This document shows positions 1 through 64,000 of a stretch of 64,000 nt of DNA, piece after piece. This DNA comes from Ancylobacter koreensis (GTDB taxonomy: Bacteria; Pseudomonadota; Alphaproteobacteria; Rhizobiales; Xanthobacteraceae). The stretch's first letter is position 1. Every line of letters begins with the position of its first letter. Location: the NCBI RefSeq assembly GCF_023016525.1, contig NZ_JALKCG010000001.1:1426001-1490000 (forward strand). The letters are read 5' to 3'. The position numbers and the translations under genes were made by a program. The notes under the pieces are model-generated. The model saw only the letters and a list, made by a program, of their open reading frames with translations, was not told the DNA's origin and made no database searches.

Positions 1-2
1 CC

Positions 3-533
3 GTGCTCCATCGCGACGGGGAGACGGAACTGGACGCGGCCGGCGTCGCGGTGGAGGCGGATGCGGCCGCAGTGGTGCTGGTGGCGTCGCGGCAATGGGT
101 GGAGCGTCGCCTCCATGTCGGCCGTCCGCTTGCTGAGGTGTTCTATGTCCGCTCCTTCGCCGGTGCGCCGGAGGACCCGCCGGGGACGGTGGATCACGCG
201 CTGCGGGAGACGGCCTTCGAGACGGCTTTGGTGGACGTCCACAACACGGACTCTGAAGCGAGGCTGGATTGGGCGCAGATTCCCGTCGTCGAGCTGATGG
301 AAGCCTCGGCCGGGCAGGCATCGCGTAATTGCGCCTGGGCCGGACTCGATCCCGCCCGCATCAATCGCGGCGGCGGCGCGCTCGCGCGTGGCCATCCCAT
401 CGGCGCCTCGGGCGCCATCCTCGCCGTGCGACTGTTCCACGAGATGGCGGGCGAGCCGCCGGAGACGCTCGGCCTCGCCGCCATCGCGGCGGCCGGTGGA
501 CTGGCCAGCGTGCTCATGTTGCAGCGCAGCTAA
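3..533 (+). CDS. Thiolase-family protein, C-terminal part (5' end outside window)
   Basis: Only the last 176 codons are present; a whole thiolase is about 390 aa, so the start lies upstream of the window. The visible part has the thiolase C-domain histidine loop GGGALARGHPIGAS (His kept). Two other hallmarks are altered: the usual NEAF motif reads MEAS (Asn lost), and the C-terminal CxGGG loop reads AIAAAGG, so the proton-shuttling Cys is Ala. Known thiolases need that Cys for Claisen chemistry, so this may be a degenerate or lipid-transfer-like member that does not act as an ordinary acetyl-CoA acetyltransferase. A DeoR regulator follows 99 bp later on the same strand. The family call is firm and the function is unknown. 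Confidence 0.75.
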   Translation: MLHRDGETELDAAGVAVEADAAAVVLVASRQWVERRLHVGRPLAEVFYVRSFAGAPEDPPGTVDHALRETAFETALVDVHNTDSEARLDWAQIPVVELMEASAGQASRNCAWAGLDPARINRGGGALARGHPIGASGAILAVRLFHEMAGEPPETLGLAAIAAAGGLASVLMLQRS

Positions 534-632
534 GCACCTGTTTGCCGCGAACGCCTCCAATGTGCAGGATGCGTTTCGAATCGTCCGTAGAAGACGATCG
601 TCTGTTCCCGGGAGACAGGACCCGCCGGCCGA

Positions 633-1418
633 ATGAACGCTATCTCCTCTCGCCAGCAGGACATACTCGTGCTGGCGCGCGCGCAGGGGCGGGTGAGCGT
701 CGAAGACCTCTCCGCGCGTTTCGACGTGTCGCCCCAGACCATCCGCAAGGACCTCAACGATCTTTGCGTGCGACGGCTGATGTCGCGCGTGCATGGCGGC
801 GCCGTGGTCGCCTCCGGCGTCGAGAACCTCGCCTATGAGGCCCGCCGCGCCATGGCGCAGGGCGCCAAGCGCGCCATCGCCGAGGCCGCCGCCAGCATGG
901 TGCCGAACCGCGCCTCGCTGTTCATCAATATCGGCACCACCACCGAGGAAGTGGCCCGCGCGCTGGCGGACCATGAGGACATGCTGGTCATCACCAACAA
1001 TCTCAACGTGGCGACGCTGCTCTACCGCCACCCGAAGATCGAGCTGATCATGGCCGGCGGCCCGGTGCGCCACGCCGACGGCGCGGTGATCGGTTCGGCG
1101 GCGGTTGACTTCGTGCGCCAGTTCCGGGTCGACTACGCCGTCATCGGCGCCTCCGCCATCGAGGAGGACGGCACGCTGCTGGATTTCGACTATCGCGAGG
1201 TGCAGGTCGCCCGCGCCATCATCGACAACGCACGGCAGGTCATACTGGTGGCCGACCGCTCCAAGCTGGAGCGCACCGCGCCGGTGCGCATCGGCTCCAT
1301 CGCCGAGATCGACACCTTCGTCACCGACACGGTGTCGTCACCCGAGCTGCGCAATGTCTGCCAGCGCGAGCAGGTCGAGCTCATCGAGGTCGGCAGCCTC
1401 GACGACGAGGCGTTCTGA
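633..1418 (+). CDS. DeoR/GlpR-family transcriptional regulator
   Basis: The 261-aa protein has an N-terminal DeoR winged helix (residues about 5-57, core VEDLSARFDVSPQTIRKDLNDL, followed by the typical RVHGGAV) and a C-terminal sugar-phosphate-sensing DeoRC domain (TTTEEVARAL, then GASAIEEDGTLLDFD near residue 170). Family members are usually repressors released by a phosphorylated sugar or related metabolite. It lies upstream of, and codirectional with, an aldo/keto reductase and adenine deaminase, which may be its targets. The ATG at 633 fits the family N-terminus exactly. The effector is not predictable from the sequence. Confidence 0.9.
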   Translation: MNAISSRQQDILVLARAQGRVSVEDLSARFDVSPQTIRKDLNDLCVRRLMSRVHGGAVVASGVENLAYEARRAMAQGAKRAIAEAAASMVPNRASLFINIGTTTEEVARALADHEDMLVITNNLNVATLLYRHPKIELIMAGGPVRHADGAVIGSAAVDFVRQFRVDYAVIGASAIEEDGTLLDFDYREVQVARAIIDNARQVILVADRSKLERTAPVRIGSIAEIDTFVTDTVSSPELRNVCQREQVELIEVGSLDDEAF

Positions 1419-1555
1419 GCGCGCGGGCGGCGCGTTACAACCGGGAGGTGGCTGGCCCTCCCGGCGTCCTGCCCTAGATTGGCTGACGCATTCGCGACCC
1501 GTTCCGCGCGGAGCGCCGACCTGAGGCCGGTGCCGCGCCCGCGACCCGGAGGAAA

Positions 1556-2521
1556 ATGACGATGGAACTGCGCCGCCTCGGACGCTCCGACATTCTGGTT
1601 CCCCCGCTGTGCTTCGGCGGCAACGTGTTCGGCTGGACCGCCGACGAAGCCACGTCCTTCCGCCTGCTGGACGGGCTGTTCGAGGCCGGCTTCACCTTCA
1701 TCGACACCGCCGACGTCTATTCGCGCTGGGTGAGCGGCCATGAGGGCGGCGAATCCGAGGCCATCATCGGGCGCTGGATGAAGGCGCGCGGCAACCGCGA
1801 CCGGCTCGTCATCGCCACCAAGGTCGGCGCCGACATGGGGCTCGGCAAGGTCTGCCTGAAGCCGGACTATATAAGCGAGGCGGTCGAAGCCTCGCTGACG
1901 CGGCTGCAGACTGACTATATCGACCTCTACCAGTCGCATTGGGACGACCCGGAAACCCCGTTCGAGGAGGTGCTGGGCGCCTATGACGAGCTGATCCGGG
2001 CCGGCAAGGTGCGGCTCATCGGGGCTTCCAACCTCTCCGGCCCGCGCCTGTTCGAGGCGCTGGCGGTGGCCACGCGGGAGAAGCTGCCGCGCTACGAGAC
2101 GCTGCAGCCCGAATATAATCTGTGCGAGCGCGCCGGGTACGAGGCCGAGCTGGAGCCGATCTGCCGGGCCAACGGGCTCGGCGTCATCACCTATTTCTCG
2201 CTCGCGGCCGGCTTCCTGACCGGCAAGTACCGCACCCCGGCCGACGCGCAGAAGAGCGTGCGCGGGCGGTCGCTGGTCGACAAATATCTCAATCCGAAGG
2301 GCCTCGGCATCCTCGCCGCGCTCGACGAGGTGGCCAATGCCAAGGGCGCGACGCCGACGCAGGTGGCGCTCGCCTGGGTGATGGCGCGCCCCGGCGTGAC
2401 GGCGCCGATCGCCAGCGCCTCGCGCGTCGAGCAGCTCGGCGAGCTGATCGCCGCCGCCGAGCTGACGCTCTCGGACGCCGAGATCGCCCGGCTCGACCGG
2501 GCGAGCGCCTGGAAGGAATAG
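1556..2521 (+). CDS. Aldo/keto reductase
   Basis: This 321-aa (beta/alpha)8-barrel oxidoreductase should reduce a carbonyl with NADPH in the cytoplasm. The catalytic tetrad is visible: Asp50 and Tyr55 (FIDTADVY), Lys89 (IATK) and His128 (YQSHWD). The NADPH-binding C-terminal part ([17 protein letters not shown]) is complete. A strong GGAGG sits just before the start, where two ATGs (1556 and 1562) are possible. Adenine deaminase starts 17 bp after its stop, so the two are probably co-transcribed. It belongs to the YghZ/Tas-like branch by general look; the substrate is unknown. Confidence 0.9.
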
Positions 2522-2538
2522 AGGTTAGGACGCTGGCC

Positions 2539-4251
2539 ATGACCACCCGCAGCCCCGCGCAGATCGGCCGCCTCATCGACGCGGGGCGCGGCGTCGCCCC
2601 GGCCGATCTGGTGATCAAGGGCGTCCGCCTGCTGGACGTCATCACCGGCACCATCACCCGCACCGACATCGCCATCGTCGGCGACCGCATCGTCGGCACG
2701 TACGACAGCTATGACGGCGCGACGGTCATCGACGGCAGCGGGCTGTTCGCGGTGCCCGGCTTCATCGACACCCATCTGCACGTCGAATCCTCGCTGGTGA
2801 CGCCGCTGGAATTCGACCGCTGCGTGCTCCCCCACGGCGTCACCACGGCGATCTGCGACCCGCACGAGATCGCCAATGTGCTGGGCGCGGAGGGCATCGC
2901 CTGGTTCCAGCGCTGTGCCGAGCACACGATCATGGACCTGCGCGTGCAGCTCTCCTCCTGCGTGCCGGCGACCGGCTTCGAGACCGCAGGAGCCGAGCTG
3001 GATGCCGCCGATCTCGTGGCGCTGCGCGGCCATGCCTCCGGCATCGGCCTTGCCGAGTTCATGAATTTCCCCGGCGTGCTGTTCCGCGACGCGGGCTGCC
3101 TCGACAAGCTCTCCGCCTTTTCCGACGGGCACATAGACGGCCACGCGCCGCTGCTGCGCGGGCGCGACCTCAACGGCTACATCGCGAGCGGCATCCGCAC
3201 CGAGCACGAGGCGACCTCGCTGGAGGAGGCGCGCGAGAAGCTGGTGAAGGGCATGACGGTGCTCATCCGCGAGGGCTCGGTTTCCAAGGACCTGCACGCG
3301 CTGATCCCGCTGATCTCGGCCGACACCTCGGCTTTCCTCGCCTTCTGCACGGACGATCGCAACCCGCTCGACATCGCCGAGGAGGGCCATCTCGACTACA
3401 TGATCCGCGAGGCGATCAAGGGCGGCGCGCCGCTGCACCATGTCTACCGCGTGGCGAGCTGGTCGGCGGCCAACGCCTTCGGGCTGAGGGATCGCGGCCT
3501 GATCGCGCCGGGCCGGCGCGCCGACATCGTGCTGCTCGACGATCTGGAATCCTGCTCGGTGCGCCATGTCGTCAGCGCCGGAAGGCTGGTGACGCCCGAG
3601 CTCTTCGCCACGCGCGCCCATGTGCCGCCGGTCGGCCTCGATTCCATGAAGGCCGAGCCTGTCGAGGCCGCCGATTTCCGCATCCCCGCCACCGGGCCCG
3701 CCACCCGCGTCATCGGCGTGGTGCCGGGGCGCATCATCACCGAGGATCTGAGCTTCGACCTCGCGGTGATCGACGGCGAGAAGCACGCCGATCTGGACAA
3801 GGATGCGGTGAAGGTCTGCGTCGTTGCCCGCCACGGCAAGAACCGCAATATCGGGCGCGGTTTCGTGCATGGCTTTGGCATGAAGCGCGGCGCCATCGCC
3901 TCCTCGGTCGGCCATGACAGCCACAACATCACCGTGGTCGGTGTCGACGAGGCCGATATGGCGGTGGCGGTGAACCGGCTGATCGACCTGAAGGGAGGCT
4001 TCGTGGTGGCCGAGGGTGGGCAGGTGCGGGCCGAGCTCGCCCTGCCGGTGGCTGGGCTGATGGCGGATACCTCGTTCGAGGAGGTGCACGACGCGCTGAT
4101 TCCGCTGCGCGCGGCGGCCAAGGCGCTCGGCGTCGTGCTGCCCGAGCCGTTCCTGCAGGTCGCCTTCCTGCCGCTGCCGGTGATCCCGCATCTGAAGATC
4201 ACCGATTTCGGCCTGTTCGACGTGAACGCCTTCGCGCTGATCGAGGGGTAG
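2539..4251 (+). CDS. ade: Adenine deaminase
   Basis: The 570-aa amidohydrolase should convert adenine to hypoxanthine and ammonia for purine salvage or nitrogen supply. The metal site HxH is at residues 79-81 ([11 protein letters not shown]), followed by the family-typical [17 protein letters not shown], a central FCTDDRNP, and the Ade-specific C-terminal domain with [11 protein letters not shown]. Length matches the Ade family (about 570-590 aa). The open frame runs further upstream inside the aldo/keto reductase gene, but the ATG at 2539, 17 bp after that gene's stop, gives the family N-terminus. Context with a DeoR regulator suggests conditional expression. Confidence 0.92.
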
Positions 4252-4281
4252 GGCGTCACCGGCCCGCTTCGCCCGCACCCC

Positions 4282-4370
4282 GTCATGGCCGGGCTTGACC
4301 CGGCCATCCACGCCTTCGTCGAGGCGGGGAGGTGGGAGTCGTGGATCCCCGGGTCAAGCCCGGGGATGAC
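4282..4370. repeat. Palindromic intergenic repeat (31-bp arms)
   Basis: Two 31-bp arms (4282-4312 and 4340-4370) are inverted copies of each other around a 27-bp centre. They differ only at symmetric GG/CC positions, so each arm is itself near-palindromic (CCGGGCTTGACCCGG core). Such elements are common between genes in Hyphomicrobiales genomes. It lies between adenine deaminase and the acyltransferase and could act as a transcription terminator or mRNA stabiliser. Confidence 0.85.
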
Positions 4371-4506
4371 GTTGTATCGGGATGACGCGGTAGAGGGTGG
4401 GGCGTCGAGCCCGACGGCGCCCCCGCGCCGCCTCTCGGAGCCGGGTCTCTGTCCGCCACGCCCGCCGGCCCTCCCGCCGGCCGCGCCGATCTGCTAGACC
4501 GGCCGG

Positions 4507-5262
4507 GTGATCCGTGAGGCCTGCCGCTCCGCAATGTCCCGCCTGCGCTCGACCGTCTTCCTCGTCCTGCTCGTCCTGTGGACGCTGCTGCTGGCCGCGA
4601 CCATTCCCTATTACGCGCTGCGCCGCGATCCGCCCGCCACGCGGCGCTTCTCGCGCGTGTGGGCGCGCGGAGTGCTCGCGCTGCTGCGGCTCGTGGGGGT
4701 GGCATGCCGCACCGTCGGCGAGGCGAACCGGCCGGACACGCCCGCGCTCTATGTCGCCAACCACCAGTCGACCTTCGAGACCATCGCCGCCGCCACGCTG
4801 GTGCCCGATGTCGCCATCGTGCTGAAGGAGGAGCTGTACCGCATCCCGGTCTTCGGCTGGTTCCTCAAGCGCTCGCCGATGATCGCTATCGACCGGGCGG
4901 GCGGCGGCGCGGCGATGAAGAAGATGTTCCGCGAGGGTCGCGAGGCGGCGGGTGAGGGGCGCAGCCTGCTGATCTTCCCGGAAGGCACCCGCCAGCCGGT
5001 GGAGGCGCGCGCGCCGATGCAGCGCGGCGTGCTGCTGCTCTACAAGGCGCTCGGCCTGCCCGTGGTGCCGGTGGCGCACAATGCCGGGCTGTTCTGGCTG
5101 GCGCGCAGCTTCGAGATACGGCCGGGCACCATCACCGTGTCCTTCCTGCCGCCCATCCCCCCCGGCCTGCCGGATGCCGAGTTCATGGAGCGGATCGGCG
5201 CGGCGATCTATGACGAGCGCGACCGGCTGGTGGCGCTCGCAAGAAGTGAGGAACAAGCGTGA
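4507..5262 (+). CDS. 1-acyl-sn-glycerol-3-phosphate acyltransferase (PlsC family)
   Basis: This membrane-bound phospholipid-synthesis enzyme transfers an acyl group to lysophosphatidate. It has an N-terminal hydrophobic helix (residues about 15-35), the acyltransferase block I as NHQSTFE (an H-x4-E variant seen in other proteobacterial PlsC proteins, in place of H-x4-D) and block III FPEGTR. Length (251 aa) is normal. The GTG start at 4507 is uncertain: an in-frame ATG at 4534 gives MSRLRSTVF and is equally plausible; neither has a strong ribosome site. The stop overlaps the next gene's start by 4 bp (GTGA), so the two are translationally coupled. Confidence 0.85.
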   Translation: MIREACRSAMSRLRSTVFLVLLVLWTLLLAATIPYYALRRDPPATRRFSRVWARGVLALLRLVGVACRTVGEANRPDTPALYVANHQSTFETIAAATLVPDVAIVLKEELYRIPVFGWFLKRSPMIAIDRAGGGAAMKKMFREGREAAGEGRSLLIFPEGTRQPVEARAPMQRGVLLLYKALGLPVVPVAHNAGLFWLARSFEIRPGTITVSFLPPIPPGLPDAEFMERIGAAIYDERDRLVALARSEEQA

Positions 5263-6503
5263 GCGATATTCCCGGTATCGTCATCGTCGGCGCGGGGCAG
5301 GGCGGCTTCCAGGCCGCCGCCTCGCTGCGCGAATCCGGCTATCAGGGGCGCCTCGTCCTCGTCGGCGACGAGCCGGGCGTGCCCTATCAGCGCCCGCCGC
5401 TCTCCAAGGCCTATATGAAGGGCGAGGCCGGCATCGAGCAGATCGAGCTGCGCCCGGCCGCCTTCTATGCCGATCACCGCATCGAACTGGTGAACGCGCG
5501 CGCCGCCGCCATCGACCGGGCGGCCAAGCGCCTGCTTCTGCAGGGCGGCGAGCCGCTGAACTACGCGCACCTCATCCTCGCCACCGGCGCGCGCAACCGG
5601 CCGCTCCCGGTGCCGGGCCGCGAGCTTGCCGGCGTGTTCTATCTGCGCAGCCGCGCCGATGCCGATGCGCTCAAGCAGCGGCTGGAGGCCGCCCGCCGCG
5701 TGGTGGTGATCGGCGCCGGTTTCATCGGGCTGGAATTCGCGGCGGTGGCCCGCGCGCTCGGCCATGAGGTGACGGTCATCGAGGCCGCCGCCCGTCCGCT
5801 GGCCCGCGCCGTCTCGCCCGACATGTCGGCCTTCTTCGCGCAGGCCCATGCGGCGATGGGCACGAAGCTGCTGCTCGGCGCTGGCGTCGTCGGGCTGACG
5901 GGCGAGGGCGGCCATGTGACCGGCGTTGAGACGACTGACGGGGCGGTGCATCCCGCCGATTTCGTGCTGGTCGGCATCGGCGTGGTGCCGAATGTGGAAC
6001 TCGCCGCCGAGGCCGGGCTGGAGGTGGCGAACGGCATCGTCGTCGACGCGCATCTGGCGACCGCCGATCCGTCGATCTCCGCGCTCGGCGATGCTGTGGC
6101 CTATCCCAGCCGCTTCGCCGGGGCGATGGCGCGGCTTGAATCAGTGCAGAACGCCGTCGATCAGGCGCGCAGCCTTGCGCACCGGTTGACGGGCAAGGTC
6201 TCGCCCACGGGGGAGCCAGCGCCCTTCGATGCCGTGCCGTGGTTCTGGAGCGACCAGGCCGACCTCAAGCTGCAGATCGTCGGCCTCGCCGGCCCGACGG
6301 ATGCGGGGGTGCTGCGGGGCGATCCCGCCTCGCGACGCTTCTCGGTGTTCCGCTTCCGCGAGGGCGTGCTCACCGCCATCGAGAGCGTCAACCGCCCGGC
6401 CGACCACATGCTCGGCCGCCGCCTGCTGGCCGGCACGCCCGCGATCACCCCGGAGCAGGCCGCTGACGAGAGCTTCGAGCTGAAGAGCCTGCTGGGGCGG
6501 TAG
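5259..6503 (+). CDS. FAD/NAD(P)-dependent ferredoxin-reductase-like oxidoreductase
   Basis: The 414-aa flavoprotein resembles putidaredoxin/rhodocoxin reductases, which pass electrons from NAD(P)H to a ferredoxin. It shows the FAD Rossmann motif GAGQGG near residue 9, the second dinucleotide motif VVIGAGFIGLEFA near 152, and the C-terminal flavin contact SALGDAVAY. The C-terminal reductase domain with QAADLKLQIVGLA (here DQADLKLQ) is family-typical. The start GTG overlaps the plsC stop. No ferredoxin or cytochrome P450 is nearby, so the partner is unknown. Confidence 0.85.
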   Translation: MSDIPGIVIVGAGQGGFQAAASLRESGYQGRLVLVGDEPGVPYQRPPLSKAYMKGEAGIEQIELRPAAFYADHRIELVNARAAAIDRAAKRLLLQGGEPLNYAHLILATGARNRPLPVPGRELAGVFYLRSRADADALKQRLEAARRVVVIGAGFIGLEFAAVARALGHEVTVIEAAARPLARAVSPDMSAFFAQAHAAMGTKLLLGAGVVGLTGEGGHVTGVETTDGAVHPADFVLVGIGVVPNVELAAEAGLEVANGIVVDAHLATADPSISALGDAVAYPSRFAGAMARLESVQNAVDQARSLAHRLTGKVSPTGEPAPFDAVPWFWSDQADLKLQIVGLAGPTDAGVLRGDPASRRFSVFRFREGVLTAIESVNRPADHMLGRRLLAGTPAITPEQAADESFELKSLLGR

Positions 6504-6520
6504 TCTCGTTTTCTTTCATT

Positions 6521-6606
6521 GTCATCCCGGCCGCAGCGAAGCGGAGAGTCGGGATCGCCATTCATTTCGCGCGATCCCGGATCGGCCTGCGGCCGTCCGG
6601 GATGAC
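6521..6606. repeat. Palindromic intergenic repeat
   Basis: An outer inverted pair (GTCATCCCGGCCGCAG at 6521-6536 against the complementary end at 6587-6606) encloses a second one (CGGGATCGC at 6550-6558, GCGATCCCG at 6571-6579). The core CCCGGATCGGC is shared with the repeats in the ydc operon downstream, so they are one loose family. It lies between the flavoprotein gene and the LysR gene. Confidence 0.75.
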
Positions 6607-6668
6607 GGGAGGTGGAGGGGAGCCGCTCGTCGTCTTTGTCTTCCCCCGTTTGTATTCCTCCGTGCTAC

Positions 6669-6682
6669 CATCGGAAAATCCG
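6669..6682. promoter_or_regulatory. Candidate LysR autoregulatory site
   Basis: CATCGGAAAATCCG lies just before the LysR gene start. It nearly matches (in reverse) the perfect inverted repeat CATCGG-T5-CCGATG found before ydcS at 7640-7656. Recurrence at the regulator and at its presumed target supports an operator. This is inferred from sequence only. Confidence 0.45.
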
Positions 6683-6689
6683 TTCCATC

Positions 6690-7610
6690 ATGGGTCGCCC
6701 GATGGCCTTTTCGCTGCGCCAGCTCCAGTATTTCGTGGCCGTGGCGGAGAACGGCTCGGTGTCCTCGGCCGCGCATACGCTCTCCATCTCGCAGTCGACC
6801 GTTACCGAGGCGCTGCGCGAGCTGGAACTCGATCTCGGCTTCCGGCTGCTGGAACGGCACGCGCGCGGCGCTGATCTCACGCTGAAGGGCCACCATTTCC
6901 TGCGCCACGCCCGCAAGATCCTCGGCGACGTCGCCGATGCGCGCCGCGCGCTGGCCGGGCCGGAGACGGCGGCGCTCACCGGCCGGCTGTCGGTCGGCGT
7001 CACCCCGCTGGTTGCCGGCTACATCTATTCCGATCTCATCGCCCGCTTCCGCCGCGCCTTCCCCGGCATCACGGTGGAGGCGGTGGAGGACGCGGCGGAT
7101 TATCTCGAACATCTGCTGGTCGGCGGCGAACTCGACGTCGCCGTCATGGTGCTGCCGCCGGGGCGCCGCTCGGCGGCGTTGCAGACCGAGGCGGTCGAAG
7201 TCTCGCCCTATCGGGTCTGGCTGCCGCTCGGCCACACGGCGCTTGCCGAGGAGCGGGTGAGCCTGCGCGAGCTCTCGGGCGAGCCGCATGTGCTGCTGAC
7301 CATCGACGAGATCGCGGAAGCCTCGGAAATCGTCTGGCGCCGGCTCGGCATCCGCCCGCCGGTGGCCTTCCGCACCCGCTCGGTGGAGGCGGTACGCTCG
7401 CTGGTGGCGACAGGCGCCGGCGTCGCCGTGCTGCCGGACCTCACCTATCGTCCCTGGTCGCTGGAAGGCGACAAGATCGAGGCGCGCACGCTGGTCGACG
7501 ACGTCCCGGCGGTGGAGGTGGCGACCGCCTGGCGGCGCGGCTCGCCGCTCTCCGGCGCCGCCGCCGGTTTCGTCTCCATCGCGGCCACGCGCCATGCCGG
7601 CCGGCGGTGA
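6690..7610 (+). CDS. LysR-family transcriptional regulator (putrescine operon)
   Basis: The protein has the LysR winged helix at its start (LRQLQYFVAVAENGSVSSAAHTLSISQSTVTEALRELE) and a type-2 periplasmic-binding-like effector domain (VGVTPLVAGYI, then AVRSLVATGAGVAVLPD). The open frame extends upstream to 6612, but the helix-turn-helix requires a start at the ATG at 6690 or the one at 6702 (MAFSLRQLQYF). The codirectional ydcSTUV-patD operon begins 140 bp downstream, and a shared CATCGG motif occurs before both, so it probably controls putrescine uptake. The effector is unproven. Confidence 0.88.
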   Translation: MGRPMAFSLRQLQYFVAVAENGSVSSAAHTLSISQSTVTEALRELELDLGFRLLERHARGADLTLKGHHFLRHARKILGDVADARRALAGPETAALTGRLSVGVTPLVAGYIYSDLIARFRRAFPGITVEAVEDAADYLEHLLVGGELDVAVMVLPPGRRSAALQTEAVEVSPYRVWLPLGHTALAEERVSLRELSGEPHVLLTIDEIAEASEIVWRRLGIRPPVAFRTRSVEAVRSLVATGAGVAVLPDLTYRPWSLEGDKIEARTLVDDVPAVEVATAWRRGSPLSGAAAGFVSIAATRHAGRR

Positions 7611-7639
7611 CAGCGGCTGGAAGCTGCACATCCCGTACT

Positions 7640-7656
7640 CATCGGTTTTTCCGATG
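7640..7656. promoter_or_regulatory. Candidate LysR binding site upstream of ydcS
   Basis: CATCGG-TTTTT-CCGATG is a perfect 6-bp inverted repeat about 100 bp before the ydcS start. It fits the T-N11-A LysR consensus, and a close copy lies before the lysR-type gene (6669-6682). It could also be read as a short hairpin ending the lysR transcript, but the second copy favours an operator. Confidence 0.5.
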
Positions 7657-7750
7657 CCTGCCTTCTGATCTTTGGTGTGGCGCGCGCCGTGGTGCGGCGG
7701 CACACTTTCCCTAAAGGGCGGCCAGCGCCCGCAGAACAGAGGGAAAGATC

Positions 7751-8920
7751 ATGCCGACCATTGCCCGTTATCTGCATCTGCCGGCGCTCGTCGCCTGCGC
7801 CTCGCTCACCCTCCAGCCCGCCTTCGCCGCCGAGATGAAGGCGCTCGGCAAGGGCGAGGGGCAGGTCGATATCGTCGCCTGGCCCGGCTACATCGAGCGC
7901 GGCGAGACCGACAAGGCCTATGACTGGGTGAGCGCCTTCGAGAAGAAGACCGGCTGCAAGGTCAATGTGAAGACCGCCGGAACCTCCGACGAGATGGTCG
8001 CGCTGATGAACGAGGGCGGCTTCGACCTCGTGACCGCCTCGGGCGACGCCTCGCTGCGCCTCATCGCCGGCAAGAAGGTCGCCCCCATCAACACCAAGCT
8101 GATCCCGAGCTGGAGCACGGTGGACGAGCGCCTGCAGAGTTCGCCCTGGCACACGGTGAACGGCACCCATTACGGCGTGCCCTACCAGTGGGGCTCCAAC
8201 GTGCTGATGTACAACACCGAGACCTTCAAGGACGGCGCGCCCAAGAGCTGGAACGTCGTCTTCGAGGAGCAGACGCTGCCGGACGGCAAGTCCAACAAGG
8301 GCCGCGTGCAGGCCTTCGACGGGCCGATCTACATCGCCGACGCGGGGCTCTATTTGATGGCGCACAAGCCCGAGCTCGGCATCAAGGACCCCTACGAGCT
8401 GACCGAGGACCAGTACAAGGCCGCGCTCGACCTGCTGCGCGCGCAGCGCAAGATCGTGCAGCGCTACTGGCACGACGCCATGATCCAGGTCGACGACTTC
8501 ACCAATGAAGGCGTGGTCGCCTCTTCCTCCTGGCCGTTCCAGGTGAACCTGCTGGTCAGCCAGAAGAAGCCGATCGCCTCGACCATTCCGCAGGAGGGCG
8601 CCACCGGCTGGGCCGACACCACCATGATGCATGTCGACGCCAAGCACCCGAACTGCGCCTATATGTGGATGGAGCACTCCCTCTCGCCGAAGGTGCAGGG
8701 CGACCTCGCCTCGTGGTTCGGCTCGGTGCCGTCCGTCCCGGCCGCCTGCAAGGGCAACGAGCTGCTCGGCGCCGAGGGCTGCAAGACCAACGGCATGGAA
8801 GACTTCGAGAAGATCCACTTCTGGCGCACCCCGGTCGCCAAATGCGCCAGCCAGGCCGCCGGCTGCGTGCCCTATTACCGCTGGGTGTCCGACTACATCG
8901 CCGTGCTCGGCGGGCGGTAG
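7751..8920 (+). CDS. ydcS: Putrescine-type ABC transporter solute-binding protein
   Basis: The 389-aa periplasmic binding protein starts with a signal peptide (about 27 residues, ending PAFAAE). It matches E. coli YdcS closely by eye: VDIVAWPGYIERGETDK, DLVTASGDASLRLIAGK, GVPYQWGSN, NKGRVQAFDGPIYIADA and SKVQGDLASWFGS-like stretches. The paired C-terminal cysteines are also kept. YdcS feeds polyamines to the YdcTUV importer. It is first in a ydcSTUV-patD operon, an order identical to E. coli. A strong hairpin follows its stop. The family is firm; putrescine as ligand is inherited from the family. Confidence 0.93.
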   Translation: MPTIARYLHLPALVACASLTLQPAFAAEMKALGKGEGQVDIVAWPGYIERGETDKAYDWVSAFEKKTGCKVNVKTAGTSDEMVALMNEGGFDLVTASGDASLRLIAGKKVAPINTKLIPSWSTVDERLQSSPWHTVNGTHYGVPYQWGSNVLMYNTETFKDGAPKSWNVVFEEQTLPDGKSNKGRVQAFDGPIYIADAGLYLMAHKPELGIKDPYELTEDQYKAALDLLRAQRKIVQRYWHDAMIQVDDFTNEGVVASSSWPFQVNLLVSQKKPIASTIPQEGATGWADTTMMHVDAKHPNCAYMWMEHSLSPKVQGDLASWFGSVPSVPAACKGNELLGAEGCKTNGMEDFEKIHFWRTPVAKCASQAAGCVPYYRWVSDYIAVLGGR

Positions 8921-8936
8921 GCCGCTGCGGGCCTTT

Positions 8937-8974
8937 CCGCTTCTCCTCCTCTTTCGCCGGGGGAGGAGGAGCGG
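8937..8974 (+). terminator. Intercistronic hairpin after ydcS
   Basis: A 13-bp stem with one G-U wobble (8937-8949 with 8962-8974) and a 12-nt loop begins 17 nt after the ydcS stop. There is no T-run, so it more likely protects the 3' end of the abundant binding-protein message or causes partial termination than full termination. Confidence 0.6.
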
Positions 8975-9006
8975 TTCCCGCCTTAAGGCGCGATTCTCCG
9001 CCGGAT

Positions 9007-9101
9007 CCCGGATCGGCGCTTCGGCTGCGCCTCCGCTTGTCCGGGACACAAGGCGCGACTGTTTCCCGGATAAGCTGCGCGAAGCGCGGCGCCGATCCGG
9101 G
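9007..9101. repeat. Palindromic repeat, copy 1 in ydc operon
   Basis: CCCGGATCGGCGC at 9007-9019 pairs with GCGCCGATCCGGG at 9089-9101. Most of the interior also matches the second copy at 11182-11289, including the central GTTTCCCGGA and AAGCTGCGCG blocks, so both derive from one mobile or amplified element. It sits between ydcS and ydcT. Confidence 0.85.
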
Positions 9102-9170
9102 CCCAGCGCAAGACTCTGCGCAGCAGCCCTTCCGTTCTGCTCAAACCGCCTTTTGCCGGACCGCCGCCTC

Positions 9171-10208
9171 ATGCATCTTCAAACCTCCACCGCCACCCCC
9201 GCCGTCCGCTTCCAGGGTGTGGAGCGGCATTTCGGCCATGTGCGTGCGGTGGACGGCGTCGATCTCGCCATCGCGCCGGGCGAGTTCTTCGCCATGCTCG
9301 GCCCCTCCGGTTCGGGAAAGACGACGTGCCTGCGCCTGATCGCCGGCTTCGAGCAGCCCGATGCCGGCCATATCGAAATCTTCGGCGAGACGGTGGAGGG
9401 CCTGCCGCCCTATCGCCGGGCGGTCAACACCGTGTTCCAGGACTACGCGCTGTTTCCGCACCTCTCGGTCGGCGACAACGTGGCCTATGGGCTGAAGGTG
9501 CGCGGCGTCGGCCGCGCCGAGCGCGACCGGCTCGCCCGCGAGGCGCTGGCCATGGTCAAGCTCGCCGGCACCGAGACGCGCCGTCCCTCCCAGCTCTCCG
9601 GCGGCCAGCGCCAGCGCGTCGCGCTCGCCCGCGCGCTGGTCGTGCGGCCCAAGGTGCTCCTCCTCGACGAGCCGCTCGGCGCGCTCGACCTCAAGCTGCG
9701 CGAGGAGATGCAGTCCGAGCTCAAGGGCCTGCAGCGCGCGCTCGGCCTCACCTTCGTCTTCGTCACCCACGACCAGGGCGAGGCGCTCTCCATGGCCGAC
9801 CGCGTGGCCGTGTTCAACGAGGGCCGCATCGTCCAGGTCGGCCCGCCGGAGGAGGTCTATGAGCGGCCGGCGACGCGCTTCGTTGCCCGCTTCGTCGGTT
9901 CCGCCAATGTGCTGGAGGCGGCGCAGGCGGCGTCTCTCGGCGGCGCCGCCCGTCCCTCCAGCCTGCGACCGGAGAAGATCGCATTGCTCGCCCATGGCGC
10001 TCCCGCGCCGGAGGGGGTCGCCGTGATCGAGGCGCGGGTGATCGACGTGTCCTATCAGGGCCCGGTGCGCCGGGTGACGGCGGTGACGGAGCCGGGGCTC
10101 ACGCTTGCCGCCGCCGTGCCCGCATCCGCTGCCGGTGTCATCGCCGGCGCAACGGTCCGGCTCGCCGTGCCCGCCGCCGCCCTCGTGCCGATGGAGGGCG
10201 AGGGATGA
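9171..10208 (+). CDS. ydcT: Putrescine-type ABC transporter ATP-binding protein
   Basis: The 345-aa ATPase powers the YdcTUV importer. It shows Walker A GPSGSGKTT near residue 44, Q-loop NTVFQDYALFPH, signature LSGGQRQRVALARAL, Walker B VLLLDEPLGALD and H-loop FVTHDQ, then a C-terminal TOBE-like regulatory domain typical of the PotA branch. The open frame extends far upstream through a spacer with a palindromic repeat; the ATG at 9171 gives the family N-terminus (QTSTATPAVRFQGVERHFG). Its stop overlaps the ydcU start (ATGA). Confidence 0.93.
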   Translation: MHLQTSTATPAVRFQGVERHFGHVRAVDGVDLAIAPGEFFAMLGPSGSGKTTCLRLIAGFEQPDAGHIEIFGETVEGLPPYRRAVNTVFQDYALFPHLSVGDNVAYGLKVRGVGRAERDRLAREALAMVKLAGTETRRPSQLSGGQRQRVALARALVVRPKVLLLDEPLGALDLKLREEMQSELKGLQRALGLTFVFVTHDQGEALSMADRVAVFNEGRIVQVGPPEEVYERPATRFVARFVGSANVLEAAQAASLGGAARPSSLRPEKIALLAHGAPAPEGVAVIEARVIDVSYQGPVRRVTAVTEPGLTLAAAVPASAAGVIAGATVRLAVPAAALVPMEGEG

Positions 10209-11152
10209 GCCTCGCCACCTTCGAGCTTCCCGAGCCCCGCGAGGGGGCGCTGCGCCGCCTCTCCGACGTGCTCACGCGCCACACCCGGCTGCTGACGCTG
10301 CTGCTGCTCGTGCCGCCGCTGCTCTGGCTCGGCCTCGTCTATCTCGGCAGCCTGTTCGTCTTCCTCGGCCAGTCGATCTTCTCCATCGACGAGTTTTCCG
10401 GCACCATCGTGCGCGAGCCGACCACGGCGACGCTGCTCGAACTGTTCCGCCCGGCCAATTACGACATCGTGCTGCGCACCGTCGGCATCGCGACCGCCGT
10501 CACGCTGCTCTGCGCGCTCATCGCCTTTCCCATCGCCTATTACGCCGCCCGCTATGCCGGGCCGAAGGTGAAGGCGGCCTTCTACCTCGCGGTGATGATG
10601 CCGCTGTGGTCGAGCTACCTCGTCAAGGTCTATGGCTGGAAGCTGCTGCTGGCCAAGGAGGGCGCCATCGGCTGGTTCGCCGACCGACTCGGCCTCGGCG
10701 GCGCGCTGGAGGCGTGGCTCGACCTGCCGCTGGTCGGCGGGCCTTCGCTCTCGGTCAGCTATACCGGCATGGTGCTGACCTTCACCTATCTGTGGCTGCC
10801 CTTCATGATCCTGCCGGTGCAGGCGGCGCTGGAACGTGTGCCGCCGCATCTCATCGAGGCGGCCGGGGACCTCGGCGCTTCGCCCGGCCTCGTCTTCCGC
10901 ACGGTGATCCTGCCGCTCGCCATGCCGGGCGTGGTGGCGGGCGCCATCTTCACCTTCTCGCTGACGCTGGGCGACTACATCGTGCCGCAGATCATCGGCA
11001 CTTCGGCCCTGGTGCTCGGGCAGGCGGTCTACACGCTGCAGGGCACGGCCGGGAACATCCCGCTGGCAGCGGCCTTCTCGCTGGTGCCGATCCTCGTCAT
11101 GGCGGTGTTCCTCACGGTGGCGAAGAGGACGGGGGCGTTCGATGCGCTGTGA
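10205..11152 (+). CDS. ydcU: Putrescine-type ABC transporter permease (PotB/YdcU type)
   Basis: This 315-aa inner-membrane permease has about six transmembrane helices, the first at residues about 30-60. The cytoplasmic EAA loop HLIEAAGDLGASPGLVFRTVILPLAMPG contacts the ATPase. The ATG overlaps the ydcT stop by 4 bp, showing coupled translation. The next permease begins 189 bp later, a spacer holding the second palindromic repeat copy. Confidence 0.92.
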   Translation: MSLATFELPEPREGALRRLSDVLTRHTRLLTLLLLVPPLLWLGLVYLGSLFVFLGQSIFSIDEFSGTIVREPTTATLLELFRPANYDIVLRTVGIATAVTLLCALIAFPIAYYAARYAGPKVKAAFYLAVMMPLWSSYLVKVYGWKLLLAKEGAIGWFADRLGLGGALEAWLDLPLVGGPSLSVSYTGMVLTFTYLWLPFMILPVQAALERVPPHLIEAAGDLGASPGLVFRTVILPLAMPGVVAGAIFTFSLTLGDYIVPQIIGTSALVLGQAVYTLQGTAGNIPLAAAFSLVPILVMAVFLTVAKRTGAFDAL

Positions 11153-11181
11153 TATCGGGCGTTTCGACTGGAGAGTCTTCG

Positions 11182-11289
11182 CTGGGTCCCGGATCGGCGC
11201 TCCGCCTGCGGCGTCGCTTGTTCGGGACACGAATGCCTCGCCGTTTCCCGGACAAGCTGCGCGCCGCGCAGCGCCGATCCGGGACCCAG
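11182..11289. repeat. Palindromic repeat, copy 2 in ydc operon
   Basis: Perfect 20-bp arms (11182-11201 and 11270-11289) enclose a 68-bp centre. It is clearly homologous along its full length to the element at 9007-9101, roughly three quarters identical by eye. It lies between ydcU and ydcV, so one operon carries two copies. Confidence 0.88.
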
Positions 11290-11341
11290 GGGAAGATGCA
11301 CCGAAGGTGCCCTTCGGCAGCCTCGACGGGAGCCCCGTTCC

Positions 11342-12142
11342 ATGACCCGCGCGCCGCTCTCCCTCAAGATCGCCGCGCTGGGCGGGCTCGCCTTCCTGCA
11401 CGTGCCGCTGCTGTTCATCCTGCTCTACTGCTTCACCACGGAAGAGAAGAGCTATGCCTTTCCCCCGCCGGGCTTCACGCTGAAATGGTTCGGCGTGGTG
11501 TGGGAGCGGGCCGACATCTGGGCGGCGGTGGGCCTTTCGCTGAAGGTGGCGGCGCTCGCCACCGTCATCGCCCTCGTGCTCGGCACGCTGGCCGCCGGGG
11601 CGCTGGCGCGGGCGCGCTTCTTCGGCCGCGAGCCGGTGTCGCTGCTCTTCGTGCTGCCCATCGCGCTGCCCGGCATCGTCACCGGCATCGCGCTGCGGCA
11701 GGCCTTCGGCATGATGGAGATCCCGTTCTCGGTGTTCACCATCGTGCTCGGCCACGCCACCTTCTGCATTGTCGTCGTCTACAACAACGCGGTGGCGCGG
11801 CTGCGCCGGCTGTCGCCCTCGCTGATCGAGGCCTCCATGGACCTCGGCGCCGACGCCTTCCAGACCTTCCGCCTCGTGGTGCTGCCGAACATCGGCACGG
11901 CGCTGCTGGCGGGCGGCATGCTGGCCTTCGCGCTCAGCTTCGACGAGGTGATCGTCACCACCTTCACCGCCGGCCAGCAGTCCACTTTGCCGATCTGGAT
12001 GCTGTCCGAACTCATCCGCCCACGGCAGCGGCCCGTCACCAATGTGGTCGCCGTTCTCGTGATCCTCGTGACCTTCCTGCCCATCCTCGCCGCCTACTAC
12101 CTCACCCGCGAGGGCGAGGCGGTGGCCGGAAGCGGAAAATAG
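11342..12142 (+). CDS. ydcV: Putrescine-type ABC transporter permease (PotC/YdcV type)
   Basis: This 266-aa inner-membrane permease is the partner of YdcU. It has about six transmembrane helices and the EAA loop [26 protein letters not shown], followed by [18 protein letters not shown], a PotC/YdcV hallmark. The ATG at 11342 follows a spacer with a palindromic repeat. The aldehyde dehydrogenase gene begins 10 bp after its stop. Confidence 0.92.
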
Positions 12143-12152
12143 GAGACGCCCC

Positions 12153-13622
12153 ATGACTGCCCCCTCCGACGGGAACACTGCCCTTTCCGATACGCAGATG
12201 CTGATCGGCTCGGCCTTCGTCGCCGGCACCGAGACCCCCGAGACGGTGCTGAACCCGAAGACCGAGGAGACGCTGGTCGAGCTGCCCGAGGCGTCGCCCG
12301 ATCAGGTCGACGCGGCGGTGAACGCGGCGGAGAAGGCGTTTTCGAGCTGGTCGCGCACCACGCCGGGCGAGCGCTCCAACCTGCTGCTGAAGCTCGCCGA
12401 CCGCATCGAGGCCGAGGCCGAATCCTTCGCCACGCTGGAGGCGCTGAACTGCGGCAAGCCGCGCCACGCGGTGCTGAACGACGAACTGCCGGGCGTCGTC
12501 GACTGCTTCCGCTTCTTCGCCGGCGCCGTGCGCACCCAGCACGGCATGGTGGCGGGCGAGTACATGGCCGGCCATACCTCGATGATCCGGCGCGATCCCA
12601 TCGGTGTCGTCGCCTCCATCGCGCCGTGGAACTACCCGCTGATGATGGCGGCGTGGAAGCTCGCCCCGGCGCTGGCCGGCGGCAACACGGTGGTGATCAA
12701 GCCTTCCGAGCAGACGCCGCTGACCACGCTGAAGCTGGCGAAGCTGATCGCCGACATCTTCCCGGAAGGCGTCGTCAACGTCGTGCTGGGGCGCGGCGAG
12801 AGCGTCGGCAACGCGCTGATCAACCACCCGAAGGTGGCGATGATCTCGCTGACCGGTGACATCGCCACCGGCAAGAAGGTGCTGACCGCCGCCGCCAGGA
12901 CAGTGAAGCGCACGCATCTCGAACTCGGCGGCAAGGCGCCGGTGATCGTGTTCGACGACGCCGACATCGAGGCGGTGGTCGAGGGCGTGAAGGTCTTCGG
13001 CTATTACAATGCCGGGCAGGACTGCACCGCCGCCTGCCGCATCTATGCCGGCGACAAGGTCTACGAGAAGCTGGTCGCCGACCTCGCCTCCGCCGTCTCG
13101 GGGCTCAAATTCGGGCAGGCGGACGATTCCGAAAACGACATCGGCCCGCTCATCTCGGCCCGCCAGCGCGCCCGCGTCGCCTCCTTCGTCGAGCGCGCGA
13201 CCGAGCTCAACCACATCGAGATCGCCACCGGCGGCAAGCTTGCCGGCGGCAGCTCCGGCAAGGGCTTCTTCTACGAGCCGACCGTGGTCGCCGGTGCGCT
13301 GCAGTCCGACGAGATCGTGCGCCGCGAGGTGTTCGGCCCCGTCGTGTCCGTCACCCGCTTCTCGGATGTGGAGGAGGCGGTGAGCTGGGCGAACGACAGC
13401 GATTACGGGCTCGCCTCCTCGGTGTGGACCAAGGACGTGTCGAAGGGCCTCGCGACCGCCGCGCGGCTGCAATATGGCTGCACCTGGGTGAACTGCCACT
13501 TCATGCTGGTCAGCGAGATGCCGCATGGCGGCCTCAAGCAGTCCGGCTACGGCAAGGACCTCAGCGCCTATGCGCTGGAGGACTACACGGTCGTGCGCCA
13601 CGTGATGGTGAAGAACGGCTGA
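12153..13622 (+). CDS. patD: Gamma-aminobutyraldehyde dehydrogenase
   Basis: The 489-aa NAD-dependent aldehyde dehydrogenase should oxidise 4-aminobutanal, made from putrescine, to GABA in the cytoplasm. The catalytic Glu is in [12 protein letters not shown] and the nucleophilic Cys in [15 protein letters not shown], the exact PatD/YdcW-type context. The C-terminal [12 protein letters not shown] is also typical. It ends the ydcSTUV-patD operon, as in E. coli, which supports the substrate. No putrescine aminotransferase gene is present in the operon. A ribosome site (GGAGA) lies 7 bp before the ATG. Confidence 0.92.
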
Positions 13623-13636
13623 TCCGGGCCGTCCCG

Positions 13637-13657
13637 GCCGGCCGCCGCGCGGCCGGC
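13637..13657 (+). terminator. Hairpin after the ydc-patD operon
   Basis: GCCGGCCGC pairs with GCGGCCGGC around a 3-nt loop, 15 nt after the patD stop. There is no T-run; in GC-rich alphaproteobacteria such hairpins often stand in for canonical terminators. Confidence 0.5.
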
Positions 13658-13741
13658 GCCTCCGGCGGGATTGGCTTCGCGCGGCACCGCCAATTTGGAG
13701 TATGATACCCCGCGCCGCGCGATTGTGATCGCCCGGCACGC

Positions 13742-13756
13742 ATTATGACGCATAAT
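13742..13756. promoter_or_regulatory. Inverted repeat upstream of the RND efflux operon
   Basis: ATTATG-ACG-CATAAT is an AT-rich perfect inverted repeat about 80-95 bp before the adaptor start, in an otherwise GC-rich context. It looks like an operator for a regulator encoded elsewhere, as no TetR or MarR gene adjoins the pump. Confidence 0.45.
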
Positions 13757-13835
13757 TAAGTTGGAAGATTTTCTCATATCTGCTGTGTCGCAGCATGGAT
13801 TTTTTCCTTTTCCGACACGGCTTGATGAGGCTCTG

Positions 13836-14936
13836 ATGCGACGCAGAACCGGCGTGTGGCTGATTGCGGCACTTCTCGTGGGAGCGGGAGCCCTCGCACA
13901 CCAGAAAGGCTGGGTCGACGTCGGCGCGCTGCTGGGCGGTCGCGGCACGGCCAATGCCGCCGCCGAGCCGAAGGCGACGCCCGCCACCGCGGTCGAGGTG
14001 GCGCTGGCCCGCCAGGTAACGGTGACGACCGACATCTCCTCCATCGGCTCCCTGCAGTCGGACGAATCGGTGAAGGTGGCGTCCGAGGTCTCCGGCCGCA
14101 TCCAGGAAATCCGCTTCCGCGAAGGCGAGCATGTGAAGGCCGGCGACGTGCTGGTGCAGCTCGACCCCGCGCTGGTGCAGGCCTCGCTGGAGGAGAACGA
14201 GGCGAGGCTCGCCCTGGCCGAGGCCAATTACAGCCGCGCCCAGCGCCTGCAGCAGTCCGGCTCGGGCACCGCGCGCGCCCTCGACGAGGCGCAGGCCGAG
14301 CTCAACACCTCGCGCGCCCTGCTCAATTCCCAGCGGGTGCAGATCGGCAAGCACACCATCACCGCTCCCTTCGACGGGGTGGTGGGCCTGCGCACCGTGT
14401 CGAACGGCGCCTATATCGCCACCGGCACCGAGCTGGTGAACCTGGAAAAGATCGACACCCTCAAGCTTGACTTCAAGGTGCCGGAAACCCAGCTCGCCGC
14501 CATCACGCCCGGCCAGACCGTCATGGTGACGCTGGACGCGCTGCCCGGCCGCTCCTTCACCGGCACCATCTATGCCATCGACCCCATGGTCGACGTGAAC
14601 GGGCGCTCGCTCAGCGTGCGGGCGCGCCTCCCCAATGACGAGATGGTGCTCCGCCCCGGCCTGTTCGCCCGCGTCGTGGTGAAGGGCCGGCAGACCCGCG
14701 ACGCCGTGTTCGTGCCGGAGAGCGCCATCGTGCCGCGCGGCCAGGACCGCCTCGTCTGGCAGATCGTCGACGGCAAGGCACGGCAGGCCAAAGTTCAGCT
14801 CGGCCAGCGCCTGAACGGCGAGGTCGAGGTGAAGGGCGTGCCCGTCGGCGCCAGCATCGTCGTCGCGGGGCAGGGGCGCCTCCAGCCCGGCGCCGCCGTG
14901 GAAATCGTGACCGCGCCGCCGGCGCCGCAAGGCTGA
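13836..14936 (+). CDS. RND efflux periplasmic adaptor (membrane fusion protein)
   Basis: The 366-aa HlyD/AcrA-type adaptor links the inner-membrane RND pump to an outer-membrane channel. It has an N-terminal membrane anchor (residues about 5-20), a lipoyl-like half (VASEVSGRIQEIRFREGEHVKAGDVLVQLD), a coiled-coil hairpin (EENEARLALAEANYSRAQRL to DEAQAELNTSRA), the second lipoyl half (HTITAPFDGVVGLRTVSNGAYI) and a beta-barrel. An upstream TTG (13761) is open, but the ATG at 13836, preceded by GATGAGG, gives a proper signal anchor. The pump gene starts 10 bp downstream. No TolC-like gene is present. Confidence 0.9.
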   Translation: MRRRTGVWLIAALLVGAGALAHQKGWVDVGALLGGRGTANAAAEPKATPATAVEVALARQVTVTTDISSIGSLQSDESVKVASEVSGRIQEIRFREGEHVKAGDVLVQLDPALVQASLEENEARLALAEANYSRAQRLQQSGSGTARALDEAQAELNTSRALLNSQRVQIGKHTITAPFDGVVGLRTVSNGAYIATGTELVNLEKIDTLKLDFKVPETQLAAITPGQTVMVTLDALPGRSFTGTIYAIDPMVDVNGRSLSVRARLPNDEMVLRPGLFARVVVKGRQTRDAVFVPESAIVPRGQDRLVWQIVDGKARQAKVQLGQRLNGEVEVKGVPVGASIVVAGQGRLQPGAAVEIVTAPPAPQG

Positions 14937-14946
14937 GGCCGCGTCC

Positions 14947-17900
14947 ATGGGACTTTCCGAACTCTGTATCCGCCGTCCGGTTTTCGCGACGGTGCTCAGC
15001 CTGCTGCTGATCCTCGTCGGCATCGTGTCGTTCAGCCGGCTGACGGTGCGCGAATACCCCAATATCGACGAGCCGGTCGTCTCGGTCGTCACCAACTATC
15101 CCGGCGCCTCGGCCTCCATCGTCGAGAGCCAGGTCACGCAGGTGCTGGAAGGCTCGATCGCCGGCATCGAAGGCATCGACGTGCTGGAATCGACCAGCCG
15201 CTCGGAATCCAGCCGCATCACCGTGCGCTTCCGCCTGGAGATCAACCCGGACGTCGCCGCCAGCGACGTGCGCGACCGCGTGAGTCGCGTGCGCCAGCGC
15301 CTGCCGGACGAAATCGACGAGCCGGTCATCTCCAAGGTCGAGGCCGACGCCCAGCCGGTGGTGTTCATCGTCTTCCGCTCCGACAAGATGACGGGGCTGG
15401 AACTGTCCGACTATATCGACCGCTACGTGGTCGACCGCTTCAAGAACCTCACCGGCGTCGCCGACGTGCAGATCTTTGGCGAGCGGCGCTATGCGATGCG
15501 CATCTGGATCGACCGCGAGCGCCTCGCCGCCTATGCCCTGACGGTGCAGGACATCGAGGACGCGCTCAACGCGCAGAATGTCGAGATTCCGTCCGGCCGC
15601 ATCGAGAGCGCCGACCGCGAGTTCACCGTGCTCTCGCGCACCGGCATGACCTCGGTCGACCAGTTCAACCAGATCGTGGTCAAGCGCGCCGACGGGGCGC
15701 AGGTCCATATGAGCGACGTGGCCCGCGTCGAACTCGGCGCGGCCGACGAGCGGCGCGCCAGCCGCTTCAACGGCGGCGCGGCGATCATCGTCGGCCTGAT
15801 CAAGCAGGCCGTGGCCAACCCGCTCGACGTCTCGGCCGGCGCCCGCTCGGTGCTGCCGGCGGTGAACGAAAGCCTGCCCGAGGGCATGACCGCCACCATC
15901 GGCAACGACAACGCCATCTTCATCGACCGCTCGATCAAGGCGGTGTTCCACACCATCTTCGAGGCGGTGGTGCTGGTGGTGCTGGTGATCGTGGTGTTCC
16001 TGCGCTCGCTGCGCGCCTCGATCATCCCGATCGTCACCATACCGATCTCGCTGATCACCACCTTCGCGATCATGTACGCGCTCGGCTTCAGCGTGAACAC
16101 GCTGACGCTGCTCGCCTTCGTGCTCGCCATCGGCCTCGTGGTCGACGATGCCATCGTCGTGCTGGAGAACATCTTCCGCCACATCGAGCACGGCATGAAG
16201 CCGATCCCCGCCGCCATCAAGGGCGCGCGCGAGATCGGCTTCGCGGTCGTCGCCATGACGATGACGCTCGCCGCCGTCTATGCGCCCGTCGCCTTCGCGC
16301 CGGGCCGCACGGGGCGCCTCTTCCTCGAATTCGCGCTGACGCTGGCCGGAGCGGTGATCATTTCCGGCTTCATCGCGCTCAGCCTGACACCGATGATGTG
16401 CTCGCGCCTGCTCAAGCACGAGGACAAGCCGGGCCGGCTCTCCGCCTTCATCGAGCGGCGGCTGCGCGGGCTGGAGGAGGGCTATCGCCGCGTGCTGCAG
16501 GCCAGCCTGCGGGCACGCCCGGTGGTGATCGTGCTGGCGCTGGTGGTGGCCGCCGGCAGCGCGTACTTCCTGCGCGCGCTGCCCTCCGAGCTGTCGCCGG
16601 TCGAGGACCGCGGCATGATCCGCGTCACCGGCAGCGGGCCGGAAGGCTCCACGCTGGCCTACACCTCCCGCTACACCAACCAGATCGATTCCGTCGTCTC
16701 CAAGGAGCCGGAGGTCGACAGCGTCCTCATCATCAACGGCTTCCCGGAAGTGCACCGCTTCCTGGTGATCGGCCGGCTGAAGGACTGGGACGAGCGCGAC
16801 AAGCGCCAGCAGCAACTGGTTGCCGAGCTGACGCCGCAGCTACGCCGCATCGCCGGCCTCAACGCCTATGCCAACAATCCCCCCTCTCTCGGCGCCTCCA
16901 ACAATTCGCGGCCCATTGAGTTCGTCATCCAGACCTCGGGCACCTATGAGCAGCTCGACGAATATGTCGACCGCTTCCTGGAGCGCATCCGCGACTATCC
17001 CGGCCTCGTCAGCATCGACAGCGACCTCAAGCTGAACAAGCCGGAAATCTCCGTCGCGGTCGACCGCGCCAAGGCGGCCGATCTGGGCATCGACGTCGCC
17101 GTGCTCGGCCGCACGCTGGAAAGCCTGCTGGGCGGACGGCAGGTGACGCGCTTCGAGGTGGCGGGCGAGCAGTACGACGTCTATGTCCAGCTCGACGCGC
17201 GCGACCGCTCCTCGCCGGCGACGCTCGACACCATCTATTTGCGCGCGGCGAGCGGGGAGATGGTGCAGCTCTCCAACCTCGTCACGGTGCGCGAGAGCGT
17301 GGCACCGCAGGAGCTCAAGCGCTTCAACCAGCTTCGCGCCGCCACCATCTCGGCCAATCTGGCGCCCGGCTTCTCGCAGGGCGAGGCGCTCGCCCATCTC
17401 GACCAGGTGGCGCGCGAGGTGCTGCCGCAGACGGTGCAGACCGACGTCGCCGGCCAGAGCCGCGAATTCCGCGCCGCCGGCCAGAGCCTCGTCGTGGTGT
17501 TCCTGCTGGCGCTCGGCTTCATCTATCTGGTGCTGGCGGCGCAGTTCGAGAGCTTCCGCGATCCGGTGATCATCATGCTCACCGTGCCGCTGTCGATGAC
17601 CGGCGCGCTCGCCGCGCTTTATTTCGCCGGCGGCTCGCTCAACGTCTATTCCCAGATCGGCCTCGTCACGCTGGTGGGCCTCATCACCAAGCACGGCATC
17701 CTGATCGTCGAATTCGCCAACCAGCAGCAGGAGGCCGGGCTCGACCGGCGCGCGGCGGTGGTGGAGGCGGCGGTGCTGCGCCTGCGGCCGATCCTGATGA
17801 CCACGGGCGCCATGGTGCTCGGCGCGGTGCCGCTCGCCTTCGCCGACGGCGCCGGCGCGGAGAGCCGCTCGCAGATCGGCTGGGTCATCGTCGGCGGCAT

Positions 17901-18024
17901 GTCGCTCGGCACGCTGCTCACCCTGTTCGTGGTGCCGACGGTCTATTCGCTGATCGGGCGGGTGCACCACACCGCCCATGCCGAGATCGCGCCCGGACTC
18001 GTGCACACCAACCCGGCGGAGTAA
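14947..18024 (+). CDS. RND efflux transporter, HAE1/AcrB type
   Basis: This 1025-aa proton-driven inner-membrane pump should export hydrophobic compounds or drugs. It begins LSELCIRRPVFATVLSLLL (TM1), with large periplasmic loops after TM1 and TM7. The TM4 motif GLVVDDAIVVLENIFRHIE contains the two adjacent proton-relay Asp residues. The C-terminal half shows GLITKHGILIVEFANQ. Length is normal for the family. It forms a two-gene operon with the adaptor; the outer-membrane channel and regulator must lie elsewhere. It ends 21 bp from a convergent SDR gene. Confidence 0.93.
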   Translation: MGLSELCIRRPVFATVLSLLLILVGIVSFSRLTVREYPNIDEPVVSVVTNYPGASASIVESQVTQVLEGSIAGIEGIDVLESTSRSESSRITVRFRLEINPDVAASDVRDRVSRVRQRLPDEIDEPVISKVEADAQPVVFIVFRSDKMTGLELSDYIDRYVVDRFKNLTGVADVQIFGERRYAMRIWIDRERLAAYALTVQDIEDALNAQNVEIPSGRIESADREFTVLSRTGMTSVDQFNQIVVKRADGAQVHMSDVARVELGAADERRASRFNGGAAIIVGLIKQAVANPLDVSAGARSVLPAVNESLPEGMTATIGNDNAIFIDRSIKAVFHTIFEAVVLVVLVIVVFLRSLRASIIPIVTIPISLITTFAIMYALGFSVNTLTLLAFVLAIGLVVDDAIVVLENIFRHIEHGMKPIPAAIKGAREIGFAVVAMTMTLAAVYAPVAFAPGRTGRLFLEFALTLAGAVIISGFIALSLTPMMCSRLLKHEDKPGRLSAFIERRLRGLEEGYRRVLQASLRARPVVIVLALVVAAGSAYFLRALPSELSPVEDRGMIRVTGSGPEGSTLAYTSRYTNQIDSVVSKEPEVDSVLIINGFPEVHRFLVIGRLKDWDERDKRQQQLVAELTPQLRRIAGLNAYANNPPSLGASNNSRPIEFVIQTSGTYEQLDEYVDRFLERIRDYPGLVSIDSDLKLNKPEISVAVDRAKAADLGIDVAVLGRTLESLLGGRQVTRFEVAGEQYDVYVQLDARDRSSPATLDTIYLRAASGEMVQLSNLVTVRESVAPQELKRFNQLRAATISANLAPGFSQGEALAHLDQVAREVLPQTVQTDVAGQSREFRAAGQSLVVVFLLALGFIYLVLAAQFESFRDPVIIMLTVPLSMTGALAALYFAGGSLNVYSQIGLVTLVGLITKHGILIVEFANQQQEAGLDRRAAVVEAAVLRLRPILMTTGAMVLGAVPLAFADGAGAESRSQIGWVIVGGMSLGTLLTLFVVPTVYSLIGRVHHTAHAEIAPGLVHTNPAE

Positions 18025-18045
18025 CCGGCGGCGCCGGTCGACCCG

Positions 18046-18795
18046 TCACGGCATCACGGTTCCGCAATTGGGGTCGAGCACCTGCCCGGTGAAGGCGTCG
18101 CCGTCCGCCGAGGCGAGGAACACCACGGAGCGGCCGACATCGCGCGGTTGGCCCCAGCGCTTGAGCGGAATTCTTTCGCGCACCGCCTCGGTATATTCCG
18201 GCCCGGCGCGGAAGCGGCCGGTGGCGGTCGGCCCCGGCGCCACGCAGTTCACCGTTATGTCGGGGGCGAGCGCCAGCGCGAGCGATTTCGACATCGCCAT
18301 CAGCCCCGCCTTGGCGGCGGCGTAGTGCGGCAGGGTCGGATCGCCGATATAGGCCTGCTCGGAGGCGATGTTGACGATGCGCCCGCCGCCGCGCGCCCGC
18401 AGATGCGGGATCGACGCCTGCGCCAGGAAGAACGGCCCGCGCAGATTGACGTGCAGCATCTCGTCGTAATCGGCCTCGGAGATATCGGCGAGGGGCTTGT
18501 GGCGGGAATAGCCGGCATTGTTGACCAGCAGGTCGAGGCCGCCCAGCGCCCGCGCCGCCTCCGCCACGATGCGCCGGCAGTCGGCGACGACGCTGACATC
18601 GCCCGCCACGGGGAAGGCGCGCCGGCCCAGACGCTCGATCTCGCGCACCACCTCCATCGTCTCATCGGGCCGGTTGAAGTCGGCGACCGCGACATCGGCG
18701 CCCTCTTCCGCCAGACAGATGGCGATGGCCCGGCCGATGCTCTCGCGCCGCCCCGCGCCCGTCACCAAAGCGAGCCTGCCCTCAACGCGTCCCAT
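18046..18795 (-). CDS. SDR-family oxidoreductase
   Basis: The 249-aa Rossmann-fold dehydrogenase has the cofactor motif TGAGRRESIGRAIA (slightly long glycine loop), Asp at the end of beta-2 (VADFNR) favouring NAD, NNAG, and the catalytic YxxxK (HYAAAKAG) with Ser in NIASEQ. It lies 58 bp after the racemase-superfamily gene on the minus strand, probably one operon, and converges on the RND pump. The substrate cannot be told; the neighbour suggests an acid or a malonate-type pathway. Confidence 0.87.
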   Translation of the reverse strand: MGRVEGRLALVTGAGRRESIGRAIAICLAEEGADVAVADFNRPDETMEVVREIERLGRRAFPVAGDVSVVADCRRIVAEAARALGGLDLLVNNAGYSRHKPLADISEADYDEMLHVNLRGPFFLAQASIPHLRARGGGRIVNIASEQAYIGDPTLPHYAAAKAGLMAMSKSLALALAPDITVNCVAPGPTATGRFRAGPEYTEAVRERIPLKRWGQPRDVGRSVVFLASADGDAFTGQVLDPNCGTVMP

Positions 18796-18852
18796 CGCTC
18801 CGCTCCCGAATCGCGTGCGGAATGTCGCCGCCCCGGCGACGGCACCCGGAAT

Positions 18853-19653
18853 TCACGGCAGCGCCGCCCCGCTCAGGGCCGCCCCGCTCATGGCCGCCCC
18901 GCTCATGGTCGGCTCCAGCGCGAAGGGGCCACCCCAGGCGCGCAGCATCGCCGGATCGCGGCTCGCCAGCATCAGGCATTTCCATAGCGTGACCGAGATG
19001 GAGTCCAGCACCACGATGCCGAGCTCACGCTCCAGCCGGGGCGCGAGCGCCGAACCTTTGAGATTGGTGCAGACGATGGCGGCGACGTCGCAGCCCTCGC
19101 GGGCGACCTCGCGCACCATGCGGGCGATCTCCTCCTCGCCAACCTCGGCGAAGGAATAATTGTCGCTAAGCCCGAGATGGCGCTCCGCCACGCAAGGCAG
19201 CCCGGCGGTCTGCCAGTTCGCCTGTATCCGCGCCTGCACGTCGGTGCTGTAGGGCGTCACCAGCCCGATGCGGGCGAAGCCGCCAAGCCGGAACAGCTCG
19301 CGGAAGGCGAGCACCGCCGTGCAGGCGGGAATCCCGGTGCGCGCGGCGATGGCATCGCACAGCGCCTCGTCGCGCTCGAAGCCGAGCCAGGCGGCGGAGG
19401 TGCCGTTCCAGCCGATGACGTCGACGCGCGCATCCGCCAGCAGCTCGGCGGCGGCGAGGATGCCTTCGGGGGCGAACTGACCGAGCGCGGTCGGCGACAG
19501 GGCGATCTCGGTGACGCGGAAGCGGGAGAAATGCGCGCTCACCCCGTCGAGCCCCGCCAGCATGGCCGCCGTCAGCGGCTCCAGCGCGGTGTTCGAGGAG
19601 GGGGTGAGCATGCCGAGCCGCGCGAGGGGCACCGGGGGAGGGGCTGCTGTCAC
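18853..19653 (-). CDS. Asp/Glu racemase superfamily enzyme (maleate isomerase / arylmalonate decarboxylase-like)
   Basis: The 266-aa protein starts LARLGMLTPSSNTALEP, typical of the maleate isomerase/arylmalonate decarboxylase branch. The first catalytic position reads NGTSAAW, with Gly-Thr-Ser where racemases and maleate isomerase carry Cys; the second Cys is kept (AIVCTNLKG). That single-Cys GTS pattern matches what I recall of arylmalonate decarboxylase, where Thr-Ser form the oxyanion pocket. The C-terminus ends in a repetitive SGAA stretch made by a 15-bp tandem repeat. It is divergent from the GntR gene, its likely regulator. Maleate isomerase remains possible. Confidence 0.8.
   Translation of the reverse strand: MTAAPPPVPLARLGMLTPSSNTALEPLTAAMLAGLDGVSAHFSRFRVTEIALSPTALGQFAPEGILAAAELLADARVDVIGWNGTSAAWLGFERDEALCDAIAARTGIPACTAVLAFRELFRLGGFARIGLVTPYSTDVQARIQANWQTAGLPCVAERHLGLSDNYSFAEVGEEEIARMVREVAREGCDVAAIVCTNLKGSALAPRLERELGIVVLDSISVTLWKCLMLASRDPAMLRAWGGPFALEPTMSGAAMSGAALSGAALP
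18863..18907. repeat. 15-bp tandem repeat (3 copies) in coding sequence
   Basis: Three 15-bp units GCCGCCCCGCTCAxG run head to tail within the 3' end of the racemase-superfamily gene and encode (M/L)SGAA on the minus strand. As the unit is a multiple of three, copy changes alter tail length without a frameshift. It probably arose by slippage. Confidence 0.9.
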
Positions 19654-19748
19654 GATCGTCTCGCTGCTCGGGGCGGCCGGACCCGCAGGACGTGCGGACG
19701 GGCCATGTCACCCCCCAAGGCTTAGCCGCCGCGCGGCGCGACCGTCAA

Positions 19749-19762
19749 GATTGTATGCGATC
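19749..19762. promoter_or_regulatory. Candidate GntR/FCD operator
   Basis: GATTGTATGCGATC is an imperfect palindrome (pattern GATYGYATRCRATC) between the divergent racemase-superfamily gene and the GntR gene, within an AT-rich patch (19745-19800). FCD regulators often bind short palindromes of the TTGTATACAA sort. The binder is inferred from position. Confidence 0.4.
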
Positions 19763-19930
19763 TATGGATGTTGAATTCATATGCAGATAATCGAATTCTG
19801 TTCAAAAGTTACGCACGCGAAATTGCCCGAAGGCAGGCGAGTGGCGGAGATGGTGGACGAAACGGTTCCGCCATGTATTTTCCTGCCGGAGATTCGAGCA
19901 GCCACCCCGCCAGCCGAGGTTATATCGTCG

Positions 19931-20617
19931 ATGACGACGCTTCCGAACCGCAAGGAGCCTGGCCGGGCCGGCACTGCCGAGCGTTCTCCGTTGCACGACG
20001 ACGTCGTCGGCCGTCTCCGCCAGATGATCATCCGCTGCGAACTTGCCCCGGGTGAGCGATTTACCGAGCACACGTTGGTCGAGAAGTTCGGCGTCTCGCG
20101 TACCCCGCTGCGCGAGGCGCTGAAGATCCTGGCCTCCGAAGGGCTGGTGGAGATGCGCCCGCATCGCGGCTCGTCGGTGGCGCCGATCTCCATCGAGGAA
20201 ATCTCGCAGACCTTCGCGGTGCTCGGCGCGCTGGAGGAGATGGCGGGGCCGCTGATCTGCGACCGGGTCTCGAATGTCGACATCGCGCGGCTCGACGCCA
20301 TCAAGGATGAGATGAGCAGCCGGCGCGACGCCACCGACCGCAACAGCTATTTCGAGCTCAACGTCGCCTTCCACCAGTCGATGATCGCGCTCGGCGGCAA
20401 TGTCGTGCTGTCGGCGACCTACAACCAGCTCTTCGGCAAGCTGCAGCGCGCCCGCTATCTCGTGAACGACGACCGGAACCGCTGGAGCGAGTCGGCGCGC
20501 GAGCATGACTGGATCATGGAGGCGCTGCGCCAGCGCGACGGCGCCGAACTCTCCAAACGCTTGAAAGAACACAATTCCCGCACCGCCCGGGCGGTGGTGG
20601 AGAAGCTGCGCGGCTGA
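19931..20617 (+). CDS. GntR-family regulator, FadR/FCD subfamily
   Basis: The 228-aa regulator has an N-terminal winged helix (VVGRLRQMIIRCELAPGERFTEHTLVEKFGVSRTPLREALKILASEGLVE) and a helical FCD ligand domain with metal-type histidines (ELNVAFHQSM, SAREHDWIMEAL). The frame is open from 19781, but the ATG at 19931 gives the usual FCD length of about 220-240 aa. It sits between the divergent SDR/racemase pair and the hydroxyacid dehydrogenase/ABC/amidase operon, so it may control either. FCD ligands are usually small carboxylic acids. Confidence 0.88.
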   Translation: MTTLPNRKEPGRAGTAERSPLHDDVVGRLRQMIIRCELAPGERFTEHTLVEKFGVSRTPLREALKILASEGLVEMRPHRGSSVAPISIEEISQTFAVLGALEEMAGPLICDRVSNVDIARLDAIKDEMSSRRDATDRNSYFELNVAFHQSMIALGGNVVLSATYNQLFGKLQRARYLVNDDRNRWSESAREHDWIMEALRQRDGAELSKRLKEHNSRTARAVVEKLRG

Positions 20618-20791
20618 CCGCGCCCGCCTGCGCGCCGCCGCGCTGGCATCCTCCTTGCTGATGAGATGGGGCGCGGCACTCGCCCGCGTGGCCTTCGCGC
20701 GCCCTCCGGCGTGCCGGGCGCGGGCCGCCGCGCATCATCCCCGTGACCATCTAGCCACGCAGGCGCCCGCCGCCCGCGCGAAGGATTCCCC

Positions 20792-21784
20792 ATGTCCGAG
20801 CCGCTGCATCTCCACTTCGAAAACCACGCCGCCCTCGGCCCGGTCTTCCAGGCCACGCCCGAGCGCGTCGAGGCCGCGCTCGCCAAGCGTCCGGAACTGC
20901 GCGAGCGGCTGCGCATCACCATCGGACTGGACGGCGAGGGCTATGCCGAGGCGATGCAGACCGCCGACATCCTGTTCGGCTGGAATTTCGACCGCGCGCT
21001 GATCGCCGGCGGCGGCGCGCCGCGCCTGCGCTGGGTCCACGCGCATGGGGCGGGCATCAACCACCTGCTGCCGCTCGACTGGCTGCCGAAGCGCGCCGTG
21101 CTCACCAACAGCCGGGGGGTTCACGCCGAAAAGGCCGATGAATACACGATCATGGCGCTGCTCATGCTCAACAACCGGCTGCCCGAAAGCGCCACCCACC
21201 AGCGCGCCGCGCGCTGGGAGCAGGTGTTCTCCTCCTCCATCGTCGGCAAGACCGTGCTGGTGATCGGCGTCGGCCATATCGGTGCCGGAGCGGCGCGCTG
21301 GGCCAAGCGTTTCGGGCTGAATGTAATCGGCATACGCCGCAGCGGCCGGCGCCACGCCCATGTGCACGAGATGCACACGCCGGACGCGCTGCACGCGCTG
21401 CTGCCGCGCGCCGATTTCGTGCTGGTGAGCGCCCCGCACACGGACGAGACGACGCATCTCATCGGTGCCGCCGAGCTCGCCCTGATGAAGGACGGCGCCG
21501 GGCTGGTGAACTACAGCCGCGCCCATCTGGTCGACTATGACGCGCTGCGGGCCGAGCTGGAGAAGGGCCGGCTCAGCGCGATCCTCGACGTGTTCGACCC
21601 CGAGCCGCTGCCGGCTTCGTCGCCGCTGTGGCGCACGCCGAACCTCATCATGACGCCGCACTGCGCCTCGGACGACACCGAGCGCTTCACGCCCAAGACG
21701 CTCGATCTCGTCTTCGGCAATGTGACGCGGCTCCTCGCCGGCAAGCCTTTGGTAAATCGCGTGAATCGCGTGCGTCAGTACTGA
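20792..21784 (+). CDS. D-2-hydroxyacid dehydrogenase family protein
   Basis: This 330-aa NAD(P)-dependent enzyme should interconvert a 2-oxoacid and its D-2-hydroxyacid in the cytoplasm. It shows GVGHIGAGAARWAKRFG (Rossmann glycine loop near residue 154) and the catalytic triad: Arg in NYSRAHLVD, Glu in FDPEPLP and His in MTPHCAS. The ATG follows AAGGATTCCCC. The next gene, a binding protein, starts 117 bp downstream on the same strand. The substrate is unknown; reduction of a 2-oxoacid derived from the transported amino acid is plausible. Confidence 0.87.
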   Translation: MSEPLHLHFENHAALGPVFQATPERVEAALAKRPELRERLRITIGLDGEGYAEAMQTADILFGWNFDRALIAGGGAPRLRWVHAHGAGINHLLPLDWLPKRAVLTNSRGVHAEKADEYTIMALLMLNNRLPESATHQRAARWEQVFSSSIVGKTVLVIGVGHIGAGAARWAKRFGLNVIGIRRSGRRHAHVHEMHTPDALHALLPRADFVLVSAPHTDETTHLIGAAELALMKDGAGLVNYSRAHLVDYDALRAELEKGRLSAILDVFDPEPLPASSPLWRTPNLIMTPHCASDDTERFTPKTLDLVFGNVTRLLAGKPLVNRVNRVRQY

Positions 21785-21901
21785 CCCGGCACGCAAATGA
21801 TTTAATTCAGGAACCAGCATGTGACCACAAGGCACGAGGCTTGCATTCATTTACAGCTACGCAGGCGGCCCGACCCCACCCGCCCGCAACAGGAGGTACG
21901 G

Positions 21902-22744
21902 ATGACCGGTTTCATGCATTTGGCCCGTCGCTCGCTGCTCGCGGCGCTGGCCCTGACGGCCGCCGGCGCGGCGCTCGGCACCCACGCGGCCCGCGCGGCC
22001 ACGCTCGAGGAGATCAAGGCGCGCGGCTACATGGTCGTGGCCACCGAGGACGACTACAAGCCGTTCGAGTTCCTTGAGGACGGCAAGCCGACCGGCTTCG
22101 ACAACGAGCTGCTGGTCGAGCTGCGCAAGTTCGTGCCCTTCGAGATCCGGCAGGAGATCATCCCCTGGTCCGGCATCCTCGCCGGCGTCGCCAGCGGCAA
22201 GTACGACATGGCGCTGACGGCGGTGATCATCACCAAGCCGCGCATGGCCTCGCTCGCCTTCACCACGCCGATCGCCGACGCCACGCATTACTACGTCACC
22301 CGCAAGGACGACACCTCGATCAAGGAGATCAAGGACCTGTCCGGCAAGAAGGTCGGCGTACAGACCGGCAGCGCGCAGCTCGAAAAGCTGCCCGAGCTGC
22401 AGGCCATGCTGGACAAGACCGGCGGCAAGCTCGGCGAGGTGACCCAGTACGGCTCCTATCCCGAGGCCTATCAGGACCTCGCGCTGGGCCGCATCGACTA
22501 TGTGATCAACACGATCATCAACCTGCGCTCGCTGGTGAAGGACAAGCCCGACGTCTTCGCGCTCGGCCAGCCGGTCTCCGGCCGCACCGTGCCGGCCTGG
22601 GCCATCAAGAAGGGCAATGACGGCCTCGTCGAGCTGATGAACGCCTTCCTTGCCGAGCAGAAGAAGAACGGCAATCTGGCGAAGCTTCAGGAGAAATGGT
22701 TCGGCCAGTCCTTCCCGGACCTGCCCGTCCACTTCGAGCCCTGA
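21902..22744 (+). CDS. Polar amino acid ABC transporter solute-binding protein
   Basis: The 280-aa periplasmic protein has a signal peptide (about 35 residues, ending HAARAAT) and the family-3 binding signature VVATEDDYKPFEFLEDGKPTGFDNELL. The ligand region follows (AVIITKPRMASLAFTTPI, then KVGVQTGSAQ). The start at 21902 is decided by an AGGAGG 6 bp upstream and the signal peptide; an open frame from 21821 lacks both. Two permeases and an ATPase follow. A perfect 9-bp hairpin lies just after its stop. The ligand is an amino acid or a similar cationic or polar compound. Confidence 0.92.
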   Translation: MTGFMHLARRSLLAALALTAAGAALGTHAARAATLEEIKARGYMVVATEDDYKPFEFLEDGKPTGFDNELLVELRKFVPFEIRQEIIPWSGILAGVASGKYDMALTAVIITKPRMASLAFTTPIADATHYYVTRKDDTSIKEIKDLSGKKVGVQTGSAQLEKLPELQAMLDKTGGKLGEVTQYGSYPEAYQDLALGRIDYVINTIINLRSLVKDKPDVFALGQPVSGRTVPAWAIKKGNDGLVELMNAFLAEQKKNGNLAKLQEKWFGQSFPDLPVHFEP

Positions 22745-22754
22745 TGTACCTCAG

Positions 22755-22777
22755 GCCGGCCGCCTCGCGCGGCCGGC
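22755..22777 (+). terminator. Intercistronic hairpin after solute-binding protein gene
   Basis: GCCGGCCGC and GCGGCCGGC form a 9-bp stem with a 5-nt loop, starting 10 nt after the binding-protein stop and ending just before the permease GTG start. Such hairpins allow more binding protein than permease to be made. Confidence 0.6.
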
Positions 22778-22789
22778 GGATGCCCGCAC

Positions 22790-23437
22790 GTGACATTCAA
22801 CGCATTCCTCTCCCTGCTGCACGGCGCCGGTGTGACGGTCTCGGTCTCGATGGCCGGGATCGCGCTCGGCGTGCCGTTCGGTCTCGTGCTGGCGCTGCTG
22901 CGCTGGCGGCGCGTGCCGTTGCTCGCGCCGCTCACCACCGTCTATGTCAGCCTGCTGCGCTCGACCCCGGCGGTCACGCTGTGCCTGCTGATCTTCTTCG
23001 CCCTGCCGGTGATCGGCATCGAGATCGACGCGCTCTCGGCGGCGATAGCCACGCTGGCGCTCAACACGGCGGCGTTCAACTGCGAAATCTGGCGCTCCGG
23101 GCTCACCAGCTTCCCGCGCGAGCAGGTGGAGGCGGCGCGCACCTTCGGCATGAGCGGCACTCTCATCTTCCGCCGCATCATCTTCCCCCAGCTCTGGCGC
23201 ACCTGCCTGCCCGCGCTCGTCAACGAGATGACGCTGCTCATCAAGTCGAGCACCGCCATCGCCGTGATCGGCGTGGCGGAGATCACCCGCGCGGCCATCC
23301 GCATCGGCGCGCAGACCTATGATCCGCTGCCGCCCATGCTGGTGGCGACGGGCATCTATGTCGTGCTGGTGCTCGTCTTCGTCGGCATCCAGCGCCTCAC
23401 CGAGCGCCTCTACGGCCAGGCGGGAGGCGCCCGATGA
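22790..23437 (+). CDS. Amino acid ABC transporter permease (HisQ/M family), first
   Basis: The 215-aa inner-membrane protein has about five helices and the family loop EQVEAARTFGMSGTLIFRRIIFPQ. VYVSLLRSTPAVTLCLLIFFALP near residue 50 is the HisM-family signature. It starts with GTG at 22790, within 13 nt of the hairpin, and its end overlaps the second permease (ATGA). The two permeases presumably form a heterodimer. Confidence 0.91.
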   Translation: MTFNAFLSLLHGAGVTVSVSMAGIALGVPFGLVLALLRWRRVPLLAPLTTVYVSLLRSTPAVTLCLLIFFALPVIGIEIDALSAAIATLALNTAAFNCEIWRSGLTSFPREQVEAARTFGMSGTLIFRRIIFPQLWRTCLPALVNEMTLLIKSSTAIAVIGVAEITRAAIRIGAQTYDPLPPMLVATGIYVVLVLVFVGIQRLTERLYGQAGGAR

Positions 23438-24090
23438 TACGCGACGTCTCGCTCATCTGGCAGAATGCCGACCGGCTGCTCGACGGGCTGACCAACACGG
23501 TTATCCTCAGCCTCGTCGGCGCGACGCTGGCGCTGGTGTTCGGCGCGCTGGTGGCGATCGCGCTGATGGCCTCGAACCGGGCGGTGCGCCTCACCAGCCG
23601 CGGCCTCGTGGACCTGATGCGCTGCGTGCCGTTCCTGATGCTGGTCTATCTCGTCTATTACGGGCTGCCGCGCCTGGGTCTGCGCTTCGACAGCTGGACG
23701 GCCGGCCTCGTCGCCATCGTGATCTACAACACGGCCTACATGGCCGAGATCATCCGGGGCATCTGGAGCCGGCTGGAGCGCGAGACCATCGAGGCGGGCA
23801 TCGCCTTCGGCTTCCACGGCTGGAAGCTGGTCGCGCGCATCGTCATGCCGCAGATCTTCCTGGCGGCGGCGCCGATGATCGGCAACCAGCTCATCCAGAT
23901 CATCAAGGACACGGCCTTCCTCACCATCATCGCCGTGCCCGAGCTGACCCACGCCGCCAACAGCATCCAGGCGCAGTATTTCATTCCCTTCGCGACCTTC
24001 CTCTCGGCAGTGCTGCTGTACTGGGCGCTGTGCATGGTGGTGGAGCTTGGGGTGTTCGTCGTCGAACGTATCGCGGAGAAGCGTCGCTGA
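23434..24090 (+). CDS. Amino acid ABC transporter permease (HisQ/M family), second
   Basis: This 218-aa inner-membrane permease has GLVDLMRCVPFLMLVYLVYYGLP (family signature) and the EAA-like loop ETIEAGIAFGFHGWKLVARIVMPQ. The start overlaps the previous gene by 4 bp and the stop overlaps the ATPase start (TGATG), so the three genes are coupled. Confidence 0.91.
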   Translation: MIRDVSLIWQNADRLLDGLTNTVILSLVGATLALVFGALVAIALMASNRAVRLTSRGLVDLMRCVPFLMLVYLVYYGLPRLGLRFDSWTAGLVAIVIYNTAYMAEIIRGIWSRLERETIEAGIAFGFHGWKLVARIVMPQIFLAAAPMIGNQLIQIIKDTAFLTIIAVPELTHAANSIQAQYFIPFATFLSAVLLYWALCMVVELGVFVVERIAEKRR

Positions 24091-24878
24091 TGACCGAGGC
24101 TGCCACCGAGACCCGCGACCCGCCGGTGCTGGAGATCAGCGGGCTGACCAAGACCTTCGGCGACCGCATCGTGCTCGACGGCGTGTCGCTCAGCGTCGCG
24201 CGCGGGCAGACCGTCTGCCTGCTGGGGCCGAGCGGTTCGGGCAAGTCGACGCTGCTGCGCTGCGTCAACTGGCTGGAGACCCCCGACCAGGGCGCCATCT
24301 ACCTCTCCGGCGAGCGCATGGGCATCCGCAAGGGCGGCGTGGTGCCGATGGGCAATGGGGAGCTGGCGCGCCTTCGCATGCGCATGGGCACCGTGTTCCA
24401 GCACTTCAATCTCTGGCCGCATATGAGCGTGCTGCAGAACATCATCGAGGCGCCGATCCATGTGCAGAAGCGCCGCCGCGACGAGGTGATCGCCGAGGCC
24501 GAGGCTCTGTTGGAGAATGTCGGCCTCTCCGACAAGCGCGACGCTTTCCCGAGCCGGCTTTCCGGCGGGCAGAAGCAGCGCGTCGGCATCGCCCGCGCGT
24601 TGGCGATGAAGCCCGAGCTGCTGCTGTTCGACGAGCCGACCTCGGCGCTCGACCCCGAGCTGGTCGGCGAGGTGATCGCCGTGATGAAGACGCTCTCGCA
24701 GGGCGGAAGCACCATGCTGGTGGTCACCCACGAAATGGGCTTCGCCCGCGAGACGGCCGACAAGGTGGTGCTGATGGATGCCGGGCGCATCGTCGAGGAG
24801 GGCGAGCCGGAGGTCTTCTTCGGCCGGCCGAAGACCGAGCGGGCGCGCCAGTTCCTGCAGCGCTACGTGAGCGCGTAA
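24090..24878 (+). CDS. Amino acid ABC transporter ATP-binding protein (HisP/GlnQ family)
   Basis: The 262-aa ATPase energises the two permeases. It shows Walker A GPSGSGKSTLLRC, Q-loop GTVFQHFNLWPHMSVLQN, signature LSGGQKQRVGIARAL, Walker B LLLFDEPTSALDPELV and H-loop VVTHEMGFA, all in the polar-amino-acid pattern. The true start is the ATG at 24090, overlapping the permease stop by one base; the longer open frame upstream is the permease region in another frame. Confidence 0.93.
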   Translation: MTEAATETRDPPVLEISGLTKTFGDRIVLDGVSLSVARGQTVCLLGPSGSGKSTLLRCVNWLETPDQGAIYLSGERMGIRKGGVVPMGNGELARLRMRMGTVFQHFNLWPHMSVLQNIIEAPIHVQKRRRDEVIAEAEALLENVGLSDKRDAFPSRLSGGQKQRVGIARALAMKPELLLFDEPTSALDPELVGEVIAVMKTLSQGGSTMLVVTHEMGFARETADKVVLMDAGRIVEEGEPEVFFGRPKTERARQFLQRYVSA

Positions 24879-24897
24879 GTCAGTCGAGGAGGAAAGC

Positions 24898-25539
24898 ATG
24901 AACGAGACGACGACACCGGCCGCGGCCGAAGGGCTGGACGGCGTGATCTACGATTTCGTCATCCCGCCGCGCCAGCCCTGGAGCCATGTGGTGAAGGCCG
25001 GCGAGGTGCTGCGCATCATCGACCTCGAAGGCCAGCAGGCGGTCGACTTCCTCTGCTACAACGCCGCCGACCCCGGCGACCGCTACAGCTCGATGAACAC
25101 CATCAAGGTGCAGGGCAATTCCTATGTCGGCAAGGGAACGGTGCTCTACACCGACGCCGGCGTCGCGCTGTTCACCGTGGTCGAAGACACGCTGGGCCGG
25201 CACGACACAGTGTATGGCTGCTGCAGCAACGCCAACAATTTCCTGCGCTACGGCGTGAAGACGACCGAGAGCTGCTACTCGAACTTCCTGAGCGAGCTCG
25301 GCAAGCACGGCATGGACCGCAGCGCCATCGTCTCCAACGTCAACTTCTTCATGCAGGTGCCGATCCTCGACGACGGCAGCGCCGGCATCGCCGCCGACAT
25401 CTCGCCGCCCGGCGGCTATGTCGACCTGCGCGCGGAGAACGACGTGCTGGCGGTGATCTCCAACTGCCCGCAGATGCACAACCCCTGCAACGCCTACAAC
25501 CCGACCCCCATCCGCGTCATCATCCGCACGGCGGCCTGA
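24898..25539 (+). CDS. DUF1989 (urea carboxylase-associated family) protein
   Basis: The 213-aa protein carries the DUF1989 pattern: VVKAGEVLRIIDLEGQQAVDFLCYNA, DRYSSMNTIKVQ, and the cysteine-rich loops YGCCSNANN and ISNCPQMHNPCN. Homologues next to urea or guanidine carboxylase (UAAP1/2, CgdA/CgdB) form a carboxyguanidine deiminase. No biotin carboxylase is present here and only one copy exists, so that pathway is not implied. An AGGAGGAAAGC ribosome site precedes the ATG, and the amidase starts directly after its stop. It likely acts with the amidase on the transported compound, perhaps as a C-N hydrolase or deiminase. Confidence 0.85.
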   Translation: MNETTTPAAAEGLDGVIYDFVIPPRQPWSHVVKAGEVLRIIDLEGQQAVDFLCYNAADPGDRYSSMNTIKVQGNSYVGKGTVLYTDAGVALFTVVEDTLGRHDTVYGCCSNANNFLRYGVKTTESCYSNFLSELGKHGMDRSAIVSNVNFFMQVPILDDGSAGIAADISPPGGYVDLRAENDVLAVISNCPQMHNPCNAYNPTPIRVIIRTAA

Positions 25540-26748
25540 ATGTCCCATCTCTCCGCCGCGAGCCTTCTCGCGGAACTGCGCGCGCGCGACGCCGCGCTGG
25601 GCGCCTTCACCGCTTTTTCCGAACCGCCGGGCGAGGGGGAGGCTGCCGCGCTGGCTCGCCTGCCACTCGCCGGGCTGCCGGTGGCGGTGAAGGACATCAT
25701 CGACACCGCCGATCTGCCGACCGGTTACGGCTCGCGGCTCTATGCCGGACACCGGCCGGCGATGGACGCGGCCATCGTCACCGCGCTGAGGCAGGCGGGC
25801 GCCTTCATCGTCGGCAAGACCACGACGACCGAATTCGCCACCCATCCTCCGACCGCGACGCTGAACCCGCGCGCGCCCGGGCACACGCCGGGCGGCTCCT
25901 CGGCCGGTTCGGCGGCGGCGGTGGCGGCCGGGCTGGTGCCCATCGCGCTGGGTACGCAGACGCTGGGCTCGATCCTGCGGCCGGCCTCCTATTGCGGCGT
26001 GGTCGGCTTCAAGCCGACGCATAACTGGTTCCCGCTGGCCGGCATGAAGGGGCTCGCCGCCTCGCTCGACACGGTGGGCTTCCTCGCCGCCGATGTCGGC
26101 GTGACGCGCCGGGTCTACGAGGCCCTGGTGCCCGACGACGCGGCGCCGCCGGTCCGTGCCCCGCGCCTGCTCTTCGCCCGCGCGCCGAACTGGGATCGCG
26201 CCACGCCGGATGCGCAGGCCGCCATCGAGGCCCGCGTCGCCGAGCTGCGGGACAGAGGCTTCGACATTGCCGAGGCGCCGCTGCCAGAGGGCTTTTCGGC
26301 GATGGACGGCACCGCCAACACCATCCACGACTACGAGGCCCACCGCGCGCTGGCGCCCGACATGGCGGCGAACGCGGCGGCCGGCGGTGGCCTCATAGAC
26401 CCGACGCTGGTCGAGCGCATCGCGCGCGCCGGGCGCTGGAGCGTTACCGATTACCGCGCGGCTCTGGGCATGGTGGAGCGCCAGCGCGCCGCCTTCACGG
26501 AGCTGTTCGGCGCGTTCGACGCCATCATAAGCCTCGCCGCCACCGGCGAGGCGCCTGCCGGCCTCGGGTCGACGGGACTGCCGCTGATGAACAGCGCCTG
26601 GACCGCGCTGCACATGCCCTGCCTGTCGCTGCCGGTTCTGGCGGGGGCGAACGGGTTGCCGATCGGCCTTCAGCTCATCGGCGGCCGCGGGCAGGACATG
26701 AAGCTGCTCGCCATCGGCGCGGCGGTGGAGGCGGCGCTGGCGGGCTGA
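25540..26748 (+). CDS. Amidase (amidase signature family)
   Basis: The 402-aa hydrolase carries the amidase-signature triad: Lys in LPVAVKDIID, cis-Ser in TPGGSSAGSAAAVAAG and nucleophile Ser in GTQTLGSILRPAS. It should release ammonia from an amide or urea-like group. Its ATG directly abuts the DUF1989 stop, so the two are probably made together. Its length is about that of a bare amidase domain, without the C-terminal extension of full allophanate hydrolases. The amino acid ABC transporter upstream and a permease downstream suggest a nitrogen-scavenging operon. The substrate is unknown. Confidence 0.88.
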   Translation: MSHLSAASLLAELRARDAALGAFTAFSEPPGEGEAAALARLPLAGLPVAVKDIIDTADLPTGYGSRLYAGHRPAMDAAIVTALRQAGAFIVGKTTTTEFATHPPTATLNPRAPGHTPGGSSAGSAAAVAAGLVPIALGTQTLGSILRPASYCGVVGFKPTHNWFPLAGMKGLAASLDTVGFLAADVGVTRRVYEALVPDDAAPPVRAPRLLFARAPNWDRATPDAQAAIEARVAELRDRGFDIAEAPLPEGFSAMDGTANTIHDYEAHRALAPDMAANAAAGGGLIDPTLVERIARAGRWSVTDYRAALGMVERQRAAFTELFGAFDAIISLAATGEAPAGLGSTGLPLMNSAWTALHMPCLSLPVLAGANGLPIGLQLIGGRGQDMKLLAIGAAVEAALAG

Positions 26749-26868
26749 GCGCCCGCTTGTGCCGGCCGGCGGGCTGTGGTCCGTTGCGGGGTATCTCACG
26801 ACCGGCCGGAGACCGATGGCAGCCCTTTCCGCCCTGTGCTCCCGCGCGGCCCCGATGGCGTCGGCCCG

Positions 26869-28125
26869 ATGACGCCGCGCCGCCGCCGCGCCCTTGCCGG
26901 CGTCCTGCTGTGCAACGTGCTGGAATGGTACGACTTCATCATCTACGGGATGCTGGCGATCCACATCTCGCGCGTCTTCTTCCCGCAGGACGGCACGCAG
27001 GCCGCGCTGCTGGCGACGCTGGCGGTATTCGGCATCAGCTTCGTCATGCGCCCGCTGGGCGCGCTGGTGCTCGGCGGGCTGGGCGACGGGCGTGGGCGCA
27101 AGCCGGCGCTGCTGCTGGCGGCGGCGCTGATGGCGGCGGGAACGCTGACTATCGGCCTGCTGCCCGGCTATGAGCGGCTGGGCTTGCTCGCGCCGCTGCT
27201 GCTGCTCGCCGCCCGCATGGTGCAGGGCTTCTCGGCCGGCGGCGAATGGGGCGTCGCCAATGCCTTCCTGCTGGAGACGGCCCCGCAGGGCCGGCGCGGC
27301 TTTTCCGCCAGCTTCCTCTCGGTGACGGTGGCGCTCGGCAGCATGCTGGCGAGCGCGCTCACCGCCTTTCTCGCCGGCACGCTGACGCCGGAAGCGATGG
27401 CGGCATGGGGCTGGCGCGTGCCCTTCCTGATCGGCGGCACGCTCGGCCTCGTCGCGCTGTGGCTGCGCTCGGGCATCGACGAGACCCCGGTCTTCCTGAG
27501 CGGCGGGGCGCCCCCCGCCCGCGCGGCGCCCCTGCTCCAGCGGGTGCGGCGGCCGGGGCTGACGGTCATCGGCCTCACCCTGCACTGGACCGTCTGCTAC
27601 TACATCTTCCTCGTCTACTTCCCGCTGTTCGCGCAGCGCCATGGCGGGCTCGGCACCGCGCAGGCCGTCTGGTCGAATACGCTGGCGACGGCGGCCATCG
27701 TGCTCATCGTGCCGCTGGTCGGGCACCTGTCGGACCGCTACGGGCGGCGCCCCTTCCTCATGGCCTCGTGCCTCGCCGTGCTGGCGGCGGTGGTGCCGGT
27801 GCTGTGGAGCGTGGAGACGGTCGGCGGCCTGCCGCTGGTGATCGGCGGCCAGCTCCTGCTGGCGGGGGCCATCGCGCTCTATTCCGGCGCCTGCCCGGCG
27901 GCGGTGGCCGAGCTTTTTGCGACCGGCGACCGCTCGCGCTGGTCCGCCGTCGCCTATGCGCTGGCGACGGCGATCTTCGGCGGCTTCGCGCCCTTCGTCG
28001 CGGTCTGGCTGAGCGACACGCTGGGCAGCCCGCTGGCACCGGCCGGCTATGTCATGCTCGCCGCGGCGGTCAGCTTCGCGGTCATTTGGCGCATGCCGGA
28101 GACCGCCGGTCGGCCGCTCGGCTGA
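26869..28125 (+). CDS. MFS transporter, metabolite:H+ symporter type
   Basis: This 418-aa, roughly 12-helix inner-membrane symporter opens with GVLLCNVLEWYDFIIYG, the hallmark of the MHS (ProP/KgtP/ShiA) branch. It has both loop motifs (GGLGDGRGRKP and GHLSDRYGRRP). The frame is open from a GTG at 26776, but the ATG at 26869 gives the normal MHS N-terminus. It ends 3 bp from the convergent AraC gene. Likely cargo is a carboxylate or zwitterion linked to the amidase operon. Confidence 0.86.
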   Translation: MTPRRRRALAGVLLCNVLEWYDFIIYGMLAIHISRVFFPQDGTQAALLATLAVFGISFVMRPLGALVLGGLGDGRGRKPALLLAAALMAAGTLTIGLLPGYERLGLLAPLLLLAARMVQGFSAGGEWGVANAFLLETAPQGRRGFSASFLSVTVALGSMLASALTAFLAGTLTPEAMAAWGWRVPFLIGGTLGLVALWLRSGIDETPVFLSGGAPPARAAPLLQRVRRPGLTVIGLTLHWTVCYYIFLVYFPLFAQRHGGLGTAQAVWSNTLATAAIVLIVPLVGHLSDRYGRRPFLMASCLAVLAAVVPVLWSVETVGGLPLVIGGQLLLAGAIALYSGACPAAVAELFATGDRSRWSAVAYALATAIFGGFAPFVAVWLSDTLGSPLAPAGYVMLAAAVSFAVIWRMPETAGRPLG

Positions 28126-28128
28126 GCC

Positions 28129-29175
28129 CTATTCGTCGGCTGGCTCGGGCGCCGCCTTCCGCGCCAGCGCGGGCGGGCGGCCGAAATGGCCGTGGAAGGC
28201 ACGCGCGAAACTTGAATAGCCCTCATAGCCGACGCGGCGCGCGACCTCGCTGATGGAGAGGCTACCCTCGCCCAGAAGCTCCCGCGCGCGCTCCATCCGC
28301 AGCATCTGCGCATAGGCATGCGGGGTGAGGCCGTAGGCGCTGCGGAAGCCGGCGGTAAGCTCGTTGCGGTTGAGGCCGACGCGCAGGGCGAGCTGCTCGA
28401 TGCTGGGCGGGTCGGCGAACTCGCGGCGATAGATCTCGGCCGCCGCTTCCACCGCATGGCGCTTGGCGTGGCCGGCGAGGGCGCGCGGCGCGGCCGGGCG
28501 CTGCGGCCGGTGGAGCTGGGCGGCGACCTCGCAGATGAACTCCACCGTCTTCACGCCGAGGAAGATGCCGCGCAGCGGCTCCGGGTATTTGCAGGCAAGC
28601 ATCTGGTCGACGAGGCCGAGAGCACTCGCCGGCAGCGGCAGTTGCAGCACCTCCGGCGAGCCCTCGCGCGACAGGAAGATCGGGCGGTAGAGTTCGGGCA
28701 CGGTGGCGAGGTTGAGCCCGTAATGCCGCAGCAGATGCTCGCGTTCGCAGATGACGAGCACGCCGCGCAGCCTATGGCCGGCCTGCGTGTGGGCGGTGGA
28801 GCGCGGGGCATTGCTGATCTGCAGGATCTGCGGCGGCACGAGATCCATGCGCGGGCCGATCCAGCGGTCGTAGCTGCCCGCCACGATGGCCTGCATGCAG
28901 ACGAGATCGGGCCGCGTCAGCGCGAGCGCATAGGCGCCGTCGATCTCGAAGTTCATGAGATGAAGCAGCGTGTGGGCGTCGACGCGCCGGTAGCCGTGCT
29001 CGCGTGCGCGCAGCAGGTCCGACAGGCCGGGCGCCACCTGGCTGGAGGGAACATACTCGCCGACGCCCAGCCCGCTGCGCAGGGCCGCGAGATCGACGCC
29101 AAAGCTGCGCGGCTCGTCCACTGAGGCTGTCTCGCTTCCCGTCCCGCACCTGCGTCGTGTGGCGGGATAGTGCAC
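28129..29175 (-). CDS. AraC-family transcriptional regulator
   Basis: The 348-aa protein has a C-terminal double helix-turn-helix (residues about 245-340: PSIEQLALRVGLNRNELTAGFRSAYGLTPHAYAQ, then ISEVARRVGYEGYSSFARAFHGHFGRPP). The N-terminal part is a loosely conserved sensing domain of the PchR-like kind. It converges on the MHS transporter and is divergent from the arginine deiminase cluster across a 365-bp spacer. It may be an activator for the latter, though this is unproven. Confidence 0.88.
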   Translation of the reverse strand: MHYPATRRRCGTGSETASVDEPRSFGVDLAALRSGLGVGEYVPSSQVAPGLSDLLRAREHGYRRVDAHTLLHLMNFEIDGAYALALTRPDLVCMQAIVAGSYDRWIGPRMDLVPPQILQISNAPRSTAHTQAGHRLRGVLVICEREHLLRHYGLNLATVPELYRPIFLSREGSPEVLQLPLPASALGLVDQMLACKYPEPLRGIFLGVKTVEFICEVAAQLHRPQRPAAPRALAGHAKRHAVEAAAEIYRREFADPPSIEQLALRVGLNRNELTAGFRSAYGLTPHAYAQMLRMERARELLGEGSLSISEVARRVGYEGYSSFARAFHGHFGRPPALARKAAPEPADE

Positions 29176-29540
29176 TTCTTCACGCGCTATATCCAGTTCG
29201 CACGGCGGCCTTTGAGGCCCGCCGACGCGGCGCTAGGCCGGGGAAGGCTGGTCCCGTGCCGGACCCGCCGGCCGGTTCCGGAAGGGCATGCGCTCCCAGC
29301 GAATACTGATGGTGCGGAAGTCGTCGTCGATGGCGCTATGGTGCAGTGCGGTGGTTTGTACGCAGTTCATGTGCAGATGCGAACATTTGCGTCGAAACAA
29401 AACTACAAGAACAAAAATAAGTTCTGTCGGGGGATCGCGATTTCATGCCAATAATCGGCTGCAACGTCGCTGCGACGGACCCCGAGGCGTGCCCCGTCGG
29501 CCGTTCCCGTCCGAATTCATGACACATCGCGAGGCGCACC
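29176..29540. other. Non-coding spacer with AT-rich promoter-like patch
   Basis: No gene is seen in these 365 bp between the divergent AraC regulator and the first antiporter. The stretch 29390-29435 is strikingly A-rich (ACAAAACTACAAGAACAAAA) against a GC-rich background and is the likely promoter region for the arginine deiminase cluster. I found no clear FNR box, riboswitch or inverted repeat. Confidence 0.5.
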
Positions 29541-30974
29541 ATGGCTGACAGGCCGGTTGGAAAACTCTCTCTCTTCTCCCTCACCGCCATGGTCGTCGGC
29601 TCGATGGTGGGGGCGGGCATCTTCAACCTGCCCGGCCGTTTCGCCACCGCGACCGGACCCTTCGGCGCCATCATCGCCTGGACCATCGCCGGCACCGGCA
29701 TGTACATGCTGGCCCGCGTTTTCCAGGCGCTGGCGGAGAAGCGGCCGGATATCGATTCCGGCGTGTTCGCCTACGCCAAGGCCGGCTTCGGCGATTACAT
29801 GGGCTTCCTCTCGGCCTTCGGTTACTGGCTGGGAAGCTGCCTCGGCAACGTGTTCTACTGGGTGCTGATCGGCTCGACGCTCGGGCGCTTCTTCCCGGAG
29901 ATCTTCGGCGATGGCAGCAGCGCCACCGCAATCATCGTGTCGCTGGTCGGCATCTGGGCCTTCCATTTCATGATCCTGCGCGGCGTCGAGCAGGCCACCT
30001 TCATCAACACCATCGTCACCATCGCCAAGATCGTGCCGCTGATCGTGGCGATCATCGCCTTCGTGTTCTTCTTCCACTACGCGCAGTTCTCGGAGAATTT
30101 CTTCGGCGGCGTGGGCATGCCGGAGAAGACGCTGGTGGCGCAGGTGCGCGACACCATGCTGATCACGGTGTTCGTGTTCCTCGGCATCGAGGGCGCCAGC
30201 GTCTATTCCCGCTTCGCCAAGACCCGCGCCGATGTCGGCTCGGCGACCATACTCGGCTTCGTCGCCGTTACCGGCCTCATGGTGGCGGTGACGCTGCTGC
30301 CCTACGCCACCGCGCCGCGCGCGGCCATCGCCGGGGTGGCGAACCCCTCGCTCGCCGGCGCGCTGGAACTGGTGGTCGGCCATTGGGGCGCGGTGTTCAT
30401 CTCCATCGGCGTGCTGGTCTCGGTGCTCGGCGCCTATCTCGCTTGGTCGCTGATCTGCGCCGAGGTGCTGTTCGCCGCCGCGAGGTCGCAGGACATGCCC
30501 AAGCTGTTCGCGGCGCAGAACTCCAACCGCGTGCCGGCCAACGCGCTGTGGCTCACCAATATCGTGGTCTCGCTCTTCGTCGTCTCGACCTACTGGTCGC
30601 GCGACGCCTTCAACTTCATGCTCGACATGACGAGCGTGACCTCGCTGCTGCCTTACCTGCTGGTCGCCGGCTACGGCGTGCTGCTGGCGCGCAGCGGCAA
30701 GGGCTATGAGAACGCGCCCGGCGAGCGCCGCCGCGACATGAGCTTCGCGGCCGTCGCCATCGTCTACACGCTGTTCATGTTCGTCGCGGCCGGCCTGAAA
30801 TACGTACTGCTGGTGGCCGTGCTCTTCGTGCCCGGAACCATCCTTTACGTGTGGGCGCGCCGCGAACAGAACGCGCGGCTGTTCGCGCCGGTCGAGATGA
30901 TCGTCTTCGCCGTCACGCTCGCGGCCGGCGCCATCGGCGCCTACGGCCTTGCGACCGGCCTCATCACCCCCTGA
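29541..30974 (+). CDS. APC-family amino acid antiporter (arginine/ornithine-type), first copy
   Basis: The 477-aa, roughly 12-helix membrane protein begins [23 protein letters not shown], the APC/ArcD-type helix 1 with the unwound GAGIF substrate motif. [26 protein letters not shown] is also typical of arginine/ornithine antiporters. It lies 25 bp before arginine deiminase and has a paralogue after it, so arginine uptake in exchange for ornithine or citrulline is likely. Confidence 0.86.
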
Positions 30975-30999
30975 CAAGAAAAGCAACGGGAGCCTCATC

Positions 31000-32235
31000 A
31001 TGGGTACCAGTTTCGGCGTGCATTCCGAGGTCGGCCAGCTGCGCAAGGTGATGGTCTGCGCGCCCGGCCGCGCGCATCAGCGCCTGACCCCGAGCAATTG
31101 CGACGCGCTGCTGTTCGACGACGTATTGTGGGTCGACGTCGCCAAGCGCGACCATTTCGACTTCATCAACAAGATGCGCGAGCGCGGCATCGAGGTGGTG
31201 GAGATGCACAATCTCCTCACCGAGACGGTAGCCATTCCCGAGGCGAGGAAATGGATCCTCGACCATCAGGTGGTGCCGAACCAGATCGGGCTCGGCTTCG
31301 TCGATGAGGTGCGCGCCTATCTCGACGGCCTGCCGGCGCGGGCGCTCGCCGAGACGCTGATCGGCGGCCTGTCGACCTATGAGTTCCCCGAGACCATCGG
31401 CGGCACCACGCTGGAGCTGATCCGCGACGCCGCCGGCGTCAACGAGTATTTGCTGCCGCCGCTGCCCAACACGCTCTACACCCGCGACACCACCTGCTGG
31501 ATCTATGGCGGCGTGACGCTGAACCCGCTCTTCTGGCCGGCGCGGCACGAGGAGACCATCCTCACCACCTCGATCTACAAATTCCACCCGGACTTTGCCG
31601 GCAAGGTGAATGTGTGGTGGGGCGACCCGACGCAGGACTGGGGCCTCGCCACGCTGGAAGGCGGCGACGTGATGCCGATTGGCAAGGGCAATGTGCTGAT
31701 CGGCATGAGCGAGCGCACCTCGCGGCAGGCGATCAGCCAGCTCGCCGGCGCGCTGTTCGCGCAGGGGGCGGCCGAACGTGTCATCATCGCCGCCATGCCC
31801 AAGCTGCGCGCGGCGATGCACCTCGACACGGTGTTCACCTTCGCCGACCGCGACTGCGTGCTGCTCTACCCCGATATCGTCGACAAGATCGAGTGCTTCT
31901 CCTACCGCCCGGACGGCAAGGGCGGCGTCGAGCTTTCCAAGGACAAGGGCCTCGTCGAGACGGTGCGCGAGGCGCTCGGCCTGAAGGAACTGCGCGTCGT
32001 CGAGACCGGCGGCAACGACTACACCCGCGAGCGTACCCAGTGGGATTCGGGCGCCAACCTCGTCTGCGCCGCGCCGGGCGTCGTCTTCGCCTATGACCGC
32101 AACACCTATGCCAACACGCTGCTGCGCAAGGCGGGCATCGAGGTCATCACCATCGACGGCTCCGAGCTCGGGCGCGGGCGCGGCGGCGGCCATTGCATGA
32201 CCTGCCCGATCATCCGCGACGCGGTGGAGTTCTGA
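31000..32235 (+). CDS. arcA: Arginine deiminase
   Basis: The 411-aa guanidino hydrolase converts L-arginine to citrulline and ammonia in the cytoplasm. All catalytic elements are visible: TRDTTCWI (substrate Asp), LEGGDV (Glu), MHLDTVFTF (His and Asp) and the nucleophile in [11 protein letters not shown] (written [12 protein letters not shown]). The ATG at 31000 gives the family start ([19 protein letters not shown]); the open frame runs 17 codons further upstream into the antiporter gene. It is flanked by two antiporters but has no ornithine carbamoyltransferase or carbamate kinase, so the ATP-yielding pathway is incomplete here. Confidence 0.95.
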
Positions 32236-32250
32236 CGGGCGCGGGAAACT

Positions 32251-32358
32251 CCCTCTCCCCGTCGGGGAGAGGGTTGGGGTGAGGGGACTTCGCGGCGTTG
32301 CGATCGCCGAGCCCCTCACCGACCCGCTTCGCGGGCACCTCTCCCCGACGGGGAGAGG
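32251..32358. repeat. Palindromic intergenic repeat (CTCTCCCC-GGGGAGAG type)
   Basis: Two short palindromes, CCTCTCCCCGTCGGGGAGAG at 32252-32271 and its near copy at 32338-32358, enclose GGGGTGAGGGG and CCCCTCACC, which also pair. The element is a well-known type in Hyphomicrobiales spacers. It splits arginine deiminase from the second antiporter and may separate their transcripts. Confidence 0.88.
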
Positions 32359-32390
32359 ATGTTCGCCGCGTGGTCGTTTCAGGTGACACG

Positions 32391-33821
32391 ATGACCCAGC
32401 CCACCCAGCAGAAATTCGCCATGCCGACGCTGACCGCCATGGTGGTCGGCTCGATGGTCGGCGCCGGCATCTTCTCGCTGCCGCAGACCTTCGGCCGCGT
32501 CACCGGCGGGCTCGGTGCGCTGATCGCCTGGGCCATCGCGGGCGGCGGCATGCTGATGCTCGCCTATGTGTTCCAGACGCTCTCGCGGCGCAAGCCCGCG
32601 CTCGATGCCGGCGTCTACGCCTATGCCAAGGCCGGCTTCGGCAATTATCCCGGCTTCCTCTCCGCGCTGGGCTACTGGACCGTCTGCTGCCTCGGCAACG
32701 TCTCCTACTGGGTGCTCATCAAGTCGACCTGGGGCGCCATCTTCCCCGCGTTCGGCGACGGCAACACCGTGCTGGCGGTGGCGATCTCCTCCGTCGGCAT
32801 CTGGGCCTTCCATTTCACGATCCTGCGCGGCGTGAAGCAGGCGGCCTTCATCAACACGATTGCCACCGTCGCCAAGATCATCCCCATCGTGCTGTTCCTC
32901 GTCTTCGTCGGCTTCGGCTTCAAGGCGGACATCTTCGCGGCGAATTTCGACGGCGGGCCGGGGCTGGAAGGGGCCGGCCTGTTCGCGCAGGTGCGCGGCA
33001 CCATGCTTGTGACGGTGTTCGTCTTCGTCGGCATCGAGGGCGCCAGCGTCTATTCGCGCTACGCCCGCAAGCGCTCCGACGTCGGCCTCGCCACGCTGCT
33101 CGGCTTCCTCGGCGTGCTGTGCCTGCTGGTGCTCGTCACCATGCTGTCCTACGGCGTGCTGCTGCGGCCGGATCTGGCGGAACTGCGCAACCCCTCCATG
33201 GCCGGCGTGCTGCGCGCGGTGGTCGGCCCGTGGGGCGCGGTGTTCGTCAGCGCCGGGCTGATCGTTTCCGTGCTCGGCGCCTATCTCTCCTGGTCGCTGC
33301 TGGCGGCCGAGGTGCTGTTCTCGGCCGCGAAGATGGAGAGCATGCCGGCCTTCCTCGCCCGCGAGAACCGCAACGGCGTGCCGGCGGCTGCGCTGTGGAT
33401 GACCAACATCCTCGTGCAGTGCTTTCTCGTCCTGACGCTCTTCGCCGAGCAGGCCTTCCTGCTGGCGCTCAAGCTCACCTCCTCGATGATCCTGCTGCCC
33501 TACCTGCTCACCGCCACCTATGCGCTGATGCTGGCGTGGCGCGGCGAGACCTATGAGGGGCAGGCCCGCGAGCGCCGCATCGACCTGCTGCGCGCCGGCA
33601 TCGCCACCTTCTATGCCGGCTGGCTGGTCTTCGCCGGCGGCATCACTTTCCTGCTGCTGTCGCTGGTGATCTACGCGCCGGGCACGATCCTGTTCGCCAT
33701 CGCCCAGAAGGAGCGCGGCCACCGCGTCTTCACCGGCCGCGAGCAGCTTCTGTTCGCGGCGGCGGCGGCCGGCGCCGTGGTGGCTATCTTCGGCCTCGCC
33801 ACGGGGCGCATCGCGGTCTGA
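32391..33821 (+). CDS. APC-family amino acid antiporter (arginine/ornithine-type), second copy
   Basis: The 476-aa membrane protein is clearly paralogous to the antiporter at 29541-30974 along its whole length: it shares [39 protein letters not shown] and [22 protein letters not shown]. The ATG at 32391 follows a palindromic repeat. It ends 4 bp from the convergent oxyR gene. Two copies around one deiminase suggest different exchange partners. Confidence 0.86.
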   Translation: MTQPTQQKFAMPTLTAMVVGSMVGAGIFSLPQTFGRVTGGLGALIAWAIAGGGMLMLAYVFQTLSRRKPALDAGVYAYAKAGFGNYPGFLSALGYWTVCCLGNVSYWVLIKSTWGAIFPAFGDGNTVLAVAISSVGIWAFHFTILRGVKQAAFINTIATVAKIIPIVLFLVFVGFGFKADIFAANFDGGPGLEGAGLFAQVRGTMLVTVFVFVGIEGASVYSRYARKRSDVGLATLLGFLGVLCLLVLVTMLSYGVLLRPDLAELRNPSMAGVLRAVVGPWGAVFVSAGLIVSVLGAYLSWSLLAAEVLFSAAKMESMPAFLARENRNGVPAAALWMTNILVQCFLVLTLFAEQAFLLALKLTSSMILLPYLLTATYALMLAWRGETYEGQARERRIDLLRAGIATFYAGWLVFAGGITFLLLSLVIYAPGTILFAIAQKERGHRVFTGREQLLFAAAAAGAVVAIFGLATGRIAV

Positions 33822-33825
33822 GCGG

Positions 33826-34725
33826 TCAGGCGACCGCCGCGCAGCTGCGCACCGCCTCGGCGATCTCGACGAACTGGCGCGCCAGCGGGTTGGTCTTGCG
33901 CCACACCATGCCGATGGTGCGGGTGGGCTGGGGATCGGCGAAGCGCACCACCGACACCGAGGCCGAGCGCGTCTCGACCGGGACGGCCATTTCGGGAATC
34001 AGCGTCACCCCCATGCCGGCATCGACCATCTGCACCAGCGTCGACAGGGAGCTGGCGTCCAGCAGGTCGCGCGGGGGCAAAGCGGGCGGCGTGCGGGCGC
34101 AGAAAGAGAGCGCCTGCTCGCGGAAGCAGTGGCCTTCCTCCAGCAGCAGCAGGCGCATTTCGCGCAGCGCGTCGGGGTGCGGGGGCGGCTTGCCCTCATC
34201 TTCGCGCGGGCGCACCAGCAGAAAATTCTCGGTGAACAGCGCCATTTCGGTGAGCGAGGCTTCCGGCACCGGCAGCGCGACGATCGCCATGTCGAGCCGC
34301 CCCTCGCCCAGTTCCTGCACCAGCCGGGGCGTCAGCGTCTCGCGCACATGCACGTCCAGCCCGTTGTGCAGCCGCCTGAGACTGGCGATGACACCGGGCA
34401 GCAGATAGGGCGCGACTGTCGGGATCACCCCGATGCGCAGGCGCCCCACCATGCCGTCGCGCGCGGCGCGGGCATAGTCGTCGAGCCCGTCCACCGCGCG
34501 CAGTATGTCGGCCGCGCGCCGCATGACCTCCTCGCCGAAACTGGTCAGCCGCACCTGCCGGCGGTCGCGCTCGAACAGCTCGGCGCCGAGTTCCTCCTCC
34601 AGCGCCTTGATCTGCATGGAGAGGGCCGGCTGCGAGATGGCGCAGTCCTCCGCCGCGCGGCCGAAATGACCGTGACGGGCAAGCGCCTCGAAATAGCGAA
34701 GCTGCCTCAGTGTCAGGTTTGTCAT
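33826..34725 (-). CDS. oxyR: Hydrogen-peroxide-sensing LysR-family activator OxyR
   Basis: The 299-aa regulator has a LysR winged helix (LRQLRYFEALARHGHFGRAAEDCAISQPALSMQIKALEEELG) and the OxyR redox pair: GHC at residue 200 and Cys209 (EEGHCFREQALSFC), matching the E. coli Cys199-Cys208 spacing. It is divergent from katG across 185 bp, the classic arrangement in which peroxide-oxidised OxyR turns on catalase-peroxidase. An inverted repeat covers its start codon, suggesting autoregulation. Confidence 0.95.
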   Translation of the reverse strand: MTNLTLRQLRYFEALARHGHFGRAAEDCAISQPALSMQIKALEEELGAELFERDRRQVRLTSFGEEVMRRAADILRAVDGLDDYARAARDGMVGRLRIGVIPTVAPYLLPGVIASLRRLHNGLDVHVRETLTPRLVQELGEGRLDMAIVALPVPEASLTEMALFTENFLLVRPREDEGKPPPHPDALREMRLLLLEEGHCFREQALSFCARTPPALPPRDLLDASSLSTLVQMVDAGMGVTLIPEMAVPVETRSASVSVVRFADPQPTRTIGMVWRKTNPLARQFVEIAEAVRSCAAVA

Positions 34726-34738
34726 AATTTGAGCTTAT
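34724..34738. promoter_or_regulatory. Candidate OxyR site between oxyR and katG
   Basis: ATAA-N7-TTAT fits the ATAG-N7-CTAT OxyR pattern loosely and the LysR T-N11-A rule. It overlaps the oxyR start codon. A weaker continuation lies one helical turn on (ATCA-N7-GGAA, 34746-34760), as expected for a tetramer footprint. Confidence 0.45.
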
Positions 34739-34802
34739 CGTGACGATCAGAAAATCGGAATTAAAATAATGAAAAGCCTTTGCTAAGACGGTGCCCTTGT
34801 AG

Positions 34803-37091
<2,289 letters not shown>

Positions 37092-37098
37092 TCGCGAC

Positions 37099-37130
37099 GG
37101 CGCCCGGCGGCATGAGCGCTGCCGGGCGCC
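37099..37130 (+). terminator. Hairpin terminator after katG
   Basis: GGCGCCCGGC (37099-37108) pairs perfectly with GCCGGGCGCC (37121-37130) across a 12-nt loop, starting 8 nt after the katG stop. No T-run follows. Confidence 0.6.
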
Positions 37131-37238
37131 CGCCTTGCCCCGCTCTCCGCCGGGGACCGGATGCGCGGAGGACTGGATTTGCAGGCATCGCCCGGCCTAT
37201 AGGGTGCTTCGCGTGGGGGCAGCCTGTCGGGGAGCGTG

Positions 37239-37451
37239 ATGAACGGGGACGAACTGAGGACGATCCTGTGCCGTCTGGAGACCGGAATGGTCCTGACGGT
37301 GCCCGACGAGTGGATCGACCGCACCATTCCCGGCACGCATGTCACGCGCGCCCGCCTCGTCGGCGACATTGCGCGTCAGTTCTTCTGCGTTCACCGGCAG
37401 GAATTCGGCTTCCAGCGCTTCGAGAAGCAGGAAGTGCCGTTCACCGGCTGA
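37239..37451 (+). CDS. Small hypothetical protein (70 aa)
   Basis: I do not recognise a family. The frame has a GGGGAG ribosome site 5 nt before the ATG and normal residue composition (FFCVHRQEFGFQRFEKQEVPF at the end), unlike the Arg/Ala-rich translations of non-coding frames nearby. It is soluble, with no signal or membrane segment, and has one Cys in each half. It lies between katG and the carbamoyltransferase with 100-170 bp spacers, so it is probably a separate transcript. Confidence 0.55.
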   Translation: MNGDELRTILCRLETGMVLTVPDEWIDRTIPGTHVTRARLVGDIARQFFCVHRQEFGFQRFEKQEVPFTG

Positions 37452-37624
37452 GCCGGCCGCCCGGTGCCGTGGTCGCCGCCGCGCCGGGTCATAGTTTGTT
37501 GGCGAATTGCGTGTAATGTCGGACAAAGCAGGTGTCCGAGGGCGTGGCCCGTGCTTCCCGCATCGGATGTCGCCCTCCCTCCCGGCCGGCCCGCGCGCGT
37601 CGGCGCCCATGACCCAGTGGCCCC

Positions 37625-39379
37625 ATGACCATTCTCGGCGTTTCCGACTCGCATAATGCCGCCGCCGCCCTGCTGACGCCCGAAGGCGCGCTAGAGGCGC
37701 TGCAGGAGGAGCGGCCGCGCCGCATCAAGAACTATCACGGCATCCCCACGCACTCGATCGACTGGCTGCTCGGCCGCCATGGGCTGAAGCCCGATCAGGT
37801 CGAGGTGCTGGCGCTGGCCGGGCACCTGCCCATCCCGCCGATGGACCGCGAGGAATGCATCGCCTTCTTTCGCCGCTGCGGCCAGCTTCCCGGCCGGGTG
37901 CGCGCGCTGCTGCGCCACACGCCGCTGCGCCTTCTGGTGCAGGCCGACAAGAAGCGCCGCCGGCGCGACGCCTTCCTCGCGCTGGGCTTCCGGCCCGAGG
38001 CGATCAAGACCTTCGAGCATCACGAATGCCACGCCGCCACCGCCTATTACGGGCAAGGCGAGCGCGACGCGCCGGTGCTGGTGGTCACGGTGGACGGCTC
38101 GGGCGACGAATTGTGCTCGACTGTCAGCATCGGGCGCGGCAACCGCATCGAGAGGCTGTTCAGCACCGACTGGAGCCATTCCTTCGGCACCATGTACGGC
38201 GTCGTCACCTACATGACCGGCATGGTGCCGAACGAGCACGAATACAAGCTCATGGGCATGGCGCCCTATGCCTCGCCCAGCGCCTCGCGCCGCATCGCCG
38301 ACCGCCTGCACGGCCTGTTCGAATGGGCGGCGGACGGCGCGCCGACGTGGAAGCGCGCCTCCGGCGTGCCGCACACGCTGCACATCCAACCGACCCTTGA
38401 GGCGCTGTTCTACGAGCAGCGCTTCGACGCGGTGATGGGCGGCCTGCAGCTCTTCACCGAGGAGATGCTGTGCGAATTGGTGCGCCGCGCGGTGAAGGCG
38501 ACCGGCGTGCGCCGGTTGGCGCTCTCCGGCGGCGTCTTCATGAACGTGAAGGCCAACAAGCGCATCATGGAACTGGACGAGGTGGACGAGCTCTTCGTCT
38601 TCCCCTCCTGCGGCGACGAGACCAACGCGCTGGGCGCGGCCTATCTGGCGCAGGCCGAGCTGCGCGGGGGCGGAACGGTCAAGCCGATCTCCTCCTTCTA
38701 TCTCGGCCCGGAATGGAGCGTGGAGACAATCGAGGCGGACCTCGCCCCGCATCTGGCGGCCGGCGAGATCGCCGTCGAGCGCCCGGCCTCGATCAACGAG
38801 GCGGTGGCCCGCCTGCTGGTCGAGGGCCGCGTGGTCGGACGCTTCGCCGGGCGCGAGGAGTTCGGCGCCCGCTCGCTCGGAAACCGCGCCATCATCGCCG
38901 ATCCCCGCAATCCCGAGGTCATCCGCGTCATCAACGAGATGGTGAAGAGCCGCGACTTCTGGATGCCTTTCGCCTCCTCGGTGCTGGACGAGAGCGCCGG
39001 CGACTATCTCGATAACCCCAAGCACGTCGCCGCTCCCTACATGATCCTGTCCTTCGACACGACCGAGAAGGGCTGGAACGCGCTGAGGGCCGGCAGCCAC
39101 CCCTATGACCGCACCTGCCGCCCGCAGGTGGTCACGCGCGCGGCGAATGCCGACTACTGGGACCTGATCTCGACCTTCAAGCGCCTGTCGGGCATTGGCG
39201 GGGTGCTCAACACCTCGCTGAACCTGCACGGCCTGCCGCTGGTGCACCGCCCGCAGGACGCGGTGCACGTGCTGCTCAATTCCGGCCTCGACACGCTGGC
39301 GGTCGGCCCTTTCCTGGTGACCAAGAAGGCGGCCCGACCCGTCAGACGATCCTTCGGCGGGCCGAGAAGAAGCCGATGA
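37625..39379 (+). CDS. NodU/CmcH-type carbamoyltransferase
   Basis: The 584-aa enzyme should transfer a carbamoyl group from carbamoyl phosphate, via carbamoyl-AMP, to a hydroxyl of a sugar or natural product. The N-terminal Kae1-like domain has GVSDSHNAAAALL, the metal motif HHECH (His132, His133, His136) and VTVDGSGD. Next come EYKLMGMAPYA and LSGGVFMNVKAN, and the C-terminal YrdC-related half has FGARSLGNRAIIADPR and GGVLNTSLNLHGLP. No glycan, Nod-factor or antibiotic genes adjoin it, so the acceptor is unknown. Its 3' end overlaps the convergent membrane-protein gene by 38 bp. Confidence 0.9.
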   Translation: MTILGVSDSHNAAAALLTPEGALEALQEERPRRIKNYHGIPTHSIDWLLGRHGLKPDQVEVLALAGHLPIPPMDREECIAFFRRCGQLPGRVRALLRHTPLRLLVQADKKRRRRDAFLALGFRPEAIKTFEHHECHAATAYYGQGERDAPVLVVTVDGSGDELCSTVSIGRGNRIERLFSTDWSHSFGTMYGVVTYMTGMVPNEHEYKLMGMAPYASPSASRRIADRLHGLFEWAADGAPTWKRASGVPHTLHIQPTLEALFYEQRFDAVMGGLQLFTEEMLCELVRRAVKATGVRRLALSGGVFMNVKANKRIMELDEVDELFVFPSCGDETNALGAAYLAQAELRGGGTVKPISSFYLGPEWSVETIEADLAPHLAAGEIAVERPASINEAVARLLVEGRVVGRFAGREEFGARSLGNRAIIADPRNPEVIRVINEMVKSRDFWMPFASSVLDESAGDYLDNPKHVAAPYMILSFDTTEKGWNALRAGSHPYDRTCRPQVVTRAANADYWDLISTFKRLSGIGGVLNTSLNLHGLPLVHRPQDAVHVLLNSGLDTLAVGPFLVTKKAARPVRRSFGGPRRSR

Positions 39380-39824
39380 GAAGGACGGCCGCCAGCACGA
39401 CAAGCTGGGCGGCGAGGAAGGGCGGCTCGTTCTGGTTCGGCGCCAGCGGCTGCAGGGCCGACAGCTTCTGGAAGGACTGCACCACCAGCACCACCAGATT
39501 GAGGTAGAGCGCGAAGGTCGCCGTCACCGCATAGGCGATGGCGGCGAGCCGGCGCGTGGCGCGCACGGGCAGGGCAGCGGCTGCGACGGCGAGCAGCACC
39601 AGCGAGATCACGCCGAACAGGAAGGCCGGTGTCACCCCGCTGAAGGGGAACAGGAAGCCGGTGATGCTGGTGAGCGCGGTGGTGACGAGGAAGATCGCCT
39701 GCCAGACGGGAAGCCAACGCCCGGTCGCCAGCACGCCCATGGCCCAGAGGCCGGTGGCGATGGCGACCAGGCTGATGGCGACATGCACGTTCAGCAGCAC
39801 GTCTATGGAAAGGCCGGGTATCAT
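39342..39824 (-). CDS. Small integral membrane protein, function unknown
   Basis: The 160-aa protein has four clear hydrophobic helices (about 10-30, 38-60, 65-85 and 90-115), a further C-terminal one (about 135-155) and almost no soluble part. Membrane-spanning composition with GLWAMGVLATGRWLPVWQ and NLVVLVVQSFQKLSALQPLAPN supports a real gene. It converges on and overlaps the carbamoyltransferase end by 38 bp. No enzyme motif is seen. Confidence 0.7.
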   Translation of the reverse strand: MIPGLSIDVLLNVHVAISLVAIATGLWAMGVLATGRWLPVWQAIFLVTTALTSITGFLFPFSGVTPAFLFGVISLVLLAVAAAALPVRATRRLAAIAYAVTATFALYLNLVVLVVQSFQKLSALQPLAPNQNEPPFLAAQLVVLAAVLLIGFFSARRRIV

Positions 39825-39929
39825 GATGAGGTCCCTCGGACGGAAGGAGCCGTCGGCTCCCGTTTGAACGATATGGCGTCGGCACGGAAGCGGTACGGCG
39901 TCGGTCGAAGTCCGGGGAGCGGACCGCCT

Positions 39930-40619
39930 CTACTGGCGGTCCAGCAATTTGCGTTCCACCGTCTGGAGGTGGGTGCGCATCGCGGCGGCGGCGGCGGCGA
40001 TGTCGCGATGCTCGATGGCTTCCACGATAGCCTCGTGCTCGGCGAAGCTGTGGTGGTCGGCGTGCGGCTTGACGGGATCGGTGCGCAGCCGCCCCCAGGT
40101 CACAGCGCGGCGCACCGCGTTGAGCGTGTCGAACAGGCCGAGCAGCAGCGTGTTCTGGCTGGCCTCGGCGATTGTGCGGTGCAGGCGGGTGTCCCAGGTC
40201 TCGTACTGGCGCCAGGTCTCCGCCTGCCGCGAGCGGGCAAGGCACATGCGCATCTCGGCGATGTCGGCGGGAGTGGCGGTGAAGGCCGCCGCACGGGCGA
40301 TCTCCGGCTCCATCACAATGCGCGCGCGCATCACCTCGGCCGGGTTGCTGCGGCGGGCGAGGGCGGCGATGTCGGCGAAGGTGTCGAGCGGCCGGCTGCC
40401 CATGAAGGTGCCCTTGCCGACATGGCGCCAGAGCTGGCCTTCCGCCTCCAGCACGTCGAGCGCCTTGCGCAATTCGGTGCGCGACACCCCGAGCGCCGCG
40501 GAAAGCTCGCGCTCGGGCGGCAGGCGGCCGTCCTCCGGCAGGTCGAGCTGCGCGAGATAGCCGCGCAGCTGGGTGACGATCCCCTTTTCCGGATGGGTAT
40601 CGGAGGGAGGCGTAAGCAT
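39930..40619 (-). CDS. GntR-family regulator, FCD subfamily
   Basis: The 229-aa regulator has a winged helix (RELSAALGVSRTELRKALDVLEAEGQLWRHVGKGTFMG) and an FCD domain (WDTRLHRTIAEASQN, then SFAEHEAIVEAIEHRD). The frame opens with TTG at 40637, but that codon lies inside an operator-like repeat; the ATG at 40619 is the better start. It is divergent from the nitrate/sulfonate-type ABC operon, with three CCAA/TTGG inverted repeats in the spacer, so it probably represses that operon and itself. Confidence 0.88.
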   Translation of the reverse strand: MLTPPSDTHPEKGIVTQLRGYLAQLDLPEDGRLPPERELSAALGVSRTELRKALDVLEAEGQLWRHVGKGTFMGSRPLDTFADIAALARRSNPAEVMRARIVMEPEIARAAAFTATPADIAEMRMCLARSRQAETWRQYETWDTRLHRTIAEASQNTLLLGLFDTLNAVRRAVTWGRLRTDPVKPHADHHSFAEHEAIVEAIEHRDIAAAAAAMRTHLQTVERKLLDRQ

Positions 40620-40631
40620 GGAATCAGGCTC

Positions 40632-40651
40632 AACCAAAATTCGAATTGGTT
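40632..40651. promoter_or_regulatory. Inverted repeat AACCAA-N8-TTGGTT (site 1)
   Basis: This perfect inverted repeat with a TTCGAA centre lies 13 bp before the GntR start. It shares CCAA/TTGG half-sites with two more repeats in the same spacer. Confidence 0.55.
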
Positions 40652-40720
40652 CAATCTATGGAGGGTCGGAACCGAGCGGTCAAGCGGATCGGCGCTTGAC
40701 CAGCAACAATGGCCAATATA

Positions 40721-40739
40721 AACCAAATGGAAATTGGTA
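40721..40739. promoter_or_regulatory. Inverted repeat AACCAA-N7-TTGGTA (site 2)
   Basis: The second CCAA/TTGG inverted repeat lies about 60-80 bp before the binding-protein gene, in a locally AT-rich stretch that probably holds its promoter. Likely GntR operator. Confidence 0.55.
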
Positions 40740-40740
40740 T

Positions 40741-40757
40741 CCAACCTCGCGGGTTGG
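40741..40757. promoter_or_regulatory. Inverted repeat CCAACC-N5-GGTTGG (site 3)
   Basis: The third repeat directly follows site 2. Perfect 6-bp arms reuse the CCAA/TTGG half-site in a different frame. It could be a third operator or a leader hairpin. Confidence 0.45.
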
Positions 40758-40798
40758 TCTAGCGGCGGATTGAACCGTCCGGCTCATGGGAGACTGAC

Positions 40799-41800
40799 AT
40801 GCTCAAGGACTTCACGAGGAGATGGGGCCTTTCCGTCACGGCGCTCGCCGTCGGATTCGGCCTCACGCTGGCGGCGGCTTCGCAGGCCGAGGCGAAGGTC
40901 CGCGTCGCCTATGGCGACATCGCCAGCGTCGAGAACCTGCACCTGCTGGCGGCCTTCGAGCTCGCCGAGCAGAAGGGCGTCGAGATCGAGATGACCTATC
41001 TGAAGTCCGAGGACATCGCCGCGCAAGCGGTGGTCAGCGGGCAGGCCGATATCGGCGTGGGCGGTCCCTATGCCCTGATCCAGAAGGTGAAGGTGCCGGT
41101 GCGCCTCTTCCTCCAGCTCTCCACGCTGCGCTTCTACCCGGCGGTGAACGCCGAGTTCTACAAGACGTGGAAGGATCTCAACGGTCAGGAAGTCGCGGTG
41201 CATTCGCGCGGCTCGGGCACCGAGGCGATCATGAAGCTGATGGAGGACAAGCAGGGCATCAAGTTCTCCAAGATCAGCTACATCCCCGGCTCGGAAGTGC
41301 GCACCGGCGCGCTGCTGCAGGGCAACGTCAAGGCGACCATCGTGGATTCGGCGGGCCGCCGCCTGCTTCAGGAAAAGGCGCCCGGCAAGTTCATCATCCT
41401 GCCGCTCGACGGCGTGAACGCCACCGACGAGGCGCTGTTCGCCCGGCAGGACTTCCTCGACAAGAACCAGAAGGAAGTCGACATCATCGTCGAGTCCGTT
41501 CTCACCACCTGGCGCGAAGTGACCAAGAACCCCGCCATCGTCGCGGAATGGCGCGCCAAGTACAAGCTGCTGCCGGACCTGCCGGCCGATCAGGTGGCGG
41601 AGATCACCCCCTATTTCACCGAGCTGGCGCAGGGCAAGGCGTTCCCGCCCAATGGCGGCGGCGCGGCGGCGGCCAAGGACGACTTCGCCTTCTACTCGCT
41701 CTCCGGCCAGCTGCAGGGCGACCCGGCGAGCTTCAAGGTCGAGGATTTCTGGGCGCTTGAGCCGCTGAACCGCGTGCTCGGCAAGGTCGGCACCAACTGA
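40799..41800 (+). CDS. Nitrate/sulfonate/taurine-type ABC solute-binding protein
   Basis: The 333-aa periplasmic protein has a signal peptide (residues about 1-31, ending SQAEAK). Its SsuA/TauA-like core runs from VRVAYGDIASVENLHLLAAFELAEQKG through VVSGQADIGVGGPYAL to LNGQEVAVHSRGSGTEAI. It is first in a five-gene operon with two permeases, an ATPase and a hydrolase, under a divergent GntR regulator. The ligand is unknown; the terminal hydrolase suggests an organic acid more than a sulfonate. Its stop overlaps the permease start (TGATG). Confidence 0.89.
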   Translation: MLKDFTRRWGLSVTALAVGFGLTLAAASQAEAKVRVAYGDIASVENLHLLAAFELAEQKGVEIEMTYLKSEDIAAQAVVSGQADIGVGGPYALIQKVKVPVRLFLQLSTLRFYPAVNAEFYKTWKDLNGQEVAVHSRGSGTEAIMKLMEDKQGIKFSKISYIPGSEVRTGALLQGNVKATIVDSAGRRLLQEKAPGKFIILPLDGVNATDEALFARQDFLDKNQKEVDIIVESVLTTWREVTKNPAIVAEWRAKYKLLPDLPADQVAEITPYFTELAQGKAFPPNGGGAAAAKDDFAFYSLSGQLQGDPASFKVEDFWALEPLNRVLGKVGTN

Positions 41801-42630
41801 TGGCCTTCCCGGCGCAGGCGAACGGCTCCCCCCGGGCCGTTCGCTCCTCCGAGGGCTCCTTCTTCTGGAGGAAGCTCTCGGAGCACCGCACGGCCCTCTG
41901 GCGCACCGCGTCGATCGGCCTTTTCTTCCTCGCCTGGGAAATCGCCGGCCGCATTCCGATCAGCTTTGCCTTCCCGACCTTTCTGGAAACGCTCGACGCC
42001 TTCATCCGGATGACGCTGGACGGCTCCTTCCTTGCCGCCTATGCGCAGACGCTTCAGCCTCTGGTCATCGGCATCGCCATCTCCGCCGTCATCGGCGTGG
42101 GGCTCGGCATCGTGATGGGCCTGTCGCGCTTCGCCGAATGGCTCATCGCTCCGGTCTTCGTCGTGCTGCAGGCGGCGCCGATGGCGGCGCTCATCCCGCT
42201 CATCACCTTCGTCTACGGCATCGGCCTGGTGTCGAAGACGCTCGCGGTGATCATGCTCGCCCTGCCGGTAATCGCGCTCAACGGCTACAAGGCCGTCCGC
42301 AACGCCAATCCGTCATTGGTTGCGATGTGCTATTCCTTCCAGGGCAGCTGGTGGCAGCGCATCGTCAAGATCATCATTCCCGATGCCAGCCCGGTCATCT
42401 TCGCCGGCCTGCGGCTGGGTCTGGCGGCCGGCTTCATCGGCGTCATTCTCGCCGAGCTGCTCATCACCCCCACCGGCATCGGCGACCTCATCACCTATCA
42501 CCGCTCGGTGGCCGACTACCCGGAAATGTATGCCGCGGTGGTCTCCATCATCCTGGTGTCCACCCTGACGCTGGCCGCGCTGGAGGCTTTCGAGCTTCGC
42601 GTGCTGCGTCCCGAGAAGAGAAGGTCCTGA
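41800..42630 (+). CDS. ABC transporter permease (SsuC/TauC family), first
   Basis: The 276-aa inner-membrane permease has about six helices and the binding-protein-dependent loop NPSLVAMCYSFQGSWWQRIVKIIIPDASP. The first helix is at residues about 40-60 after a soluble leader. It is coupled to the preceding gene by a one-base overlap. A second permease of the same family lies after the ATPase. Confidence 0.88.
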   Translation: MAFPAQANGSPRAVRSSEGSFFWRKLSEHRTALWRTASIGLFFLAWEIAGRIPISFAFPTFLETLDAFIRMTLDGSFLAAYAQTLQPLVIGIAISAVIGVGLGIVMGLSRFAEWLIAPVFVVLQAAPMAALIPLITFVYGIGLVSKTLAVIMLALPVIALNGYKAVRNANPSLVAMCYSFQGSWWQRIVKIIIPDASPVIFAGLRLGLAAGFIGVILAELLITPTGIGDLITYHRSVADYPEMYAAVVSIILVSTLTLAALEAFELRVLRPEKRRS

Positions 42631-42632
42631 TC

Positions 42633-43439
42633 ATGCGGAACATCACCGCCGAGGCGGCCACCGCCGCCACAAAGACCGCCGGCGCCGAAATCGCCGTCGA
42701 GGTGCGCGGCATCTGCAAGATGTACAACGAGGTGGAAGCGCTGCGCTCCATCGACCTCGACTTTCCCGCCGGTAAGCTCACCACGCTGCTCGGCCCTTCC
42801 GGCTGCGGCAAGACCACGCTGCTCAAGATCATCGCCGGCCTCATCCCGGCCACCTCGGGCGAAATCCGCGTCAATGGCAAGACGGTCACCGGTCCCGGCC
42901 CCGAGCGCGCCTTCGTCTTTCAGGACTTCGCGCTGATGCCGTGGGCGACGGTGATGCGCAACGTCGCCTTCGGCCTCGAACTCAAGGGCATGGGCAAGGA
43001 CGAGCGGCAGGCGATCGCGGCCAAGTACATCGCCGAGGTCGGCCTGTCGGGCTTCGAGAACAAGTTTCCGCACGAGCTCTCCGGCGGCATGCGCCAGCGC
43101 GTGGGCCTCGCCCGCGCCTTCGCGGTGAATGCCGACGTGCTGCTCCTCGACGAGCCGTTCTCGGCGGTGGACGAGCAGAACCGCCGCAAGTTCCAGGAAG
43201 ACCTGCTGGAACTGGTGGAGAAGGAGAAGAAGACCTTCATCTTCGTCACCCACTCCATCGAGGAAGCGGTCTACTGTTCGGACCGCATCGTCATTCTGTC
43301 GCGCCGGCCCGGCCGCATCGCGCAGATCATCGAGCCGGAGATCGACCGTTCCGCCTCCCCCGACGCCATCCGCCGTGACCAGGGCTATCTCGACACCGTC
43401 GAGGAGATCTGGCAGGGCCTCAAGCATTACGTCGATTAG
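42633..43439 (+). CDS. ABC transporter ATP-binding protein (SsuB/TauB family)
   Basis: The 268-aa ATPase shows Walker A GPSGCGKTT, Q-loop FVFQDFALMPWATV, signature LSGGMRQRVGLARAF, Walker B VLLLDEPFSAVDEQNR and H-loop FVTHSIEEAVYCSDRI, the exact nitrate/sulfonate subfamily pattern. The true start is the ATG at 42633, two bases after the permease stop; a longer open frame upstream is spurious. It lies between two permease genes and probably serves both as a heterodimer. Confidence 0.92.
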   Translation: MRNITAEAATAATKTAGAEIAVEVRGICKMYNEVEALRSIDLDFPAGKLTTLLGPSGCGKTTLLKIIAGLIPATSGEIRVNGKTVTGPGPERAFVFQDFALMPWATVMRNVAFGLELKGMGKDERQAIAAKYIAEVGLSGFENKFPHELSGGMRQRVGLARAFAVNADVLLLDEPFSAVDEQNRRKFQEDLLELVEKEKKTFIFVTHSIEEAVYCSDRIVILSRRPGRIAQIIEPEIDRSASPDAIRRDQGYLDTVEEIWQGLKHYVD

Positions 43440-43450
43440 GGGAGGGCGGC

Positions 43451-44203
43451 ATGACCCTTTTCGGCTATCGCGTGCCCATGATGGCCTCGCTCCTCGTCTG
43501 GTGCGTCATCTGGGAGATCGTCGGGCGCTCCGGCGCCATGTTCCTCGTCCCCCCGCTCTCGCATGTGCTGGTCGCGGCGGTCGCTCTCGTGCAGACCGGC
43601 ACCTGGCAGGCGGCGGCGCTCACCACGCTCAACAGCTTCCTGATCGGCATGGTTTTTGCGATCGTCGTCGGCGTGGCGATCGGCGTGCTGATGGGGCGCT
43701 CGGTGACGGCGGACAACCTGCTCGGCATCTGGGTCAACATCTTCGTCTCGGCGCCGCTCTCCGCGCTGGTGCCGGTGCTGATGATCCTGTTCGGCATGGG
43801 CGAGACGACGGTGGTCGTCACCGTCTTCCTCTTCGCGGTCTGGATCATCGTGCTCGACACGCGGGCGGGCGTGCAGGGCGTGCCGAACTCGCTCATCGAG
43901 ATGGGCCGCAGCTACGGCGCCTCGCGCGCCACGCTCTACGGCAAGATCATCCTGCTTGCCGCGCTGCCGGAAATCCTCGCCGGTATCCGGTTGGGTGTGG
44001 TACGCGGCGTGAAAGGCGTCGTGATCGGCCAGCTTCTGGTATCGATCATCGGCTATGGCGAATTGTTCGAGCTCTACTCGCGCAATTTCGACATGGAGAA
44101 CTTCTGGGCTCTGACCATCATCCTGTTCGCTGCGGCGATGGGACTATCGGCCCTGATCGAAAGCATTGAGAAACGCGTCGACTATTATGCGGGAGTACGC
44201 TGA
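43451..44203 (+). CDS. ABC transporter permease (SsuC/TauC family), second
   Basis: The 250-aa inner-membrane permease has about six helices and the loop NSLIEMGRSYGASRATLYGKIILLAALP. It differs clearly from the first permease, so the importer probably has an asymmetric pore. GGGGAGGGCGGC precedes the ATG. The stop overlaps the next gene's ATG by one base. Confidence 0.88.
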   Translation: MTLFGYRVPMMASLLVWCVIWEIVGRSGAMFLVPPLSHVLVAAVALVQTGTWQAAALTTLNSFLIGMVFAIVVGVAIGVLMGRSVTADNLLGIWVNIFVSAPLSALVPVLMILFGMGETTVVVTVFLFAVWIIVLDTRAGVQGVPNSLIEMGRSYGASRATLYGKIILLAALPEILAGIRLGVVRGVKGVVIGQLLVSIIGYGELFELYSRNFDMENFWALTIILFAAAMGLSALIESIEKRVDYYAGVR

Positions 44204-44907
44204 TGAACGCACCGATCGATAATTCTGCCTACGTGATCACGCCTCCTGGCATTCCGACGCTTCCCGTCGAAGGCTCGGACAAGCTGTTCCCGATCCACCG
44301 CATCTACTGCGTCGGCCGGAACTATGCCGAGCACGCCATCGAGATGGGCCACGACCCCAACAAGGAGCCGCCCTTCTTCTTCCAGAAGAACCCCGACAAC
44401 GTCATCACCGACGGCACCTTCCCCTATCCCGACAAGTCCAGCGACGTGCATTACGAGCTGGAAATGCTGGTCGCCATCGGCAAGGGCGGGGTGAACATCC
44501 CGGTCGAGAGCGCGATGGAGCATGTGTGGGGCTACGGCATCGGCCTCGACATGACCCGCCGCGACCTGCAGGGCGAGGCCAAGAAGCTCGGCCGCCCGTG
44601 GGAAGTGGGCAAGGCGTTCGAGGACTCCGCGCCCTGCTCGGCGCTGGTGCCGGCGTCCAAGATCGGCCACCCCACCGACGGCAAGGTGTGGCTGAACGTC
44701 AACGGCACGCAGCGCCAGCTCGGCGACCTCAACCAGATGATCTGGAAGGTGCCGGAGATGATCTCCTACCTCTCCGGCCTGTTCGAGCTCCAGCCCGGCG
44801 ACGTCATCATGTCCGGCACGCCGGCCGGCGTCGGCGCCATCGTGCGCGGCGACCTGCTGGAAGGCGGCGTCGACGGTGTGGGCACGCTGACCGTCAAGGT
44901 CGTCTGA
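44203..44907 (+). CDS. Fumarylacetoacetate hydrolase family protein (fumarylpyruvate hydrolase-like)
   Basis: The 234-aa metal-dependent hydrolase has the small FAH-domain layout: [16 protein letters not shown], metal ligands Glu-x-Glu in [13 protein letters not shown], Asp in [12 protein letters not shown], and [14 protein letters not shown]. Members split C-C bonds of acylpyruvates, such as fumarylpyruvate from gentisate, or decarboxylate. It ends the ABC operon, overlapping the permease stop, so it probably acts on the imported compound or a product of it. No ring-cleavage dioxygenase is nearby. Confidence 0.87.
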
Positions 44908-44928
44908 GCGCGTCGCGAATCTCCCGGC

Positions 44929-44960
44929 GACATCCCCGGCGGTGCGCCGCCGGGGATGTC
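44929..44960 (+). terminator. Strong hairpin between FAH gene and icd
   Basis: GACATCCCCGGCGG and its complement form a perfect 14-bp stem with a TGCG tetraloop, 22 nt after the hydrolase stop and 27 nt before the icd start. No T-run follows. It probably ends the ABC operon or shapes the icd leader. Confidence 0.65.
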
Positions 44961-44986
44961 GCGCGGCGGTTCCCAGGAGTTTTCCG

Positions 44987-46201
44987 GTGGCTAAGATCAA
45001 AGTGACGAACCCCGTCGTCGAGCTCGACGGGGACGAGATGACGCGCATCATCTGGGGGCTGATCAAGGAGAAGCTGATCCACCCCTATCTCGACATCGAC
45101 CTCGACTATTACGACCTCGGCGTCGAGAACCGCGACGCCACCGACGATCAGGTGACGGTGGATGCCGCGCACGCGATCAAGCGGGTGGGCGTCGGCATCA
45201 AATGCGCCACCATCACCCCGGACGAGGGCCGCGTCGCCGAATTCGGCCTGAAGAAGATGTGGCGTTCGCCCAACGGCACCATCCGCAACATCCTCGGCGG
45301 CGTGATCTTCCGCGAGCCGATCATCTGCCGGAACGTTCCGCGTCTCGTGCCGGGCTGGACGCAGCCGATCATCGTCGGCCGTCATGCCTTCGGCGACCAG
45401 TACCGCGCGACCGACTTCCTCTATCCCGGCAAGGGCACGCTCTCGATCAAGTTCGTCGGCGAGGACGGGCAGGTCATCGAGCACGAGGTCTATCAGGCGC
45501 CGGACGCCGGCGTCGCGCTGGCGATGTACAATCTCGACGAGGCCATCGTCGAATTCGCCCGCGCCTCGCTCAATTACGGCCTCGCGCGGCGCTACCCGGT
45601 GTATCTCTCCACCAAGGACACCATCCTCAAGCAGTATGACGGCCGCTTCCGCAAGATCTTCGAGGAGATCTACGCGAACGAATTCAAGGCCGAATTCGAG
45701 AAGCACAAGATCTGGTACGAGCACCGGCTGATCGACGACATGGTGGCCTCAGCGCTGAAGTGGTCGGGCGGCTATGTCTGGGCCTGCAAGAACTATGATG
45801 GCGACGTGCAGTCCGACATCGTGGCGCAGGGCTTCGGCTCGCTCGGCCTGATGACCTCGGTGCTGATGACGCCGGACGGGCAGACGCTGGAATCGGAGGC
45901 CGCGCACGGCACCGTCACCCGGCACTATCGCGAGCACCAGAAGGGCAAGGAAACGTCGACCAACTCCATCGCCTCCATCTTCGCCTGGACGCGCGGCCTC
46001 GCCCATCGCGCCAAGCTGGATGGCAATGACGATCTCGCCGCTTTCGCGAGCACGCTGGAGAAGGTGTGCGTCGACACGGTGGAGAGCGGCTATATGACCA
46101 AGGACCTGGCGCTGCTCGTGGGGCCGGACCAGCAATGGCTGTCCACCACCGGCTTCCTCGACAAGGTGGATGCCAATCTGACGCGCGCCATGGCGGGCTG
46201 A
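44987..46201 (+). CDS. icd: NADP-dependent isocitrate dehydrogenase
   Basis: The 404-aa TCA-cycle enzyme converts isocitrate to 2-oxoglutarate with NADPH. It is the eukaryote-like homodimer type common in alphaproteobacteria: [19 protein letters not shown] at the start, substrate loop [21 protein letters not shown], metal site [30 protein letters not shown], and cofactor region [27 protein letters not shown]. The GTG at 44987, preceded by CCAGGAGT, gives the family start. It is a housekeeping gene standing among accessory operons. Confidence 0.96.
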
Positions 46202-46221
46202 CCGGCGCCACGGACGAGAAG

Positions 46222-46255
46222 GGGCGGGCGGGGCGGCGGCGAGCCGTGCCCGCCC
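46222..46255 (+). terminator. Hairpin after icd
   Basis: GGGCGGGC (46222-46229) pairs with GCCCGCCC (46248-46255) across an 18-nt loop shortly after the icd stop. It is a likely terminator; a short CTGTCGTTTCC tail follows. Confidence 0.5.
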
Positions 46256-46336
46256 GCTGTCGTTTCCGGGCCGGCTTCGCCGCCGTCTCCGCGCGCTATC
46301 GCGGATCGCCCTTGCGTGTAGGCAGGCGATCTGATG

Positions 46337-46353
46337 TGTTATAACATATTACG
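46337..46353. promoter_or_regulatory. Candidate operator upstream of the GntR gene
   Basis: The perfect palindrome TGTTATAACA followed by TATTACG lies about 30-45 bp before the GntR start. The same core recurs before the ABC/diol-dehydratase operon at 47139. It is markedly AT-rich against its surroundings. Confidence 0.65.
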
Positions 46354-46380
46354 GTCGCCGAAGCGGAAGGGCCCGGGTGC

Positions 46381-47070
46381 ATGAAGCTGCAGCAACTCGT
46401 TCAGGAGCCCTTGCACGAACAGGCCTATGCGGCGCTGCGCGAAGCCTTGCGCACCGGGCGTTTCAAGCCGGGCCAGGCGATGACGATCCGCGGCCTCGGC
46501 AAGGATCTCGGCATCTCGGCGACGCCGGTGCGCGAGGCGCTGCAACGGCTCATCGCCTCGCAGGCGCTGCAATTGCAGCCCAACCGCACCATCATCGTGC
46601 CGGTGCTCACCCGCCGCCGCTTCCAGGAGATCACCAAGGTCCGCGTGCGTCTTGAAGGCCTTGCGGCGCTGGAGGCAGCGCCGCGCCTTACCAGCCGCGA
46701 CATCGCCGAGCTGGAGGCCCTCTCGTCGGCGATGACCGCCGACATACGCGAGCGCCGCTTCAACGACTACCTCGCCAACAACGAGCGGTTCCATTTCAGG
46801 CTCTACGACGCCTCGAAGATGGAATTTCTGCGCGAACTCATTGATCTGGCTTGGCTTCAGATCGGCCCGTGGCTCAACGCGCTGGCCAGCGAGGGGCGTT
46901 TCCACGCCATCGCCAACACGGTGCACGACGAGATCATCGCCCTCGCCTCGGCCGGCGACGCCAATGGCGTGTGCGAGGCGGTGCAGCGCGACATTCTGGA
47001 GGCAGCGCGCCTGCTGATGCGCTTGCTCGACGACGAGGAGAATGTCCGCCCGCTGGCCGCCGCCGGCTAG
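46381..47070 (+). CDS. GntR-family regulator (FCD) of the diol dehydratase operon
   Basis: The 229-aa regulator has a winged helix (LRTGRFKPGQAMTIRGLGKDLGISATPVREALQRLIASQALQ) and an FCD ligand domain (NNERFHFRLYDASKMEFL, NTVHDEIIALASAGD). It stands 107 bp upstream of, and codirectional with, the nine-gene ABC/dehydratase operon. TGTTATAACA palindromes occur before both, which strongly suggests autoregulation and control of the operon. A small acid or phosphorylated pathway intermediate is a likely effector. Confidence 0.9.
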   Translation: MKLQQLVQEPLHEQAYAALREALRTGRFKPGQAMTIRGLGKDLGISATPVREALQRLIASQALQLQPNRTIIVPVLTRRRFQEITKVRVRLEGLAALEAAPRLTSRDIAELEALSSAMTADIRERRFNDYLANNERFHFRLYDASKMEFLRELIDLAWLQIGPWLNALASEGRFHAIANTVHDEIIALASAGDANGVCEAVQRDILEAARLLMRLLDDEENVRPLAAAG

Positions 47071-47138
47071 GCGCCCGTCGGAGGGGCTGGCGGGCGAGGG
47101 CGATTTTTCGCTTGCCACGGCCATGATGTGCCCAATAG

Positions 47139-47155
47139 TGTTATAACATATAACA
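47139..47155. promoter_or_regulatory. Candidate GntR operator of the diol dehydratase operon
   Basis: TGTTATA-ACA-TATAACA is a 17-bp palindrome containing the perfect 10-mer TGTTATAACA seen before the regulator. It lies 23-39 bp before the first permease start, well placed to block the promoter. Confidence 0.7.
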
Positions 47156-47177
47156 ACGATCGCAGCGGAGACGCAGG

Positions 47178-48002
47178 ATGGTCGGCGAGTCACGTTGGGT
47201 GCAGTGGGTATCCCACCTCATTCTGGGCAGCGCCTCGGCAATGGTGCTGCTGCCCCTGCTGTGGGTCCTGCGCACCTCCTTCGCCGACAAGGTGGTGGCC
47301 TATCAGATGCCGCCCCAGCTCCTCTTCGCGCCGACGCTGGACAATTACCGCGACGTGCTGCTGCGCTTCGATTTCGGTTCCTTCTTCCTGAACAGCCTCA
47401 TCGTCGCACTGACGACGACCGCCATCGCCCTGCTGCTCGGCGCGCTCGCCGCCTACGCCATCGACCGCTTCCGCACCGGCGGCCCGGTCATGCCGCTGGC
47501 GATCCTCGCCACGCAGATGATGCCGCCGATCGTACTGGTCATCCCGTTCTTCCTCATCTTCAAGCAGCTCGGCCTCGCCGACAGCCATCTCGGCCTCGTC
47601 ATCACCTACCTGACCTTCAACCTGCCCTATGTGGTCTGGTTGCTGATGAGCTTCTTCAGGCGGGTGCCGCGCGAACTCGACGAGGCGGCGCTGATCGACG
47701 GTGCCGGCCCGTTCACCGTGTTCTGGCGCATCGTGCTGCCGGCGGCGCTGCCGGGCATCGGCGCGGCGGCGGTGCTCTCCTTCGTGCTGTGCTGGAACGA
47801 GTTCCTGTTCGCCCTGATGCTCACGGGGCAGCAGACCAAGACGCTGCCGGTCGCCATTTCCAGCCTGGTGACGCAGCAGGGCACGGCCATCGGCGCGGTG
47901 TGCGCCTCCACCATGCTCGCCATCGCGCCGATGGTGCTCATCTACTTCGCGATCCGAAAGCTCCTCGTTGCCGGGCTCAGCCTCGGCGCGGTGAAGGGCT
48001 GA
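47178..48002 (+). CDS. Sugar/polyol-type ABC permease (MalG family)
   Basis: The 274-aa inner-membrane permease has six helices and the EAA loop ELDEAALIDGAGPFTVFWRIVLPAALPGIG typical of MalG/CUT1 importers. CWNEFLFALMLTGQQTKTLPVAISS follows. Its start is preceded by GGAGACGCAGG. It is unusual that a permease, and not the binding protein, comes first in the operon. It resembles the MalG protein of the second ABC operon (59731-60528). Confidence 0.91.
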   Translation: MVGESRWVQWVSHLILGSASAMVLLPLLWVLRTSFADKVVAYQMPPQLLFAPTLDNYRDVLLRFDFGSFFLNSLIVALTTTAIALLLGALAAYAIDRFRTGGPVMPLAILATQMMPPIVLVIPFFLIFKQLGLADSHLGLVITYLTFNLPYVVWLLMSFFRRVPRELDEAALIDGAGPFTVFWRIVLPAALPGIGAAAVLSFVLCWNEFLFALMLTGQQTKTLPVAISSLVTQQGTAIGAVCASTMLAIAPMVLIYFAIRKLLVAGLSLGAVKG

Positions 48003-48058
48003 CCAACAAGCCCGACCCGATAACCGGCCTTCCAGTGTCAAAGCATAAGGGAACTGTC

Positions 48059-49354
48059 ATGAAACGCGTGAAATTCGGCACCAGTGCCGCCGTGCTCGCC
48101 TTTCTCGCCGCCTCGCCGGCGCTGGCCGCCAGCGACGTCTGCAAGGGCTCGGACATCAACATACTGATGGAGACGGTGCCCGACACCGATGCCCTGCAGG
48201 CCGTCAAGGGCGACTTCGAGAAGGAATACGGCGCCAAGGTCAACATCGAGGCGGTCAACTACTCGCTGATGCACGAGAAGCTGGTGCCGAGCCTCACGGC
48301 CTCGACCTCCAGCTACGACGTGCTGATCGTGGACAGCTACTGGGTCGGCGAGTTCAAGACCGCCGGCTGGATCAAGGACCTCGACGCCCTCATCGCCCGC
48401 GACAAGGTCGACACCAGTCTCTACTTCCCAGCCCTGATGGCGCTGAACGGCACGGTGCAGGGCAAGACCTACATGCTGCCCTTCTGGCAGTACGCGATGG
48501 GCATCCTGTACCGGAAGGATATCGTCGACGATCCGGCCTTCCAGGCGGCCTACAAGGAGCAGTTCAAGCGCGACTGGCGCATGCCCGCCACGCTTGAGGA
48601 ATTCGCCGAGGTGGTGAAGTGGGCCGGCAAGTACAAGGACATGTACGGCATCGCCATGGCCGCCCAGCGCGCCGACCCGGTGGTGATGGAAGCCACCAAC
48701 TATCTCTTCGCCGAGGGCGGCGACTTCTACGACCGCACGACGTGGAAGCCGACCATGGACACGCCCGAGGCGGCCAAGGCCGTTACCGTCTATGCCGACC
48801 TGATCAACAGCGCCGCCCAGCCGGGCGCGCTCGGCGCCAATTTCGACGACGTCGCCAACACGCTGAAGCAGGGCAAGGCGATCTTCGCGATCAGCTACCT
48901 GTTCCTGTTCCCGACGCTGGAAGACCCCAAGGATTCCACCGTGGTCGGCAAGATGGGCTTCGCCCCCGTGCCGGGCAAGGACAGCTTCCTCGGCGCCTGG
49001 GGCTGGGCAGTGCCGTCCAACGCCAAGAACCCGGACTGCTCCTGGGAATTCCTGAAGTGGGTGGAATCGAAGGACGTCGCCTACAAGCGCGCCCTTGCCG
49101 GCGGCCAGCCCACCCAGATGTGGATCTACAACGATCCCGAATTCATCAAGAAGTGGCCGGCCATGTCGCAGGTCGGCACCGCGCTGGAACACTCGAAGGG
49201 CCTGCCGATCATGTCGCGCTCCACCCAGCTGGTGGAGACCTTCGCCGAGGTGATGGGCTCGGTGCTCGCCAACAATGTCCCGCCCGCCACCGCGCTCGCG
49301 GACTCGCAGGACAAGTTCGGCCGCCTCGTGAAGGGCGACCCGCTCCTCAAGTGA
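48059..49354 (+). CDS. ABC solute-binding protein, extracellular family 1
   Basis: The 431-aa periplasmic protein has a signal peptide (residues about 1-23, ending SPALAAS). SDINILMETVPDTDALQ and YDVLIVDSYWVGEFKTAGWIKDLD parallel the binding protein at 58371-59645 (RALMEDVPETQ, WAGEFPTAGWLEDLN), so the two are paralogues. The ATG at 48059 is set by the signal peptide; the open frame upstream lies inside the permease gene. Ligand: a polyol, diol or amino-alcohol is inferred from the operon. A hairpin follows its stop. Confidence 0.91.
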   Translation: MKRVKFGTSAAVLAFLAASPALAASDVCKGSDINILMETVPDTDALQAVKGDFEKEYGAKVNIEAVNYSLMHEKLVPSLTASTSSYDVLIVDSYWVGEFKTAGWIKDLDALIARDKVDTSLYFPALMALNGTVQGKTYMLPFWQYAMGILYRKDIVDDPAFQAAYKEQFKRDWRMPATLEEFAEVVKWAGKYKDMYGIAMAAQRADPVVMEATNYLFAEGGDFYDRTTWKPTMDTPEAAKAVTVYADLINSAAQPGALGANFDDVANTLKQGKAIFAISYLFLFPTLEDPKDSTVVGKMGFAPVPGKDSFLGAWGWAVPSNAKNPDCSWEFLKWVESKDVAYKRALAGGQPTQMWIYNDPEFIKKWPAMSQVGTALEHSKGLPIMSRSTQLVETFAEVMGSVLANNVPPATALADSQDKFGRLVKGDPLLK

Positions 49355-49381
49355 GCCGCGCCGTCCACCGCACCATCCGCT

Positions 49382-49401
49382 CCGGGGGCTCGGCCCCCCG
49401 G
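49382..49401 (+). terminator. Intercistronic hairpin after solute-binding protein gene
   Basis: CCGGGGG pairs with CCCCCGG across a 6-nt loop, in the 80-bp gap between the binding-protein stop and the MalF-type permease. It probably skews expression towards the binding protein. Confidence 0.55.
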
Positions 49402-49434
49402 GGTTCGGGCCACACGACGTCAGGGTCGCGACCG

Positions 49435-50325
49435 ATGACCACCGCCACGATCAGGGCCGGTTCCCCCGGCCGCCGCCGCAACCTCGCGCAGTACGTCTTC
49501 GTCGCTCCGGCGGTGATCGTGCTGGCGCTCGTGGTGGCCGCGCCCCTGCTGTACTCGATCTATCTGAGCTTCCAGGAATACATCATCACCTACGGCATGG
49601 GCGACTTCGCCGGCTTCGCCAATTATCTGGCGGTGCTGTCGGACGACTTCGCCCATGTGTCGTGGGTCACGCTGAAGCTCACCCTGCTGTGCGTCGTCTT
49701 CGAGTTCGTCATCGCCTTCGGCCTCGCGCTGCTGCTGAACCAGCCGCATCTGCCGGGTCGCTCCTTCTACCTCATCGTGCTGATGATCCCGGTGCTGATG
49801 ACGCCGGTCGCCGTCGCGCTGATGTTCCGCCTGATGTTCAACCCGAGCCTGGGCATCGTGAACTGGGTCATCGGCCTTCTCGGCATCCCGCCGCAGGGCT
49901 GGTTCGGCGATCCCTCGCTGGCGCTCGGCACCGTGGTCTTCGTCGACGTCTGGCACGAGACCTCGCTGATGCTGCTCATGCTCTATGCCGGCCTCAAGGC
50001 GATGCCGGGCGAGCCGGTGGAGGCCGCGCGCATAGACGGCGCCAGCCGGCTGCAGATCCTGCGCTACGTGACCTGGCCGCTAATGAAGCCGGTGATCATG
50101 GTCACGCTGATGATCCGCATGATCGCGGCGCTCAAGAGCTACGACCTCATCTACATGCTGACCCAGGGCGGGCCGGGCAAGGCGACGGAGACCATCTCCT
50201 TCTACGCCTACCGCCTGGGCTTCCGCTTCCTCGACATCGGCCAGGCGGCCGCGGTCTCCTTCATCCTGCTGATCGTCGTGACCCTGCTGACCCTGGTGCT
50301 GCTGCGCACCATGCGGGAGAACTGA
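49435..50325 (+). CDS. Sugar/polyol-type ABC permease (MalF family)
   Basis: The 296-aa inner-membrane permease has six helices. The EAA loop is EPVEAARIDGASRLQILRYVTWPLMKP, and YDLIYMLTQGGPGKATETISFYAYR near the end is a CUT1 hallmark. The start is the ATG at 49435 after CAGGGTCGCG. The dehydratase gene starts one base after its stop, tying transport to catabolism. Confidence 0.91.
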   Translation: MTTATIRAGSPGRRRNLAQYVFVAPAVIVLALVVAAPLLYSIYLSFQEYIITYGMGDFAGFANYLAVLSDDFAHVSWVTLKLTLLCVVFEFVIAFGLALLLNQPHLPGRSFYLIVLMIPVLMTPVAVALMFRLMFNPSLGIVNWVIGLLGIPPQGWFGDPSLALGTVVFVDVWHETSLMLLMLYAGLKAMPGEPVEAARIDGASRLQILRYVTWPLMKPVIMVTLMIRMIAALKSYDLIYMLTQGGPGKATETISFYAYRLGFRFLDIGQAAAVSFILLIVVTLLTLVLLRTMREN

Positions 50326-50326
50326 G

Positions 50327-52621
50327 ATGAGCGAGGCGCGCAAGGACGGCGCGGCGCCCGCCAGCAACCGCTGGCGCCGCTTCGGCGAGTGGGATGCCCG
50401 CCCGCTGCGGCAGGACCTGTTCGCCGCCGAGAACCCGGAAGCCGGCTTTTCGGTGTTCCGCAGCCCGCACGATCCCGCCCCCTCGCTCACCATCGAGGAC
50501 GGGCGCGTGAGCGTCATGGACGGCAAGGCGGCCGGCGATTTCGACATCATCGACGCCTTCATCGCCGCCCACCACATCGACCCGGAGATGGCCCCGGTCG
50601 CCATGGCCATGGATCCGGGCGCCATCGCCCGGATGCTGGTCGATATCAATGTGCCCCGACAGGATCTGGAGGCGCTCGCTCGCGGTTTGACGCCAGCGCG
50701 CCTCGCCGAGGTCGTGGGCCGGTTGTCCGCGCTTGAGATCACCTTTGCTTACGCGAAGATGCGCCAGCGCCAGAGCCCCGGCAACCAGGCCCACGTCACC
50801 AATGCCAAGGACGACCCACTCCAGCTCGCCGCCGATTCCGCGACCGCCGTCGCGCTCGGCTTCGACGAGATCGAGACGACGATGCGGGTTGCCTCCAATG
50901 GCTGGGCCAATGCGCTCGCCTGCACGGTGGGTGCGGCGGTCGGCCGGGGAGGGGTGCTGTTCCAGTGCTCCATCGAGGAGGCGGAGGAACTGCAGATCGG
51001 CCTCGCCGGCCTTGCCTCCTACGCCGAGACGGTCTCGGTCTACGGCACCGAGCGCGCCTTCATCGACGGCGACGACACGCCGTGGTCCAAGGCGCTGCTG
51101 ACCGCTGCCTACGCCTCGCGCGGCATCAAGGCGCGCTGCACCTCGGGCGCCGCCTCCGAATTGCTGATGGGCTTCCACGAGAAGCGCTCGCTGCTCTATC
51201 TGGAGGCCCGTTGCCTGTGCCTCCAGCGCGCCATGGGCGTGCAGGGCACGCAGAACGGCGGCATCGACGGCGCCCCGCTCACCGCCTCCATGGCGGGCGG
51301 CGTGCGCGAACTGATGGCGGAGAATCTGATCGCCGTCTGGCTCGGGCTGGAGTGCGCCTCCGGCAACGACACGCGCACCAGCGAATCCGAGATCCGCGTC
51401 GGCGCCAAGATCACGCCCTATCTGCTCGCCGGCTCCGACCTCATCTGTTCGGGCTTCGGCTCGATCAAGAAATACGACAACTCGTTCAACCCCTCGCTTT
51501 TCAACGGCGAGGAGATCGAGGACTACCTTGTCCTCCAGCGCGACTTTCAGGCCGATGGCGGCCTCACTCCCGTCGACGAGGACCAGGTGCTCGGCGTGCG
51601 CATGCGCGCGGTGGAGGCGCTGGCCGACGTGATGGATGAACTGGGCCTCGCCAAGGTCGGCCGCGACCGGCTGCTGTCGGTGGTCTTCGCCTCCGGCTCG
51701 CAGGAAACCGAGAGCTTCACCGCCGGCGAGGTCACGCCGATCAGCGCGCAGATCAAGGCGCGCGGCATCACCGCCGTCGACGTGGTGCGCGCGCTCGCCC
51801 GGCGCGGCTACGAGCCGGAGGCGGAGAACCTCCTCCTCATGCTGCGCCAGCGCCTGTCCGGCGACTATCTCCAGACCTCCTCCATCGTCCGCGACGGGCG
51901 GGTGATGAGCGCCATCAACGATCCCAACACCTATCGCGGCCCGCAGACCGGCTACCGCATGAGCGCGCCGCGCTGGGACGCCGTGCAGGGCATCCGCAAC
52001 GTGCTCACCCGCGAGCGCGTGCTGGCCGCCGAGGACATCAAGGATGCGGCCGAGGTCGACTGGCTGGTCGCGCGCGGGACGGCCGGCAGGGGCACGGACC
52101 CGAATGAGGTGGTGATCGGCGTCAGCCCCGGCTTCGCCCGCCAGCTCCACCGCACCACCGCCGGCCACCGGCTGGAGGATGTGGCGGAGGCGCTCGTCGG
52201 CGGCATCGCGGAGGGCGGCGGCACGGCGCGGCTGGTGCGCATGCTGCACACCGCCGACACCTCCTTCCTCGGCCTCGCCGCCGCCCGGCTGTCGGGCTCG
52301 GGCTACGGCATCGGCATCCAGGCCAAGGGCACCACGGTGCTGCACCAGGCCGACCGCATGCCCCATCTCAACATCGAGCTGTTCTCCAACGCGCCTCTGG
52401 CCAGCCTCGACCATTACCGCGCGCTCGGCCGCAACGCCGCCCGCTACACCCATGGCGAGGCGCCCGAGCCGGTGGTTGTGCCCACGCAGGGCGAGGCGCT
52501 CGGCGCCCGCTTCCATGTGCGCGTCGCGCTGCTCTACGCCATCGAGACCGCGCTGACCGATCCCGCGGCCGATCCGGTGGAACTCGACTATCGCCCCGAC
52601 GCGGGAGGCGCGAATGTCTGA
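50327..52621 (+). CDS. B12-dependent diol/glycerol dehydratase, fused large and medium subunits
   Basis: This 764-aa radical enzyme should remove water from a 1,2-diol to give an aldehyde, using adenosylcobalamin. Residues about 20-560 match PduC: AHVTNAKDDPLQLAADSA, SVYGTERAFIDGDDTPWSK, YLEARCLCLQRAMGVQGTQNG, LECASGND. Residues about 590-740 match PduD: VVIGVSPGFARQLHRT, ARLSGSGYGIGIQAKGTTV, LNIELFSNAPL. Separate subunits are the rule; this is a fusion. By K. oxytoca numbering plus 13, ligands Q154, H156, E183, E234, Q309, D348 and S375 are all kept, but the size-limiting Ser301 and Gln336 are Asp314 and Thr349. No reactivase is nearby. The substrate is unknown. Confidence 0.92.
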   Translation: MSEARKDGAAPASNRWRRFGEWDARPLRQDLFAAENPEAGFSVFRSPHDPAPSLTIEDGRVSVMDGKAAGDFDIIDAFIAAHHIDPEMAPVAMAMDPGAIARMLVDINVPRQDLEALARGLTPARLAEVVGRLSALEITFAYAKMRQRQSPGNQAHVTNAKDDPLQLAADSATAVALGFDEIETTMRVASNGWANALACTVGAAVGRGGVLFQCSIEEAEELQIGLAGLASYAETVSVYGTERAFIDGDDTPWSKALLTAAYASRGIKARCTSGAASELLMGFHEKRSLLYLEARCLCLQRAMGVQGTQNGGIDGAPLTASMAGGVRELMAENLIAVWLGLECASGNDTRTSESEIRVGAKITPYLLAGSDLICSGFGSIKKYDNSFNPSLFNGEEIEDYLVLQRDFQADGGLTPVDEDQVLGVRMRAVEALADVMDELGLAKVGRDRLLSVVFASGSQETESFTAGEVTPISAQIKARGITAVDVVRALARRGYEPEAENLLLMLRQRLSGDYLQTSSIVRDGRVMSAINDPNTYRGPQTGYRMSAPRWDAVQGIRNVLTRERVLAAEDIKDAAEVDWLVARGTAGRGTDPNEVVIGVSPGFARQLHRTTAGHRLEDVAEALVGGIAEGGGTARLVRMLHTADTSFLGLAAARLSGSGYGIGIQAKGTTVLHQADRMPHLNIELFSNAPLASLDHYRALGRNAARYTHGEAPEPVVVPTQGEALGARFHVRVALLYAIETALTDPAADPVELDYRPDAGGANV

Positions 52622-53045
52622 CGATCCCGCCGACGACCTGTCGCTCTACCCCGTCTCGGAGAAGGCGCCCGAGCGCGTGCGCACGCCCACCGGCAAGCCG
52701 CTCTCCGCGCTGACGCTGGAGGCGGTTCTCTCCGGCGAGATCGGGCCGGAGGACGTCGCCATCACGCCGGAGGCGCTGCTCCTGCAGGCGCGCATCGCCC
52801 GCGCCGCCGGACGCGCCACGCTGGCGGAGAACTTCGAGCGCGCGGCCGATCTCGTCCGCGTGCCGCAGGAGCTGATCCTCGACACTTATGAGCTGCTGCG
52901 CCCGGGCCGGGCCCGCGACGCGCAGCAGCTTCTCGACCGTGCGACGCTGCTGCGCCGCGACTATGGCGCCGCGCGCGTCGCCGCGCTGATCGAGGAGGCC
53001 GCCGACGTCTATACGCGCCGCGGCCTCTTCGTGAAGCGCTACTGA
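52614..53045 (+). CDS. Diol/glycerol dehydratase small subunit (PduE-like)
   Basis: The 143-aa protein matches PduE: LYPVSEKAPERVRTPTGKPLSALTLEAVLSGEIGPEDVAITPEALLLQARIARAAGR, then LAENFERAADLVRVP and ILDTYELLRPGRA. It packs against the large subunit of the dehydratase. The start overlaps the fused large/medium gene by 8 bp and the stop touches the ATPase start. The longer N-terminal extension that makes some Pdu subunits poorly soluble or targets them to shells is absent, consistent with a free cytosolic enzyme. Confidence 0.92.
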   Translation: MSDDPADDLSLYPVSEKAPERVRTPTGKPLSALTLEAVLSGEIGPEDVAITPEALLLQARIARAAGRATLAENFERAADLVRVPQELILDTYELLRPGRARDAQQLLDRATLLRRDYGAARVAALIEEAADVYTRRGLFVKRY

Positions 53046-54149
53046 GTGGGAGCACCGGCCTTGGCAGGCGTTACAATTCGGCAAGTCTCCAAGCATTTCG
53101 GGCCCGTGCGCGTGCTCGACGGGCTGGACCTCGCGATCGAGGACGGGGAGTTCGTGGTGCTCGTCGGTCCTTCGGGCTGCGGCAAGACCACGCTCCTGCG
53201 CATGATCGCCGGCCTTGAATCGGTCTCCGGCGGCGAGATCCGGATCGGCGAGCGGGACGTCACCTGGGTGGCGCCCAAGGACCGCGACATCGCCATGGTG
53301 TTCCAGTCCTACGCGCTCTACCCGCATATGACCGCCGCCGAGAACATGTCCTTCGGCCTCAAGCTGAACAAGACGCCCAAGGCCGAGATCGAGGCGCGCG
53401 TGGCCGAGGCGGCCCGCATGCTCAAGATCGAGCACCTGCTGGCGCGCAAGCCGCGCGAGCTTTCCGGCGGCCAGCGCCAGCGCGTGGCGATGGGGCGCGC
53501 CATCGTGCGCCGGCCGGCGCTCTACCTGTTCGACGAGCCGCTCTCCAATCTCGACGCGCAGCTGCGCACCAGCATGCGCACCGAGATCAAGCGCATGCAC
53601 CTCGCCGAAAAGAAGACGGTGGTCTACGTCACCCACGACCAGATCGAGGCGCTCACCCTGGCCGACCGCATCGTCGCCATGAACAAGGGCGACATCCAGC
53701 AGATCGGCACGCCCGACGATCTCTATCGGCGCCCGGCCTCCGTCTTCGTCGCCTCCTTCATCGGCTCGCCGGCGATGAGCTTCCTGCGCGGCACGCTGAC
53801 GGCGCCCGGTGCGGTGGCGCTGGAAGGGGTGGACACGCCGCTGCTGCTGCCGCCCTCCTGGGCCGGCATCGCCGCCGCGCCGGGCACGCCCGTGCTGCTC
53901 GGCCTGCGGCCGGAAGCCTTCGTCTACGCGCCCGGCAGCGCGGGGCGCTACGGGCTCGACGTGCAGGTCAACGTCGTCGAGCCCTGCGGCGCCGAGGTCT
54001 ACGTCGTCGGCGAGGTCGCCGGGCAGGAGGTCACGCTGCGCTGCGCGCCCGGCAACGTGCCCCCGCTCGGCACGACCACCCGCGTCGCGATCGACCTCGA
54101 CGGCATCCATCTGTTCGACGCGGCGAGCGAGCGGAGCCTGCGGCCATGA
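53046..54149 (+). CDS. Sugar/polyol-type ABC ATP-binding protein (MalK/UgpC family)
   Basis: The 367-aa ATPase shows Walker A GPSGCGKTT, Q-loop AMVFQSYALYPHMT, signature LSGGQRQRVAMGRAI, Walker B LYLFDEPLSNLDAQLR and H-loop YVTHDQIEALTLADRI, plus the C-terminal OB-fold regulatory domain of the MalK branch. It starts with GTG exactly after the PduE-like stop. Placement after the dehydratase genes, away from its permeases, shows that transporter and enzyme genes evolved as one unit. Confidence 0.92.
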   Translation: MGAPALAGVTIRQVSKHFGPVRVLDGLDLAIEDGEFVVLVGPSGCGKTTLLRMIAGLESVSGGEIRIGERDVTWVAPKDRDIAMVFQSYALYPHMTAAENMSFGLKLNKTPKAEIEARVAEAARMLKIEHLLARKPRELSGGQRQRVAMGRAIVRRPALYLFDEPLSNLDAQLRTSMRTEIKRMHLAEKKTVVYVTHDQIEALTLADRIVAMNKGDIQQIGTPDDLYRRPASVFVASFIGSPAMSFLRGTLTAPGAVALEGVDTPLLLPPSWAGIAAAPGTPVLLGLRPEAFVYAPGSAGRYGLDVQVNVVEPCGAEVYVVGEVAGQEVTLRCAPGNVPPLGTTTRVAIDLDGIHLFDAASERSLRP

Positions 54150-54919
54150 TCCTCAAGGACCGCATCGCCATCGTCACCGCCGCCGGCTCGGGCATCGGCC
54201 GGGCGGTCGCCATCGCCTTCGCGCGCGAGGGCGCCCTCGTCTACGCCACCGACCGCGACGGCGCGGCGGCCGAGACGACCGCCGGGCTCGCCGGGAAGGG
54301 CGCGCAGGGGCATGTCCTCGATGTCTCAGACAGCGCAGCCATTGAGGCGCTTATCGCCGATATCCGGTCCCGCCATGGCCGGCTCGATATCCTGCACAAC
54401 CATGCCGGTCTTCAGGTCGCCGGCGGGCTCGAAGAGATCGACGGCGGGCAGCTCGACCGCTCCTGGGCGATCAATGTGCATGCCCAGTTCGCCGCCTGCC
54501 GGGCGGCGATGCCGATCATGAAGGCGCAGGGCGGCGGGGTGATCCTCAACACCGCGTCGAATGCCGGCGTGTTCCTCGACAAGGGGATGCTCGCCTACAT
54601 CACCACCAAATCGGCGGTCATCACCATGACCAAGCAGATCGCGCTCGACTATGCCCGCTTCGGCATCCGCGTGAACGCCATCTGCCCGGGCTGGGTCGAT
54701 ACCGCCTTCAACGACCCCTACACCGCCCAGCTCGGCGGGCGCGGGGCGCTGGAGAAGGTGGTGTCCGGCATGGTGCCGATGGGCCGCTTCGGCCGGCCGG
54801 AGGAGATCGCCGAGGCGGCGCTGTTCCTCGTCTCCGACCGTTCCTCCTACATCACCGGCCATGCGCTGGTGATCGACGGCGGCGAATGCCTGGCGGGCGG
54901 CGCCAACTCGACGCCGTGA
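54146..54919 (+). CDS. SDR-family dehydrogenase
   Basis: The 257-aa Rossmann enzyme has TAAGSGIGRAVA, Asp-Arg-Asp after beta-2 (favouring NAD), NHAG in place of NNAG, and the catalytic set Ser in NTASNAG with Tyr-x3-Lys in AYITTKSAV. Start and ATPase stop overlap (ATGA). In this setting it may oxidise a diol or amino-alcohol hydroxyl or act on the dehydratase product. A comparable SDR (1-amino-2-propanol dehydrogenase) accompanies a kinase and phospho-lyase in the mycobacterial RMM locus. Confidence 0.88.
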   Translation: MILKDRIAIVTAAGSGIGRAVAIAFAREGALVYATDRDGAAAETTAGLAGKGAQGHVLDVSDSAAIEALIADIRSRHGRLDILHNHAGLQVAGGLEEIDGGQLDRSWAINVHAQFAACRAAMPIMKAQGGGVILNTASNAGVFLDKGMLAYITTKSAVITMTKQIALDYARFGIRVNAICPGWVDTAFNDPYTAQLGGRGALEKVVSGMVPMGRFGRPEEIAEAALFLVSDRSSYITGHALVIDGGECLAGGANSTP

Positions 54920-54951
54920 CCCCGGCCCCGCGTGCAGGTGCGAGTCTCCCC

Positions 54952-56010
54952 ATGTCCGATGTCCTGACGGACGCCCCGCGGGCCGACGCGCTCGCGACGC
55001 CGTCCCCCTCGCTCACCGCCGGCCGGATCGAGCGGATCGTCCGCGACGAGTACGGGTTTGAGGGCCGGGCGCGGCTGCTCACCTCCGAGCGGGACCAGAA
55101 CTTCCATTTCGCCGTGCCCGGCGGCGAGGCGCTGGTGATCAAGGTCACCAACCCTGCCGAGGACCGGCTGGTCACCGATTTCCAGACACGGGCGCTGCTG
55201 CACATCGAAGAGCGCGACCCCGCGCTGCCCGTCCCCTGCCTGCGCCGCACGCTCAAGGGCGAGGCCGTCTTCGTGCTGGAGGAGGACGGCGCGGGCATGG
55301 TGGTGCGCGCGCTGAGCTGGCTGGAGGGCGTGCCGCTCTATCAGGTTGAGCGCACCCCCCGCCAGCGGGCGGCGCTCGGCGCGGCGCTGGCACGCATGGG
55401 GCTGGCGCTCAGAGATTTCCGCCATCCGGCGGCCGGCCATTTCCTGCAATGGGACATTCAGCACGCCGCGAAGCTGCGCCCGCTGCTGGAGCATATCGAG
55501 GACCCGACGCGGCGGGCGCTGGCGACGGAATTTCTCGACCGCTTCGATGCCGAGGTCGCGCCCGTGCTGCCGGGCCTGCGCCGGCAGATCGTCCATAACG
55601 ACCTCAACCCGTTCAACGTGCTGGTGGCCGCCGACGACCACGACCGGGTGACGGGCATCTTCGACTTCGGCGACATGGTGGAGACGGCGCTGGTGAATGA
55701 CGTCGCCGTCGCCTGCAGCTACCAGCTCGCGCCGGGTGACGATCCGCTGGCCGGCGTCATCGACTTCGCCGCCGCCTATTGCCGGGTGCGCCCGCTCGAC
55801 GAGACCGAGCTCGGCCTGCTGTTCGACCTCACCGCCGCGCGCATGCTCACCACCGTCGCCGTCACCAACTGGCGGGCGCTGCGCTACCCGGAGAACCGCG
55901 CCTACATCCTGCGCAACAGCCCCTCCGCCTGGGACGGGCTGCAGCGCTTCGCCGTCATCGGCCCCGAGCGCGCCCGCGCGCGGCTCGTCGCCGCCTGCCT
56001 GGGGAACTAA
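54952..56010 (+). CDS. APH-family small-molecule kinase (amino-alcohol/hydroxylysine kinase-like)
   Basis: The 352-aa kinase has the aminoglycoside/choline-kinase fold: FHFAVPGGEALVIKVTNP (ATP-site Lys), Brenner motif IVHNDLNPFNVLV (His-x-Asp-x4-Asn), and the metal site GIFDFGDMVET. It should phosphorylate a hydroxyl of a small amine or alcohol. Directly downstream (2 bp) is a class III PLP enzyme; the same kinase plus phospho-lyase pair degrades hydroxylysine, ethanolamine or 1-amino-2-propanol. The ATG at 54952 follows the SDR stop; a longer frame runs from 54886. Antibiotic resistance is unlikely in this context. Confidence 0.86.
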   Translation: MSDVLTDAPRADALATPSPSLTAGRIERIVRDEYGFEGRARLLTSERDQNFHFAVPGGEALVIKVTNPAEDRLVTDFQTRALLHIEERDPALPVPCLRRTLKGEAVFVLEEDGAGMVVRALSWLEGVPLYQVERTPRQRAALGAALARMGLALRDFRHPAAGHFLQWDIQHAAKLRPLLEHIEDPTRRALATEFLDRFDAEVAPVLPGLRRQIVHNDLNPFNVLVAADDHDRVTGIFDFGDMVETALVNDVAVACSYQLAPGDDPLAGVIDFAAAYCRVRPLDETELGLLFDLTAARMLTTVAVTNWRALRYPENRAYILRNSPSAWDGLQRFAVIGPERARARLVAACLGN

Positions 56011-56012
56011 CC

Positions 56013-57329
56013 ATGTCCATGGTCAATGCGTTCGATCCCGATGCCGCCGCCGCCCTGCCGGAGGCGGAGAAGGAGCTGATCCGCCGCCGCGAGAAGCTGC
56101 TCGGCCCGGCCTACCGGCTGTTCTACCAGCAGCCGGTGCATATCGTGCGGGGCGAGGGCGTGTGGCTCTACGACCCGCAAGGCAACGCCTATCTCGACGT
56201 CTACAACAACGTCGCCTCGGTGGGGCACTGTCACCCGAAAGTGGTGCAGGCGCTGGCGCGGCAGGCCTCCACCCTCAATACCCATACGCGCTACCTGCAC
56301 GAGACCATCCTCGACTACGCCGAGCGGCTGCTGGCGAAGGTGCCGGCCGAGCTCGGCCATATCATGTTCACCTGCACGGGCTCGGAGGCGAACGATCTCG
56401 CGCTCCGCATCACCCGCGCCTATACCGGCCGGCAGGGCATGATCGTCACACGCCTTGCCTATCACGGGCTCACCAGCGCGGTGTCGGAGCTCTCGCCCTC
56501 GCTCGGCGACTTCGTGAAGCCCGGCCCGCATGTGCGCTTCGTCGCGCCGCCGGACGGCTATCGCGGCGAGGCCGATGTCGGCGCCGCCTTCGCTGCTGGG
56601 GTGCGGGCGGCCATCGACGACATGCGCGCGCAGGGCATCGAGCCGGCGGCGCTGCTGGTCGACACCATCTTCTCCTCCGACGGCGTGTTCGCCGATCCGC
56701 CGGGCTTTCTTAAGGAGGCGGTCGCGGCCATCCGCGAGGCGGGCGGCCTGTTCATCGCCGACGAGGTGCAGCCGGGTTTCGGCCGGGTGGGGCCGCAGTT
56801 CTGGGGCTTCACTCGCCACGGGCTGGTGCCGGATATGGTGACGGTCGGCAAGCCGATGGGCAACGGCCACCCGATGGCGGGCGTCATGATGAAGCCGCAT
56901 CTGGTCGAGGAGTTCGGCCGCAAGGCGCGCTATTTCAACACCTTCGGCGGCAATCCGGTGGCCTGCGCGGTCGGCCTCGCCGTGCTCGACGTGATGGAGG
57001 GCGAGGGCCTGCCGGAGCGGGCGCGCGAGGTGGGCGACTATATGCGCGCGGGCCTGCGCGATCTCGCCGGCCGCTGTGAGGCGATCGGGGACGTGCGCGG
57101 TGCCGGTCAGTTCACCGGGCTGGAGCTGGTGGAGGACCGGGCCACCAAGGCGCCGGCCGCCGGCCTCACCACCCGCATCGTCAACGGCCTGCGCGAGCGC
57201 CGCGTGCTGATCAGCGCCACCGGGCCGGGCGCCAACATCCTGAAGATCCGTCCGCCGCTGGCCTTCGCCCGCGAGCATGCCGATATCTTCCTCGACCGCT
57301 TCGCCGACGCGCTCAAGGCGAACGCCTGA
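56013..57329 (+). CDS. Class III PLP enzyme, aminotransferase or amino-alcohol-phosphate phospho-lyase
   Basis: The 438-aa fold-type I enzyme resembles AGXT2L phospho-lyases: YLDVYNNVASVGHCHPKVVQ, LNTHTRYLHETILDYAERL, TGSEANDLALRITRA, AYHGLTSAVSELSPS, IADEVQPGFGRVG and the PLP Lys in VGKPMGNGHP. Those enzymes cleave O-phosphorylated amino-alcohols to aldehyde, ammonia and phosphate. The adjacent kinase gene strengthens this over a plain omega-transaminase. It ends the operon; a hairpin and a convergent operon follow. Confidence 0.88.
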   Translation: MSMVNAFDPDAAAALPEAEKELIRRREKLLGPAYRLFYQQPVHIVRGEGVWLYDPQGNAYLDVYNNVASVGHCHPKVVQALARQASTLNTHTRYLHETILDYAERLLAKVPAELGHIMFTCTGSEANDLALRITRAYTGRQGMIVTRLAYHGLTSAVSELSPSLGDFVKPGPHVRFVAPPDGYRGEADVGAAFAAGVRAAIDDMRAQGIEPAALLVDTIFSSDGVFADPPGFLKEAVAAIREAGGLFIADEVQPGFGRVGPQFWGFTRHGLVPDMVTVGKPMGNGHPMAGVMMKPHLVEEFGRKARYFNTFGGNPVACAVGLAVLDVMEGEGLPERAREVGDYMRAGLRDLAGRCEAIGDVRGAGQFTGLELVEDRATKAPAAGLTTRIVNGLRERRVLISATGPGANILKIRPPLAFAREHADIFLDRFADALKANA

Positions 57330-57330
57330 G

Positions 57331-57349
57331 CGACGCCGCCGGGGCGTCG
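57331..57349. terminator. Hairpin between two convergent ABC operons
   Basis: CGACGCC pairs with GGCGTCG across a 5-nt loop, in the 27 bp between the two convergent stops. It is symmetric, so it could end transcription from both sides. Confidence 0.55.
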
Positions 57350-57356
57350 ACGCCGG

Positions 57357-58235
57357 CTAGCGGCGGCGCTCCAGCGTGGCGAAGAACAGCACGGTCAGCC
57401 CCAGCACGATCAGCAGCAGCACGAAGGAGGCCGCCGCGCCCTCGTTGAGATGCAGCCCGAGAAAGGCACGGCGATAGGCGAAGAAGCTCAGCACCTCGGT
57501 GGAGGTGCCCGGCCCGCCCTTGGTGAGGATGTAGGGCAGGTCGTAGGTGCGGAATTCGTTGATGAGCTGGATGATCACCGCGATGGCGGCGACCGGCCGC
57601 AGCATCGGCAGGGTGATGTACCAGAACTGGTGGAAGGGCGTCGCCCCGTCGACCTCGGCGGCCTCATAAGGGTCGCGCGGCAGCGAGGCGAGGCCGGCGG
57701 CGAGGATCAGCACCACGAAGGACGTCTGCTGCCAGATGTCGATGCCGGCCATGGTCCACAGCGCGAGGTCGGCATTGCCGAGCCAGTCGACGCGCGGCAG
57801 GCCCAGCGCTTCCAGCGTATGGTTGACGATGCCGAGGTTGGGCTGGAGCAGCATGCGCCAGATCAGCGCCACGCTCACCGGCGACATCGCCATTGGAATG
57901 GTGAGCACGGCGAAATAGACCGGCTTCATCGTCACGGTGCGGTTGATCATCAGCGCCACCGCGAGGCCGATGACGAACTCGCCGGCCACCGTCACCACGG
58001 AATATTTGATGGTCAGCCACAGCGCGCCCCAGAACAGCGGATCGTTCATCATCGCCGCGTAGTTGGCGAGGCCGACGAACGGGGTGAGGGAGGGGCGCAG
58101 CAACGTGAGCGAGGAGACCGAGATCACCGCCGCATAGGCGAGCGGAAAGCCCATGACGACGGCGAGCATGAGGAGGCCCGGCGCCGCGAAGGCCCAGCCG
58201 TTCCGCCAGTCCCGATCCATGAGGGCCGCACGCAT
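57357..58235 (-). CDS. Sugar/polyol-type ABC permease (MalF family), second system
   Basis: The 292-aa inner-membrane permease has six helices and the EAA loop DPYEAAEVDGATPFHQFWYITLPMLRP; TYDLPYILTKGGPGTSTEVLSFFAYRRAF near its end closely resembles the MalF-type protein at 49435-50325. It is last in the minus-strand operon SDR-ATPase-MalG-SBP-MalF. A 12-bp hairpin separates it from the binding protein gene. Confidence 0.91.
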   Translation of the reverse strand: MRAALMDRDWRNGWAFAAPGLLMLAVVMGFPLAYAAVISVSSLTLLRPSLTPFVGLANYAAMMNDPLFWGALWLTIKYSVVTVAGEFVIGLAVALMINRTVTMKPVYFAVLTIPMAMSPVSVALIWRMLLQPNLGIVNHTLEALGLPRVDWLGNADLALWTMAGIDIWQQTSFVVLILAAGLASLPRDPYEAAEVDGATPFHQFWYITLPMLRPVAAIAVIIQLINEFRTYDLPYILTKGGPGTSTEVLSFFAYRRAFLGLHLNEGAAASFVLLLIVLGLTVLFFATLERRR

Positions 58236-58282
58236 CGTGTCGTTCCGTCTCGTTCAAAGGCCCGCAGGCCGCATCGAAAGGG

Positions 58283-58309
58283 GGAGCCCCGCCCGGCGGG
58301 CGGGGCTCC
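58283..58309 (-). terminator. Intercistronic hairpin after solute-binding protein gene
   Basis: GGAGCCCCGCCC pairs perfectly with GGGCGGGGCTCC around a 3-nt loop (12-bp stem), between the binding-protein stop (58371) and the MalF start (58235). It is the strongest of the post-SBP hairpins in the window. Confidence 0.65.
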
Positions 58310-58370
58310 AACGCTCACACATTGAGGGGTCGGGCGTGAGCGTTTCTCGTTCGCCTTTTGGCGAATTGGC

Positions 58371-59645
58371 TCACTTGGCGAGAAGCTGGGTCAGGCCGTC
58401 AGCCGCCGCCTTGAGCGCGTCCTCGGGCTTGGCCTGTCCGCCCGCCGCCAGCGAGAGCTGGGCGCCGAGCACGTCCTCGTACTGCGCGGAATAGGCGAAG
58501 ATCGGGAAGGATTTGCCCGAGGCGACGACATCCAGCGCGGTCTTGTAGAAGGGGTACTTCGCCAGCACCGCCGGGTCGGTGTAGACGTCCGCGCGCACCG
58601 GTGCGTGGCCTTCCAGCGCGCGGGCGACCGAGGCCTTCTTGCCCTGCACCCACTCGATGAACTTCCAGGCCGCCGCCTTGGATTCATCCGAGGTGTTCTT
58701 CGGGATGCCCCAGCCCCAGCCGCCGCTCTCGCCATGGCCGCCCGGCATCACCGACAGCGCCAGCTTGCCGGCGACCTTCGGGCACTTCTCCTTGTTGTCG
58801 AGCTGCGGCAGCATCCACCAGTAGGTGACCATGCTGAAGGCGTCGCCCGCGCACATCAGGCGCATCGTGTCGTCGAGCGTGGCGGAGAGCGCGCCCTGCT
58901 GCGCGCCGTTCTGCACGTTGTCGGCGTAAAGCTTGAGCGCGGTCAGGCCCTCGGGGCTGTTCAGCGCCACCTTGCGGCCGGCATCGAGATAGGCGCCGCC
59001 GGCGGAGAACAGGTAGTTTGAGAACTCCATCGCGTTCGGGTCGCCGCGCTGGCCCTGCATGGCGGCGCCGACCACCTGGCCGCCCGCCTTGAAGAACTTG
59101 GAGAGCTCGACATATTCGGCCAGCGTCTTCGGCGGGACCAGCTCCTTGCCGGTCTTCGCCTTGTAGGCCGCCTTGACCTTGGCGTCTTCCAAGAGGTCCG
59201 TGCGGTAGATCAGGCCCATCGAGTAGTTGTACATGGGCAGGATCGGCGTCGCGTCCTTGGTCTGGCCGAGCAGGTCCAGCATGGACGGGATGAAGGGCTT
59301 CAAGTCGAAGCCGGACTTGGCGATGTAGGGGTTGAGGTCTTCCAGCCAGCCGGCGGTCGGGAATTCGCCGGCCCAGAGGAAGTCGACCTCCAGCACGTTG
59401 TAGTAGCTCTCCGGCGAGACGAGCTGGGCCACCAGCTTGTCGTGCATGTCGCCATAGCCGATCTTCTCGAACTCGACCTTGATGCCGGTCTCCTTCTCGA
59501 ATTCCGGCAGCATCTTCTCGATGATCTGGGTCTCCGGCACGTCCTCCATCAGGGCGCGCAGGGTGACGGACTGGGCGTGGGCGGGAACCGCCGCCAGCAA
59601 TGTGGCGCCGAGCAGCGCCGCCTTAAGGCTACACTTCAACTGCAT
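58371..59645 (-). CDS. ABC solute-binding protein, extracellular family 1, second system
   Basis: The 424-aa periplasmic protein has a signal peptide (residues about 1-24, ending VPAHAQS). It is paralogous to the binding protein at 48059-49354 and similar to sorbitol/mannitol-type (SmoE) proteins by general pattern. The start at 59645 is decided by GGAGAACGAG directly upstream on the minus strand and the signal peptide. The ligand is probably a polyol, inferred from the SDR in the operon. Confidence 0.91.
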   Translation of the reverse strand: MQLKCSLKAALLGATLLAAVPAHAQSVTLRALMEDVPETQIIEKMLPEFEKETGIKVEFEKIGYGDMHDKLVAQLVSPESYYNVLEVDFLWAGEFPTAGWLEDLNPYIAKSGFDLKPFIPSMLDLLGQTKDATPILPMYNYSMGLIYRTDLLEDAKVKAAYKAKTGKELVPPKTLAEYVELSKFFKAGGQVVGAAMQGQRGDPNAMEFSNYLFSAGGAYLDAGRKVALNSPEGLTALKLYADNVQNGAQQGALSATLDDTMRLMCAGDAFSMVTYWWMLPQLDNKEKCPKVAGKLALSVMPGGHGESGGWGWGIPKNTSDESKAAAWKFIEWVQGKKASVARALEGHAPVRADVYTDPAVLAKYPFYKTALDVVASGKSFPIFAYSAQYEDVLGAQLSLAAGGQAKPEDALKAAADGLTQLLAK

Positions 59646-59730
59646 CTCGTTCTCCTGTTCCTCTGGTTCGGGCATCGCCCGGCGGCGCACCCGTTGGGTC
59701 GTCCGCGCCCGCGAGGGCACGCTGGCGGCG

Positions 59731-60528
59731 TCACTTCACGCTGCCGAAGGTCAGTCCCTGCACGATGAAGCGCTGGATGAAGCGCGAGGCGATCACCAGC
59801 GGCAGGATGGCGAGCACCACGCCGGCGGAGACCTTGGCGATCTGCACGCCGTTCGATGTCTGCAGCGAGGAGAGCGCCACCGGCACGGTGGCCGTCTGTG
59901 GCCCGCTCAGCACCAGCGCGAACAGGAACTCGTTCCAGGTGAGGATGAAGCCGAGCACGCCGGCCGCCGCGATTCCCGGCAGCGAGACCGGCAGCACCAC
60001 CCGCCAGAAGGCGCCCCAGGCGCTCGCCCCGTCGGTCTGCGCCGCCCATTCGAGATCGACCGGGATGCCCTCGAAGAACCCCATCAGGATCCAGATGAGG
60101 AAGGGCAGGTTGAGCGCGGCATAGACGATGATGAGGCCGGTCAGCGAGTTGGTGAGACCGACGGCGCGGAACAGCGCGAAGGCCGGCAGCACGATGGCGA
60201 CGGGGGGCAGCATCTGCGTCGCCAGCACCGCGAAGCGCCCGCCCTTGCCGCTGGTCTTGAAGCGGGCAAAGGCGTAGCCGGTCATCGCCGCGAAGGGCAG
60301 GGCGATCACCACCGAGCCGGTCGCGACGATCAGGCTGTTCAGATAGGAGCGCCCGTAGCGGGTGCTGGTGAACAGGTCGACATAGTTGTCGAGCGTGAAG
60401 GCCGGCATCAGGTCGGAGGAGTAGGACAGCGGCTCGGGCAGGAAGCTGGTGCGCACCACCCAGAGCAGGGGCAGGAGGATGGCGGCACAGACGAGGAGCA
60501 ATCCGAAGTGAAGAGCGAGCCGCCGCAT
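59731..60528 (-). CDS. Sugar/polyol-type ABC permease (MalG family), second system
   Basis: The 265-aa inner-membrane permease has six helices and the EAA loop DLEWAAQTDGASAWGAFWRVVLPVSLPGIA. TWNEFLFALVLSGPQTATVPVALSS parallels the MalG-type protein at 47178-48002. The ATG at 60528 has GGAGGAAACGGC in front; the longer open frame overlaps the ATPase gene and is spurious. The ATPase gene ends 16 bp upstream. Confidence 0.91.
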   Translation of the reverse strand: MRRLALHFGLLLVCAAILLPLLWVVRTSFLPEPLSYSSDLMPAFTLDNYVDLFTSTRYGRSYLNSLIVATGSVVIALPFAAMTGYAFARFKTSGKGGRFAVLATQMLPPVAIVLPAFALFRAVGLTNSLTGLIIVYAALNLPFLIWILMGFFEGIPVDLEWAAQTDGASAWGAFWRVVLPVSLPGIAAAGVLGFILTWNEFLFALVLSGPQTATVPVALSSLQTSNGVQIAKVSAGVVLAILPLVIASRFIQRFIVQGLTFGSVK

Positions 60529-60544
60529 GCCGTTTCCTCCGGGC

Positions 60545-61669
<1,125 letters not shown>

Positions 61670-61784
61670 AGATCTTCCTTGGGTCTTCCTCGGGCTGCCC
61701 AGCGGGACCCTCCCAATGCTGCGTCCGCAGCGGCGGGTCGTGTCGGCGGGCAGGGTCGTAAACAAACAAGTTCGAACGTAATGG

Positions 61785-61796
61785 GAAAATACGAAC
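61785..61796 (-). promoter_or_regulatory. Candidate DeoR half-site before the ABC ATPase gene
   Basis: On the minus strand this reads GTTCGTATTTTC, close to GTTCGTTTTC at 62698-62707 before the regulator. A GTTCGAAC palindrome lies next to it (61770-61777). Both spots flank genes likely controlled by the DeoR protein. Confidence 0.4.
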
Positions 61797-61820
61797 GCCG
61801 GCATCAGCCGGCGTTGTCGA

Positions 61821-62621
61821 TCAGGTTGTGTAGACGCCGCCGGTCACGTTGACGCCCTGGCCGGTCATGAAGCGGGCCTGCTCGGAGGTGAGGAACACCA
61901 CCACGTCGGCGACGTCCTCCGGCTGTTCGAGGCGGCCGAGCGGGGTCATGCCGATATAGTCCTCGATCACCCGCTCGGGGGTGACGCTGCGCAGCTTGGC
62001 TTCCCATTCGACTTCGCGGGTCTGCATGCCGGTCGCCACGAAGCCGGGGCAGACGGCGTTGACGCGGATGCCTTTGGGCGCCAGCTCGCGGGCGAGCGCC
62101 TGGGTCCAGCCGAGCACGGCGAACTTCGAGGCGGAGTAATGCGCCAGCAGCGGCGCGCCGACCTTGGCGGCGAGCGAGGCGGTGTTGACGATGCAGCCCA
62201 TGCCCTCCTTCACGAAATGCCTTGCGGCGACTTGATTCGTGAGGAATACGCCGCGCGTGTTCACATCGAAATTGAAGTTCCATTCCTCGTCAGTGAGGTC
62301 GAGCGCGGGGTTCATGGTGGAGACGCCGGCATTGGCGGCGAGCAGGTCGCAGCCGCCGAGCTTCTCCAGCACCGACTGGAAGCCCGCTTCCACCGAGGCG
62401 CGCTCGCGCACGTCGATGGCGACCGCCACGGCGCCTTTACCGACCTCGTTCGCCGCCTTTTCGGCCGCCGCGAGGTTGATGTCGCCGATCGCCACCCGCA
62501 CGCCCTGCCGCGCTAGCGCACTGACGATGGCCCGCCCGATGCCCGTCGCCCCGCCGGTCACGAGGGCGCGCCGGCCGGCGAGTTCGGGATAGGTCGGCGT
62601 CGGTGCGGCGCTGGCGGGCAT
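61821..62621 (-). CDS. SDR-family dehydrogenase (polyol type)
   Basis: The 266-aa Rossmann enzyme has TGGATGIGRAIV, an Asp after beta-2 (GDINLA; NAD-type), ANAG, Ser in NTASLAA and Tyr-x3-Lys in HYSASKFAV, and the C-terminal FMTGQGVNVTGGVYTT. The start at 62621 has GAGGAG upstream. It leads the minus-strand operon with a sugar/polyol ABC transporter and is divergent from a DeoR regulator, a setting typical of sugar-alcohol dehydrogenases. The exact polyol is unknown. Confidence 0.88.
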   Translation of the reverse strand: MPASAAPTPTYPELAGRRALVTGGATGIGRAIVSALARQGVRVAIGDINLAAAEKAANEVGKGAVAVAIDVRERASVEAGFQSVLEKLGGCDLLAANAGVSTMNPALDLTDEEWNFNFDVNTRGVFLTNQVAARHFVKEGMGCIVNTASLAAKVGAPLLAHYSASKFAVLGWTQALARELAPKGIRVNAVCPGFVATGMQTREVEWEAKLRSVTPERVIEDYIGMTPLGRLEQPEDVADVVVFLTSEQARFMTGQGVNVTGGVYTT

Positions 62622-62665
62622 CTGTGCAACTCCTCTGTTGGGCGCCGACTTTATCCGAACATCAT

Positions 62666-62688
62666 CACACATCAAGTGGAAATGTGTG
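62666..62688. promoter_or_regulatory. Inverted repeat between SDR and DeoR genes
   Basis: CACACAT-N9-ATGTGTG is a perfect 7-bp inverted repeat in the 160-bp divergent promoter region, inside an AT-rich patch. It may bind the adjacent DeoR-family protein or a global regulator. Confidence 0.45.
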
Positions 62689-62697
62689 TTTGATCTT

Positions 62698-62707
62698 GTT
62701 CGTTTTC
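62698..62707 (+). promoter_or_regulatory. Candidate DeoR half-site
   Basis: GTTCGTTTTC resembles the TTCGTTTTCG-like elements bound by GlpR/DeoR-family repressors and has a near copy before the ABC ATPase gene (61785-61796). Confidence 0.4.
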
Positions 62708-62781
62708 TGCGCTAGACAGAGTCAGCCGGGTTTGCGCACAAGGCTGTGAGGCGGGGCTGCGCAACCGGGCAAGGGGCAGAG

Positions 62782-63642
62782 ATGAGCGACGACGTGTCAT
62801 TTCGGGACAGGATGGGCGGGGAAGCCGCCAGTGGCGAGGAGCGCCAGCGCATGCTCTCGCATGTGCGCCACGCGCGCATTCTCGACCAGCTCAGCCAGTC
62901 CGGCGCCATCACCGTCACCGCCATCGCCGCCGATCTCGGCGTCTCCGACATGACCATCCGCCGCGATCTCGTCGAGCTGGAGCGGGAGGGCCGCCTCGTG
63001 CGCGTGCATGGCGGCGCGGTGCTTTCCGAGGCGCCGGCCAGCGTCGCCATGGACAGCGAGGAGCCGCGCTTCGACGCGCGCCTGCGCCGTGGCGCCGACG
63101 CCAAGAGCGCCATCGCCGCCTATGCCGCCAACCTCGTCACCGGCTACCGCACCCTCGCCATGGATGTGGGCACCACCACCTTTCTGATGGCCGGCCATCT
63201 GCGCGAGCTCGGCCATCTCAAGATCTTCACCAACAGCCTGCGCATCTCCGCCGTGCTCGATGGCGGCGCGCCCGAGGTCTATGTCGCGGGCGGACGGGTG
63301 CGGCCGGAGGAGATGTCGGTGCACGGGCCGACCGCCATCGCGCAGTTCGAGAAGCTGTGGTTCGACGCCGCCGTCATCGGCACGTCCGGCATCACCGCCG
63401 AGGGCTTCTTCGACTATTCCTTCGAGGACACCGACATGAAGCGCGTCTATCTGCGCCGGTCGGGCCTCAAGATCCTCTTGTGCGATTCCGCGAAGTTCCA
63501 GCGCATGTCGCTGGTTCAGGTCGGCGCCTTCAGCGAGATCGGCATGCTGGTCACCGATGCCGAGCCGCCCCCGCGCATCGCCGCCGCGCTCGCCGCCGCG
63601 CGAGTCGACGTGCGCATCGTCTCTCCACTTTCCGGAAACTGA
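62782..63642 (+). CDS. DeoR/GlpR-family transcriptional regulator
   Basis: The 286-aa regulator has a DeoR winged helix (ARILDQLSQSGAITVTAIAADLGVSDMTIRRDLVELEREGRLVRVHGGAV) after a 30-residue leader and a DeoRC sensing domain (AMDVGTTTFLMAGHL, GTSGITAEGFFDYSFEDTDMKR). The ATG at 62782 has AAGGGGCAGAG upstream. It is divergent from the SDR/ABC operon and 40 bp before a BtpA-family gene, and probably controls both sides in response to a phosphorylated sugar or polyol. Confidence 0.9.
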   Translation: MSDDVSFRDRMGGEAASGEERQRMLSHVRHARILDQLSQSGAITVTAIAADLGVSDMTIRRDLVELEREGRLVRVHGGAVLSEAPASVAMDSEEPRFDARLRRGADAKSAIAAYAANLVTGYRTLAMDVGTTTFLMAGHLRELGHLKIFTNSLRISAVLDGGAPEVYVAGGRVRPEEMSVHGPTAIAQFEKLWFDAAVIGTSGITAEGFFDYSFEDTDMKRVYLRRSGLKILLCDSAKFQRMSLVQVGAFSEIGMLVTDAEPPPRIAAALAAARVDVRIVSPLSGN

Positions 63643-63682
63643 CGCGCGCGTGCCGCGCACCCGCCTTCAAGGAGTAGCGAGA

Positions 63683-64000
63683 ATGGTATTCGAGTGTTTT
63701 GGCGACAAGAAGAAGGTCGTCATCGCCATGGCCCACATCGGAGCCCTGCCGGGTGCTCCGCTCTATGATGCCGATGGCGGCCTCGACAAGCTCATCGAGG
63801 GCGTGCTGGCGGATGTCGAAAAGCTGCAGGCGGGCGGCGTCGACGCCATCATGTTCGGCAACGAGAACGACCGTCCCTATGTCTTCAAGGGCTCGCCCGC
63901 CTCGGTCGCGGCGATGAGCGCCATCGTGCGGGCGGTGAAGCCGCATCTGAAGGTGCCGTTCGGCGTCAACTATCTCTGGGATCCGGTCGCCACCGTCGCC
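63683..64000 (+). CDS. BtpA/SgcQ-family protein (3' end outside window)
   Basis: The first 106 codons are present with no stop before the window edge; the family is about 270 aa. The start (ATG at 63683 after AAGGAGTAGCGAG) leads into VVIAMAHIGALPGAPLYD, then VEKLQAGGVDAIMFGNENDRPY, the TIM-barrel pattern of BtpA/SgcQ. BtpA stabilises photosystem I in cyanobacteria, while SgcQ homologues sit in sugar-uptake operons, as here. It is the likely start of another DeoR-controlled operon. Confidence 0.85.
   Translation, partial: MVFECFGDKKKVVIAMAHIGALPGAPLYDADGGLDKLIEGVLADVEKLQAGGVDAIMFGNENDRPYVFKGSPASVAAMSAIVRAVKPHLKVPFGVNYLWDPVATVA

Follow-up and report, generated by a model that had tools for sequence, protein, structure and literature searches.

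Suicide inactivation and the need for a two-part chaperone limit the industrial use of diol and glycerol dehydratases. A 2016 paper (PMC4777399, which cites Liu et al. 2010) described natural fusions of the alpha and beta subunits, with an altered active site and no reactivating factor, in the aerobes Mesorhizobium, Mycobacterium, and Hyphomicrobium; the fusion was reported again in PMC7674605. Both papers treat the fused enzymes as glycerol dehydratases of the dha regulon. Fusion and the absence of a reactivase are already in print and hence not new. In the portions of the literature covered, no activity is reported for any natural fused dehydratase. Engineered alpha-beta fusions are active, and one was inactivated more slowly in cell lysate. 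Reactivation by a swap of the beta subunit has been put forward as a hypothesis (PMC7674605). In the Klebsiella enzyme, Ser301 and Gln336 have a role in C3 recognition and in inactivation (PMC7674605, where the second residue appears as Gln335, and PMC9850924). Ser301 can bond the C3 hydroxyl of glycerol (PMC7674605), and inactivation by glycerol is slower when Ser301 or the neighbouring Gln is replaced by Ala (PMC9850924, PMC7674605). RMM2 loci encode a dehydratase, an aminotransferase, a phosphotransferase, an SDR, a permease, and a GntR regulator, and their authors weighed a bifunctional compartment (PMC4207490). In the main text of the 2021 microcompartment catalogue (PMC8217296) the term 'diol dehydratase' is absent.

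The window, the whole 64-kb stretch of DNA analysed here, encodes a fused dehydratase within a transport operon (Table 1). An earlier note on this DNA had placed the large and medium subunits in one 764-residue chain followed by a separate PduE-like small subunit, and both the Pfam domains and the 8 bp common to the two genes (52614-52621) bear this out. The medium-type part, put at about residues 590-740 in that note, is present but slightly larger (573-754 by NCBIfam). All three subunit domains exceed their Pfam cut-offs yet fall below the curated NCBIfam cut-offs (large, 781.5 against 788; medium, 168.5 against 248; best small-subunit model, 157 against 196), so the enzyme is a divergent member of its family. 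The Ancylobacter genome has one large-subunit gene. An AlphaFold model of the fused chain, built on a 34-row alignment (mean pLDDT 71.8), gives both folds, the large-subunit domain matching 1mmf_A and the medium-subunit domain 1iwp_B, each with a TM of 0.89 by target length. Confidence is low over residues 312-320 and 347-357, where both pocket sites sit, and so the model does not place the pocket residue Asp301.

Table 1. Features of the dehydratase operon, in window positions.
Feature	Position	Strand	Basis
GntR/FCD-family regulator, first gene ahead of operon	46381..47070	+	Pfam FCD and GntR
CUT1-type ABC permease (MalG-like)	47178..48002	+	Pfam BPD_transp_1
CUT1 solute-binding protein	48059..49354	+	Pfam SBP_bac_1 on longer ORF; start picked at MKRVKFG
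CUT1-type ABC permease (UgpA/MalF-like)	49435..50325	+	Pfam BPD_transp_1 on longer ORF 48619-50325; start picked at MTTATIR
Fused large and medium subunit, B12-dependent diol/glycerol dehydratase	50327..52621	+	764 aa, ATG start, open throughout
Large-subunit (PduC/DhaB1-like) domain, residues 15-562	50369..52012	+	Pfam PF02286 Dehydratase_LU, 691 bits, E 1.4e-207
Codon of pocket residue Asp314 (= Ser301 of K. oxytoca diol dehydratase)	51266..51268	+	Alignment columns
Medium-subunit (PduD/DhaB2-like) domain, Pfam core residues 603-713	52133..52465	+	PF02288 Dehydratase_MU, 81 bits, E 8.3e-23
Separate small subunit (PduE/DhaB3-like), 143 aa	52614..53045	+	PF02287 Dehydratase_SU, 142 bits, E 1.4e-41
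MalK/UgpC-type ABC ATPase	53046..54149	+	NCBIfam NF008653, 468.7 over cut-off 432
SDR oxidoreductase	54146..54919	+	Pfam adh_short_C2
APH-type kinase, putative amino-alcohol kinase	54952..56010	+	Pfam APH; ORF reaches back to 54886
Class III PLP enzyme, phospholyase type	56013..57329	+	Best solved relatives 5g4i, 6tor

Genome contigs were searched within the phylum of Ancylobacter, and 80 of 159 loci were kept. The fused query matched over nearly its full length in all 80. This unbroken match rules out a sequencing or assembly error as the origin of the fusion and, with it, the missed stop between the two parts that the earlier note had named as its refutation. The five best relatives are 86-90% identical, four of them being named Ancylobacter, and the alphaproteobacterial host supposed from the letters is most probably Ancylobacter-like. 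Enterobacterial enzymes are about 42-48% identical. In a tree of 77 rows, with the pocket columns omitted, the 66 fused rows carrying Asp301 lie on one side of a branch (SH-aLRT 100), apart from PduC and DhaB and thus outside the ordinary pdu/dha enzymes; every row of the fused clade (66/66) has Asp301. The fused label requires 2 changes on this tree, though it may have had one origin. Tree position and pocket residues rule out an ordinary Pdu enzyme: neither grouping with PduC, nor Ser301/Gln336, nor shell genes were found. The 80 kept loci (of 159), from a search limited to the host phylum, include no mycobacterial or actinobacterial fused sequences, and the plasmid rows listed, for which organism names are shown only in part, include no mycobacterial ones.

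Residues Q141, H143, E170, E221, Q296, D335, and S362, metal and catalytic residues whose importance is described in PMC7674605, are kept without deviation in the 116 rows readable at position 301. At that position Asp is found in 102 of 103 fused rows against none of 13 separate-subunit rows, the Klebsiella enzymes having Ser. In the window enzyme the equivalents of Ser301 and Gln336 are Asp314 and Thr349, and 71 of the 102 Asp301 rows have Ala336. Because residue 336 requires 7 changes on the 77-row tree, it follows gene context as a tendency.

The DDR reactivase family was found in none of 18 genomes with the fused enzyme, the Ancylobacter genome giving 0 matches, versus all five with separate subunits. 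A DDR reactivase is also annotated in each of the seven separate-subunit plasmid loci fetched. The pairing of fusion with reactivase absence reflects one fusion event or two, rather than 18 independent cases. EutA was rejected as a stand-in: it matched in 18 of 23 genomes, 6 over the cut-off, but at full length only in G627, which has separate subunits; the remaining 17 are short, and none occurs in the Ancylobacter genome. This genome does encode the adenosyltransferase CobA/CobO.

Around the dehydratase, Pfam and NCBIfam models recover the CUT1 transporter, SDR, kinase, and PLP enzyme that had been read from the sequence. The best solved relatives of the solute-binding protein are trehalose/maltose-, sugar-, and sorbitol-type binding proteins and SmoF. 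Searches with the SDR gave matches too unspecific for naming a substrate. The APH-type kinase aligns with the kinase portion of NF004799/PRK06148 (276 bits), and a PDB search with it found nothing. The PLP enzyme scores 393 bits to 5g4i (named phospholyase) and 373 to 6tor (ethanolamine-phosphate phospho-lyase), the next being 197; by these scores it is nearer the phospholyases than the transaminases and is predicted to be phospholyase-like. Among the operon genes scanned there is no aldehyde dehydrogenase, acylating type included, nor any dha-type gene such as an iron alcohol dehydrogenase or a glycerol facilitator. BMC shell genes (PF00936) gave 0 matches in the Ancylobacter genome, and a microcompartment enzyme is rejected for it. 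BMC matches do occur in 11 of 17 genomes with an Asp301 enzyme, in 8 of these about 15 kb away or nearer on the same contig. A second CUT1, SDR, and DeoR set adjoins the operon within the window. Literature searches on fused dehydratases, their context, and amino-diol substrates found no description of an ABC-coupled dehydratase operon among the papers listed or in the portions covered.

The complete operon occurs in the window, in 7 of the 80 other loci, and on two annotated plasmids. Thr336 goes mostly with CUT1 importers (13/18 loci, window included) and Ala336 mostly with polyamine-type or APC transporters (42/56 loci); Mesorhizobium itself has both, L035 and L039 with Thr336 and CUT1, L100 and L102 with Ala336 and APC/isochorismatase-type neighbours. 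The neighbourhoods of most fused relatives hold polyamine-type ABC or APC transporters, and CUT1 coupling marks only part of the fused branch. The earlier proposal that the fused, transport-coupled form defines a distinct branch holds for the separate branch outside pdu/dha but not for fusion and transport coupling as a single trait. An SDR of the same family is present in 16 of the 18 Thr336-type loci. Kinase and phospholyase are found in only nine of the 18, and are therefore outside the core gene set; all nine of these loci have a GntR/FCD-family regulator. Many Ala336 loci encode a kinase, and the representative of these kinases is similar to 6ef6 (E 5e-84), which we take to be the M. smegmatis aminopropanol kinase.

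Considering the observed domain make-up, residue conservation, single clade, operon, and lack of the DDR family in the genome, we propose that this is probably an adenosylcobalamin-dependent diol dehydratase, its alpha and beta subunits fused and gamma free, that acts on an imported 1,2-diol bearing a polar group at C3 and belongs to a branch without a DdrA-type reactivase. The CUT1 importer would take up a small polyol-like solute, and dehydration of its terminal 1,2-diol to the aldehyde (R-CHOH-CH2OH to R-CH2-CHO) is likely because every residue that holds the metal or either hydroxyl is conserved. The SDR may act on a pathway alcohol or aldehyde, and the kinase with the phospholyase-type PLP enzyme could turn a vicinal amino alcohol into an aldehyde by a second route. 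From the alignment, we infer that Asp in place of Ser301 would favour a C3 hydrogen-bond donor or positive charge, as in an amino-diol or longer polyol, over 1,2-propanediol; the changed pocket and the import-linked gene set likewise suggest a substrate other than classic propanediol. The fusion would hold beta to alpha, whereas the proposed beta-swap reactivation needs beta to leave, so fusion and reactivase loss would go together.

A more specific and tentative version makes the Asp301 branch an amino-diol dehydratase, in which Asp301 would grip a C3 ammonium (e.g. 3-amino-1,2-propanediol to 3-aminopropanal) while the metal holds both hydroxyls, the fusion would make the chaperone of the studied relatives unnecessary, and kinase and phospholyase would open the amino-alcohol end. 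Polyamine-type importers, amino-alcohol-type kinases, and amide-hydrolase-like genes occur around the Asp301 clade, and one of the loci scanned adds a gamma-glutamylputrescine-synthetase-like gene; an amino-diol would give all of these one cause. The solute-binding protein, resembling sugar and polyol binders, makes the amino-diol a poor fit. The same protein would suit a rather improbable alternative for the Ancylobacter enzyme and its CUT1-linked kin, namely conversion of a sugar alcohol of at least four carbons to a 2-deoxy-aldehyde in polyol catabolism. A CUT1, SDR, and DeoR set adjoins in Shinella zoogloeoides too, accompanied by an FGGY kinase and a HAD phosphatase, and L041, L043, and L045 have an FGGY-type kinase cluster. 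However, kinase and phospholyase point towards an amino alcohol, two Thr336-type loci (L032 and L044) have an amidase nearby, and the polyol set next to the operon may be unconnected with it.

It is unlikely that the enzyme is an ordinary 1,2-propanediol or glycerol dehydratase whose pocket changes merely curb suicide inactivation in an aerobe that lacks a reactivase. The frequent Ala336, the slower inactivation of the Klebsiella Ala variants, and the view of such fused enzymes as glycerol dehydratases (PMC4777399, PMC7674605) agree with it, but the clade has Asp rather than Ala at 301, a stronger acceptor that should favour the inactivating pro-S pose of glycerol, and the scanned operon genes include none of the dha type. 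We also doubt that the operon is a microcompartment-free cousin of RMM2/Aut loci in which dehydratase and kinase plus phospholyase would turn 1,2-propanediol and 1-amino-2-propanol, respectively, into propanal. It has the gene kinds of RMM2 loci (PMC4207490), with an ABC importer in place of the permease, and the 6ef6-like kinases of Ala336 loci are in line with aminopropanol. Yet the genome lacks shell genes and the scanned operon an acylating aldehyde dehydrogenase, a sugar-type importer is odd for propanediol or aminopropanol, and the pocket is unlike that of propanediol enzymes.

Added here to the published picture are the Asp301 branch, the pocket change, the reactivase contrast, the tendency of residue 336 to follow gene context, and the phospholyase-like neighbour. 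The clade is large, natural, fused, found in aerobes, without the chaperone family, and altered at the two positions (301 and 336) that engineers changed against inactivation. It lets the source of stability be tested directly, as fusion versus pocket. If the substrate is an amino-diol or higher polyol, the chemistry of the family would widen and Alphaproteobacteria would gain a B12-dependent catabolic step.

Among the known systems close to the Ancylobacter enzyme are the fused DhaB1-DhaB2 enzymes of Mesorhizobium, Mycobacterium, and Hyphomicrobium. Like these, the Ancylobacter enzyme is a natural fusion of large and medium subunits with a separate small subunit, an aerobic host, and no reactivating factor (dhaFG), and their active site is also said to differ. 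In their covered portions, PMC4777399 and PMC7674605 place neither an importer nor a phospholyase beside these enzymes. The Klebsiella enzymes, diol dehydratase (1dio) and glycerol dehydratase DhaB (1iwp, 1mmf), have the same subunit folds and metal and catalytic residues but separate subunits and Ser301/Gln336/Met373, and each of the fetched dha loci has a reactivase next door. In 9vi2 and related PDB chains (see also PMC7674605), alpha and beta of Klebsiella glycerol dehydratase likewise form one chain, of 754 aa; we take these chains as engineered because a single chain carries both subunit names in the PDB. Unlike the Ancylobacter enzyme, they have a native-type pocket region in the printed alignment. 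The operon PLP enzyme scores about twice as high with the phospholyase family (5g4i, 6tor) as with any other solved class III enzyme, and differs from that family in sitting in a dehydratase operon. Finally, the RMM2/Aut loci of Mycobacterium and Rhodococcus (PMC4207490, PMC6620236) share a phosphotransferase, aminotransferase, SDR, and GntR regulator, with a diol dehydratase in RMM2. Kinase, class III PLP enzyme, SDR, and GntR likewise stand beside the Ancylobacter dehydratase, which has a CUT1 importer where those loci have a permease, no BMC shell proteins in the genome, and no acylating aldehyde dehydrogenase among the scanned genes.

The dehydratase of the window (G000:C11:1426001-1490000, in a genome of 4.06 Mb) is encoded in a plus-strand operon in the order GntR/FCD regulator, CUT1 permease, solute-binding protein, CUT1 permease, fused dehydratase, small subunit, MalK-like ATPase, SDR, APH-type kinase and class III PLP enzyme. 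The ORFs and domains bear out the single-chain fusion of large and medium subunits and the overlapping small subunit claimed by the earlier note, and the gene order agrees with the CUT1, SDR, kinase and PLP enzyme neighbors it listed. A structural model has both folds in one chain (TM 0.89 to 1mmf_A and 0.89 to 1iwp_B, by target length), with the pocket uncertain in the model. The genome encodes one large-subunit gene and a CobA/CobO adenosyltransferase. The best-supported reading is that a sugar-type importer feeds a fused diol dehydratase which has no known reactivase and whose substrate is a 1,2-diol functionalised at C3.

Features of the window
Feature	Position	Strand	Remarks
Fused dehydratase	50327-52621	+	764 aa; full large-subunit domain 15-562, medium-subunit domain 603-713
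Small subunit	52614-53045	+	8-bp overlap with fused gene
Second CUT1 importer, SDR and divergent DeoR-type regulator	57357-62675 and 62746-63642	- and +	two permeases, binding protein, ATPase; directly adjoins dehydratase operon
NMT1-type binding protein, then putative TauC/SsuC-type permeases and ATPase	40799-44203	+	permeases and ATPase by eye
FAA-hydrolase-family gene	44203		downstream of NMT1-type set
Isocitrate-dehydrogenase-family gene	44942		downstream of NMT1-type set
Aldehyde-dehydrogenase-like gene	12153-13622	+	by eye
Amino-acid antiporter with arginine-deiminase-like gene	29541-32235	+	by eye
KatG-like catalase-peroxidase	34911-37091	+	by eye
NodU/CmcH-type carbamoyltransferase	37625-39379	+	by eye

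The alpha-beta fusion as such is already published and not new. Available sections of PMC4777399 (which we take to be Martins-Pinheiro et al. 2016) describe dhaB1-dhaB2 fusions from Mesorhizobium, Mycobacterium and Hyphomicrobium, note that the hosts are aerobic and report dhaF and dhaG as absent from three alphaproteobacteria; Liu et al. 2010 is cited there as the source for an active site that differs slightly. In excerpts of a 2020 review (PMC7674605) the fusion is given again for M. loti and M. smegmatis, along with engineered fusions, one of which lost activity more slowly in cell lysate.

A scan of genome_contigs returned 159 relatives of the fused protein; the best 80 of the 159 all align across nearly the whole fused query. 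The top five share 86-90% identity with it and include four named Ancylobacter, which makes Ancylobacter or a near relative the most likely host. The large-subunit family is present in 22 of 297 genomes of the window's order and in six of 398 drawn from its phylum. Since identity to the window is 65-90% in 32 of the 33 loci compared (43% in the other, L006 of genome G256), the sampled fused set consists of close relatives. The large-subunit region, minus seven pocket columns, was used to build a 77-row tree (71 of the rows different) by a quick method with SH-aLRT and no bootstrap. The distinct branch proposed earlier was recovered: 66 fused rows, all with Asp301 (K. oxytoca numbering), form one side of a branch of length 2.51 (SH-aLRT 100). 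L006, fused yet with Ser301, sits on a long branch with an uncertain place; it fell into the chosen outgroup, so no single branch separates that outgroup from the rest. The fused label needs two changes on the tree, though one origin is also possible. Nested in a branch of 26 rows (support 92) whose residue 336 is Thr, Cys, Val or Gln, the window clusters with five rows of Ancylobacter type (support 99); L084 and L104, also Thr336, branch apart from these 26.

The large-medium fusion of genome G256 at L118:7909-10140 is of another type (Ser301, Ala336), possibly an independent fusion event, and is encoded with a small subunit beside a protein resembling by eye the HbpS/GlcG heme-binding type. 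Three haloarchaeal plasmids (L111, L112, L113) encode separate-subunit dehydratases with reactivase, and ABC or tripartite transporter genes nearby.

The metal and catalytic residues 141, 143, 170, 221, 296, 335 and 362 and Phe374 are unchanged in all 116 rows readable at 301 (fragments L022 and L023 are unreadable there and L024 lies outside the alignment set). At position 301 all 13 separate-subunit rows have Ser, and 102 of the 103 fused rows have Asp, L006 being the exception and L021 and L069 start-cut. These 102 rows include the window twice (also as L001), and some loci are identical between the two collections. All 102 have Cys302 replaced by Gly and Ala174 by Arg, a change that L006 shares. 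At Met373 they have Ser (97 rows) or Thr (five), and at Gln336 Ala (71), Thr (23), Cys (five) or, once each, Val, Gln and Ser. In the Klebsiella enzyme, according to portions of PMC7674605 and PMC9850924, Ser301 faces the C3-OH of glycerol in an inactivation-leading pose, and Ala at 301 or 336 (335 as printed in one of the two reviews) slows inactivation. With the metal ligands kept and the C3-facing residue turned acid, the sequences suggest that the substrate is a 1,2-diol whose C3 bears a donor or a positive charge.

We sorted 81 loci (the window and L025-L104) by residue 336 and searched them with family profiles built in this analysis; counts are lower bounds, as several loci end at contig edges. 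The 18 Thr336 loci encode CUT1 parts in at least 13, the window's SDR family in at least 16, and its kinase and PLP families in at least nine each. Pot-type parts are in one to three, and the profiles gave no hit in the 18 for shell proteins, APC permeases or isochorismatase-like genes. CUT1 parts are in all four Cys336 loci (Ancylobacter type), where the profile search found neither kinase nor PLP family. The CUT1-coupled form described in the earlier note thus marks most of these two groups. Among the 56 Ala336 loci CUT1 parts were found in two, a Pot-type or APC transporter that is complete enough in 42, and neither in 13. The Ala336 loci also encode an isochorismatase-like hydrolase (at least 39), APH kinase (at least 30), two PLP families (at least 19 and 10), an acylating-type aldehyde dehydrogenase (at least 13) and a BMC-H-like protein (at least 11). 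L032 has a different sugar-type ABC system with an amidase, L044 a related binding protein with an amidase, and L049, L054 and L089 a branched-chain-type ABC system (gene order, by eye); scanning L089 also gave an iron alcohol dehydrogenase and a glutamine-synthetase-family gene related to gamma-glutamylputrescine synthetase.

Across the 81 loci, a kinase of either type is encoded in at least 40, a PLP enzyme of either type in at least 37, and both in at least 31. Eight of them, the window counted, have all members of the window's set (CUT1, SDR, kinase, PLP enzyme, GntR), and so do plasmids from Agrobacterium cucumeris and Shinella zoogloeoides. In the five Thr336 loci L035-L039, CUT1, dehydratase and SDR genes occur with a LuxR-type regulator (by eye) but neither kinase nor PLP gene, which leaves importer, dehydratase and SDR as the core. 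Beside the operon, a CUT1/SDR/DeoR set similar to the one adjoining the window's is found in S. zoogloeoides (L110), there with FGGY kinase and HAD phosphatase, and, judged by gene clusters, a similar second CUT1 set in Pseudogemmobacter (L041).

An amino-alcohol kinase and a phospholyase together convert a vicinal amino alcohol to aldehyde, ammonia and phosphate. Among solved structures, the window's PLP enzyme scores highest against a phospholyase (393 bits) and ethanolamine-phosphate phospho-lyase (373), with the next at 197. The window's kinase has no relative of solved structure at E 0.001 in the PDB search, but it does match a kinase-aminotransferase family over the kinase portion. The pair would carry out the same conversion, on a substrate inferred to be a vicinal amino alcohol. 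The dehydratase may act on an amino-diol, a reading favored by the gene neighbors across the clade, or on a higher polyol, favored by the window's own importer and the adjoining CUT1/SDR/DeoR set; plain propanediol or glycerol may also be its substrate.

Of the 26 genomes in which the order and phylum searches matched the large subunit, 23 were queried for reactivase genes, leaving out G038 and G120 (split genes) and G114 (71% complete). The DDR family was not found in any of the 18 fused-enzyme genomes (17 of the Asp301 type and G256) and was found in all five separate-subunit genomes; a reactivase alpha gene is listed in all seven separate-subunit plasmid loci fetched. Because the 18 genomes stand for one or two fusion events, this association of fusion with absence of the reactivase is suggestive and not statistical proof. 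It fits the beta-swap hypothesis, set out in part of PMC7674605, in which the beta of the enzyme is displaced by that of the reactivase: a beta fused to alpha should hinder the swap. EutA as a general substitute reactivase was rejected after a search of the genomes.

In six alphaproteobacterial loci (L053, L075, L085, L087, L088, L099), BMC-H- and BMC-T-like proteins, joined in several of the loci by BMC-P-like ones, are encoded beside the fused Asp301 dehydratase (sequence, by eye). An aldehyde dehydrogenase of the acylating type lies with them, often accompanied by a class III PLP enzyme. These clusters resemble RMM loci, of which the RMM2 type, in the available text of PMC4207490, combines diol dehydratase, aminotransferase, phosphotransferase, SDR and a GntR regulator.
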